Origin: a virus
Direction: 5' to 3' (one strand)
Length of the DNA: 39,272 bases
IMG/VR virus record: IMGVR_UViG_3300025815_000029
Location: 1-39,272 of that record
Positions 1 through 39,272 of this stretch are shown here, piece by piece. The translations under genes and the position numbers were made by a program. Positions within the stretch are counted from its first letter, which is position 1; the number at the start of each line of letters is the position of its first letter. Under the pieces are notes generated by a model. It did not search any database. It worked only from the letters and a program-made list of their open reading frames with translations, and was not told the DNA's origin.

Positions 1-1
1 A

Positions 2-1813
2 ACGACGGCACACGCTTACGGAACATACACAGCGAACAGTTCAACTTTGATCGACAACTTGTATGACCTACCAACAGGTGAGAGCCTTGACTCAAGTGCT
101 AACACAGGTATCATGGCAAGTAACTGGAAGAGATTGAGTTACACTGCGTCAACAAGTGCTCCAAGCAATGAGCCAGCAGACGGCACATTATGGTACCACA
201 CTGCGACAGACGAAGCAGACATCATGGCACACAATGGAACAACTTGGGTTGGTTATGCAACAGCATACGCAACAACAGATCCAAATGGTCCACAGTTCAG
301 TGCAACAGCACCGACTACACAGTCAGACGGTACTGCACTTGTGACTAACGACTTATGGATTGACACAAGTGACCTTGAGAACTATCCAAAACTTTACAAA
401 TACAACACATCAGCAACTATAAGTTCTACAAACACAGCGAACCAAGTGGCAGTTACCACTTCAGGTGCGGCATGGGAACTAGTTGACAAAGCAGATCAAA
501 CAACAGAAGACGGTGTTGTGTTCGCAGATGCTAGATACCACACAGCGGCAGACAAGGCGGATTCATTGTCAACAGGAGGTGCGGGTACAGCCAGCTCAAT
601 TAAAGATTTATTAAGCGATGGTTTCCTAGATCCAGATGCTCCTAACCCAGACAACTACCCACAAGGTATCATGTTATGGAACACAAGAAGATCTGGTTAC
701 AACGTCAAGGAATACAAGAACAGTTACATCACAACTACGAAATATCCAGGAAACGGTGCAACTGGTTTAGGTAACATCAGAGCAAGTAACGAGAGCGTAT
801 CAACTTACTTCCCTGACAGATGGGTTACTAAATCAAGCAACAACGCAGACGGTTCTGGTTCTTTCGGTAGGAAAGCACAGAGAAAAGTGATCGTTGAACA
901 ACTTAAATCAGAGATCGACACCAACCAAGCAATCAGAGAAGACCAAAGAGGCTTCAACGTAATTGCTTGTCCTGGTTACCCAGAATTGATCTCAAACATG
1001 ATCAATCTAAACACAGACAGAAACAACACAGCGTTTGTAGTGGGCGACACACCTATGAGATTAGAAGGTACATCAACTGCAATCCAAAACTGGGCGAACA
1101 ACACAGCGTCAGCACTTGACAACGGTGAAGACGGCCTGGTAAGTGCAAGTGATTACTTGGGTGTGTTTTATCCATCTGGTTTGACAACAGACAACACAGG
1201 TAAATCGATTGTTGTTCCACCATCACACATGATGTTGAGGACACTGGCCAACAACGACAACATCGCTTTCCCATGGTTCGCACCATCAGGAACAAGAAGA
1301 GGTGTGGTCGACAATGCCACATCGGTTGGTTACATCGACACAGCAAGTGGAGAATTCCAAACAATATCTGTTACGGAGTCAGTGAGAGATTCAATGCACG
1401 AGGTCAAGGTAAATCCAATTACTTTCTTCTCAGGTGCAGGAATCGTTAACTTTGGTAACTTGACTAAAACATCGGCAAGTTCTGCATTGGACAGGATCAA
1501 CGTTTCAAGATTGGCAGTGTATCTAAGAACACAACTAGATGCAATCGCTAAACCATTCATCTTTGAACCAAATGATGAATTGACTAGAAACGAGATCAAG
1601 GGTGCAGTAGAATCATTCTTGTTGGAGTTAACAGGTCAGAGAGCATTGTATGACTTCCTAGTAGTTTGTGATGAGACTAACAACACACCTACAAGGATCG
1701 ACAGGAACGAACTTTATGTGGATATAGCAATTGAGCCGATCAAATCAGTTGAATTCATTTACATACCGTTGAGAATCAAAAACACAGGAGAAATTGCAAA
1801 GTTAGGGAACTAA
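2..1813 (+). CDS. gp18: Tail sheath protein gp18, 5'-truncated by window edge
   Basis: This is the contractile tail sheath subunit that surrounds the tube and shortens during DNA injection. The reading frame is open from base 2, so the true start lies before the window; the TTG at 47 is not a convincing start. About 603 residues are visible, against 659 in T4. The C-terminal part carries the typical sheath segment, with NVSRLAVYLRTQL followed by KPFIFEPNDELTRNEIKGAV and a final IPLRI strand. The N-terminal part contains Trp/Tyr-rich hairpin segments (GTLWYHTATDEADIMAHNG and a related NDLWIDTSDLENYPKLYKYN) that look like inserted surface domains, as in marine T4-like sheaths. It is followed after 23 bases by the tube gene, the usual 18-19 order. 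The identification is secure; the roles of the inserted modules are inferred. Confidence 0.93.
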   Translation, partial: TTAHAYGTYTANSSTLIDNLYDLPTGESLDSSANTGIMASNWKRLSYTASTSAPSNEPADGTLWYHTATDEADIMAHNGTTWVGYATAYATTDPNGPQFSATAPTTQSDGTALVTNDLWIDTSDLENYPKLYKYNTSATISSTNTANQVAVTTSGAAWELVDKADQTTEDGVVFADARYHTAADKADSLSTGGAGTASSIKDLLSDGFLDPDAPNPDNYPQGIMLWNTRRSGYNVKEYKNSYITTTKYPGNGATGLGNIRASNESVSTYFPDRWVTKSSNNADGSGSFGRKAQRKVIVEQLKSEIDTNQAIREDQRGFNVIACPGYPELISNMINLNTDRNNTAFVVGDTPMRLEGTSTAIQNWANNTASALDNGEDGLVSASDYLGVFYPSGLTTDNTGKSIVVPPSHMMLRTLANNDNIAFPWFAPSGTRRGVVDNATSVGYIDTASGEFQTISVTESVRDSMHEVKVNPITFFSGAGIVNFGNLTKTSASSALDRINVSRLAVYLRTQLDAIAKPFIFEPNDELTRNEIKGAVESFLLELTGQRALYDFLVVCDETNNTPTRIDRNELYVDIAIEPIKSVEFIYIPLRIKNTGEIAKLGN

Positions 1814-1818
1814 TTTTG

Positions 1819-1826
1819 AATAAATA
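1819..1826 (+). promoter_or_regulatory. Late-promoter-like box before gp19
   Basis: AATAAATA matches the T4 late consensus TATAAATA at 7 of 8 bases. It lies 10 bases before the gp19 ATG. A GGAG Shine-Dalgarno sequence overlaps the expected transcription start, so this is the one boxed gene here with an ordinary ribosome site. Confidence 0.55.
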
Positions 1827-1836
1827 GGAGAAACAG

Positions 1837-2463
1837 ATGGCAATATCAACTTTATCAAAATTTACAGTACCACTAGCAAACGATCAGAGTTCAGCATCAC
1901 AGGGTTTATTGATGCCAAAACTACAGTATCGTTTCAGAGCGATCCTGGAAAATTTTGGAGTATCAACACCAAGATCAGAACTGACTAAACAAGTTATCGA
2001 TATCACAAGACCTAACTTGACTTTTGACAACGTGACACTAGACGTGTACAACTCAAAAGTTTACGTTGCAGGTAAACACACATGGGATCCAATCACAATC
2101 AATCTAAGAGATGACGTGAACAACTCAGTTACTAAACTGGTTGGTGAACAGATCCAGAAACAGTTTGATTTCTTTGAACAGAGTTCAGCGGCGTCTGGTA
2201 TTGATTACAAATTCACTGCTAGAATCGAAATGTTAGACGGTGGTAATGGCGCAAGTGCACCAAATGTGCTAGAAACATTTGAATTGTACGGTGCATACGT
2301 AGAGAACGTGAACTACAACACGTTGGCATACGCAACTTCAGATCCGGCTACAATCACAATGTCGATCAGATACGACAACGCAATCCAAACTCCAACAGGA
2401 ACAGGAATTGGAACAGCGGTATCTAGAACGATCGGTACTCTAAGTACAGGTGGTGGACAGTAA
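1837..2463 (+). CDS. gp19: Tail tube protein gp19
   Basis: This is the tail tube subunit that stacks as hexameric rings inside the sheath. It has 208 residues, somewhat longer than the 163-aa T4 protein. The sequence has tube-fold features: KLQYRFRAILENFG at about 24-37, the TRPNLTFDNVTLDVYNSKVY strand region near 60-80, and a C-terminal half rich in beta strands (FELYGAYVENVNYNTLAY). The ATG at 1837 is preceded by GGAG at suitable spacing. It directly follows the sheath gene and precedes an intrinsic terminator, so sheath and tube form the end of a transcription unit. Confidence 0.9.
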   Translation: MAISTLSKFTVPLANDQSSASQGLLMPKLQYRFRAILENFGVSTPRSELTKQVIDITRPNLTFDNVTLDVYNSKVYVAGKHTWDPITINLRDDVNNSVTKLVGEQIQKQFDFFEQSSAASGIDYKFTARIEMLDGGNGASAPNVLETFELYGAYVENVNYNTLAYATSDPATITMSIRYDNAIQTPTGTGIGTAVSRTIGTLSTGGGQ

Positions 2464-2494
2464 TACAAAAAATTAAGTTAGCAATTATAACATC

Positions 2495-2521
2495 AAAAGC
2501 GTCTTTATAGGCGCTTTTTTT
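2495..2521 (+). terminator. Intrinsic terminator after gp19
   Basis: The stem AAAAGCGTC pairs with GGCGCTTTT (one T-G wobble) around a TTTATA hexaloop and runs into seven T residues at 2515-2521. This is a standard Rho-independent terminator, 32 bases after the gp19 stop codon. Confidence 0.85.
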
Positions 2522-2526
2522 GTGGC

Positions 2527-2534
2527 CATAAATA
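2527..2534 (+). promoter_or_regulatory. Late-promoter-like box CATAAATA
   Basis: CATAAATA lies immediately after the T-tract of the preceding terminator and 5 bases before the ATG at 2540. The terminator-promoter pair separates the sheath/tube unit from the next operon. With T4-like spacing, transcription would begin at or next to the AUG. Confidence 0.65.
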
Positions 2535-2539
2535 CGAGT

Positions 2540-3937
2540 ATGCCAAGCATAAACAACTTCTTAAAAGGTTTCCAGGACGGATTACCAGGTATGAAAGACT
2601 ACCAACACGCATCTAGATTGTACATAGACGACAACTACAAGTTGATGCCAAAACAGAAGTTCCTGTTCCACGTTGTGTTCAACACCGATGAGTCATTGTT
2701 CCAGGGAGGAGCGAAATTGAACTCAGATGAGAGGTACCACTTGAACATGTTGGTCAAAGCATGTGAACTGCCTAAGTACAACATGAGTTACGAGGAGAAG
2801 ACTCAGTACAACAAGAAGATGTATGCTGGCACAAGGATAGCGTACGAACCTGTGAACATCACATTCCACGATGATCATGCAGACACCGTGAATGCATTTT
2901 GGAAGAAGTACTACGAGTACAACATAGCAGATTCGATAGGCATGAACAGTGACCTAACAATAAACGACACCAAGGACGATTACTACAACTTCGGTGATGC
3001 GAGACAGACCACCAAATTTGGTATGGACACGCCTAGGCAGAGGCAGAAACCGTACCTCAAAGGCATCGAGATCTTCGTGTTGCATAAGAAACGTTTCACG
3101 TCAATGACTTTGGTCAACCCTGTGATCGGATCATTCTCACATGACAACCTAGATCAGGCAGACGGTGCGGGAGTGTTGAACAACACAATGCAGATACTGT
3201 ACGAGACCGTCATATACAAGGCAGGCATAATCAACAGGAACAACGTTCCAGGTTTCGCGACCATCAACTACGATCGATCCCCTAGCCCATTGAGTGTGTT
3301 AGGAGGCGGTACCAACAGCATATTTGGACCTGGTGGTGTTGTTGACGGAATTGGATCTGTAATAAGGAATGTGCAATCTGGAAACATACTAGGAGCCATA
3401 CTGGGTGCGTCTAACACTTACAGGAATGCCAAGAAAATTAAGAAAAAAGATGTAAAGGCCGAATTAAAAGGGATTGCCAAAGACGGCATTCTTGAGGTTG
3501 GCAAGCAGGCAGGCACTATATCAAATCCTGTGGCACAGTTCAGTGTGGGGGCCGCGGCTGTAATAGGGGCCACGGCGTTGGCATCGTCGAGGGGCACAGC
3601 AGACAACAAGAACCAGGCCGACAACACAGTGATAGTAAATTCAACCGTGGACACGGTGAACTTCCTAGGTGCTGACGAGTCATTCAATCTTGTGTCCAAT
3701 GATGCGAACGTAAGAGATGAGATAGCGGCCGCCATATACTTCAAGGACATTGGTTCTCGTAAGGGACTCACGATAGCACAATCTAATCTGGAATATGAAT
3801 CATCCGCTGACAACATAAAAAATGTTTACACCAGCAAGGCAATCACAGATGTGAGGAAGTTGGTCACGGAAGGATACATAAAAATTGAAAGACAGACACA
3901 GGATGTGGAGATAGCAACAGAGAAGACTACGATATAA
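2540..3937 (+). CDS. Tail-tube-fold baseplate protein, gp54/gp48-like
   Basis: A 465-aa virion protein by context. The segment at about 70-127 (LVKACELPKYNMSYEEKTQY, later RIAYEPVNITFHDD and AFWKKYYEYN) resembles the tube-like fold shared by gp19, gp54 and gp48, especially the gp54 pattern of K-x-P...SYE...ITF. The N-terminus (HASRLYIDDNYKLMPKQKFL) is of a type I associate with marine T4-like phages. The C-terminal part, after about residue 300, is Ala/Lys/Asp-rich and less structured. A GTG at 2522 would extend the protein by six residues, but it lies between the terminator and the late box, so ATG 2540 is chosen. A role as tube initiator or cap is inferred; it could be another neck or baseplate component. 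Confidence 0.5.
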   Translation: MPSINNFLKGFQDGLPGMKDYQHASRLYIDDNYKLMPKQKFLFHVVFNTDESLFQGGAKLNSDERYHLNMLVKACELPKYNMSYEEKTQYNKKMYAGTRIAYEPVNITFHDDHADTVNAFWKKYYEYNIADSIGMNSDLTINDTKDDYYNFGDARQTTKFGMDTPRQRQKPYLKGIEIFVLHKKRFTSMTLVNPVIGSFSHDNLDQADGAGVLNNTMQILYETVIYKAGIINRNNVPGFATINYDRSPSPLSVLGGGTNSIFGPGGVVDGIGSVIRNVQSGNILGAILGASNTYRNAKKIKKKDVKAELKGIAKDGILEVGKQAGTISNPVAQFSVGAAAVIGATALASSRGTADNKNQADNTVIVNSTVDTVNFLGADESFNLVSNDANVRDEIAAAIYFKDIGSRKGLTIAQSNLEYESSADNIKNVYTSKAITDVRKLVTEGYIKIERQTQDVEIATEKTTI

Positions 3938-4314
3938 TGACAGAATTCTACACAAATCTACCACCCAAGGACAAGGACGAGTTACAGAAGACTGTGGAGA
4001 AACTGACCACCACACCATACGAGACTGACTACCAATTCAATGTGGGAGAGTATGACAGCACAATAGCGTTCTTCGTAAAACGTAATTTCTCTAGGACTGC
4101 GGCGGAATCTACAGCATACGCCATACTGTCACAGGCCAAGATAGACAACATCAAACCACAACAGATATTAGACCAGTTGACGTACGCCACACCGGCATTG
4201 CTATCTGAGTTAATGACAATAATATTAAACGCCAACAGATACAAGTCAAGTAGGTTGGGTGTGAGGAAGACCCTGGCCACCAAAGAGACGGTATCTAGAA
4301 ACATCATAGACTAA
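3937..4314 (+). CDS. Small conserved virion-associated protein, 125 aa
   Basis: I cannot give it a T4 gene name. It is a mainly helical 125-aa protein. It has a Tyr/Asp-rich N-terminal stretch (TDYQFNVGEYDSTIAFF), then ESTAYAILSQAKIDNIKPQQ and a C-terminal helix ending in LNANRYKSSRLGVRKTL. Similar sequences occur, as far as I recall, next to structural genes in marine T4-like phages. Start and stop overlap with both neighbours by one base (TAATG), so it is translationally coupled between the tube-fold protein and gp4. A role in tail or head completion is only inferred from position. Confidence 0.6.
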   Translation: MTEFYTNLPPKDKDELQKTVEKLTTTPYETDYQFNVGEYDSTIAFFVKRNFSRTAAESTAYAILSQAKIDNIKPQQILDQLTYATPALLSELMTIILNANRYKSSRLGVRKTLATKETVSRNIID

Positions 4315-4754
4315 TGTTACCGAGATTTGCTAGGGGCAAGTTCTCCCCCAAGAATCAAGAGAAGTACGTGGGCACGAAAACACCAACATACAGGTCAAGT
4401 TGGGAACACTCTTTCATGAGATTGTGCGATGAACATCCTAATGTGTACCAGTGGGCCAGTGAATCAATCAAGATTCCATACAGGCATCCGTTCACAGGCA
4501 AGTACACTGTGTATGTGCCAGACTTCTTCATTGTGTACCAGGACAAGGAAGGTCGCAAACATGCGGAAATGGTGGAAGTAAAACCCATGAGCCAGACCTC
4601 CATGGAGGCCGCTGGCAAGAGCATGGCCAAGAAGAAACAGGTTGTGATAAACATGGCCAAGTGGGAGGCCGCAAACGCATACGCCAAACAGAGGCGGATC
4701 AAGTTCAGGGTGGTATCAGAAGAACAGTTGTTCCACAACGGCAAACGTAAGTAA
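4314..4754 (+). CDS. gp4: Head completion nuclease gp4 (gp50/gp65 family)
   Basis: This protein belongs to the T4 gp4 head-completion family, which has a TnsA-like PD-(D/E)XK nuclease fold and acts on DNA-filled heads before tail joining. At 146 aa it is close to the 150-aa T4 protein. The N-terminal RGKFSPKNQEKYVG is the family signature. Likely metal-site residues are E31, D70 (in VYVPDFF) and E88-x-K90 (in VEVKP). The start overlaps the preceding stop by one base. The coding end overlaps the late box of the next gene, so gp16 can be transcribed separately. Confidence 0.85.
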   Translation: MLPRFARGKFSPKNQEKYVGTKTPTYRSSWEHSFMRLCDEHPNVYQWASESIKIPYRHPFTGKYTVYVPDFFIVYQDKEGRKHAEMVEVKPMSQTSMEAAGKSMAKKKQVVINMAKWEAANAYAKQRRIKFRVVSEEQLFHNGKRK

Positions 4755-4757
4755 ATA
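4751..4757 (+). promoter_or_regulatory. Late-promoter-like box before gp16
   Basis: GTAAATA overlaps the gp4 stop codon and ends 5 bases before the gp16 ATG. No Shine-Dalgarno sequence lies between box and start. Confidence 0.55.
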
Positions 4758-4762
4758 CGACA

Positions 4763-5290
4763 ATGACAAAGAAATTAGAAGACATCCTCAATTTACCAAA
4801 TGTCAAAGAAGCATTCAAAGAGGTAGACAAGAAGGAAAAAGACAAGAAGATCAAGGAGTCCAATGGTCAACACGCATCAGCCAAGAACCTAGATCCTCAA
4901 ACACAGAAAAATCTACAGAAGAGTTATGCAGAATTTGACAAGGTGGCGGCGGCACTGCCCCAAGTAAAAGGGTTAGGAGAACTATCAGACCTCGAGTTAG
5001 ACAAACTGGCCATAGAAGCAGAAGAGAGCTACAAGAATCTAATGGATCTGGGCATGAACGTTGATTCTAGATATTCCGGAAGGATATTTGAAGTTGCAGG
5101 AAATTTCCTAAGGAACGCCATAGACGCCAAAAGCGGCAAGATCGACAAGAAACTTAAGATGATCGAATTGCAACTCAAGAAGCAGAAGTTAGATCAGGGC
5201 AACAAAGACGGCGGTCCAGTAGAAGAAAGTGACGGATTCGTCATATCTGATCGTAACGAATTAATGAAGAAACTTCTTAAAAAAGATTAG
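4763..5290 (+). CDS. gp16: Small terminase subunit gp16
   Basis: This is the small terminase subunit, which recognises concatemeric DNA and stimulates the gp17 motor. It has 175 residues against 164 in T4. The central segment YKNLMDLGMNVDSRYSGRIF followed by EVAGNFLRNAIDAK is the conserved oligomerisation core. The N-terminal third is highly charged and probably binds DNA, and the C-terminus carries a Lys-rich tail (RNELMKKLLKKD). Unlike T4, where 16 and 17 overlap, three genes lie between them here. The ATG is set by the late box 5 bases upstream. Confidence 0.88.
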   Translation: MTKKLEDILNLPNVKEAFKEVDKKEKDKKIKESNGQHASAKNLDPQTQKNLQKSYAEFDKVAAALPQVKGLGELSDLELDKLAIEAEESYKNLMDLGMNVDSRYSGRIFEVAGNFLRNAIDAKSGKIDKKLKMIELQLKKQKLDQGNKDGGPVEESDGFVISDRNELMKKLLKKD

Positions 5291-5292
5291 GT

Positions 5293-5871
5293 ATGAAATT
5301 TGCAGATCCTACCAAGAAATATCCGAACGACGGACACTTCCTTTGGTTATGGACCTATGTCAAAGACTTAAAATTACGTAGACTAATCGATTGCGGAGGA
5401 CATATTGGGAATTGGACCATAAACTGGTATGATAAATGTGATAAGATCGAAGCATTTGAACCAAATCTTGAAATACTTCCTAAATATAAAAATAATACAA
5501 AACACATAAAGAATTTGACCTTGCACGAAGTAGCACTGGGTGACAAACCAGGTACAGTCTCTATGGATTATGAGACGCACGAAGGCACGTACCATGTCAC
5601 CAAAAACAATGGTCCTATACAAATTAGAACTCTAGACAGTTATAACTTCCAGGACGTGGATGTAATTAAGATTGATGTAGAAGGATTCGAAGTGCCATTG
5701 CTAGAAGGTGCTAAAGAAACTATTCTAAGCAACAGGCCATGGATACAGATAGAGGCCAATAAGTCAGGTGAAAGGTATGGCAGGTCTAAAACTAAAATTC
5801 TAGAGAAATTAGCAAGTTTTGGCATGAAACGAGTGGCCAAAGAATGGCCTGATCAGATATGGAGATTCTAA
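5293..5871 (+). CDS. FkbM-family methyltransferase inserted in packaging operon
   Basis: An SAM-dependent O-methyltransferase of the FkbM type, usually acting on sugars or polyketides. In 192 aa it keeps motif I (LIDCGGHIGNWT, about 31-42), the acidic ribose-binding IEAFEPN (52-58) and the family hallmark VIKIDVEGFE (124-133). It begins two bases after the gp16 stop codon and has no recognised partner in terminase function. It is best explained as cargo riding in the packaging operon. Its substrate is unknown; the glycan island in this window is a plausible pathway for it. Confidence 0.85.
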   Translation: MKFADPTKKYPNDGHFLWLWTYVKDLKLRRLIDCGGHIGNWTINWYDKCDKIEAFEPNLEILPKYKNNTKHIKNLTLHEVALGDKPGTVSMDYETHEGTYHVTKNNGPIQIRTLDSYNFQDVDVIKIDVEGFEVPLLEGAKETILSNRPWIQIEANKSGERYGRSKTKILEKLASFGMKRVAKEWPDQIWRF

Positions 5872-5901
5872 CAAATTTCATTCAATAACTTCAAAAAAAG
5901 A

Positions 5902-5908
5902 CTAAATA
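5902..5908 (+). promoter_or_regulatory. Late-promoter-like box CTAAATA
   Basis: CTAAATA, the form reported for marine T4-like late promoters, lies 6 bases before the ATG at 5915. It restarts late transcription after the inserted methyltransferase gene. Confidence 0.65.
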
Positions 5909-5914
5909 TTGCAT

Positions 5915-6511
5915 ATGAGCACATTCAAAGACTATCTAACAGAATCAACTAAGTCATATGACTACAAAATAAAGATCGCAGGGGCAAAGAAAGACATTGA
6001 TGTAAATGCTCTGGAGACAGCACTGCAAAAATTTGATCTTGCCAGCATGTCAGCAGGTAAGACAACACCAATCATGACGCTACCACTTGATTTTCCTGCC
6101 TTAAGCAACGAGCAAGTGACGATCTTTGACGTGACAACGAACTATCCAGAGTCACCAAGAGTGATGCATGAGTACCTTTCAGACTTGTTAAGGATTCCAG
6201 CGACACACATCGTTGTTAGGAAACCAAACGAGCCTACAGAGGAATATCAGAACGACATGCAGGTTGCGAAGAAATCAGAATACGCAAACAAACTGCACGA
6301 CATAGAATACAAAGATGCACCCAAAGTTAACGCAGAAGATTACCATTCAACAAAAGCAAACATGGGATTACTTAAAGAATTACTCAAAGACAGAGAAGTG
6401 AACAAAGACGCTCCAAAAGAAAAAGAGAATGCAATGAGCAAGGAAGAGGAAGGAACACCCAGTCCTCTGACAAAATCAACAAACCCACACCCAGACCCAA
6501 AAAGGAAATAA
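5915..6511 (+). CDS. Putative internal head or core protein with capsid-targeting N-terminus
   Basis: A 198-aa protein without a firm T4 counterpart. The N-terminus MSTFKDYLTES resembles T4 capsid-targeting peptides (MKTYQEF-type). It contains L-T-E before S11, which fits the prohead protease rule (I/L)-x-E. The middle is a folded domain with many beta-prone segments. The tail from about residue 150 is Lys/Glu/Pro-rich and probably disordered. A TTG at 5909 would add two residues, but ATG 5915 sits correctly behind the late box. Context between terminase genes supports a late virion role. The prohead-core or internal-protein role is inference. Confidence 0.5.
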   Translation: MSTFKDYLTESTKSYDYKIKIAGAKKDIDVNALETALQKFDLASMSAGKTTPIMTLPLDFPALSNEQVTIFDVTTNYPESPRVMHEYLSDLLRIPATHIVVRKPNEPTEEYQNDMQVAKKSEYANKLHDIEYKDAPKVNAEDYHSTKANMGLLKELLKDREVNKDAPKEKENAMSKEEEGTPSPLTKSTNPHPDPKRK

Positions 6512-6514
6512 GTT

Positions 6515-7348
6515 ATGGAAATGATCGACGTGTTAACAAAATTAAAAGAAATAGCAGAATCAAGACCTGAATTGGTCAAGGACGCAGTGGAGAACGTTGA
6601 GAAGACAAATCCAAAAGCAGTCACAGAAGGTGGCATGAAAGACTACCTGCACGACGAGGCAGAGAAACTTTCAAGAGAAGAATTCATTAAGAAACATGGC
6701 GAGAGCCTAGCAGGTTTCTGGGACAGCATCAACGGAACAGAAGAAGCAGTTGAAGGCAAGATGCCAGCGGGTCTAAAAGCATACCATGACAAAAAAGCAG
6801 GCAAAGAAGACAAAAAAGAAACTGTAAAAGAAGCAATCCAGATTTCAACTGACACTCCACAAGAAGCATCAATGATGATGCAGATATTAAAACTTGCAGG
6901 TGTGCAACAAGTTGATCCAGCAATGATCGGTGCAGACGAACCACAAGCACAAGCAGAACCAGAAATGGATCAAGACGACGCGGCGGGTTCAATGGACATG
7001 GCTAGAATGAGAGACATCATAAAAAATCCAGAAGACGAGCAAAAAGAAGAAACGTTCGCAAACGAACCTGAAGAGAAAGTACAAGACATAGACAGTTTAG
7101 TGAACAAACACTCAGGTGGATTGAACAGACAAAAGCAAACTCATCCAAGAGTTTCTCCAGGCGATAACCCAATGGCGGCAGAGGACAAGATCACTGAAGA
7201 AGAGTTGGCTAACAGTCTTAGAACACAGTACGAAAGTTTCAAAACTGCATATCAAGAAGCGGCAAAACCTGACTTCTTGGACATGGACAAAGATGGCGAC
7301 AAAAAAGAACCAATGAAAAAAGCCATCAAAGACAAAGAAGCAAAGTAA
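6515..7348 (+). CDS. Acidic scaffold-like protein with EF-hand-like loop
   Basis: I do not recognise a T4 equivalent for this 277-aa, Glu/Lys/Asp-rich protein. Visible modules are GGMKDYLHDEAEKLSREEF (about 39-57), QILKLAGVQQVDP (123-135) and a C-terminal DMDKDGDKKE (256-265) that matches a D-x-D-x-D-G calcium-loop pattern. Such modules recur in marine T4-like structural proteins. The ATG at 6515 lies three bases after the preceding stop, with AGGA about nine bases upstream. Position before gp17 and low-complexity acidic composition suggest a head core, scaffold or DNA-packaging accessory. That assignment is not demonstrated. Confidence 0.6.
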   Translation: MEMIDVLTKLKEIAESRPELVKDAVENVEKTNPKAVTEGGMKDYLHDEAEKLSREEFIKKHGESLAGFWDSINGTEEAVEGKMPAGLKAYHDKKAGKEDKKETVKEAIQISTDTPQEASMMMQILKLAGVQQVDPAMIGADEPQAQAEPEMDQDDAAGSMDMARMRDIIKNPEDEQKEETFANEPEEKVQDIDSLVNKHSGGLNRQKQTHPRVSPGDNPMAAEDKITEEELANSLRTQYESFKTAYQEAAKPDFLDMDKDGDKKEPMKKAIKDKEAK

Positions 7349-7373
7349 TACTTTTCCAAGTACCATCACAGCG

Positions 7374-7380
7374 TTAAATA
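7374..7380 (+). promoter_or_regulatory. Late-promoter-like box before gp17
   Basis: TTAAATA lies in the 39-base gap before the large terminase gene and ends 7 bases before its ATG. No Shine-Dalgarno sequence is visible. Confidence 0.6.
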
Positions 7381-7387
7381 CTACACT

Positions 7388-8980
7388 ATGGCGTATGTAT
7401 CACTAGATAGCGACCAGATCAAGAAGGCGCACAAGAAACACAAGTACAGCAAGACACAAGTGGAACAACTTGAGAAATGCATGGATACTAAAACCGGACC
7501 ATTGTTCTTTATGAAAACATTCATGAAGATACAGCACCCGGTCAAAGGATCAATGCCATTCGAGCCATTCCCATACCAAGAGAGACTGATCAACAGTTAC
7601 AACGATCACAGATTCTCGATCGCCATGCTTCCCAGGCAGACAGGAAAGACCACATGTGCCTCTGGCTTCCTAATATGGTATGCAATGTTCAGACCAGATT
7701 CACAGATACTAATCGCGGCACACAAATACGCAGGTGCATCAGACATCATGTCGAGGGTGCGTTATGCCTATGAGATGTTGCCCAGTTGGATCAAGGCAGG
7801 TGTGACACAATACAACAGGAACAGCATAGAGTTTGACAACGGATCAAAGATAATGGCCACAACGACAACTGAGAACACAGGTAGGGGTATGTCACTTACA
7901 CTAATTTACTGTGATGAGTTCGCGTTCGTGCAACCACCAGAGAAAGCAAAGGAATTCTGGACTTCACTATCTCCAACATTGAGTACAGGTGGTAAGTGCA
8001 TGATCACGAGCACACCCAACTCGGATGAAGACCAGTTCGCATTGATCTGGAAGGAGGCAAACAAGAGATTTGATGAATACGGCAATGACAAACTAGTAGG
8101 CACCAATGGTTTCTATGCCATGAAAGCACACTGGTCAGAACACCCAGACAGAAACGAAGAATGGGCGGAGGCTGAGAAAGCCAGGATCGGTGATGAGAGA
8201 TTCAGAAGGGAACACGAATGTGAATTCTTGATCTTTGATGAAACCCTAATTGACAGTATACACCTAGCAGACATGGAGGCCTCGGCACCTGTGGAGACAA
8301 CAGGACAGGTACGTTGGTTCAAGAGACCTACGCCAGGAATGACCTACATGGTATCATTAGATCCTGCCATGGGAACAGGTGGAGACTACGCCGCAATACA
8401 AGTTTTTGAATTACCCACGTTCGAGCAAGTGGGTGAATGGCACCACAATACAACACCAATGAATCAACAGGTAAGAATCCTGCAAGGAATAACAAAACAT
8501 CTTCATGATGCAATCATGGAAAAAGATGCATCGGCCACACCACAGATATTCTACAGCATGGAGAACAACTCAATCGGAGAGGCCGCACTTTTAAGAGTGA
8601 TGGATATTGGTGAAGAAAATATAATGGGCATGTTCTTGTCAGAGCCCATAAGAAAAGGCCACAGAAGGAAATTCAGAAGAGGGTTTAACACCACTGCCAA
8701 ACACAAGATAGATGCCTGTACAAAATTTAAAGAACTTATAGAGAACAATAAGATGAAGATCAATTCACAACTGCTTATATCAGAGTTAAAAGACTTTGTG
8801 GCCAGCGGCATGAGTTTCAAAGCAAAACCAGGACAGCACGATGACCTCGTAAGTGCATGTTTGTTAATGACTCGTATGATGAAAGTGCTGGCGGATTTTG
8901 ACCCTAAAATATTTGAAAAATGGACAGATAGGACAAGTGAGATAACTCCAATGCCCATATTTGGATCGTTCACAGGATAA
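7388..8980 (+). CDS. gp17: Large terminase subunit gp17
   Basis: This is the packaging motor ATPase and headful nuclease. It has 530 residues against 610 in T4. The ATPase domain has Walker A PRQTGKTT (82-89), Walker B TLIYCDE (171-177) and coupling motif TSTPN (207-211). The nuclease domain has the first catalytic Asp in SLDPAMGTGGDY (D325) and the late acidic pair in HDDLVSA (485-486). Thus both the translocation and the cutting activity appear intact. It has its own late box and stands 2.1 kb from gp16, an arrangement unlike the 16-17-18-19 order of T4. Confidence 0.95.
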   Translation: MAYVSLDSDQIKKAHKKHKYSKTQVEQLEKCMDTKTGPLFFMKTFMKIQHPVKGSMPFEPFPYQERLINSYNDHRFSIAMLPRQTGKTTCASGFLIWYAMFRPDSQILIAAHKYAGASDIMSRVRYAYEMLPSWIKAGVTQYNRNSIEFDNGSKIMATTTTENTGRGMSLTLIYCDEFAFVQPPEKAKEFWTSLSPTLSTGGKCMITSTPNSDEDQFALIWKEANKRFDEYGNDKLVGTNGFYAMKAHWSEHPDRNEEWAEAEKARIGDERFRREHECEFLIFDETLIDSIHLADMEASAPVETTGQVRWFKRPTPGMTYMVSLDPAMGTGGDYAAIQVFELPTFEQVGEWHHNTTPMNQQVRILQGITKHLHDAIMEKDASATPQIFYSMENNSIGEAALLRVMDIGEENIMGMFLSEPIRKGHRRKFRRGFNTTAKHKIDACTKFKELIENNKMKINSQLLISELKDFVASGMSFKAKPGQHDDLVSACLLMTRMMKVLADFDPKIFEKWTDRTSEITPMPIFGSFTG

Positions 8981-8986
8981 TAAATA
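8979..8986 (+). promoter_or_regulatory. Late-promoter-like box AATAAATA
   Basis: AATAAATA overlaps the gp17 stop codon and ends 6 bases before the ATG at 8993. The preceding bases extend it to TAATAAATA. Confidence 0.6.
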
Positions 8987-8992
8987 CACTAT

Positions 8993-11038
8993 ATGAACCC
9001 TAAAAACTCCGAAGATTTATTCAACAAGATAAGATCGCAATTCTCGAACATCAGACTAGGTGATGAGAATGGTGCCGCTACAGCCGATCCAAGCAGTGCA
9101 GTGTTCTTTGAGTTCGAATTTGCCGAGGACGCAGACACTTTTGGTAGCGTGAGCATAAGCCTAGCAGACGGTGAGAACATGAAAGTGTATTACAACAGGG
9201 ATCTAGTGAACAAGATTGATGAGGACAGCAGAGACGAATGGTATGCGTTCCTTAAGGAGTTGAAAGACTTCGCTGTAGAACATCAAATGAGGTTTGATGT
9301 TAGAGATATCACAAAAAACAACCTAACGAAGCAGGACTATGAAAATCTTGCAGATACGAACAAAACGGTAAATACTGATGAAATGTCAGAAGAACTAGCG
9401 AGAATCACTAAATTAGCGGGTGTTGAAAAGGCACCAGTTGCAGAAGGCCTAACAGGCACTTCTAAGAGTTCATTCGAGAACCTAAACAAAACAAAATTGA
9501 TAATCAGACACAAAGGCAAAGTTGATGAGACCGTGCCCGGTGCGAGATCAAGACAGATACAATCACTGTACATTGAAAACGAAGATGGAGAGAGATTCAA
9601 GTATCCAATGACACACCTAGCAGGTGCGAGGGCAATGATGAGACACGTGGCCAACGGTGGTAGACCGCATGATGAATTCGGACAACATATCGTTTCAACG
9701 TCAGAAGACATCGCAAAATTAAATTCATTCTCGAGATATGCATCTAACAAAGATCAATTGAACGACAACGCGGGTGACATCATCGAGCAGACTAAATTGA
9801 AACTAGAGAACCTAAGAGGTTACATGAAGAATCTCTCTAACCAAACACACTACGAGAACGCAAGTAAAGATTTCAAAACATCAGAAGAACAAGTACTAGA
9901 CGACGAGACTGTAAACAAATTAAGAGAGAAGTTCACAATGAAAAACCTAGACAGTAGAGTAGAAGATGCTTTCCCAATCATAAACAAAATAATGAGCGAA
10001 TTCGAAGCAACCAAAGAGCAAGAACAAGTGAACGAACTAGAACCAGATGCTGAACCAATTGACGCACCTATACAAGCACCTGTAGATCACGGAGCAGTAG
10101 TACAGAGTTTCTTAAATGATCCGGACAGCAAATTGGTTCTAAGGAAAGATGATTCAGCAGACAAGATGTTGAAAGTGACAAAATTCACAAACAAGAACAC
10201 CATGTTGAGTTCTATACTGTCAGACATAGCATCAAGACTGTTGACCAAGACAGGCGAGGAAGACAGGGTGGCAAACTTCGCTAGTAGAGTAGCAGATGAG
10301 ATGGAACAAGAAAATTCAGCAACATTCAAACCAACACCTGACTACATCAAGAACAAGAAGATAGCGGTGCAGTTGGCAAAGAGATACATCGACGACTACA
10401 AGAAAATGCAATCAGAGCCAGGATACACGGACCAAGTGAGAATGGATCCAGCGGATTTCAATCCCAAGAAAGATCTAAAAGGCAAAGCAAAAGAGACAGA
10501 AGCGTTTGAATCATGGGTAGACGAAACTGTGAACGAATACGCGATGGAACCAAAAGATCCAGAAATAGAAAAGAAGGACAAAGAGAACGCTACAAAACTT
10601 GATGTGACAAAAGCAGACAAGATGATGAACACACCAGCGTATCAAAGAATGAAGTCCGGTGATCCCAAGTACGCAGATAAAACTGAGGGCATGGGCGACA
10701 AGATAGCGGACATGGCACAGAGCATGAGCAAAGATGAATTCATGAGCAAGGCCGACGAACTAGGTCTTACACCAGATGAGGCCGCGGAACACTACGAGAA
10801 GATGCAGGGCGGTGCACACGCAGGTAAGTTCGAGGGCAACCAATTCGCACAGGCAGTACAGAAAGCCAAAGCGGCGGGCATGAAAGCAGGCGACAAGTTC
10901 AAAGTAGGTGACGAAGAGTACACACTGAAAGATGCCATTGAAATGGCAGGACTAGATCTTAATGAATTCTATTCAGAAGAAGAACAGGCATACGACGCCC
11001 AAATAGACCGTATCAAAAACTTAGCACTTTACCAATAA
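8993..11038 (+). CDS. Large acidic structural-type protein, 681 aa
   Basis: Function not recognised. The N-terminal ~120 residues form a distinct domain with beta strands (FFEFEF, GSVSISL) and an amphipathic helix. ARITKLAGV follows at 136-144, then a long, charged, mostly helical and probably partly disordered region. The C-terminus carries MSKDEF (about 578-583) and a Gly/Lys-rich section ending in IDRIKNLALYQ. The LAGV and S-(K/R)-(D/E)-E-F modules are shared with the 277-aa product of 6515-7348, suggesting related roles. A dedicated late box and the position after terminase favour a virion or assembly function. There is no transmembrane segment or enzyme motif. Confidence 0.6.
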   Translation: MNPKNSEDLFNKIRSQFSNIRLGDENGAATADPSSAVFFEFEFAEDADTFGSVSISLADGENMKVYYNRDLVNKIDEDSRDEWYAFLKELKDFAVEHQMRFDVRDITKNNLTKQDYENLADTNKTVNTDEMSEELARITKLAGVEKAPVAEGLTGTSKSSFENLNKTKLIIRHKGKVDETVPGARSRQIQSLYIENEDGERFKYPMTHLAGARAMMRHVANGGRPHDEFGQHIVSTSEDIAKLNSFSRYASNKDQLNDNAGDIIEQTKLKLENLRGYMKNLSNQTHYENASKDFKTSEEQVLDDETVNKLREKFTMKNLDSRVEDAFPIINKIMSEFEATKEQEQVNELEPDAEPIDAPIQAPVDHGAVVQSFLNDPDSKLVLRKDDSADKMLKVTKFTNKNTMLSSILSDIASRLLTKTGEEDRVANFASRVADEMEQENSATFKPTPDYIKNKKIAVQLAKRYIDDYKKMQSEPGYTDQVRMDPADFNPKKDLKGKAKETEAFESWVDETVNEYAMEPKDPEIEKKDKENATKLDVTKADKMMNTPAYQRMKSGDPKYADKTEGMGDKIADMAQSMSKDEFMSKADELGLTPDEAAEHYEKMQGGAHAGKFEGNQFAQAVQKAKAAGMKAGDKFKVGDEEYTLKDAIEMAGLDLNEFYSEEEQAYDAQIDRIKNLALYQ

Positions 11039-11144
11039 TAGTAGTAGACATTAGATAAATATAGTTGTATATTACGTACTATATGTCTGATATACATTTA
11101 GGCAAACTAAAACAAACATAGGCACAATAAAGGAGGCTTACATT
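11039..11144 (+). promoter_or_regulatory. gp32 upstream regulatory region
   Basis: This 106-base gap holds GATAAATA (11054-11061), a small inverted repeat ATAGT...ACTAT (11061-11065 with 11078-11082), a weak ATGT...ACAT hairpin (11083-11097), and a strong Shine-Dalgarno AAGGAGG at 11130-11136, eight bases before the gp32 ATG. It is the longest leader in the window. T4 gp32 represses its own translation through leader RNA, so the region may serve similarly. That is an analogy, because no clear pseudoknot could be drawn by hand. Confidence 0.45.
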
Positions 11145-12140
11145 ATGGCATCATTGGCTGAAATAAGAGCGAAGTTAAAATCTCAAGAAGTGAATCGCTC
11201 CACTTCCAACACAGGCGGAGACAACGCCATCTACCCACACTGGAATATAGCAGAAGGATCAGAAGCAGTGGTCAGGTTCTTACCAGACAAGGACGAGACC
11301 AACACATTCTTCTGGACCGAAAGGAACATGATCAAGTTACCATTCGCTGGTATCAAAGGTCAGACTGACAGTAGACCAGTGACAGTGCAAGTACCATGCA
11401 TGGAAATGTATGGGAAGACTTGTCCAGTACTCACAGAAGTGAGACCGTGGTTCAAAGACAAGAGCATGGAAGACATGGGCAGAAAATACTGGAAGAAGAA
11501 AAGTTACATTTTCCAGGGTTTTGTCACAACGAATCCACTAGCAGAAGACTCAACACCTGAGAATCCGATCAGAAGATTCATAATTGGACCTCAGATCTTC
11601 AACATAATCAGAGGGGCACTGATGGATCCAGAGATGGAAGAAATGCCAACTGATTACTTGAAAGGTGTGGACTTCAGGATCACTAAGACAACCAAAGGTG
11701 GTTATGCTGATTACTCAACATCAAAATGGTCAAGAAGGGAAAGACCGTTAGACGAGGCAGAGAGAGCCGCGATCGACACACACGGGTTGCACAACCTAGG
11801 TGACTTCAGACCAAAAGAGCCAACCGAAGCAGAGGTAAAAATAATTGCAGAATTATTTGCTAAATCTGTGGAAGGTGAGGCTTATGATCTTGAGCAGTAT
11901 GGACAGTACTTCAGACCGGCAGGCGTGGCTTACCAAGGTAAACCACAGGTACAAGTACCAACAGCATCGGCTCCAGCGGCGACACAAGTGGCAGAAACGG
12001 CCCCAACAGCGGCACCTGTGACTGATAGTGCACCGGCACCACAACCCGAGGCGGCTCCGGCAACGGCGGCTCCTGCAGGTGACAGTGCCAAGAGAGCAGA
12101 AGACATCTTGAAGTTAATTAGATCAAGACAAGCAAAATAA
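11145..12140 (+). CDS. gp32: Single-stranded DNA-binding protein gp32
   Basis: This protein coats ssDNA during replication and recombination and works with UvsX and UvsY. It has 331 residues (T4, 301). The N-terminal basic LAEIRAKLKS suits the cooperativity arm. The core follows with HWNIAEGSEAVVRFLPDKD and SYIFQGFV. A long Ala/Pro/Thr/Gln linker (about 265-312) leads to a C-terminal RSRQAK rather than a strongly acidic end. T4 binds zinc through one His and three Cys including CPVC; here only C85 and C93 remain (CPVL in place of CPVC), so the classical zinc site seems lost. The strong Shine-Dalgarno sequence suggests high expression. Confidence 0.92.
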   Translation: MASLAEIRAKLKSQEVNRSTSNTGGDNAIYPHWNIAEGSEAVVRFLPDKDETNTFFWTERNMIKLPFAGIKGQTDSRPVTVQVPCMEMYGKTCPVLTEVRPWFKDKSMEDMGRKYWKKKSYIFQGFVTTNPLAEDSTPENPIRRFIIGPQIFNIIRGALMDPEMEEMPTDYLKGVDFRITKTTKGGYADYSTSKWSRRERPLDEAERAAIDTHGLHNLGDFRPKEPTEAEVKIIAELFAKSVEGEAYDLEQYGQYFRPAGVAYQGKPQVQVPTASAPAATQVAETAPTAAPVTDSAPAPQPEAAPATAAPAGDSAKRAEDILKLIRSRQAK

Positions 12141-12155
12141 TCTGACATTTTACCA

Positions 12156-12181
12156 AGGCCCTAATATTGACGTTAGGGCCT
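12156..12181 (+). terminator. Strong GC hairpin between gp32 and uvsX
   Basis: AGGCCCTAA and TTAGGGCCT form a perfect 9-bp stem around an 8-base loop (TATTGACG). No T-tract follows, so it is not a classic intrinsic terminator. It may attenuate transcription, protect the 3' end of gp32 mRNA or mark a processing site. The sequence TATGCTAAAAT directly downstream could be a -10 region for uvsX. Confidence 0.6.
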
Positions 12182-12217
12182 AGGTATGCTAAAATAGATG
12201 ACACAAAGGACAAAATT

Positions 12218-13321
12218 ATGACAAAAGTATTTGACGCAACAAAATTTAGAAAAAGCATCACAAAGTCCATACAAGGACTTGGCATAGGATTCAGCGATCC
12301 CACAGATTGGATATCAACAGGAAATTATGCATTAAACTATTTGATGACCAGTGATTTCAACAAAGGTATTCCACTAGGAAAAGTGACAGTACTTGCAGGA
12401 GAATCAGGAGCAGGTAAAAGTTACATAGCATCAGGAAACATAATAAAAAATGCACAAGAGCAAGGCATCTTCGTTATACTGATTGACACAGAGAATGCAC
12501 TAGACGAACAGTGGCTACAGGCATTGAATGTGGACACATCAGAAGACAAACTTTTAAAATTAAGCATGTCAATGGTAGACGATGTAGCAAAGACCATATC
12601 GGAATTCATGAAAGGTTACAGAGAGCAACACGCAGACAACAAAGAGGGTGCACCAAAAGTACTATTTGTTATAGACAGTTTAGGTATGATGCTTACACCA
12701 ACAGATGTTAACCAGTTTGAAGCAGGTGACATGAAAGGTGACCTAGGTAGAAAACCCAAGGCGTTGACTGCTCTTGTACGGAACTGTGTTAATATGTTTG
12801 GTAGTTGGAACGTGGGACTCATAGCAACCAATCATACATACGCATCACAGGATATGTTTGATCCAGATGACAAGATATCAGGTGGACAAGGATTTATCTA
12901 TGCGAGTTCTATTGTAATTGCAATGAAAAAACTAAAATTGAAAGAAGACGAGAAAGGCAACAAGATATCAGAAGTAAGAGGTATCAGAGCCGCTTGTAAG
13001 GTAATGAAGACTAGATATGCTAAACCTTTTGAAGGTGTACAAGTAAAAATTCCTTATGACACAGGCATGGATCCATACAGTGGACTTGTGGACCTGTTCG
13101 AGAAAAAAGGTCTTTTAGTTCAAACAGGAAACAGGCTGAAATACATTGATAAGGCAGGTAAAGAACACATAGATTTCAGAAAAGCGTGGACTGGTGATAA
13201 ATTAGATATGATAATGGCAGAGTTCAAAGAGGAAGCACCCAAAGAAGTGGAAGACACCGATGCCCCTATCGAGGTAGAAACAGAAACAAAACCAAAAGCA
13301 AAGAGTAAAAAAGAAGAGTAA
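12218..13321 (+). CDS. uvsX: UvsX RecA-like recombinase
   Basis: This is a RecA/RadA-fold strand-exchange ATPase that drives recombination-dependent replication with gp32 and UvsY. It has 367 residues (T4, 391). Walker A GESGAGKS is at 61-68, and Walker B KVLFVIDSLGMM lies at about 147-158. The ATG at 12218 is chosen because AAAGGA lies seven bases upstream. The longer frame starting with TTG at 12167 would run through the intergenic hairpin and lacks a ribosome site. The C-terminus is acidic then Lys-rich (TKPKAKSKKEE). The next gene starts on the last base of the stop codon. Confidence 0.95.
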   Translation: MTKVFDATKFRKSITKSIQGLGIGFSDPTDWISTGNYALNYLMTSDFNKGIPLGKVTVLAGESGAGKSYIASGNIIKNAQEQGIFVILIDTENALDEQWLQALNVDTSEDKLLKLSMSMVDDVAKTISEFMKGYREQHADNKEGAPKVLFVIDSLGMMLTPTDVNQFEAGDMKGDLGRKPKALTALVRNCVNMFGSWNVGLIATNHTYASQDMFDPDDKISGGQGFIYASSIVIAMKKLKLKEDEKGNKISEVRGIRAACKVMKTRYAKPFEGVQVKIPYDTGMDPYSGLVDLFEKKGLLVQTGNRLKYIDKAGKEHIDFRKAWTGDKLDMIMAEFKEEAPKEVEDTDAPIEVETETKPKAKSKKEE

Positions 13322-13554
13322 TGATAGACTTTACACACGAGGACATCGAAAGGTTATGGAACTCCATAACACACTACGTTCCAGAGAGACAGAAACTGGA
13401 CTGTGCCATAGACTTTATTAAGAGCCTAGAGGACATAGGAGTGGAGCAAGACGAGATCAAGGCGTCTGCCGAATACGATCCCAAGTTAGAAGAAGCGATC
13501 AACACTGTGTTCGAGGAAGACGAAGAGTCATACGGATACGGCGAAGATGATTAA
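13321..13554 (+). CDS. Small acidic conserved protein between uvsX and uvsY
   Basis: Function unknown. A 77-aa acidic protein beginning with MIDFTHEDIERLWNSITHYV, then ERQKLDCAIDFIKSLEDIGV, and ending in an Asp/Glu/Tyr-rich tail. I associate similar small genes with the uvsX neighbourhood of marine T4-like phages. It overlaps uvsX by one base and uvsY by eight, so all three are probably co-translated. This favours an accessory role in recombination, but nothing in the sequence proves it. Confidence 0.7.
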   Translation: MIDFTHEDIERLWNSITHYVPERQKLDCAIDFIKSLEDIGVEQDEIKASAEYDPKLEEAINTVFEEDEESYGYGEDD

Positions 13555-14008
13555 TTGGTACAACGAAGTCAGCAGAAACCTAGACAAGATACCAGACTGT
13601 GTGGCATACTTCGACAAGGAGTTGATCGAAGCCAAGAAGCAGTGTAAAATATACGGTAACCTGGAAAGGGCCAGTGCGTCACTGCCAGGCATAGTGGAAG
13701 AAAGATTCAGTCAACTGCAACAGTTAGAAGCGATATTGGAATACCTAAACATAGAATTACGTAGATTAAGATCAAAGACTTTCAGGAAATACTTGGAAAA
13801 TTACAACAGAGCACTATCAAGCAGAGATGCAGAGAAGTACGTGGACGGCGAGGATGATGTTGTAGACATGGACAAAATAATAAATGACTTCGCATTAATC
13901 AGAAATCAATGGCTGGGCATAACCAAAGGACTGGATCAGAAACAATGGCAGATAACAAACATCGTGAAACTGAGAGTAGCAGGGATGGAAGATGCCGATA
14001 TCAAATAA
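13547..14008 (+). CDS. uvsY: UvsY recombination mediator
   Basis: UvsY loads UvsX onto gp32-covered ssDNA. It has 153 residues (T4, 137) and is fully helical. The highly conserved core ASASLPGIVEERFSQLQQLE is followed by EYLNIELRRLRSKTFRKYLE and YNRALSSRDAEKYVDGE. The region from about residue 40 to 105 is thus the diagnostic UvsY block. It starts inside the 77-aa gene and its 3' end overlaps the HAD gene by 17 bases. Confidence 0.92.
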   Translation: MINWYNEVSRNLDKIPDCVAYFDKELIEAKKQCKIYGNLERASASLPGIVEERFSQLQQLEAILEYLNIELRRLRSKTFRKYLENYNRALSSRDAEKYVDGEDDVVDMDKIINDFALIRNQWLGITKGLDQKQWQITNIVKLRVAGMEDADIK

Positions 14009-14621
14009 TAGAATAATACTCACAGACGTAGACGGTGTACTGTTGGAATGGGAACACCATTTCACAAAATGGATGTTACAAAAGACACTGTTTGATGAGA
14101 GAGGTGCTAGATATCATCCTCACAGATTACTACCAGACAAACAGAACACATACGAGATGGCAGAACGTTTTGGTGTGACAAAAGACGAGATCAGAAAACA
14201 CATAAGAGAGTTCAACAGGAGTGCTTGGATGGGCACACAGAGACCTATGCCGGAGTCACAGACGTGGGTCAAACTGTTGGCGGCCGAGGGTTGGACCTTC
14301 ATACCTATCACATCTCAGACATCAGATATACCAGCACAACAGTTACGTAAGAGAAGATTGGGTGAACTGTTTGGCGAGCATGTGTTCACAAATTACCACA
14401 TACTTGGCACGGGTGCCGACAAAGACAGTGCATTAGCGGAGTTTCACGACACCGGACTGTATTGGGTCGAGGACAAGCCAAACAACGCTGTAGCCGGGCT
14501 CAAATACGGTTTAAAGCCTATATTAATAGACCACCCATACAATCAAGACCTACAACATCCTGATATTATACGTGTAAGTAATTGGCAAGACATACACCAA
14601 ATAGTCTCAGGAAGAAAATGA
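13992..14621 (+). CDS. HAD-superfamily phosphatase-like protein
   Basis: A 209-aa haloacid dehalogenase-fold protein. Motif I is LTDVDGVLLEW, with nucleophile D12 and acid/base D14. A motif II-like ITSQTSD follows near 97-103, and the motif IV-type acidic segment is WVEDKPNN. An inserted cap of about 70 helical residues lies between motifs I and II. Phosphatase or nucleotidase activity on a small phosphorylated compound is likely; the substrate cannot be read. It overlaps uvsY by 17 bases and the following glycosyltransferase by four (ATGA), linking the recombination operon to the glycan island. Confidence 0.75.
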   Translation: MPISNNRIILTDVDGVLLEWEHHFTKWMLQKTLFDERGARYHPHRLLPDKQNTYEMAERFGVTKDEIRKHIREFNRSAWMGTQRPMPESQTWVKLLAAEGWTFIPITSQTSDIPAQQLRKRRLGELFGEHVFTNYHILGTGADKDSALAEFHDTGLYWVEDKPNNAVAGLKYGLKPILIDHPYNQDLQHPDIIRVSNWQDIHQIVSGRK

Positions 14622-15292
14622 AAATTTACGTAGGGCACGACAGCAGAGAAGACATAGCATATCAAGTTTGCGAGCACTCAATCAAGCGTAGAGATCCATC
14701 TGCTGAAGTTATACCCCTCAAACAAAAACAGATGCGGGACCAAGGACTGTACACCAGGCCTGTGGACAAGTTGGCGTCAACGGAGTTCACGTTCACTAGG
14801 TTCTTCGTGCCATACATGAATGACTTCAAAGGCTGGGCGGTGTTCTGCGACTGTGATTTCCTTTGGAAGATACCAAGCCACGAACTTGTGAAATACTGTG
14901 ACGACTCGAAAGCAGTTGTCGTGGTGCAACACGACTACACTCCCAAAGAAACAACAAAAATGGACGGACAGGTTCAGACATCATATCCCAGGAAGAACTG
15001 GTCAAGCATGGTATTGTGGAACTGTGAACATCCAAAAAACAAAATACTCACACCAGAACTATTGAACGAAGAATCGCCAAAGTTCCTACACAGGTTCAGT
15101 TGGTTGGAAGACAATGAGATAGGATCATTACCCTTAGAATACAATTGGCTAGTAGGTTGGTACAAAGAACCAAGGGACGGCACACCAAAAGTATTACACT
15201 ACACGGAAGGTGGTCCGTGGTTCGATGGTTACCGAGATTGCGAATACGCCGATGACTGGAAGAAGGAATTGATCAATCTTTTCAGTGCATGA
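14618..15292 (+). CDS. GT-A glycosyltransferase-like protein
   Basis: A 224-aa nucleotide-diphospho-sugar transferase-like protein with a Rossmann start (MKIYVGHDSREDIAYQVCEH) and a metal-binding D-x-D in VFCDCDFLW (D78, D80). It has a late WFDGYRDCEYADDW segment. The start is ATG 14618, which overlaps the HAD stop (ATGA) and has AGGAAG upstream; an in-frame extension from 14582 lies within the HAD gene. It is the first gene of the island. Donor and acceptor sugars are unknown. Confidence 0.75.
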   Translation: MKIYVGHDSREDIAYQVCEHSIKRRDPSAEVIPLKQKQMRDQGLYTRPVDKLASTEFTFTRFFVPYMNDFKGWAVFCDCDFLWKIPSHELVKYCDDSKAVVVVQHDYTPKETTKMDGQVQTSYPRKNWSSMVLWNCEHPKNKILTPELLNEESPKFLHRFSWLEDNEIGSLPLEYNWLVGWYKEPRDGTPKVLHYTEGGPWFDGYRDCEYADDWKKELINLFSA

Positions 15293-15861
15293 TGCCCAAC
15301 GATTCAGAATATTGGAAATTATTCTATTCCAAAAACAGCAATGACAAACGTTTACTCGAACCATCTTTGTTCTGCAAATTCATTTTAGATCATTTCAAAA
15401 ATTCTAAAAATTTGAACATATTAGATGCAGGATGTGGCACTGGAAGAGATGCCATGGAACTTGCTAAGACACACAACGTTGTAGGAGTGGATTTGATACA
15501 ACACACAGATAACCAAAATTTTACTTTTGAAAAGGCAGATTTTTGTACATTCAATAAAGAAAATTTTGATGTGATATATTCACGATTCACATATCATACT
15601 ATAAGCAACGTTCAACAAGATATTTTTTTAGATAGTATAAAACATAAAACAATAATGTGTATGGAATTTAGAAGTGATAAAAGCCAGGATATTTCCTTAC
15701 ATTTTGGTAAAACACATTTCAGAAACTTTATAAATCTAGAACAGTTTAAAAACAAAATCAACAACAGATTCGAAATAATCTATTTGAAAGAAGATAAGGG
15801 GTTTGCACCGTTTGGTGAAGAAGATCCTATTTGTATAAGAACTATTTTAAGAAAGAAATGA
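15289..15861 (+). CDS. Class I SAM-dependent methyltransferase
   Basis: A 190-aa methyltransferase with motif I NILDAGCGTGRDAMELA (43-59), the acidic post-II residue in VVGVDL (64-69), and a motif IV-like FDVIYSRFTYHT. It resembles small-molecule methyltransferases of the UbiE/Methyltransf_11 type rather than DNA methylases, as there is no DPPY or PC motif. The start overlaps the previous stop (ATGATG; either ATG is possible). The gene is visibly AT-rich compared with the replication genes, which suggests separate acquisition. Confidence 0.78.
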   Translation: MMPNDSEYWKLFYSKNSNDKRLLEPSLFCKFILDHFKNSKNLNILDAGCGTGRDAMELAKTHNVVGVDLIQHTDNQNFTFEKADFCTFNKENFDVIYSRFTYHTISNVQQDIFLDSIKHKTIMCMEFRSDKSQDISLHFGKTHFRNFINLEQFKNKINNRFEIIYLKEDKGFAPFGEEDPICIRTILRKK

Positions 15862-16394
15862 CAGGAACACCAAAAACAAAAAAACAACTTAACAGTAACC
15901 TGCGATTAATTTGTACGAAATTAAATGAATACAAGATAAACAATTGGTTTATTGCTTACGGCACTTTACTAGGTATAGTCAGGGACGGTTCGTGTATAGA
16001 CGGTGACGACGACATAGATATTGTGATTGATGTCGCAGAAATACCAAAGGTAAAAGAATGTGTAAAATATATGATAGATAAAGAAGCATACGAAATGACA
16101 ATAGATAAGAAGGGTAAATTCATGCAAATTAGCAAAGAAGATTGCCAGTTAGATTTTTACTTTGCAGAAAATAATGGTACCAATTTTTTTGATCTGCATG
16201 AGAAAGTTACGTGGAGTGAATGTATAGATCCGGAGACAAATAAGATTCCGTTAATGGAGTGGAATGGCATCAAAATTAATGTCCCACACGAAAGAATTTT
16301 AAAATTACAAAGACGGTATGGTCCGGAATGGCAAAAAAGAATCAAGAAAAACGAACCTGGCGGGGAAGGATATAGAACCGTGCTTGTGTTATAG
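15858..16394 (+). CDS. LicD-family nucleotidyl/phosphocholine transferase-like
   Basis: A 178-aa protein of the LicD type, a nucleotidyltransferase-fold family that moves phosphocholine or similar groups onto glycans. The signature is FIAYGTLLGIVRDG (31-44) followed by the acidic cluster DGDDDIDIVID (48-58), with the metal-binding D-x-D. The C-terminus has IKINVPHERILKLQRRYG, also typical. The ATG at 15858 overlaps the preceding TGA; a TTG 27 bases earlier is less likely. It probably adds a phospho-substituent to the glycan built by its neighbours. Confidence 0.78.
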   Translation: MTGTPKTKKQLNSNLRLICTKLNEYKINNWFIAYGTLLGIVRDGSCIDGDDDIDIVIDVAEIPKVKECVKYMIDKEAYEMTIDKKGKFMQISKEDCQLDFYFAENNGTNFFDLHEKVTWSECIDPETNKIPLMEWNGIKINVPHERILKLQRRYGPEWQKRIKKNEPGGEGYRTVLVL

Positions 16395-16428
16395 GAAAAT
16401 ACAAAGTAATTATTGAAAGAATAAAATA

Positions 16429-17037
16429 ATGGAAGGAAAAAAATTTATTGATAAGTGTTTGAACTCTCCAGTATTGTTATCCCCATGGCCGCACCAAATA
16501 CTTGAGGATACTATAAGTCCTGAGATCTTTGCAAAACTAAAATTGCAGTGTGAAAAAAACTTGAATTTTAAAACAACAGAACTGATACACATACATCCAG
16601 ACAAGTTCAAAGATCACGGAATAGAGTTCTATGATGAAACATTCGATATCTGTAAACAACTCTTAGCCAGGATCAAAGACGTCCAAAACATCTATCCCTC
16701 ATACAGGGAATACAAAACACTAGGCATCAATGCACACATCAGCATTACACCTCCGTTGCCTTACAAGTTCTATGTGCACCAAGAAGGATTAGAAAAAACA
16801 TGGAGTTCAGTGACCTACATCACGCCGGATGAGAACATAGGGACCAAGATGTATAAGAAACAATCAGATACTTCGTGCGTCAAAGAGGCCAAATGGAAAC
16901 CTAACAGCACCTTTATATTTTGTGGTCAGCAAGGTAAGACATGGCACAGTTATGAAAGCAATCAACAATCCAACCGGATTACATTAAACCTTTTTGTGAT
17001 GAAGTATCGTGAGAAAAAATGTTTTTATAGTGAATGA
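16429..17037 (+). CDS. 2-oxoglutarate/Fe(II) oxygenase-like protein
   Basis: A 202-aa protein with the double-stranded beta-helix pattern of 2OG-Fe(II) dioxygenases. Candidate iron ligands are H117 and E119 (YVHQEG) with H173 (KTWHSYES), and the co-substrate Arg is R183 (NRITLNLF). Such enzymes are common in marine T4-like phages. Here it lies in the glycan island and may hydroxylate a sugar or peptide; the substrate is not evident. Its 3' end overlaps the opposing glycosyltransferase by 13 bases. Confidence 0.65.
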   Translation: MEGKKFIDKCLNSPVLLSPWPHQILEDTISPEIFAKLKLQCEKNLNFKTTELIHIHPDKFKDHGIEFYDETFDICKQLLARIKDVQNIYPSYREYKTLGINAHISITPPLPYKFYVHQEGLEKTWSSVTYITPDENIGTKMYKKQSDTSCVKEAKWKPNSTFIFCGQQGKTWHSYESNQQSNRITLNLFVMKYREKKCFYSE

Positions 17038-17726
17038 TCAAAAATCTCTTTTGCTATTCGTAACATGTCGTAATTAGATTTAAACTTTTGTTGTCCACTA
17101 GCATGTCCAAAATAACATTCTGTGCCATTTTTCTTGTTATATCTCCAATCCATTTGATCAACATCAACATTTGATTCAAGCATTGCGTATATTAATTGTT
17201 CGTTGTCATCACCATTTAAATTCTTGTAATCTAAAAACTTTTTCATTATCCCTACACAAGTTTTATTCAACATAAACACACCAGCATTAAATCTTTTCTT
17301 CTGCAGGATCGATGGTTCAAATTTTCCTAGGCAGGTATCCTTTGCTCTTTGCTTGTGATACGACAACGAATTCTTCCTCGCTATCCTGTCATACACAGGT
17401 TTGAAAGACACAGTTGAGGGATACTCTTTGAACACATCCGGTGCACCGGGCCACACAATGACGTCTGTGTCCAGATACAATATGTTGTCGTACTGTTGCC
17501 ACCATGTGTCATTGAAGAAGAGATCAAAACGTTCGAATGTTGGATGTATCCAATTGATCACAGGCTCGGTCATCAACTTGTAATCAGCACCTATACGTTT
17601 GGCATACTGTTCAACTGATGTGGTACTGTACCTGTAGAGTTCTTCATTGACTCCTATCTGATTGTAGGTAGGATCTGAATATTTGTCTACCGATACAAAA
17701 AACTGCACTACTAAATTCCTATTCAT
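17025..17726 (-). CDS. GT-A glycosyltransferase, paralogue of 20972-21727
   Basis: A 233-aa GT8-like transferase. The D-x-D motif is ILYLDTDVIVWP (D86, D88), preceded by HPTFERFDLFFNDTWW. Late motifs include RFNAGVFMLNK and NKKNGTECYFGHASG. It shares this whole pattern with the minus-strand gene at 20972-21727, so the two are diverged duplicates. It is the last of four minus-strand genes and overlaps the next by eight bases. The His-rich GHASG end probably contributes to nucleotide-sugar binding, as in GT8 enzymes. Confidence 0.8.
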   Translation of the reverse strand: MNRNLVVQFFVSVDKYSDPTYNQIGVNEELYRYSTTSVEQYAKRIGADYKLMTEPVINWIHPTFERFDLFFNDTWWQQYDNILYLDTDVIVWPGAPDVFKEYPSTVSFKPVYDRIARKNSLSYHKQRAKDTCLGKFEPSILQKKRFNAGVFMLNKTCVGIMKKFLDYKNLNGDDNEQLIYAMLESNVDVDQMDWRYNKKNGTECYFGHASGQQKFKSNYDMLRIAKEIFDHSL

Positions 17727-18417
17727 TTGTGAAAATATAATTGAACTCTTCTTCGTTACGTTTGTGTTGTGATTGTAATTTCAATCCAAGATCCTTTAAT
17801 TTTTGCACCATGTCAACATGCCTGTTATCTATCTCAACGAGCACACTTTTGCATTTCTGTATTGTGGCGAAAGCACCCTTCAGCACCCTGTCTTCGAATC
17901 CGTCTACGTCAATTTTTAGGTAGTCCGGTTGAGGCAATATACTTTTACCAACTAGAAAGTCCATGTGCATTTCCGTGCATCCATGATAGTAATCTCCGCG
18001 TTGACCGACTTTGTTGTCAGCAACCCCTTCGTGCATGTTCTTGACATTCATAGTGCTAAGGGAAATTTGATTGCTCAACGCCACGCAGTAGGCCTGACAT
18101 TTTTCAAGTTTGTTCAAATTGATGCTGTCCAATAAATTTTTATAACTTGCAGAGTGTGGCTCAAAAGCAAACACCGTGTTCTGCTTCATGACGGCACTGT
18201 ACAATGTGTATATGCCAATGTTGGCACCAACATCAAAGAACACACTGTCTTGTCCAAATTGATTGATCCATTTAATTGTTTCAGGCTCTTTTGTCAACAG
18301 TCTGTCCATTCTATTTTTAATATAGGTCTTGTGGCCTTTGACGTTTGCGAATTTTATTGTTTTATCTTTGATAGGGAAACTGAAACTGTCCGCGTCATAA
18401 CTTTTCAATTTTGGCAT
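17719..18417 (-). CDS. FkbM-family methyltransferase
   Basis: A 232-aa SAM-dependent methyltransferase. Motif I is VFFDVGANIGIYTLYSA (59-75), the acidic loop is VFAFEPHSAS, and the hallmark YLKIDVDGFEDRVLKGA follows. Start is ATG at 18417 on the minus strand, overlapping the upstream stop by one base (TAATG); an in-frame extension to 18510 falls inside the neighbour. It is different in length and sequence from the FkbM gene at 5293-5871, so they are separate acquisitions. It likely methylates a glycan hydroxyl. Confidence 0.87.
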   Translation of the reverse strand: MPKLKSYDADSFSFPIKDKTIKFANVKGHKTYIKNRMDRLLTKEPETIKWINQFGQDSVFFDVGANIGIYTLYSAVMKQNTVFAFEPHSASYKNLLDSINLNKLEKCQAYCVALSNQISLSTMNVKNMHEGVADNKVGQRGDYYHGCTEMHMDFLVGKSILPQPDYLKIDVDGFEDRVLKGAFATIQKCKSVLVEIDNRHVDMVQKLKDLGLKLQSQHKRNEEEFNYIFTNE

Positions 18418-19229
18418 TACAATATTCCTTTGTCCATTAATGTTTCTACCGCTGTGCCGTTCTCGAACTCCTCTGGTGTGAACTGTTGGTATGCCAGACT
18501 GTACAGCCATGGTTCAGGCCCTCCATAATACGGATTCTCAATGTCAGATAATTCAACATTGCCAACATCAACAGCAAAACTCATATTATCACAGAACACA
18601 GGTATGCCCTCACATATGGCCTCCACGGCCGCGATGCTACAACTTGTCACAACACACCACGCTTCCTTGAGGTCCTCGGATAGGGGTACCTTTGCCTCAC
18701 TTGGTCCTGATGTACCCCTGCCCCTAGGCTTGTGTCGAAGTTTGATAGGTCTGTCCGTGTATCTCTTAATCTGTTCTATTGTCTCGTTAGTCCAATTGGG
18801 TCTGTTCATGTATTGGTGTATGCCTGTGGAACTGGGACAAACCAAAACATGCTTACCGGCAAAGTTTGGTGCCTTTATCTTCATACCAAACTTTTCAAAT
18901 CTGTCTGCCTTGCAGTCCTTCAAGTAAGGAGCGTGTATCCTGTTTTTACATATGCGCCAATAGTGATTGTCTGGCTTTAGATTACTGTTGTCAAATCTAC
19001 CAAAGTAGGGTGTGTCCGTGAACCAGTAGTTGTGATTACGGGCATCTAACTTCTGCACCATCTCTCTGTTGTTGCCTACGAATCCCCAGAACATACTATT
19101 GCTGACTGGATCCTTTTCTACTGCGTTGTCTAGTTTGGTTATTTGATCGGGCCACGACTTTTCAACACCGTTGAACACTTCCCAGGCCTTGCTGTTCTTG
19201 TTATTAAATGGTGCGTAGATTGTTAGCAT
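18417..19229 (-). CDS. GT-B-like capsule-type glycosyltransferase, family copy A
   Basis: A 270-aa protein, one of four related proteins in the window. Shared elements are TDRPIKLRHKPRG, VTSCSIAAVEAICEGIPVFC, a D-V-x-N segment, DIENP, and the end pattern SLAYQQFTPEEFENGTA. The S/E...G(I/V)P(V/C/T)F block resembles the nucleotide-sugar site of KpsC/KpsS-like or CDP-glycerol transferase-like GT-B enzymes. The family relation is clear; the capsule-synthesis comparison is from memory and moderate. It overlaps the SGNH gene upstream by 26 bases. Confidence 0.6.
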   Translation of the reverse strand: MLTIYAPFNNKNSKAWEVFNGVEKSWPDQITKLDNAVEKDPVSNSMFWGFVGNNREMVQKLDARNHNYWFTDTPYFGRFDNSNLKPDNHYWRICKNRIHAPYLKDCKADRFEKFGMKIKAPNFAGKHVLVCPSSTGIHQYMNRPNWTNETIEQIKRYTDRPIKLRHKPRGRGTSGPSEAKVPLSEDLKEAWCVVTSCSIAAVEAICEGIPVFCDNMSFAVDVGNVELSDIENPYYGGPEPWLYSLAYQQFTPEEFENGTAVETLMDKGIL

Positions 19230-19869
19230 CTATAAATTCTTTCAGTTGATTTGCCCACTCTGTGTGCCCGTCTGTGGACGGATGGGGATCGTTTGGACTG
19301 ACTATCAAGTTTTTCTCAGTGATGTATTCCAAATGGCTGACCTCGGGATTGAAAAATCTTTTCATATCTATCGCTTTCTTGATAGTATCAAAGTCCTGAG
19401 AATTCCCATCAAATGAGTTTGGGAGTGCGTTGTACATCACATAAGGAATTCTTTTTCTTTCGAAGTAATTTTGTAGATCAAAGACATTGTCCAGGAACGT
19501 CATTATGGCATGATTTTCTATATCCCATCCTATGTTGCTTTTAATAAAACTGACATTGTCTAGCGTTTTCCATGTTCTCCAAGTGAGATCAGTACCAGGC
19601 ATTCTGCCTTTTTTCCAACCGTCGTTAGTGATATAGTCGTTACGATACGCACTAGACCAACCTATTACCGCAAAGGTATCTTGTGTACCAAACTTTTCAA
19701 AATAAGTCTTGGTGGAGAAACTGATCCTTGTATTTCCTCTACCACCCATGGCAAGATTTTCAAGTTCCAAGCCATATAGATCTGCCAGGTGTTTGGTTAC
19801 AAACGTGTTTACACCATCCTTTGGTCTAGGAGTAAGGAAACTACAACCGTTTGAAAATATTTTTGACAT
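19204..19869 (-). CDS. SGNH/GDSL-type hydrolase-like protein
   Basis: A 221-aa protein with the SGNH blocks. The nucleophile Ser is S10 in FSNGCSFLT, block II Gly is in MGGRGNTRIS (about 41-50), and the catalytic Asp/His pair lies in NDPHPSTDGHTEWA near 193-206. Such enzymes add or remove acyl groups on sugars. It is the first gene of the minus-strand operon and faces the GT61 gene across a 31-base promoter region. A second, shorter relative is encoded at 31748-32473. Confidence 0.72.
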   Translation of the reverse strand: MSKIFSNGCSFLTPRPKDGVNTFVTKHLADLYGLELENLAMGGRGNTRISFSTKTYFEKFGTQDTFAVIGWSSAYRNDYITNDGWKKGRMPGTDLTWRTWKTLDNVSFIKSNIGWDIENHAIMTFLDNVFDLQNYFERKRIPYVMYNALPNSFDGNSQDFDTIKKAIDMKRFFNPEVSHLEYITEKNLIVSPNDPHPSTDGHTEWANQLKEFIDANNLRTI

Positions 19870-19900
19870 ACAGTAATATACTACAGTATAATTATTGTAA
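19870..19900. promoter_or_regulatory. Divergent promoter with palindrome
   Basis: The 31-base gap between divergent genes contains TATAC-TACA-GTATA (19877-19890). On the plus strand TATAAT (19887-19892) ends 8 bases before the ATG at 19901. On the minus strand TATATT ends 5 bases before the ATG at 19869. Neither gene has room for a Shine-Dalgarno sequence, so both transcripts would be nearly leaderless. Confidence 0.5.
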
Positions 19901-20983
19901 ATGCAAACAGTTCAAAACATTAATGACATCAAGTACTTCACAGAGCAATTTGAAGTAATTGACCAAAGTTATCAATTCACCATTGACTGGAATTTGTATA
20001 ATATCAAATATACCTACTCAAGTTTACCAACTTTTGTAGGCGATTTCTCTAACTGTAGCGTAAACTCTTTGCCTGTCCTAATCACAGAAGACAGAAAGAT
20101 TATCACAAATCACGTATGGTCATTAATATCAAAATACAGAGATAAACCACACAAGGTACATGACATATTCACGGAATGGGGAGACAAAGTGGACATCGAC
20201 ATGCCACCGATCAAGCAACAATTTAATGGCACATGGAAATACGTATGGTTACCCATTGACCAATACAGTGCTGAAAATCCATGGCACATCTGGATAGATA
20301 TCGTGTCAAAGTTTAGACTGATCGAAAAACGTTGGAGCACAAATTTTGAGAAATATGTTTTTGTTTTATCAAACCCAAGCAAATATTTTGAGAAGGTATG
20401 TAAGGAATTTTTTCCTGACTTGAATTATGTTGTGATGCCAAAAGACGAAACTTGGAGGTTCAGCCACTTGATCGTACCCTCACTTAGCAATCATAAAGAC
20501 GGTATATTAACTCCTCACATGCCCCCATGGATAAGGCATCTTGGAAATCTTGTCAAAGACAAGGGTACTAAAGCACACAGGAAAATAGTAGTCACAAGGG
20601 AAAACGCACAGAACAGGAACATTCAAAACAAGGAACAAATGCTGATGGCACTCAAAGGTTGGGAAACTGTGGACCTAGATACCATGTCAATAAAAGAACA
20701 GGTACAAACTTTTGCCGAAGCCACACACATAGTATCACCACACGGTGCTGGACTTACAAATGTACTATGGTGTGAAGAGGGCACAAAGATCTATGAACTG
20801 ACACACGAAGCCTTTTTCGGCAAGAAAGTTTATCCGGTATTATCAAAGCACTTGGGATTGAAGCACACAGTATTACTATGTGATACAGTTCCACTCAAAG
20901 GACCAAAACCAAAAAATAAAAAATCAAAAGATATGGTAGATCTAAAAATAGATGTGCCAAAACTTATCGAGTTACTCGATTAG
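19901..20983 (+). CDS. Glycosyltransferase family 61 (DUF563) protein
   Basis: A 360-aa protein matching the GT61 pattern: VVTRENAQNRNIQNKEQM (230-247), then VDLDTMSIKEQVQTFAEA, then the hallmark IVSPHGAGLTNVLWCEEG (277-294) followed by KIYEL. GT61 enzymes transfer xylose, GlcNAc or other residues to glycans or proteins. No signal peptide or membrane segment is present, so it acts in the host cytosol. Its 3' end overlaps the opposing glycosyltransferase by 12 bases, within a pair of hairpins. Confidence 0.85.
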   Translation: MQTVQNINDIKYFTEQFEVIDQSYQFTIDWNLYNIKYTYSSLPTFVGDFSNCSVNSLPVLITEDRKIITNHVWSLISKYRDKPHKVHDIFTEWGDKVDIDMPPIKQQFNGTWKYVWLPIDQYSAENPWHIWIDIVSKFRLIEKRWSTNFEKYVFVLSNPSKYFEKVCKEFFPDLNYVVMPKDETWRFSHLIVPSLSNHKDGILTPHMPPWIRHLGNLVKDKGTKAHRKIVVTRENAQNRNIQNKEQMLMALKGWETVDLDTMSIKEQVQTFAEATHIVSPHGAGLTNVLWCEEGTKIYELTHEAFFGKKVYPVLSKHLGLKHTVLLCDTVPLKGPKPKNKKSKDMVDLKIDVPKLIELLD

Positions 20984-20998
20984 TCCTGACAGGTCAGG
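20966..20998. terminator. Tandem hairpins at convergent gene ends
   Basis: ATCGAG-TTA-CTCGAT (20966-20980) spans both stop codons, and CCTGA-CAGG-TCAGG (20985-20998) follows directly. Both are palindromic and could work on either strand. T-runs are short, so termination strength is uncertain. Confidence 0.5.
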
Positions 20999-21727
20999 TT
21001 TGACTTCGGGATACATTTTTTTCAACTTGCCCCAAATCTTTACTTGCCTTTTGTGTTTCTTTCCGCCTGCACAATGTAGGAAGTACACGTTGTCGTAGTC
21101 ATAACGTTCACCATTGTTTTTGTGATTGAATTTTTTATCCATGTCTAAGAGTGGCACATCGCTGTCGACTATACAGGAATTTAGGAACATACCATCATCG
21201 ATCCTATCATCTTTGATGTCTTTATACTTCTCTACCCAAGGCAACATAAATTCAGTATTGACCTTGTTCAATATCATCACGCCAGGCTGTACAAACCTTT
21301 TTGCTATCTGTTCGCCTGTGTAGTTGTCAGCCAAAGGATTTACACGTTGGTTGTGCTTGGCCCCTTCTGGTCCTGCGTTCCTAAACTTTGGATAATATGC
21401 TGTCTTTAATTTGTTGTCCTCATCAGGATACTTCTCAAATATATTTGGTGCGTGTGGTAATGCTATGACATCGCTGTCAACGTACATGATCTGATCATAG
21501 TCATCCCACCAACTCCTATCCGTCCACAGGTCAAATCTCTCCCAAGTAGGATGTTTGAACCCTAACTTTGGTTCGGTGATCCTGAGGTAATCCAAATTAA
21601 ATTTTTCGCAGTACAGTTTGAAACTGTGCCTGCTGTACTCCTCCATGGGACTGGGTTTGAGATTGTTAAACTCAGGTTGCGAATATTTTTGTATGTCTAT
21701 ATAATATTGAATAACCAAGTTTCTCAT
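20972..21727 (-). CDS. GT-A glycosyltransferase, paralogue of 17025-17726
   Basis: A 251-aa GT8-like transferase. HPTWERFDLWTDRSWWDDYD precedes the D-x-D motif IMYVDSDVIALP (D84, D86). The later FVQPGVMILNK and YFLHCAGGKKHKRQ supply the expected C-terminal His and basic residues. It aligns along its length with the 233-aa paralogue, differing by an insertion of about 20 residues after the D-x-D. It stands alone on the minus strand and starts 18 bases from the divergent gene, behind a TAAATA box. Confidence 0.8.
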   Translation of the reverse strand: MRNLVIQYYIDIQKYSQPEFNNLKPSPMEEYSRHSFKLYCEKFNLDYLRITEPKLGFKHPTWERFDLWTDRSWWDDYDQIMYVDSDVIALPHAPNIFEKYPDEDNKLKTAYYPKFRNAGPEGAKHNQRVNPLADNYTGEQIAKRFVQPGVMILNKVNTEFMLPWVEKYKDIKDDRIDDGMFLNSCIVDSDVPLLDMDKKFNHKNNGERYDYDNVYFLHCAGGKKHKRQVKIWGKLKKMYPEVKPDLSGLIE

Positions 21728-21734
21728 CGATAAC

Positions 21735-21741
21735 TATTTAC
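21735..21741 (-). promoter_or_regulatory. Late-promoter-like box in 18-base divergent gap
   Basis: Read on the minus strand the box is GTAAATA, ending 7 bases before the ATG at 21727. It occupies part of the whole gap to the plus-strand gene at 21746. The plus-strand gene has no box of its own in this gap. Confidence 0.5.
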
Positions 21742-21745
21742 GATT

Positions 21746-22558
21746 ATGTTTTATTGTGTACGAACAGAAAGAGCCAACACCGAAAAATACATTGAATCAA
21801 TAGCAAGAGGCGTATCAGGCAAAATTGTCAATTACCAAGACGCAATGAACACTGACTGTACAAAAGTCGCCTTCATGGGAGTTCTCAGAGGCACAAACAT
21901 TGTGTACAACTGGGCCAAAGAAAACAAAAAAGATTTCTACTACATAGATAGACCTTACTGGGGCGAGAGCAGGGGGACACCATATTGGATGAGATGTGTG
22001 AAAAACGAACACGTAAAGACATCACACGAGACAAGACCCGATGATCGATACAAGAAATATTACAAAGGTGATCCTATACATCCTTACCACAAAAACGGAA
22101 AATATGTTTTAGTTGTGCCGCCAAGTCATAGCATGGCGTTACACTTCAATGCTCCAAACTGGTTAGAGCAAACCATGGCAACACTGAAAGCAAACACAGA
22201 CAGAGAAATTATAGTAAGAGAGAAACCTTACAATCCAAAAAGTTATCTAGACGAGCAAGGAAGGATGTTGCCGGGACCTAGTGAAAACAAACAACCCGAG
22301 AAACCTTTTGAATGGGATCAGGTACACGCTGTGGTTACTTTCAACAGTTCGATAACAATAAAAGCACTGCACAACGGTGTGCCTTGCTTCAGCAATTTTG
22401 AAAACCCGTGCGGGCAGATATGTGAATCAGATTTCAGTAAAATAGAAACTCCAATTTATGCTGACAGAGAGCCTGTGTTCTACAGCCTCGCTTATGGTCA
22501 GTTCACTCAGGAAGAGTTTCGTAACGGTTGGGCATTAAGTATACTAGATGGACGTTGA
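21746..22558 (+). CDS. GT-B-like capsule-type glycosyltransferase, family copy B
   Basis: A 270-aa member of the four-copy family. It has TDREIIVREKPYNP, HAVVTFNSSITIKALHNGVP, a Cys-containing CFSNFENPCGQICESDF segment where other copies have D-V-x-N, then KIETPIYADREPVFYSLAYG and QFTQEEFRNG. The acidic residue after SSI is replaced by Lys (TIKAL against AVEAI), which could affect catalysis. It starts a nine-gene plus-strand run and overlaps the next copy by 11 bases. Confidence 0.6.
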   Translation: MFYCVRTERANTEKYIESIARGVSGKIVNYQDAMNTDCTKVAFMGVLRGTNIVYNWAKENKKDFYYIDRPYWGESRGTPYWMRCVKNEHVKTSHETRPDDRYKKYYKGDPIHPYHKNGKYVLVVPPSHSMALHFNAPNWLEQTMATLKANTDREIIVREKPYNPKSYLDEQGRMLPGPSENKQPEKPFEWDQVHAVVTFNSSITIKALHNGVPCFSNFENPCGQICESDFSKIETPIYADREPVFYSLAYGQFTQEEFRNGWALSILDGR

Positions 22559-23531
22559 GATATTCAGAAGAACAGTAAAAGACCGTAGACGTGGTGCGAG
22601 TTATGAACTACTGCAACACATGGCCGAAGGAATAAGGGCATGTGGTGATAATCCTATAATGGTAAACGAACACAAGACAGGAGAGTGGACGGACAACGAA
22701 ATGGAGCCAACAGCAAAAATAGGTTGTATGTTTGGGTACGGTGGATCAAATCAGATGCACCACACAAAAGGTCGTAGAAGAGACCTTGTAGAGCGTGCCA
22801 AGAAAAAAGGCATTCATATTATCACATTTGACGGTGGAATACTTTCAAGTTTTGGAAATACAATAACACATCCTAAACATCACTGGCGTGTGAGTTTGTA
22901 TTCGCCAATGAACAACGGCAACTTCCTAAGTGACAACTCACCACCTGATAGATGGGAGATGATGAAGAACTTATGGGATATAAAATACGAACCATGGAGG
23001 AAGTCAAATCAGGAAGACCCAATATTGTTTGTGTTGCAACCAAAAGACAACTGGAGTATGAACAATTTAGATCCTGTTGAGTGGTTCCACAGTGTGTATG
23101 AAAAGATTAGACCCGCAACAGATAGACCGTTTTTGATACGCCCACACCCTAATCACATGGCACACATAGAAGAACGTATCAAAGAATTTCCCGAAGAATG
23201 CAAAGTTATAATAGGACAAAAATTCTTCAGCGGTGACGAGAAAAAATATTACAGATTCAATTTCCAGGAAGCAATCGCAAATTGTCATGCAGTCGTGACG
23301 CACAATAGTACTGCCAGCATTGACAGTTGTGTGAGAGGAATACCAACATTCGTCACATCTGATTTGGCAATTTGTTGGGACGTTGCAAACAAGGATCTTA
23401 ATAACATAGAGACTCCTGAGTATCCCGAAAGAGACCAATGGGTGCATGACATTGGGTACAAGCAATGGACGGAAAAAGAAATAAGGGATGGCACAGTGTT
23501 CAAAAGATTCAAAGAGAAGTTAGGATTATAA
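22548..23531 (+). CDS. GT-B-like capsule-type glycosyltransferase, family copy C
   Basis: A 327-aa member of the family, the longest copy. Motifs are TDRPFLIRPHPNHM, CHAVVTHNSTASIDSCVRGI followed by PTFVTSD, then CWDVANKDLNNIETPEYPER and GYKQWTEKEIRDGT. The RPHP and H-N-S-T-A-S-x-D elements are the clearest match in the window to capsule or CDP-glycerol transferase-type GT-B proteins. It ends by one-base overlap with the asparagine synthetase gene. Confidence 0.62.
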   Translation: MDVEIFRRTVKDRRRGASYELLQHMAEGIRACGDNPIMVNEHKTGEWTDNEMEPTAKIGCMFGYGGSNQMHHTKGRRRDLVERAKKKGIHIITFDGGILSSFGNTITHPKHHWRVSLYSPMNNGNFLSDNSPPDRWEMMKNLWDIKYEPWRKSNQEDPILFVLQPKDNWSMNNLDPVEWFHSVYEKIRPATDRPFLIRPHPNHMAHIEERIKEFPEECKVIIGQKFFSGDEKKYYRFNFQEAIANCHAVVTHNSTASIDSCVRGIPTFVTSDLAICWDVANKDLNNIETPEYPERDQWVHDIGYKQWTEKEIRDGTVFKRFKEKLGL

Positions 23532-25297
23532 TGTGTGGCATATACGGCATAACTGCAAGTGATCAAAAATTTATTAATGATTACATGCATCTCTGTAAAC
23601 ACAGAGGTCCAGACGGTGGGCAAAAAATTGAAATCGTAAACAAGAAATCAGGCAACGCAGTGACGTTGGGTCACAATCTCCTAAGTATAATGGCCGAGCC
23701 AGGAAAATCACAACAGCCATGGAGGACACCAAAGTACAACTATCTGGTATACAATGGCGAGATATTCAATTATTATGAACTCAAAGAAAAATATAAAGAG
23801 TTCACGGACACCACAGGTTGCGACACCGAACTACTTGCTTGGGGACTAGATAAATTTGGATTATCGTTTATTGACGAAATAGATTCTATGCATGGCTTTG
23901 CTTACTATGAAGTTGACAAAGATAGAATAACACTGAGCAGAGATCATGCAGGAGTCAAACCTGTGTACTATGCAGAAATCAGCGAGGGACTAGTATTTGG
24001 CTCTGAAATAAAAGGAATGCTAGACAAAGTTCCTAATAGCAGAAAAATAGATAATCTTGCTGTCAGTTTTATGGCAAGAACTGGGATCAATGCTTTACGT
24101 AATACTTTCTTTACAGGAATTAAAAAATTACTAGCGGGCGAAACAATAGTGTATGACATAGCCTCTAAAAAAATTATACAAACACACAGAGTCCACATTA
24201 GACCCACGAGTAACAAAAAATTCAATGAGGAAGAATTCAGAAAAAAAGTCAAAAAGACAGTAGAAATGTGTTCTATTGGTAGGAGAAAGATTGGTGTATT
24301 TTTGAGCGGCGGTCTGGATTCTAGTATAGTAGCATATGAGCTCAAACAATTAAAAGGCGAGGCTAATACATTCACAAACAGGATGGAGCCCAATGTACAA
24401 GCAGACGAAGACTATAACAGTGATGCTAATTGTGCCAGCATACTTGCACAACAGAATAATTTCAATCACAAGGAAGTTGTTATAACACCCGAGACGTTTA
24501 TAGATAATTGGGACGACAGCATATACTATATGGAGCAACCTGTATACAATCCCAGTATGTCAATGTACTGTGCGACAAACAAATTTTTATCAGATAATGA
24601 AGTTATTGTTACAATGGCAGGTGACATGGGAGACGAGATACTTGCAGGATATCCAAAATATTGGAAAATGAAAAATCAACCTTGGCTAGAAAAACAAATA
24701 GGAAAACAAAAAATAGAAAGTTGGGATGATGTATTAATGCTCTGGTTAAAAAGAATCAAACGTCCGTTGCAGTTAACTGAGAATCCCGTAAGTGACGAAA
24801 AACTGATAGACGAATTCCGGAAGTGCTATTCAGGAGAATTATGGAATAGTGAAGACCCGATTGGATCATACATGGCGTTAGATTGTGTTGCACAAGTCCC
24901 GGAAGAGATGTTCAGCAGAAATGACAAGTACGGGATGGCATACAGCATGGAAGGACGTTTTCCGTTAGCCACTAAAATGTTCATGCAATATTGTATGAGT
25001 ATGCACACTGATCTTAAACTAGGTCCTGATAAAAGTGATACAAAGTCTTTTATTAAGAAAGCGTATCTAGGTAAGTTACCAAACGAGATTATTAACAAAA
25101 TGAAAACCGGATGGACTGTTCCTGTTGGACACTGGCTTTCCACTAGTGCTAGTGCCAAATTAAATAATTTCTACAAAGGCAGGACAGGTGAAAACTCTAA
25201 ACTGGATGTGGTAAAGGCCAGTCAAAAGGCCGGAAAGGCATTGATCCCAGCGTGGATGGTCAGTGACTGGATTAAAAAATACAGCATGACTAGGTAG
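23531..25297 (+). CDS. asnB: Asparagine synthetase-type glutamine amidotransferase
   Basis: A 588-aa two-domain enzyme. The class II glutaminase domain begins with the obligatory MCGIYG (C2 becomes the N-terminal nucleophile), HRGPDG at 24-29 and YNGEIFNYYEL at 74-84. The synthetase domain has the pyrophosphate loop SGGLDSS at 259-265. ATG 23531 is the start because C2 must follow Met; an in-frame extension would bury it. It could make asparagine, or, given its place, amidate a sugar acid, as related enzymes in O-antigen clusters do. Length and motifs appear complete. Confidence 0.9.
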   Translation: MCGIYGITASDQKFINDYMHLCKHRGPDGGQKIEIVNKKSGNAVTLGHNLLSIMAEPGKSQQPWRTPKYNYLVYNGEIFNYYELKEKYKEFTDTTGCDTELLAWGLDKFGLSFIDEIDSMHGFAYYEVDKDRITLSRDHAGVKPVYYAEISEGLVFGSEIKGMLDKVPNSRKIDNLAVSFMARTGINALRNTFFTGIKKLLAGETIVYDIASKKIIQTHRVHIRPTSNKKFNEEEFRKKVKKTVEMCSIGRRKIGVFLSGGLDSSIVAYELKQLKGEANTFTNRMEPNVQADEDYNSDANCASILAQQNNFNHKEVVITPETFIDNWDDSIYYMEQPVYNPSMSMYCATNKFLSDNEVIVTMAGDMGDEILAGYPKYWKMKNQPWLEKQIGKQKIESWDDVLMLWLKRIKRPLQLTENPVSDEKLIDEFRKCYSGELWNSEDPIGSYMALDCVAQVPEEMFSRNDKYGMAYSMEGRFPLATKMFMQYCMSMHTDLKLGPDKSDTKSFIKKAYLGKLPNEIINKMKTGWTVPVGHWLSTSASAKLNNFYKGRTGENSKLDVVKASQKAGKALIPAWMVSDWIKKYSMTR

Positions 25298-25298
25298 A

Positions 25299-25305
25299 TT
25301 AAATA
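25299..25305 (+). promoter_or_regulatory. Late-promoter-like box TTAAATA
   Basis: TTAAATA lies just after the stop codon of the amidotransferase gene and ends 8 bases before the ATG at 25314. No Shine-Dalgarno sequence is present. Confidence 0.55.
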
Positions 25306-25313
25306 TCAATATT

Positions 25314-26216
25314 ATGAAAATAAAAGTCATCACATCGTACAAACCCGGAACATGGGAATCATATGCCAAGAAAGGAATAGAGTCAATGGCTGAACAATTT
25401 CCAAAAGAAGTTGACATAGTTGTGTATGCTGAGGAACCTAAACCCCATTGTGATCATGAAAGAATAACATGGATCGATCTAAACAGTGCAGAACCGGAAC
25501 TGTTCAAATTCAAAAATAAACACAAAGATGATCCCGTGGCAAACGGAGAATTACAAGAAATCGAAGGCGGTGTGAGACGCCCTGCCGAACTACAAACCAA
25601 AGGAGGCATGGACAAGAACAAAGGCTCTTATCTGTGGGCCGCTGTGAGATTTTCAAACAAAGTGTTCTGTGTTGTGAATGGCGTGCGTAATTCAAAAGAT
25701 TATGATTACGTGGTGTGGATAGATGCAGACACATTCACATTTAGGCCTGTACCTTTAGATTTTTTTAAAAAATTATTGCCCACAGACACCATGGTAACAT
25801 ACCTAGGCAGAGAGAATCCAAAATTGAACGACGGTGGAAAATATCCTGAATGTGGATTCGTTGGATACAACATGAAACATCCTGAGATACTAAATTTTGT
25901 AGATGAATGGGAACAACTGTACGTGACCGACGAAGTGTTCAATCTATTGGAATGGCATGACAGTTACGTGTTCTGGCATCTCACTAAGAAGTACAGGAAA
26001 GAAAAAAACATCACAGTCAACGACATAGGATACTGGATAGGTGTGAAAGGACATCATGTGTTCGTCAACAGTGAACTTGGATTGTACATGGACCACATGA
26101 AGGGAAAGCGTAAGAAACACGGAACCAGTGGTAGGAACGATCTACGTGCCAACCCAAACGCACCAGCAGATATAATGTCTGTTGACTATTGGAAAAAGGT
26201 ACCACCATCAATATGA
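25314..26216 (+). CDS. GT-A glycosyltransferase-like protein
   Basis: A 300-aa protein with the GT-A start MKIKVITSYKPGTWESYAKK and a D-x-D motif in YVVWIDADTFTFRPVP (D137, D139). Later segments are PECGFVGYNMKHPEILNFV and LLEWHDSYVFWHLTKKY. It differs from the GT8-like paralogues in having no ERFDL block. It ends in a four-base ATGA overlap with the next gene. The sugar donor is unknown. Confidence 0.75.
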   Translation: MKIKVITSYKPGTWESYAKKGIESMAEQFPKEVDIVVYAEEPKPHCDHERITWIDLNSAEPELFKFKNKHKDDPVANGELQEIEGGVRRPAELQTKGGMDKNKGSYLWAAVRFSNKVFCVVNGVRNSKDYDYVVWIDADTFTFRPVPLDFFKKLLPTDTMVTYLGRENPKLNDGGKYPECGFVGYNMKHPEILNFVDEWEQLYVTDEVFNLLEWHDSYVFWHLTKKYRKEKNITVNDIGYWIGVKGHHVFVNSELGLYMDHMKGKRKKHGTSGRNDLRANPNAPADIMSVDYWKKVPPSI

Positions 26217-27085
26217 AGATAGAAGCATGGCCCAAACACGGTCCACTGAACAGCAAAACGATCTTTAAAAAATTTATAGAGTCAATACAGAAGGCCGGTG
26301 ACGAAGTAATAGTCAACAGGGAAACCAACGCGGACGTGGCAGTGATATGGAGTGTGCTGTGGAGAGGCCGGATGCAAAGTTATAAAAGTGTGTGGGATCG
26401 ATACAGGAAACAAGGAAAACCAGTCATAGTGATAGAAGTGGGCGGATTGCGTAGGAATCTCAGTTTCAAGATTGGAATAAATGGCATCAACAGAGATGCC
26501 GACTTTGCCAATGAAAAGTTTGACGAAAAACGTTGGCCTTTGTTCAAGCACGAACTAAGACCATGGAATCCCACAGGTGACCTCATTGTGATATGCGGAC
26601 AACATGATGCATCAGAACAGTGGAAGGGACTGCCAAAGATGTCACAATGGATTGAACAACAGATAAAAGAAATTCGCAAGTACACCACAAGGCCCATACT
26701 AGTGAGACCTCATCCTAGAAACGTAATTACATTTGATGAGGACAAATTTAAGAATGTCAAGGTGAGATTACCAAAGAGAGATTATAGGACATATGATGAC
26801 ACAGATTTCAAAGTCACACTGGAAAGAACATGGGCTGTGATCAATCATTCCAGTAACCCGGCTATGGAAGCAGTGATAAAAGGTATACCTGTGTTCGTAT
26901 CAGAATCCAGCCTGTGCCACGATGTCGGGAACATCAAATTAATGGACATCAACACACCGGCCATGCCCAACAGGCTGACCTGGGCCAACAAACTGGCATA
27001 CACGGAATGGTTCGAGGACGAGATCGAAAAGGGACTGCCATGGGCTAGAATAAAAGCAAGACTTGAGGAGAAATATCTAAGATGA
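26213..27085 (+). CDS. GT-B-like capsule-type glycosyltransferase, family copy D
   Basis: A 290-aa member of the four-copy family. Motifs are TTRPILVRPHPRN, WAVINHSSNPAMEAVIKGIP followed by VFVSES, then CHDVGNIKLMDINTP and LAYTEWFEDEIEKG. ATG 26213 overlaps the preceding stop; an upstream in-frame ATG at 26189 lies within the neighbour and is less likely. Copies A and D share E-A-(I/V)-x-x-G-I-P-V-F and D-V-G-N and look closest to each other; B is the most divergent. Confidence 0.6.
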   Translation: MKIEAWPKHGPLNSKTIFKKFIESIQKAGDEVIVNRETNADVAVIWSVLWRGRMQSYKSVWDRYRKQGKPVIVIEVGGLRRNLSFKIGINGINRDADFANEKFDEKRWPLFKHELRPWNPTGDLIVICGQHDASEQWKGLPKMSQWIEQQIKEIRKYTTRPILVRPHPRNVITFDEDKFKNVKVRLPKRDYRTYDDTDFKVTLERTWAVINHSSNPAMEAVIKGIPVFVSESSLCHDVGNIKLMDINTPAMPNRLTWANKLAYTEWFEDEIEKGLPWARIKARLEEKYLR

Positions 27086-27681
27086 ACCATAAACCGGATA
27101 TCACATCAATAGATAATTTAAAGTATATGTGGGAACTTTGTAGTCACCATTGGCAATCAACATGGGCAGATTATCAAAATCTATTTGAAGGGAAAACATG
27201 TGTTGACATAGGAATATGGAAAGGGTTGTTGAATGCTAAGGCAGAGAAACAGTTAAATTGCAAAACAAAAATAGGGGTGGAGCCCAGTTTCACACATCGT
27301 GCGGATTGTAAAAAAATCAATCCTCATACCAAACTTTACCCTTCTATAGATGATTTACCAGATGGTATATTCACGGACATCATACTGTTGCACGGAGTGA
27401 TTTGGCTGATGGACAACTGGACACAAGAAATAAAAACTTTATTATCAAAGGTCAATTGCAAACACGTACATATTCGCAGTCCAAATCATGATACATATCC
27501 GATAAAAATGGAAAATGAACCCGATGACTATAGAAATTTTACCAAAAAAAAAATGAAATACTATAATGGTCCAACAATAAACGATATTGTTGAATTTTTT
27601 AGTACAGAAAATTATAGTGTAATAGATCGAAAGGAAACAAATGTAAATAGCACGATCGTGGTGTTTGAAAAAAAAATATGA
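27082..27681 (+). CDS. Putative SAM-dependent methyltransferase, AT-rich
   Basis: A 199-aa protein with a motif I-like TCVDIGIWKGLLNAKAEK (39-56), an acidic IGVEPS strand end, and FTDIILLHGVIWLMDNW as the motif IV region, as in class I methyltransferases. The glycine loop is unusual (GIWKG in place of GxGxG), so activity is uncertain. Codon use is AT-rich with long A runs. It overlaps both neighbours by four bases. Confidence 0.55.
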   Translation: MNHKPDITSIDNLKYMWELCSHHWQSTWADYQNLFEGKTCVDIGIWKGLLNAKAEKQLNCKTKIGVEPSFTHRADCKKINPHTKLYPSIDDLPDGIFTDIILLHGVIWLMDNWTQEIKTLLSKVNCKHVHIRSPNHDTYPIKMENEPDDYRNFTKKKMKYYNGPTINDIVEFFSTENYSVIDRKETNVNSTIVVFEKKI

Positions 27682-28424
27682 AAACTATAAACATCGGCAA
27701 AAAAGGAATTGAACCTATCCAATGGGAAAAATACAAGGGCGAAGACGTATGCGTGAATACTACAATCAAGCAAGGCAAACGTTTCCGAGACATCCGATTT
27801 TATGAAGACAAAGTCAAAGCGGTGCCTCGAGGCAACGCTTATGTTATAGGCAATGGTCCTTCACGTAAGGAATTTGATCTTACAAAACTAAAGGCCACTG
27901 GACAGACTTATGGGTGCAATGCACTTTATAGGGATTTCATGCCGGACTTCATATTCTCTGTGGACACAAAGATGTCAATGCAGATGGTGGAGGACGAAGT
28001 GGGTTTGAAGACCGTACACTACGGACCAGCACTGGAAGTAAACAGGAAACAGAGCAAGGGCATGATACATCTCATACCACACAACCCACACTGGATATCG
28101 GGCAACGCCGCTTTCTGGACTGCGGGCGTACATGGACACAAAAACATCTACCTGATAGGATTTGATTTCAGAGAGTACGGCAAAGGAGAACTAAACAACA
28201 TATATCAAGGAACAGATTGTTATGGTGAACGTAACGATGACAAAATATTTGAAGGATGGTTGAAACAGTTCAGAGACATGCTGAAGATGAGACCTTATGT
28301 TAACTACACAATAGTTCATGACAATCCACCCGAATACCTTAATCATCTACAGACAGGCACGGACTTAGGCAACAGTCGACTTATAACTTACGCTGAATTT
28401 GAAAAGGAATTAACACCTAGTTAG
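27678..28424 (+). CDS. DUF115/GT42-like protein
   Basis: A 248-aa protein with AYVIGNGPSRKEFDL (54-68), QTYGCNALYRDFMPDFIFSV (76-95), SGNAAFWTAGVHGHKNIYLI and GFDFREYG (161-168). The G-N-G-P-S, C-N-x-x-Y and G-F-D elements are shared by bacterial sialyltransferases of family GT42 and by MAF/DUF115 proteins linked to flagellin glycosylation. I cannot separate these two options by eye. Its 3' end meets the SprT gene in a palindrome. It is the last gene of the glycan island. Confidence 0.65.
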   Translation: MKTINIGKKGIEPIQWEKYKGEDVCVNTTIKQGKRFRDIRFYEDKVKAVPRGNAYVIGNGPSRKEFDLTKLKATGQTYGCNALYRDFMPDFIFSVDTKMSMQMVEDEVGLKTVHYGPALEVNRKQSKGMIHLIPHNPHWISGNAAFWTAGVHGHKNIYLIGFDFREYGKGELNNIYQGTDCYGERNDDKIFEGWLKQFRDMLKMRPYVNYTIVHDNPPEYLNHLQTGTDLGNSRLITYAEFEKELTPS

Positions 28425-28889
28425 GCCTAGGCCTGCTAGTTTAAATTTGCTTCTCCATGCAAAGAAATTTGCATTGTGATTAGAATAAGGGTCTTTCAGC
28501 CAAGACATCTGATAAAGATGTACCATTTCGTGTGCAAGAGTCTCAATAAAATCTTTCCAAGTAGGAAACTTGCAATGAATTTCAATGTAATGAAACACTT
28601 CAGTTTTATCGTAAGGAATAATTCTTTGATCAAAAGTACCTTTTCTGCATTTTCTATTATCCCAGTCGGCCACGCATCTGCCCCAATCCTTGTGTAATTT
28701 TTTAATATGAATTGGAACTCTTGGTAATCTACTATTAAACAATCCTCTGTTTATTACACCAAACCAATGATAGGCTTGTTGCTCCGTGGGTCTGAAACCG
28801 ACTTTGTTTTTATACCTAATGGCAGTATTTTCCAACTTTACTTTAAGTTGTTTTCTAACATTAACGCTTTTATTTTTGTACTTTTTCAT
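28410..28889 (-). CDS. SprT-like zinc metalloprotease
   Basis: A 159-aa SprT/Spartan-type protein with the zinc motif LAHEMVHLYQ (118-127: H120, catalytic E121, H124) and a likely third ligand H138 in SNHNANFFAW. The N-terminal region is strongly basic (MKKYKNKSVNVRKQLKVK), suitable for DNA contact. Cellular relatives degrade proteins crosslinked to DNA; similar genes occur in marine T4-like phages. It is alone on the minus strand and faces a plus-strand replication/recombination operon. Confidence 0.8.
   Translation of the reverse strand: MKKYKNKSVNVRKQLKVKLENTAIRYKNKVGFRPTEQQAYHWFGVINRGLFNSRLPRVPIHIKKLHKDWGRCVADWDNRKCRKGTFDQRIIPYDKTEVFHYIEIHCKFPTWKDFIETLAHEMVHLYQMSWLKDPYSNHNANFFAWRSKFKLAGLGLTRC
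28417..28439. terminator. Palindromic hairpin at convergent junction
   Basis: A perfect 12-bp palindrome AGGCCTAGGCCT (28423-28434) is flanked by CTAG on both sides, allowing a nested hairpin on either strand. It overlaps the ends of both genes and encodes AGLGLT on the SprT side. No long T-tract follows, so the terminator role is tentative. Confidence 0.4.
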
Positions 28890-28943
28890 GGTTGACTATA
28901 TTACCAATTATGCTATAATATACTAATAATTACCTAAAATATC
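28890..28943. promoter_or_regulatory. Divergent promoter region
   Basis: The 54-base gap is very AT-rich. On the plus strand TATAAT (28914-28919) and CTAAAATAT just before the ATG at 28944 are visible. On the minus strand TAATAT ends 8 bases before the SprT ATG. No Shine-Dalgarno sequence is seen on either side. Confidence 0.45.
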
Positions 28944-30302
28944 ATGGATAAAATGCACACAGATTTGCCAAAAACTATTAACGAAGCACTCAAAATACTA
29001 GCATATAATGATTATTTTTGGGCAAATCCTAGCATGATAGGAAATACAGCCGTAATCAAGCCACACCCCAAAGACTACGAAACTGTGAGATCTCTAGCAG
29101 AGTCACAATATGCCTGGACAGAGAAACAGGCCAGACTAGCATTGGTCATACTCAAAAGATATCTGACCAAATTCCAAGCATACGGTATGGACATTAAGAA
29201 TTTACTAGACAATCCACAATATGAAGATGACTTCCGTGTGATCAGTTTTGACAAGGTCATTGAGAAGTACACAGACGACGATAATATTGACAGGATAGAG
29301 ATGAGATTTCCGTATCACAAAAAAGTGATACAATTGATACGTTGCATGAAAGACAAACGTGGCTTGCCAGGAATGTATGCCTTGTATGACGGTGAGAAAA
29401 AGAAATGGACATTCCAACACAGTGATGTCACTGCCTACTATCTCACACTGATCGCTGTGAGATATGATTTCAAGTTCACGGACGACAGCCTACTGAATGA
29501 CTACGAAGAAATAAAAAAACAAGTGATAGGACATCGTAAACCTTCAGCAAGATTGATAGCCGGTGAGGTTGTGTTAGATAATGCTCCTGAGTCACTACAG
29601 GAATATTGGAACGCGAATCTTAGAAACAAGACAGCACTGGCACAAGTTGATTCGTTGAAGAACTTCAACATATCAACCAAAGGGATCAATGTGCCAACGG
29701 AGACCATGGTAGGTCACAAGATAGCACATAACAATTATCACAAGTTATGGATAGACTCCAAAGGATTCAGCAAGAACGAAGTGGTAAAAGGTCTTATTGA
29801 ATTAGACTGTTTCCCGTTGATCATGCCCGTGAGTGGTGACATACACATGGAAGAGGATGTCAAGGAATTCTGGGAATGGATGAATGCGTTTAAGGCACAT
29901 GGTGTTGACCTATTGAATGAATGCAGTTGGGGATTCGATGTCAAAGAACCTATCTACAAGAAGGACCTAGACCGTTTCAACAGTGACAGGACCTATCTTT
30001 TAGACAACCAAAAATCACAAGAGTTCTTTGAGAACCTATACGAACTACACCAAATGAGTAAACAGTTCAAATTGATAAACGATAATACCAAAATAATATT
30101 TGTGCGTAATAGAATACCAAGGGCAATGATCAAGAGCAAGGTCAAACCACAAGCGTCATTGGTAGCATTGGGTGGTGGTTATTATGCCACTGGCACAGAC
30201 AACCTGAAAAGAATGCTTGAAAATCTTCCAAAAAAGTTGTATTATAGTGATCACCAACCGAGTAGTTGGGATTGGCATGATCACATAATAGTAAAACTTT
30301 AG
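28944..30302 (+). CDS. Unknown 452-aa protein paired with UvsW
   Basis: I do not recognise this protein. It has a helical N-terminus, then RFPYHKKVIQLIRCMKDKRG followed by KKKWTFQHSDVTAYYLTLI near 122-173, which is reminiscent of HARP-type or pre-helicase domains that sit before SNF2 helicases. The remainder (WGFDVKEPIYKKD, IIFVRNRIPRAMIKS, SLVALGGGYYATG) has no catalytic motif I can name. It ends one base before uvsW, so the two are likely translated together. A helicase partner role is a hypothesis from position. Confidence 0.6.
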   Translation: MDKMHTDLPKTINEALKILAYNDYFWANPSMIGNTAVIKPHPKDYETVRSLAESQYAWTEKQARLALVILKRYLTKFQAYGMDIKNLLDNPQYEDDFRVISFDKVIEKYTDDDNIDRIEMRFPYHKKVIQLIRCMKDKRGLPGMYALYDGEKKKWTFQHSDVTAYYLTLIAVRYDFKFTDDSLLNDYEEIKKQVIGHRKPSARLIAGEVVLDNAPESLQEYWNANLRNKTALAQVDSLKNFNISTKGINVPTETMVGHKIAHNNYHKLWIDSKGFSKNEVVKGLIELDCFPLIMPVSGDIHMEEDVKEFWEWMNAFKAHGVDLLNECSWGFDVKEPIYKKDLDRFNSDRTYLLDNQKSQEFFENLYELHQMSKQFKLINDNTKIIFVRNRIPRAMIKSKVKPQASLVALGGGYYATGTDNLKRMLENLPKKLYYSDHQPSSWDWHDHIIVKL

Positions 30303-30303
30303 A

Positions 30304-31767
30304 ATGAGCAGTTGTAAATTAGTAATAAAAGATGAAGTGAACGTGAAGTTCGAGAACCTAAGCCTCGAATGGCGCAAGAGATTATCAAACAAATTCAAAT
30401 ACGAGATACCATATGCGAGGCATCTACCAGCAGTTAAGTTAGGCAGGTGGGACGGCAAGGTATCATTCTTTGGGTTGGGTGGCACAACATACCTAAACCT
30501 GGTTGACCAAATACTACCCATTCTGGACGAAGGCGGTGTGTACATAGACGTTGAGGATAAAAGAGAGAAACACAACTTTGAATTCAAGCAAGTAGACAAA
30601 AATTATCTATCACACATAACATGGCCAGAAAATCATCCCGCGGCGGGACAGCCAATCGAATTGCGAGACTATCAAGTGGAAACAATCAACAAGTTCATAG
30701 AACATCCACAGAGCATACAGGAGATAGCCACCGGTGCGGGCAAGACCATAATCACGGCGGCATTGTGCCAATTGGTGGAACCATATGGCAGGACTCTGAC
30801 TATCGTTCCCAACAAGAGCCTTGTCACACAGACCGAAGAGGACTTCCTCGCTTGTAACTTAGACGTGGGCGTGTACTACGGTGACAGGAAAGAGCTGGGC
30901 AGATTCAACACCATAGCAACATGGCAATCATTGAACGTGCTTGAAAAGAAAAGCAAGGACGAACACACAACAGATTTCCTAGAAGCCATACAAGGAATCA
31001 ACACAGTGATAATAGACGAGGTGCACATGGCCAAGGCAGATGTACTGAAAAGATTGTTGACAGGACCATTCGCACACTGTGGCATACGATGGGGGCTGAC
31101 TGGCACTGTACCGAAGGCAGACTACGAATTCATGGGATTGAAATGTAGCATAGGTGATGTGTCCAACAGGATACAGGCCAGTGAACTACAGGACAAAGGT
31201 GTGTTGGCAAACTGTCATGTGAATGTTCTACAAACACAGGATCATCCACAATTCAAAACATATGGAGAAGAGTTGAAATGGCTAACTACGGATAAAGTCA
31301 GAATGAAATGGGTGGCCAACACCATCAAAGACATATCCTCATCAGGAAATACATTAATACTTGTAGACAGAATATCTGCAGGTGAAATACTACAAGAGCA
31401 ACTGGAAGATTCGGTTTTCGTATCTGGGTCAACTAAAAACACAGACAGAAAGGAACAATACGATGAAGTGTCTACAGCGACAAATAAAATTATTATTGCC
31501 ACATATGGAGTGGCTAGTGTTGGTATCAATATTCCTAGGATATTCAATCTTGTTCTTATTGAACCTGGCAAATCTTTTGTGAGAGTCATACAAAGTATAG
31601 GAAGGGGTATTCGTAAAGCAGAGGATAAGGATAATGTTCAAATTTGGGATATTACCAGTAGTTGTAAGTTTGCAAAAAGACACCTGGGTGCAAGGAAAAA
31701 GTTTTACAAAGAAGCCAACTATCCGTTCAATATAGAAAAAATAGATTATGAAAACAATTTTAATTAG
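30304..31767 (+). CDS. uvsW: UvsW RNA-DNA and DNA helicase
   Basis: A superfamily 2 helicase that unwinds R-loops and branched DNA and shifts T4 from origin- to recombination-dependent replication. It has 487 residues (T4, 502). An N-terminal domain (YARHLPAVKLGRWDGKVSFF) precedes RDYQ (121-124), motif I ATGAGKT (142-148), DEVH (238-241), motif III TGT (266-268) and motif VI QSIGRGIRK near 435-443. All helicase motifs are present. The next gene starts within its last 20 bases. Confidence 0.93.
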   Translation: MSSCKLVIKDEVNVKFENLSLEWRKRLSNKFKYEIPYARHLPAVKLGRWDGKVSFFGLGGTTYLNLVDQILPILDEGGVYIDVEDKREKHNFEFKQVDKNYLSHITWPENHPAAGQPIELRDYQVETINKFIEHPQSIQEIATGAGKTIITAALCQLVEPYGRTLTIVPNKSLVTQTEEDFLACNLDVGVYYGDRKELGRFNTIATWQSLNVLEKKSKDEHTTDFLEAIQGINTVIIDEVHMAKADVLKRLLTGPFAHCGIRWGLTGTVPKADYEFMGLKCSIGDVSNRIQASELQDKGVLANCHVNVLQTQDHPQFKTYGEELKWLTTDKVRMKWVANTIKDISSSGNTLILVDRISAGEILQEQLEDSVFVSGSTKNTDRKEQYDEVSTATNKIIIATYGVASVGINIPRIFNLVLIEPGKSFVRVIQSIGRGIRKAEDKDNVQIWDITSSCKFAKRHLGARKKFYKEANYPFNIEKIDYENNFN

Positions 31768-32473
31768 TGGGTGTAGTTACAGTGAAATTTTCTCTCAGGT
31801 AGACCTACAGGATTACATCAAAGAAAAATTTAATGTTGATAACATCGTAAATCTAAGTCGCGGTGGCAGTTCCGTAGACAGACAAATTAAAGTTGCTATA
31901 GAGTGGTTATCCAATAATACTTTCCCTGAACTAGTTTTGATGCCGTTGACACACATAGAAAGGTTTGACGATTCCGTAAGCAGAGAATTTGATCCAGGAA
32001 TGGCATACGATGAGTCGCTTTGTGTTTCCATGGATCCGTTTCCCAATGAACAACAAATGAACCACAGGTTCCGGTCTAGGGTCGATTTACACACTGTAAA
32101 TAATCTATTGAAGTATAAGACATTGACCTACAACAACACATCAGCATTCAATAACTTCATAACAAAAATTATTACATTTTCGGGTTGGCTTCAAAGTAAG
32201 AAAATAAAACATCTGTTTTTTAACATGTGTAATAAGTTTGACGAACAGCAATTATCAAGTATCAAAAAACAACTTTTTTTGAAAGAAAATAAAAATATTA
32301 TTGATATCTATAAGTTTATTGGTAATAAATTTATGTATGACAACTTAACAAATGAGCTCAAGAATAAAGAAAAAATCAGCACGTTAGGATTTTACTCTCA
32401 TCATTATGGCAGTGAATCTAATAAATCGTTGATTGATTATTTAAATTCGTATATTATAAAACAAAGCATATGA
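31748..32473 (+). CDS. SGNH hydrolase-like protein, second copy
   Basis: A 241-aa protein starting ILISGCSYSEIF (S10 as putative nucleophile), with NLSRGGSSVDRQI (about 35-47) as block II and a C-terminal GFYSHHYGSE in place of the usual D-x-x-H. The C-terminal dyad is thus less clear than in the 19204-19869 protein. The gene is AT-rich, particularly after 32150, unlike its uvsW neighbour. It overlaps uvsW by 20 bases and looks like cargo placed in the replication operon, possibly acting on the same glycan as the island enzymes. Confidence 0.55.
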   Translation: MKTILISGCSYSEIFSQVDLQDYIKEKFNVDNIVNLSRGGSSVDRQIKVAIEWLSNNTFPELVLMPLTHIERFDDSVSREFDPGMAYDESLCVSMDPFPNEQQMNHRFRSRVDLHTVNNLLKYKTLTYNNTSAFNNFITKIITFSGWLQSKKIKHLFFNMCNKFDEQQLSSIKKQLFLKENKNIIDIYKFIGNKFMYDNLTNELKNKEKISTLGFYSHHYGSESNKSLIDYLNSYIIKQSI

Positions 32474-32973
32474 AAATTCTTACACTGGATAACAGAACAT
32501 ACAAGTTAGAAAAGATACCCGAATGGGTTGATGAAAAGTTGAGATTTGCAGTGCTTGACAATTCGGATCCCGACAATCCTGATTTCTTCTATATCCCATT
32601 GATATTCCTTGAGAGCTTCAATGCTCCAGCGGCGGTGTTGGAGATAGGACCGCACAAGATAAAGATGCCACTGGATTGGAAGATGTTGATAGGCGAGGCA
32701 GGACAACAAGAAATGCATGTGTTACCGATCACAAGTTTGAACGACAGAGGATTTGATGCTTTTGCTTTCAATCCTTTGAGTAGCACTAAACCAGAGTTCT
32801 ATCCCATCGATGTGGTAGACATATACACAGAAGTCAAATGGTATTTCCCTAAAATCAAATCAGGACAGATGCTGGCAGTACCATTACAGAATGGGCCAAA
32901 ACCCATGTGTGCCTACTTCGTTAAGGATATCTCAAGACAGTGCGAACAGGTTGACTATGGCTCAGTCTGGTAG
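32470..32973 (+). CDS. Conserved marine T4-like hypothetical protein, 167 aa
   Basis: Function unknown. Distinct segments are PLIFLESFNAPAAVLEIG, IKMPLDWKMLIGEAGQQEMH, PITSLNDRGFDAFAFNPLSS and VKWYFPKIKSGQMLAVPLQN followed by CAYFVKDISRQCEQVDYGSVW. I recall near-identical blocks in cyanophage proteins, always without assigned function. It is mainly beta and has no enzyme motif I can name. It overlaps the following gene by 17 bases. Confidence 0.7.
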   Translation: MKILTLDNRTYKLEKIPEWVDEKLRFAVLDNSDPDNPDFFYIPLIFLESFNAPAAVLEIGPHKIKMPLDWKMLIGEAGQQEMHVLPITSLNDRGFDAFAFNPLSSTKPEFYPIDVVDIYTEVKWYFPKIKSGQMLAVPLQNGPKPMCAYFVKDISRQCEQVDYGSVW

Positions 32974-33190
32974 GAAATCAATAACAATAGACGCACCGAT
33001 CATGATAACCAGCAACAAGATCGCTGTGTGGATGGACGAAGACTGGATGTTCAGTTTCTTTGACTTCATGAAGAAACACAAATTCCAATTTTCAGGTTTA
33101 CAACACAGGAACAAGAAACTAAAATTAACATTTGCAACAGCGAAAGATTGCACAATGTTTGCACTAAAATATGCCAGCAGAAAAAAATAG
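32957..33190 (+). CDS. Small hypothetical protein, 77 aa
   Basis: Not recognised. It is a small basic protein with the folded segment SITIDAPIMITSNKIAVWMD and an aromatic run WMFSFFDFMKKHKFQF, ending in Lys/Arg. ATG 32957 lies within the end of the preceding gene; an in-frame ATG at 32891 would overlap 83 bases and is less economical. It overlaps the gp62-like gene by 20 bases, so coupled translation is likely. Confidence 0.55.
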   Translation: MAQSGRKSITIDAPIMITSNKIAVWMDEDWMFSFFDFMKKHKFQFSGLQHRNKKLKLTFATAKDCTMFALKYASRKK

Positions 33191-33623
33191 AAAATTCTTT
33201 GATCTAAGAAACGGCCTGAAAGCCGTGGACTTCAGGAACAAAGACTACTTCGACAGGATAGATGACAAAGAGAAGTCATTGTACTCTCCATACATGCTGA
33301 TGAGGTACGTTTCAAACGTGTCATCCAAGGATCCATTCTACGTGGAACACTATGTTGAGATGGTCAACGAGTGCGTGAACAAGCACTGCTTCACATTGGG
33401 CAAACACAAGAAACTGTTATGGATACTGACCGCCATGTGTGGTGCAATGACACAGCAGTTCCATCCATGGTTGAAACCCATGAAGCGTGTGCCAAACAAG
33501 AGTCTAAAGAAATTACAGCAGATATATCCCACGTGGAAAGAAGCGGACTTGGAGACGTTGGACAAAGTTATAACAGACAGAGAACTAGAGGAATTGATAG
33601 AGGCACATGGCATCGACAAATAA
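33171..33623 (+). CDS. gp62: Clamp-loader small subunit gp62-like
   Basis: A 150-aa protein that resembles gp62, the partner of gp44 in the sliding-clamp loader. The comparison rests on YSPYMLMRYVSNV (T4: YSKFMVENALSQF), a following Met-Asn region (VEMVNECVNKH), and FHPWLKP (T4: YGKWAKL), then a C-terminal block with ITDRELEELIEAHG. These align in order with T4 gp62 though identity is low. gp44 and gp45 are not in this window. The alternative is a lineage-specific protein. Confidence 0.5.
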   Translation: MPAEKNRKFFDLRNGLKAVDFRNKDYFDRIDDKEKSLYSPYMLMRYVSNVSSKDPFYVEHYVEMVNECVNKHCFTLGKHKKLLWILTAMCGAMTQQFHPWLKPMKRVPNKSLKKLQQIYPTWKEADLETLDKVITDRELEELIEAHGIDK

Positions 33624-34290
33624 ATGCACATACTGTGGCAAGGAGTTCGCCAAGGAACGTACACTGCAAGTACACTTGTGTGAACCCAAGAGAAGGTATC
33701 TGCAACGTGATGAGAAATGGGTGGTGAATGCATTCATGGTGTTCCAGAGATTCTATCAGATACATCAACACAATTCCAAGACAAAAACATACGACGATTT
33801 CGTCAAGAGTTCATACTACAACGCATTCGTGAAGTTTGGTAGATTCATCATGCATATCAATCCATTGTACCCTGACAAATACATAGACTATGTGCTTCAG
33901 TCAAAAGTCAAACTGGACCACTGGGCCAGAGACGATCTGTATGAGTTGTACTTGATCGAAGCACTAAAGTCGGAACCCGTGGAGGCCGCACTACAGAGAA
34001 GCATCACAACCATGATGGACTGGGCCACAGAACAGAACGCACAATGGTCGGACTACTTCAGACTCGTGAACAAGAACAGGGCAGTGCAACACATACAGCA
34101 AGGCAAGATAAGTCCGTGGCTGTTGCTAGGTTGCAACGCAGGCAAAAGGATGTTAAAATCATTCAACGACGAACAATTACAGATGATTGAAAGATTCATA
34201 AATCCAAGTTTCTGGCCTAGCAAGTTGAAGAGCTATCCAGCCGATCACATGCTGGTGCAGGACACAGCAAGGGAAGCCAAGATTGTCTAA
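33607..34290 (+). CDS. Zinc-finger (C2HC) conserved protein
   Basis: A 227-aa protein with an N-terminal zinc finger: C7, C10, H23 and C25 in CTYCGKEFAKERTLQVHLCE. A helical body follows (WVVNAFMVFQRFYQIHQHN, YIDYVLQSKVKLDHW, WLLLGCNAGKRMLKSF). A nucleic-acid or protein contact role is likely from the finger. I recall similar fingers in marine T4-like phages without function. It overlaps the preceding gene by 17 bases and the next by eight. Confidence 0.7.
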   Translation: MASTNKCTYCGKEFAKERTLQVHLCEPKRRYLQRDEKWVVNAFMVFQRFYQIHQHNSKTKTYDDFVKSSYYNAFVKFGRFIMHINPLYPDKYIDYVLQSKVKLDHWARDDLYELYLIEALKSEPVEAALQRSITTMMDWATEQNAQWSDYFRLVNKNRAVQHIQQGKISPWLLLGCNAGKRMLKSFNDEQLQMIERFINPSFWPSKLKSYPADHMLVQDTAREAKIV

Positions 34291-34516
34291 GATTGATCTA
34301 GAAGTGTCTGATAATTTAGAATTTGATGATGGAGATTGTGCGGTGATAATAAAAGAGGATGGATCAATTGGAAGGGTGATAATGCCAAAGGTTGATAAGG
34401 ACATATTGAAAACTGAAGGATACAGAAAACTGCTTGACGTGTTAGAGGTGTTGCAACCTGGCTCGCGTGATAAGATGATACAACATGCAGAGAAAGACAA
34501 AGGGAGTGTACACTAA
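34283..34516 (+). CDS. Small acidic protein with TTG start, 77 aa
   Basis: Function unknown. The frame has no ATG before VIMPKVDKD, so TTG 34283 is the only start that preserves the conserved-looking SKIDLEVSDNLEFDDGDCAV. AGGGA lies about eight bases upstream, within the preceding gene. The protein has a beta-rich first half (AVIIKEDGSIGRVIM) and a helical second half (YRKLLDVLEVLQPGSRDKMI). It ends by one-base overlap with the DnaE-like gene, implying joint expression. Confidence 0.6.
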   Translation: MSKIDLEVSDNLEFDDGDCAVIIKEDGSIGRVIMPKVDKDILKTEGYRKLLDVLEVLQPGSRDKMIQHAEKDKGSVH

Positions 34517-35106
34517 TGCCTGATGTAGACATAGATTTTTTTGACAGAGACAACACATTAAAGTTATTCAAACACACCCCGGCATCAATAATCAAAGATG
34601 GCAAGAGTGAGAAACACAAGACGGGAGTTTACTTCCATGCTGTGCCAGAACACCCTGTGACAGGACACGCAAGTTTAGATTACAAAAATGCGGAGGACAG
34701 GGGTTACTTTAAAATAGACTGTCTTAACGTGAATATCTACAAGGATGTCAAATCAGAACAGGAACTTGTGGAACTGATGATACAGGAACCTGACTGGGAC
34801 ATGCTGAAGGATCCAAAGATCGTGGAAAACCTTTTCCACCTAAATGGCCACTACAACATAGTGTCCAAACTGGAACCAAAGACCATAGAACAACTTGCGG
34901 CCGTGTTGGCAATAATAAGGCCAGCCAAGCGACACCTAATGCACAAGGACTGGACAGACATAATGAAAGAAGTTTGGCTCAAGCCAACAGATGGCAGTTA
35001 CTTCTTCAAGAAATCACATGCTGTGGCATATGCACAGGCCATAGTGGTACAGATGAATCTGATCAACAGAGCTAAATATAGTTTTGATGCACCATCAAAA
35101 AACTAA
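34516..35106 (+). CDS. Miniature DnaE-like (C-family polymerase palm) protein
   Basis: A 196-aa protein that keeps, in order, short motifs of bacterial DNA polymerase III alpha. MPDVDIDFFDRDN matches PDFDVDF (D5 and D7 = catalytic D401 and D403 in E. coli). KHKTGVYFHAVP matches KHAGGVVIAP. GYFKIDCLNVNIY matches GLVKFDFLGL (D68 = D555). LFHLNG matches VFQLES. LEPKTIEQLAAVLAIIRP matches the LQP...ALVALFRPGP block. FFKKSHAVAYAQ matches FNKSHSAAYAL. The PHP domain, most fingers, beta-binding and C-terminal regions are absent. Polymerase activity is doubtful at this size; a regulatory or accessory role is possible. The motif matches are seen; the function is unknown. Confidence 0.65.
   Translation: MPDVDIDFFDRDNTLKLFKHTPASIIKDGKSEKHKTGVYFHAVPEHPVTGHASLDYKNAEDRGYFKIDCLNVNIYKDVKSEQELVELMIQEPDWDMLKDPKIVENLFHLNGHYNIVSKLEPKTIEQLAAVLAIIRPAKRHLMHKDWTDIMKEVWLKPTDGSYFFKKSHAVAYAQAIVVQMNLINRAKYSFDAPSKN
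35072..35078 (+). promoter_or_regulatory. Late-promoter-like box CTAAATA inside preceding gene
   Basis: CTAAATA lies in the 3' end of the DnaE-like gene and ends 8 bases before an ATG at 35087, fitting the spacing seen for other boxed genes. It supports the small ORF that follows. Confidence 0.5.
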
Positions 35107-35248
35107 AAAAAGAATCAAAAAAAAATCCAAAACAAAATCCAAGTCTTCGCTCCGTTCAGAGAGTTACAGTTATCAGCCGGATAGTCCTTTAACATTACAC
35201 TATCTTACAACTGGTGCTATACTTCCTGAAAAAAAGAAGACTAGGTAG
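35087..35248 (+). CDS. Small basic protein, 53 aa
   Basis: This ORF is easily missed because of its length. It starts with MHHQKTKKRIKKKSKTKSKS, a strongly basic stretch, followed by a Ser/Tyr-rich section and PLTLHYLTTGAILPEKKKTR. It overlaps the DnaE-like gene by 20 bases and fills almost all of the space to the convergent gene. It has a late box at the right distance and no competing ORF in its unique part. A nucleic-acid-binding late protein is plausible; the function is unknown. Confidence 0.5.
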   Translation: MHHQKTKKRIKKKSKTKSKSSLRSESYSYQPDSPLTLHYLTTGAILPEKKKTR

Positions 35249-35254
35249 GTCTTC
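35229..35254 (-). terminator. Intrinsic terminator for the minus-strand 124-aa gene
   Basis: Read on the minus strand, GAAGAC pairs with GTCTTC across a 7-base loop (CTACCTA) and is followed by seven T residues. The stop codon of the minus-strand gene lies within the hairpin. This is a standard Rho-independent terminator and also overlaps the end of the 53-aa ORF. Confidence 0.75.
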
Positions 35255-35615
35255 GTACTAATTGGATTGTTCTTCTTTTCACCCGTTTCTTAGAAATTTC
35301 AGACAGTCGCACAGTTGGGCCATGCACTATCTCGACGTCCTTGGAATTGAGGGTGATCAATGTGGATCTGAAGTACCTAAACTCACCTTTGAGAAATATG
35401 TTGATTGGTAATTTACGATTGGACTCATGCCACCAAGTCTCACCGCATTTCAAGAATTTCATCTTGTCCTGTGGCATCATCAATCTACCATAATCGTAGA
35501 AACTGATAACGTTGGTGTCCTCGTTCTGTACAATGCCCACATACTCCAAATCGCCCTTTCTGATCAGGCTTAGGAATGGGAACTTGTCCCTCAAAGTATT
35601 AAAAATCTCGTTCAT
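35241..35615 (-). CDS. Conserved marine T4-like hypothetical protein, 124 aa
   Basis: Function unknown. Characteristic blocks are DKFPFLSLIRKGDLEYVGIV, VISFYDYGRL, ETWWHESNRKLPINIFLKGE, STLITLNSKDVEIVHGPTVR and a basic end KKRVKRRTIQLVRRP. I recall closely similar cyanophage proteins of the same length with no assigned role. The basic C-terminus suggests RNA or DNA contact. It is alone on the minus strand, ends in an intrinsic terminator, and diverges from a late-promoted structural gene. Confidence 0.72.
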   Translation of the reverse strand: MNEIFNTLRDKFPFLSLIRKGDLEYVGIVQNEDTNVISFYDYGRLMMPQDKMKFLKCGETWWHESNRKLPINIFLKGEFRYFRSTLITLNSKDVEIVHGPTVRLSEISKKRVKRRTIQLVRRPT

Positions 35616-35623
35616 GCTCTATC

Positions 35624-35641
35624 TATAAATACTGTTAAATA
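35624..35641 (+). promoter_or_regulatory. Tandem late promoter boxes
   Basis: A perfect T4 late consensus TATAAATA (35624-35631) is followed by TTAAATA (35635-35641), which ends 6 bases before the ATG at 35648. The first would give a leader of about 10 bases, the second a leaderless mRNA. This is the best late-promoter match in the window. Confidence 0.75.
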
Positions 35642-35647
35642 TGTATT

Positions 35648-36451
35648 ATGCAAACAGTACAAAGGTATTTAATAAATCAATTGGTAATAGCCTACATAAA
35701 TGGTTATCACGGAAGGAACTCAAAAGTGTACGATAGACGCTTAACACTGCACAGAGGGGTATCAAACCCAATCACATTCACGTTCAAGAATGAGGATCAG
35801 AAAGCACAAGACATCACAAGCAAGACCTACGAATTCAACATGATCGATTCTGAGAGCAAGAAAGCAGTGCTTACAAAGACACTAACCATACTGGACGATG
35901 GCTCAACTGTGAGCACCAAAGGTGATGCCAGTTGTACTATCACAGAGGGAGACCTATTACCATTAGATGCCAAGTTCTATAACTTCTCAGTAAGAGAGGT
36001 AAAATCAGATGGTAGCAGAGAGATCACGTATGCAGACACAGGTTATGCGGCCGCTGGCACAGTAGAACTACTGGATGGTGCTTATCCAGAATTTGTAGCA
36101 AGTACTAGTGTTTCTAGTTTCACAGCATCAGGTGGACCACTTGCATACACATCAGGATCAATAGATGCTAAACCAGGAATCAATAACAACAAGGCATTAC
36201 ACACTATTGCTGTGTACACAAAAAACTTCTCAGGTACTTTAAGGGTGCAAGGTACAATGAGTGCTTCTCCAAGCAACACAGATTACTTCGATATTACCAT
36301 GGAAGGTGCGGGTTCCCCAGGGAACACATTCTCAGATTCTACAACAGTATCCAACTTCAACTTCACAGGCGTATACCAAAACGTGAGATTCAGTTGGGGG
36401 AACCACAGTGGTAACACTGGCGTGATTGACAAAATCCTATATAGACAGTAA
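35648..36451 (+). CDS. Virion structural protein, BppU-like N-terminus
   Basis: A 267-aa beta-rich protein. Residues about 20-145 (DRRLTLHRGVSNPITFTFKN, YEFNMIDSESKKAVL, SVREVKSDGSREITYADTGY) resemble the N-terminal domain of baseplate upper proteins, which attach fibres to the baseplate. The C-terminal half (ALHTIAVYTKNFSGTLRVQG, ending GVIDKILYRQ) looks like a jelly-roll or fibre-tip domain. Thr/Ser/Gly/Asn-rich composition and the tandem late boxes support a late virion role. Whether it is a fibre, a decoration or a baseplate part is not resolved. Confidence 0.65.
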   Translation: MQTVQRYLINQLVIAYINGYHGRNSKVYDRRLTLHRGVSNPITFTFKNEDQKAQDITSKTYEFNMIDSESKKAVLTKTLTILDDGSTVSTKGDASCTITEGDLLPLDAKFYNFSVREVKSDGSREITYADTGYAAAGTVELLDGAYPEFVASTSVSSFTASGGPLAYTSGSIDAKPGINNNKALHTIAVYTKNFSGTLRVQGTMSASPSNTDYFDITMEGAGSPGNTFSDSTTVSNFNFTGVYQNVRFSWGNHSGNTGVIDKILYRQ

Positions 36452-36464
36452 AATAGTATAGACT

Positions 36465-37478
36465 ATGAATCTTATACAGAATACAATTCTGACTAGCCTG
36501 CCTGCGAACAGAAAGAAGACACCAAGCGGATGGATCAGTTTCAACGCACCCTGTTGTGTGTACAACGGTGAGACCGCTGACAAGAAGAAACGTGGCGGAC
36601 TTATGACCAGTGCGGACGGCACCGTGAGTTACCATTGTTTCAACTGTGGCTTCAAGGCCAGTTATGTGATAGGACGTAAACTGACCTACAAGATGAGGCA
36701 GTTCATGAGTTACATCGGAATACCCGAGGACACCATACGTAAGTTGGCCATAGAAGCCATGCGTGAGGAAGAAGGCGATGTGAAGTATGAGAAGAAGAAA
36801 TTCGTCTCATTCAAGAACAAGACACTGCCCAAGAATGCACACAAACTGGACGTGTGGCTAGAGAAGTATGTGGGCAACGATCTCACAGAACCACAATGGA
36901 AGAAGATAGACGGACTATTAAAGTATTTGGAGAGCCGAGGAATTGGTGCAGACTGGTATGACTTCATGTACTCGCCCGACAAGACATGGGACATCTACCA
37001 AAGATTGCTGATACCATTCTACTGGAGAGGAGAGGTTGTAGGATTCACAGGCAGGATGTTCGAGGAGTCCGAGGGTGTGAAGTATTACACAGATGTCTGG
37101 CCAGGATATGTGTTCAACATGGACGCACAGGACTGGACAAGGAAATTCGTGATTGTCACAGAAGGACCGTTTGATGCAATAGCCGTTTCTGGTGTGAGCA
37201 TACTGGGATCAGAGATAAATGACACACAAAAGGAGTTGATAGACGGACTAGGCAGAAAGGTAATTGTAGTGCCAGACAGAGATGCCCCGGGACAGAAATT
37301 GATAGATCAAGCAACAGAATTTGGATGGAGCGTTGCATTTCCAGAATGGGACAAAACGGTTGGTGATGTGGCGGATGCTGTGATGAAATACGGTAGGCTT
37401 TTTACTATACAATCAATATTAAAAACAACAGAGATGAGCAAATTAAAAATAGATCTAAAGAGAAAGATGTATGGTTAG
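36465..37478 (+). CDS. gp61: DNA primase gp61
   Basis: The primase makes short RNA primers with the gp41 helicase at the replication fork. It has 337 residues (T4, 342). The N-terminal zinc-binding domain uses C30, C31, C58 and C61 (NAPCCVY and YHCFNCGFK). The TOPRIM core has FVIVTEGPFDAIAVSG (E233) and VVPDRDAPGQK (D271, D273). LLIPFYWRGEVVGFTGRMFE precedes the core. It overlaps the inserted radical-SAM gene by eight bases. Confidence 0.93.
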   Translation: MNLIQNTILTSLPANRKKTPSGWISFNAPCCVYNGETADKKKRGGLMTSADGTVSYHCFNCGFKASYVIGRKLTYKMRQFMSYIGIPEDTIRKLAIEAMREEEGDVKYEKKKFVSFKNKTLPKNAHKLDVWLEKYVGNDLTEPQWKKIDGLLKYLESRGIGADWYDFMYSPDKTWDIYQRLLIPFYWRGEVVGFTGRMFEESEGVKYYTDVWPGYVFNMDAQDWTRKFVIVTEGPFDAIAVSGVSILGSEINDTQKELIDGLGRKVIVVPDRDAPGQKLIDQATEFGWSVAFPEWDKTVGDVADAVMKYGRLFTIQSILKTTEMSKLKIDLKRKMYG

Positions 37479-38379
37479 TTTTCACATTGAGCCAACTAGT
37501 AAATGTACTTTAGAGTGTCCCCTTTGTGACAGGACTTGGTTTTACGAAACATTTAACAAAAGAAACTTACATGAAATAAACATAAACCATCTAGTGAACT
37601 TCGTGGGTACAAATAAAGATATTGACATGTGTGGAAATAACGGCGACCCAATTTATCATTCTGACTTCCTTAACCTTTGTCAAAGACTGAAAGATAATAA
37701 TTGTAAGTTGAGTATTACGACAAACGGATCGGCAAAGAGTAAGGAATGGTGGAATAAACTTAATTTAATATTAGACCACAATGACAAAGTGACATTTAGT
37801 ATAGATGGATTAGAAGATACTAACCATTTGTATAGAAAAAATGCAAAGTGGAAATCAATAATGGATGCAATAGAAGTGTTTAAGGATAGAAAATGTAAGT
37901 TGGTTTGGAAATACATTGTGTTTAAACACAATCAACATCAAGTCAAGCAAGCCAAAGAATGGTCTATTGATCTTGGATTTGATCATTTTAGATTAGAAAA
38001 AAGTGATAGATGGTTAGGTAAAAAGGATTTAATGCCAGATAAGAAATATGTTGACAGTTATCATGAACATCAAAAAGCAGTGCTGATAAATCCAAATTAT
38101 AAGTCTGGCATGTCTCCAGACTGTTTAAAAAATAATTTACCAATGAATCAGTTATACATAGACTCAGAGGGAGATTTTTATCCTTGTTGTTTGATGGGTA
38201 CACATAGATACAAATATAAATCAGTATTCTCTCCAAAACAAAAACCGTTTAATATAAAAAACAATACATTAAACCAAATATTAGAAAAACCCAATATAAA
38301 AGAATTCTTTGCTTCAACAAAACAATTTACTTCTGCTCACGAATGTTGTAAAATACAATGTGGAGTAAAAAATGGCTGA
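37471..38379 (+). CDS. Radical SAM enzyme with SPASM-like C-terminus
   Basis: A 302-aa radical-SAM protein placed between primase and helicase. The 4Fe-4S motif is C12-x3-C16-x2-C19 (SKCTLECPLC), with a GGE-like GNNGDP at 55-60 and ITTNGS at 82-87. C-terminal cysteines C218, C239, C240, C292, C293 and C297 suggest an auxiliary SPASM/twitch cluster, as in peptide- or sugar-modifying enzymes. The gene is AT-rich: hand counts of G+C give 21/60 at 37501-37560 and 17/60 at 38041-38100, against 29/60 in the primase at 36841-36900. It overlaps both replication genes by eight bases. The substrate is unknown. Confidence 0.85.
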   Translation: MVSFHIEPTSKCTLECPLCDRTWFYETFNKRNLHEININHLVNFVGTNKDIDMCGNNGDPIYHSDFLNLCQRLKDNNCKLSITTNGSAKSKEWWNKLNLILDHNDKVTFSIDGLEDTNHLYRKNAKWKSIMDAIEVFKDRKCKLVWKYIVFKHNQHQVKQAKEWSIDLGFDHFRLEKSDRWLGKKDLMPDKKYVDSYHEHQKAVLINPNYKSGMSPDCLKNNLPMNQLYIDSEGDFYPCCLMGTHRYKYKSVFSPKQKPFNIKNNTLNQILEKPNIKEFFASTKQFTSAHECCKIQCGVKNG

Positions 38380-39272
38380 CTACAATAATAACGAATCGCA
38401 ACACCAAGCAAAGAATTATTCATTTGATGTACAGAAGTTGTACATCGAGATGCTGTTAGCAGATGCCGAATCCTTTGCAAGGGCACAAAATATATTCAAT
38501 CCTAGATCATTTGATCGTAAACTGCAACCAATTGCCAAGTTCGTCAAGGACTACATGGACGAGTACAAGGTCATGCCTGAAGTTGACATAGTCAATGCAT
38601 CGCACGATATAAAATTAAAGACAGCGAAGGATTTAGACCCAAGTCACTTCAACTGGTTACTAGATGAGTTTGAAACATTTTGTAGACATAAAGCACTTGA
38701 ACAGGCAATACTATCATCGGCTGATCTATTAGAAAGAGGTGACTATGGTCCTGTTGAGGACATGGTCAAGGAGGCCGTGCAAGTTGGCCTTACAAGAGAC
38801 CTTGGTACAGACTACTTCGAAGATCCAAAGGGAAGACTAGAGGCACTTAAGGATAACAATGGACAGATCAGCACTGGATGGCAGAATTTGGACAAGAAAC
38901 TTTTTGGTGGTTTCAACAGAGGTGAACTAAACATCTTCGCGGGTGGATCGGGAGCAGGTAAGAGTTTGTTCTTACAGAATCTTGCAGTCAATTGGTCATT
39001 GGCCGGATTGAATGTTTGCTATATCTCTTTTGAATTGAGTGAGCAACTTACTGCCATGAGATTAGATGCAATGATGACTAACATTCCAACGAGAAAAGTG
39101 TTTCCGGAAATAGATAATGTTGAGATGAAAGTCAAGATGTTGAAAAAGAAATCAGGTAACTTGCAGATCAAATACTTGCCAAGTGGTAGCAACGTGTTAG
39201 ACGTGAGAACATATCTGAAAGAGTTAGAACTTAAGAACAAGAAAAAAATAGATTGTATACTGATCGACTACT
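38372..39272 (+). CDS. gp41: Replicative DNA helicase gp41, 3'-truncated by window edge
   Basis: A DnaB-type hexameric helicase that unwinds the fork and activates gp61. Three hundred residues are visible of an expected ~475. The N-terminal helical domain (SFDVQKLYIEMLLADAESFA) is followed by STGWQNLDKKLFGGFNRGEL and Walker A GGSGAGKS (191-198), then YISFELSE (217-224). The Walker B strand DCILIDY (294-300) is at the window edge. The ATG at 38372 overlaps the radical-SAM stop codon by eight bases. The gene is complete as far as can be seen. Confidence 0.93.
   Translation, partial: MADYNNNESQHQAKNYSFDVQKLYIEMLLADAESFARAQNIFNPRSFDRKLQPIAKFVKDYMDEYKVMPEVDIVNASHDIKLKTAKDLDPSHFNWLLDEFETFCRHKALEQAILSSADLLERGDYGPVEDMVKEAVQVGLTRDLGTDYFEDPKGRLEALKDNNGQISTGWQNLDKKLFGGFNRGELNIFAGGSGAGKSLFLQNLAVNWSLAGLNVCYISFELSEQLTAMRLDAMMTNIPTRKVFPEIDNVEMKVKMLKKKSGNLQIKYLPSGSNVLDVRTYLKELELKNKKKIDCILIDY

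Follow-up and report, generated by a model that had tools for sequence, protein, structure and literature searches.

A conserved glycosyltransferase island with an exchanged inner cassette in a lineage of marine jumbo phages

Why does a marine phage carry a dense block of glycosyltransferase genes between uvsX and uvsW, and on what would their glycan be built? The question arises from a stretch of 39,272 nucleotides (positions 1 to 39,272 of IMG/VR record IMGVR_UViG_3300025815_000029), hereafter the window, which is a 39-kb piece of a jumbo phage genome distantly related to PA5oct. The source virus is an uncultured marine phage, and its island at 14618-28424 is a real locus of the known phage glycan-cluster kind, with some ten working enzymes that attach sugars. 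Of its 17 genes, 10 encode glycosyltransferase (GT)-like proteins and the other seven tailoring enzymes (Table 1). An earlier note made from the letters alone had listed at least nine GT-like genes along with tailoring genes, and this inventory is borne out with correct open reading frame coordinates; the LicD, AsnB, SGNH-like and 2OG-oxygenase-like genes and three methyltransferase-like genes were all located, several by weak matches only. The window contained no tRNA, and Rfam did not confirm that the left end of one relative (L270) holds rRNA, as had been suspected.

Table 1. Genes and promoters of the island and its right border (window coordinates).
Feature	Position	Strand	Basis and remarks
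GTa, GT-A type glycosyltransferase	14618..15292	+	phrog_28018 E 1e-57; conserved left island end
MT1, class I methyltransferase	15289..15861	+	Pfam PF13489 E 8e-9; accessory
LicD-type phospho-sugar/choline transferase domain	15861..16394	+	PF04991 E 3e-8; accessory
2OG-Fe(II) oxygenase-like	16429..17037	+	BLASTP E 6e-16 to S-SCSM2R protein; accessory
GT8-like glycosyltransferase	17025..17726	-	phrog_28746 E 8e-27; PF01501 E 0.002, below cut-off
FkbM methyltransferase	17719..18510	-	PF05050 E 1e-13
GTB1, GT-B, Kdo-transferase-like group	18417..19229	-	A2 profile E 6e-82; RxKP replaces RxHP
SGNH/GDSL-like hydrolase	19204..19869	-	PF19547 DUF6071 E 4e-4, below cut-off; GDS-like N terminus in the sequence
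Perfect sigma70 promoter TTGACA-18-TATAAT	19863..19892	+	divergent SGNH/GT61 gap
GT61 glycosyltransferase	19901..20983	+	PF04577 E 3e-21
GT8-like glycosyltransferase, second copy	20972..21727	-	phrog_28746 E 5e-17
GTB2, GT-B	21746..22558	+	A2 profile E 2e-81; allele behaviour; inner exchangeable cassette
GTB3, GT-B with RPHP motif	22548..23531	+	A2 profile E 4e-93; inner cassette
AsnB-type glutamine amidotransferase	23531..25297	+	PF00733 E 6e-46, PF13537 E 7e-22
Late-type promoter motif TTAAATAT	25298..25313	+	upstream of GTA2
GTA2, GT-A type glycosyltransferase	25314..26216	+	DxD-like sequence; 36% Mosig homologue; inner cassette
GTB4, GT-B, predicted beta-Kdo transferase fold	26213..27085	+	structure prediction; conserved right end
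MT3, methyltransferase-like	27082..27681	+	PF13489 E 0.012, weak; accessory
DUF115/GT42-like transferase (CstII-like)	27678..28424	+	profile and Foldseek; conserved right end
Extended sigma70 promoter TTGACT-16-TATAAT	28892..28919	+	drives 28944-uvsW; island right border

The island occupies a fixed site, between the recombination block and the SprT/uvsW block. When its content was compared across relatives, as the earlier note had proposed, all 33 uvsW-anchored relatives carried it; PA5oct has no island at this site. Gene content varies, and the accessory genes are of low GC content: MT1 (GC 0.30) and the LicD gene each occur in one of 241 loci and MT3 in four, and AsnB, whose product also scores above the TIGR01536 cut-off, is present in only part of the relatives. 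GTa is 50% identical to a GT24 of S-SCSM2R, 47% to a Mosig GT and 34% to CcrBL9 gp524; its relatives carry annotations as GT24 or nucleotide-diphospho-sugar transferase. The oxygenase-like protein, which has no Pfam or NCBIfam match, is 27% identical to S-SCSM2R proteins annotated as 2OG oxygenases; the two GT8-like proteins are paralogues, and the one encoded at 17025-17726 has a homologue in S-CAM7. Shared genes point to phages of several alphaproteobacteria, one gammaproteobacterium and cyanobacteria. At the DNA level, the island segment 14600-22590 matched no isolated phage.

Variable content and low-GC accessory genes are what stuffer or passenger DNA acquired from hosts would show, an explanation once considered for cyanophage LPS clusters (PMC3037559). 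However, median dN/dS values were 0.025-0.069 for all island genes tested, similar to those of uvsW and uvsX, and every tested gene is thus under strong purifying selection. This test largely refutes the stuffer explanation, and the retention of the island and its conserved promoters also speak against it; we regard it as highly improbable. Whereas the outer genes track the phylogeny of the phages, GTB2-GTB3-GTA2 form an inner block that is a separately exchanged allele set and resembles a serotype cassette: Mantel rho was 0.73-0.78 within the inner genes and 0.05-0.32 between them and DUF115 or uvsW, and GTA2 alleles are bimodal among relatives.

A hydropathy scan detected no strong transmembrane segment in any open reading frame of the window, which is an IMG/VR fragment and cannot show whether the whole genome lacks export genes. 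Export genes were therefore sought in relatives. A PF01943 flippase was found in none of 19 related records, which are fragments and include contigs of 203 kb and 87 kb along with 16 further relatives; the same search was positive in 13 of 14 control genomes. Proteins with many helices were limited to one in the 203-kb contig (TctA-like, as read from its sequence) and none in the 87-kb contig. The earlier claim that export genes are missing thus holds in the window and the larger relatives, and the island seems to lack the export gene of a Wzx/Wzy O-antigen or capsule locus; an initiating membrane enzyme was not seen either. Nevertheless, the missing flippase cannot separate the possible targets, because growth of the LPS core on lipid A also takes place in the cytosol, and the host MsbA then carries out the export.

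Sugar donors would be drawn from the host. In the search for nucleotide-sugar genes that the earlier note had suggested, here run on relatives, a PF02348 CMP-sugar synthetase was found in none of the 19 records and a PF00483 sugar nucleotidyltransferase in one; epimerase/GDP-mannose dehydratase genes occur in some relatives only. Judged from gene content, the phage appears not to encode a self-sufficient nucleotide-sugar pathway. The same records bear on a different role. Glycosylation of DNA is a known function of some phage GTs, and a glycosylated or hypermodified phage genome, protected in this way against restriction, would fit the replication genes that adjoin the island and the oxygenase-like gene. 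But no PF00303 thymidylate-synthase/hydroxymethylase homologue was found in the 19 records (fragments), the oxygenase gene is accessory, and ten GTs with LicD, AsnB and SGNH are more than this role needs. Modification of DNA is therefore very unlikely.

What donors might these enzymes use? A single profile unites the four GT-B paralogues at E < 1e-80, a profile in which the paralogues themselves are seed rows. Against Pfam they gave a weak DUF6716 match or none, and the GT-B profile found no matches among PDB sequences; structure prediction was therefore used. The AlphaFold model of GTB4 (pLDDT 93.5) retrieved only WbbB, KpsC and KrkA among its top 25 Foldseek matches (E 3.5e-9 to 7e-6; TM 0.43-0.58), which indicates that GTB4, the one paralogue that this assignment covers, is predicted to have the modified GT-B fold of the retaining beta-Kdo transferases GT99, GT107 and GT140. 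GTB3 and GTB4 also share (K/R)XHP and SS/ST motifs with these enzymes, in which (K/R)XHP binds the CMP phosphate (PMC12887879). The (K/R)XHP motif is present in 68/68 GTB3 and 75/75 GTB4 sequences from relatives, compared with 0/64 for GTB1 and 3/36 for GTB2. In contrast to WbbB, KpsC and KrkA, none of the GT-Bs has the catalytic QXXXD nucleophile motif at the matching place, as judged by motif order rather than superposition; GTB4 has GQHxxS there and GTB3 LQPxDN. The donors are thus uncertain, since GTB1 and most GTB2 proteins lack the CMP-phosphate histidine and no GT-B has QXXXD. KdsA/KdsB genes beside the GTa homologue of S-SCSM2R were considered as firm evidence for a Kdo donor and rejected; the neighbours are not GTB homologues, and the jumbo relatives lack a CMP-sugar synthetase. 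A contig scan for the GT-B family yielded four MAG contigs; each of them also has further genes typical of these phages, and a bacterial source was thus not found.

The DUF115/GT42 resemblance proposed in the earlier note was recovered with both a profile search against CstII (hmmsearch E 0.002) and Foldseek (1ro7; E 1.3e-5, probability 1.0, TM just 0.41). The protein appears to combine a GT42 fold with an N-terminal GNGPS motif (IGNGPSRKEFD), of which residues G58-R63 are invariant in 29 relatives. An NGPS-type motif and the fold are common to Maf/DUF115 flagellin glycosyltransferases and CstII. Unlike them, the phage protein is a single domain of 248 amino acids, and it matches PF01973 (Maf) only below cut-off (18.9 bits versus 34.6 required). 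Maf enzymes transfer Neu5Ac or Kdo onto flagellin Ser/Thr, according to work cited in PMC7591256.

How does the island compare with known systems? The cyanophages P-SSM2, S-SSM7 and S-SM2 carry LPS clusters near hli03/phoH, found in few phages (PMC3037559, PMC2984593). Like the island, these are large sets of GT and sugar-tailoring genes of unproven function in marine T4-like phages; by their descriptions they differ from the island, which lies at one fixed site in nearly all lineage members and has conserved ends, an inner cassette that is exchanged separately and promoters of two classes. Bacterial O-antigen serotype loci of the Wzx/Wzy or ABC type likewise combine conserved ends with an exchanged middle, but the island is phage-borne and a flippase was not found in the window or relatives. 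In moraphages, jumbo phages from aquatic habitats, several GT families belong to the core genes; these phages form another, Bacteroidota-associated lineage, for which a fixed island or cassette exchange does not appear to be described (PMC12619734). Closer counterparts are mini-clusters in Pelagibacter phage Mosig and in Caulobacter phage CcrBL9, which both have GTa and GT-B homologues with a methyltransferase or sulfotransferase. The Mosig GT cluster also has a GTA2 homologue, and CcrBL9 a gene annotated as sialyltransferase. These mini-clusters have about six genes compared with the island's 17, and the genome backbones are unrelated. Minimal versions of the module therefore exist in isolated phages.

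The CcrBL9 mini-cluster adjoins tail genes: tail and tail-fibre genes are followed by the annotated sialyltransferase, two GT-Bs, GTa and a methyltransferase, then endolysin. Identities across this link are 24-34% only, and the annotated sialyltransferase does not match the island's DUF115 profile. A second line of evidence is the late-type motif that precedes GTA2-GTB4-DUF115. TAAATA lies within 30 nucleotides of the GTA2 start in 35 of 51 relatives, in some of which it may fall within the last codons of the gene upstream, and the motif also precedes virion genes (TerL, 57/57; the gene at 35648, 60/60). The tail-adjacent module of Caulobacter phages and this promoter lead us to favor, tentatively and at somewhat less than an even chance, cytosolic assembly of a glycan that is most likely placed on virion tail or fibre proteins. 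In relative G004 the three longest tail-fibre-like proteins contain 25-27% Ser/Thr.

Other promoters point elsewhere. The sigma70 promoter in the SGNH/GT61 gap matches consensus at 12/12 positions, the only perfect one in the window, and is kept at no more than three mismatches in 24/26 relatives for GT61 and 34/38 for SGNH; that at the right border is kept in 38/38. Over the window's left half, sigma70-type matches are as numerous as chance would give. The conserved mid-island promoters, which are of an early type, suggest that expression precedes the synthesis of virion proteins. They weaken the case for a virion target, as does the resemblance of inner-cassette exchange to surface-antigen loci. 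Both agree with remodelling of the host envelope, in which an LPS core or other lipid-linked precursor would be extended or altered early, at the cytosolic side of the membrane, and exported by the host MsbA or O-unit flippase, without need of a phage export gene; the altered surface would block superinfecting phages or grazers. This proposal, made earlier for the P-SSM2 LPS genes (PMC2984593), also fits the resemblance of the predicted GTB fold to O-antigen and capsule Kdo transferases, the GDP-mannose 4,6-dehydratase in island variants and a porin gene on a phage contig that adjoins a second GT cluster (GTB/SGNH) in relative G008. However, no ligase or lipid-carrier enzyme was noted, and the Caulobacter tail-block module and late-type promoter count against it. 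That the GTs lack membrane anchors is a weak objection, since many GTs of LPS synthesis are peripheral. The timing of expression gives no verdict by itself, because early- and late-type promoters are both present. Glycosylation of virion tail proteins is slightly favored, and remodelling of host LPS precursors, a serious possibility despite falling short of even, is almost as likely. The cytosolic action claimed in the earlier note thus stands; a protein target does not follow, as the evidence runs both ways.

In the favored reading, virion-protein glycosylation, the island would be a functional locus that defines the lineage and whose enzymes assemble a glycan in the cytosol during infection. 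The GTs would take nucleotide sugars from the host and link them into a short oligosaccharide, most likely on Ser/Thr of tail or fibre proteins; the DUF115/GT42-like protein and the GT-Bs could plausibly use CMP-Kdo or another CMP-ulosonate. The oligosaccharide would then be decorated by AsnB, LicD, the methyltransferases and the oxygenase, joined in relatives by a sulfotransferase. The outer genes may make a common part of the glycan, and the inner cassette and accessory slot a variable part exchanged between strains. It is conceivable, but unlikely in this full form, that the jumbo lineage coats its own tail proteins from host CMP-ulosonate (Kdo-type) donors with a new GT-B family and alters the coat by cassette swaps.

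The LPS clusters of marine phages have long been known without a function. Population-scale data now reveal a one-site island in nearly all sampled relatives, under strong purifying selection and with an exchanged inner cassette. They also add a phage GT-B family with a predicted Kdo-transferase-like fold that lacks the known catalytic nucleophile. The old question of function is now testable, as the cultured phages Mosig and CcrBL9 carry small versions of the module.

The span that the earlier note had assigned to a glycan-modification island lacking membrane export genes was confirmed, and within it we counted ten glycosyltransferase (GT)-like and seven tailoring genes. The IMG/VR fragment (39,272 bases) encodes a tail sheath, a tail tube, head closure proteins, and a terminase, as well as a single-strand binding protein and UvsX, after which comes the island; SprT-like, UvsW, primase, and DnaB-type helicase genes lie to its right. 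The terminase shares 55% identity with its counterpart in Pseudomonas jumbo phage PA5oct; for Sinorhizobium phage Phosso, the figure is 47%. Pfam alone was weak for several island genes, and paralogy and structure were used to firm up assignments. The predicted model of DUF115 (pLDDT 83.5) is nearest to the GT42 sialyltransferase CstII (E 1.3e-5, TM ~0.4), which its profile also matches (E 0.002). For GTB4, one of four GT-B paralogues (model pLDDT 93.5), the first 25 structure matches are all WbbB, KpsC, and KrkA, which are retaining beta-Kdo transferases. Comparison with the motifs of these enzymes (PMC12887879) revealed that (K/R)XHP and SS/ST are retained in GTB3 and GTB4, that GTB1 has RxKP throughout, and that QXXXD is absent at the matching place in every GTB. 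The GTBs are predicted to share a Kdo-transferase-like fold, yet are not classed among these transferases.

Features in the window and in related phage loci
Sequence	Coordinates	Feature	Remark
Window	5293-5871	FkbM-like methyltransferase (phrog_8156)	within head/tail gene block; family also in island
Window	14618-28424	island
Window	19863-19892	perfect sigma70 promoter, island middle	sole 12/12 match in window
Window	27678-28424	DUF115	GT42-like
Window	31748-32473	second SGNH-like protein	low-GC (0.32) gene following uvsW; in just 5/241 loci
Window	37471-38379	radical SAM protein	between primase and helicase; many SPASM-type maturase matches
L245 (203-kb phage contig)	11614-13092 (G001 71614-73092)	TctA-like tripartite transporter membrane protein	assigned by its sequence
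L265 (Pelagibacter phage HTVC008M)	7562-9557	annotated curli genes csgF, csgG, csgB-like	downstream of DUF115 cluster
L268 (cyanophage S-SCSM2R)	11111-12532	KdsA and KdsB	near GTa homologue, two 2OG oxygenases, amidinotransferase
L270 (relative G008)	7171-16788	four further radical SAM genes	adjoining second GTB/SGNH/methyltransferase cluster
L270 (phage contig)	11733-12668	Gram-negative porin (PF00267)	signal-like N terminus; beside GTB and SGNH gene, five tRNA genes nearby; possibly phage remodelling of outer membrane
L273 (relative G004)	4574-15583	several long tail-fibre-like paralogues	Ser/Thr-rich (20-27%); candidate glycan acceptors

No ORF of the window contains a strong hydrophobic segment. 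Searches of 19 related records, including 203-kb and 87-kb contigs, found no PF01943 flippase, PF02348 CMP-sugar synthetase, or PF00303 match, absences that are provisional in these incomplete genomes; PF00483 matched once, and epimerase-family genes occur in some records. The simplest reading is that the host supplies the sugar donors. The island is very probably a cytosolic glycan-building locus, a conclusion that is well supported. Isolated phages offer parallels. Pelagibacter phage Mosig has a row of GTA2, GTa (both GT-A type), GTB, sulfotransferase, GTB, and GT genes, and HTVC008M carries DUF115 homologues alongside a carbamoyltransferase and 2OG oxygenases. In Caulobacter phage CcrBL9, an annotated sialyltransferase, two GTBs, GTa, and a methyltransferase directly follow tail and fibre genes; in S-SCSM2R, a GTa homologue lies near KdsB and KdsA (Kdo synthesis). 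As the target, we tentatively and slightly favor a virion tail protein over a host envelope precursor, which is nearly as probable; DNA is a very improbable target.

In PA5oct, uvsW begins just 28 bases after the homologue of 13547, a gene that precedes the island in the window; Phosso has 2.8 kb between the two, without GTs. Neither whole genome contains GT-B homologues. At least three island GTs are present in 33/33 viral contigs picked solely by uvsW (those with at least 6 kb of upstream sequence), and at least two in 31 of 37 picked by uvsX. Two of the six exceptions (L073, L079) have ~1.3 kb without GTs between the gene after uvsX and uvsW. Because of these GT-free sites in PA5oct and Phosso and these contig counts, the island marks this marine lineage and is located at one site. 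Contigs L257-L260, which had been placed in MAGs of Pelagibacter, Rickettsiales, Verrucomicrobia, and Pacearchaeota, belong to this phage group or to a relative of it; those MAGs therefore include phage sequence.

Close relatives are highly identical to the window in GTa, GTB1, GTB4, and DUF115, the outer genes, and diverge mid-island, as in L108 (DUF115 94%, GTB2 38%, GTA2 48%), whereas L134 (84%, 93%, and 95%) and L148 (DUF115 74%, GTB2 90%) show the opposite pattern. In Spearman-Mantel comparisons of pairwise distances (up to 77 loci), DUF115 matches GTB4, GTB1, 28944 (a window gene), and uvsW (0.64-0.76), and GTB2, GTB3, and GTA2 agree mutually (0.73-0.78). Agreement between the groups is slight (DUF115-GTA2 0.11, uvsW-GTA2 0.05), which indicates that the inner block GTB2-GTB3-GTA2 is swapped between strains as one unit. 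MT1, LicD, MT3, GT8-like genes, and AsnB are variably present, and other relatives carry GDP-mannose 4,6-dehydratase (27 loci), 2OG oxygenases (49), a sulfotransferase (16), or FkbM methyltransferases. Median dN/dS is 0.025-0.069 across all tested island genes, similar to uvsW (0.028) and uvsX (0.080); that the island is passenger DNA is very unlikely.

Virion genes bear a T4-late-like [AT]TAAATA right before the start (TerL 55/57, with TAAATA in 57/57; gene 35648, 60/60; gene 8993, 5/5). The mid-island sigma70 promoter recurs at three or fewer mismatches for GT61 in 24 of 26 relatives and, on the other strand, for SGNH in 34 of 38; sigma70-type promoters also occur at 28944 (38/38) and primase (53/53). 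Since TAAATA precedes GTA2 in 35 of 51 relatives, these motif matches together suggest that the island is transcribed early, beginning in its middle, with a further, late round of transcription at GTA2-GTB4-DUF115. Because related GT-rich jumbo phages (the moraphages, PMC12619734) and cyanophage LPS clusters are already known, the island represents a variation on these kinds.
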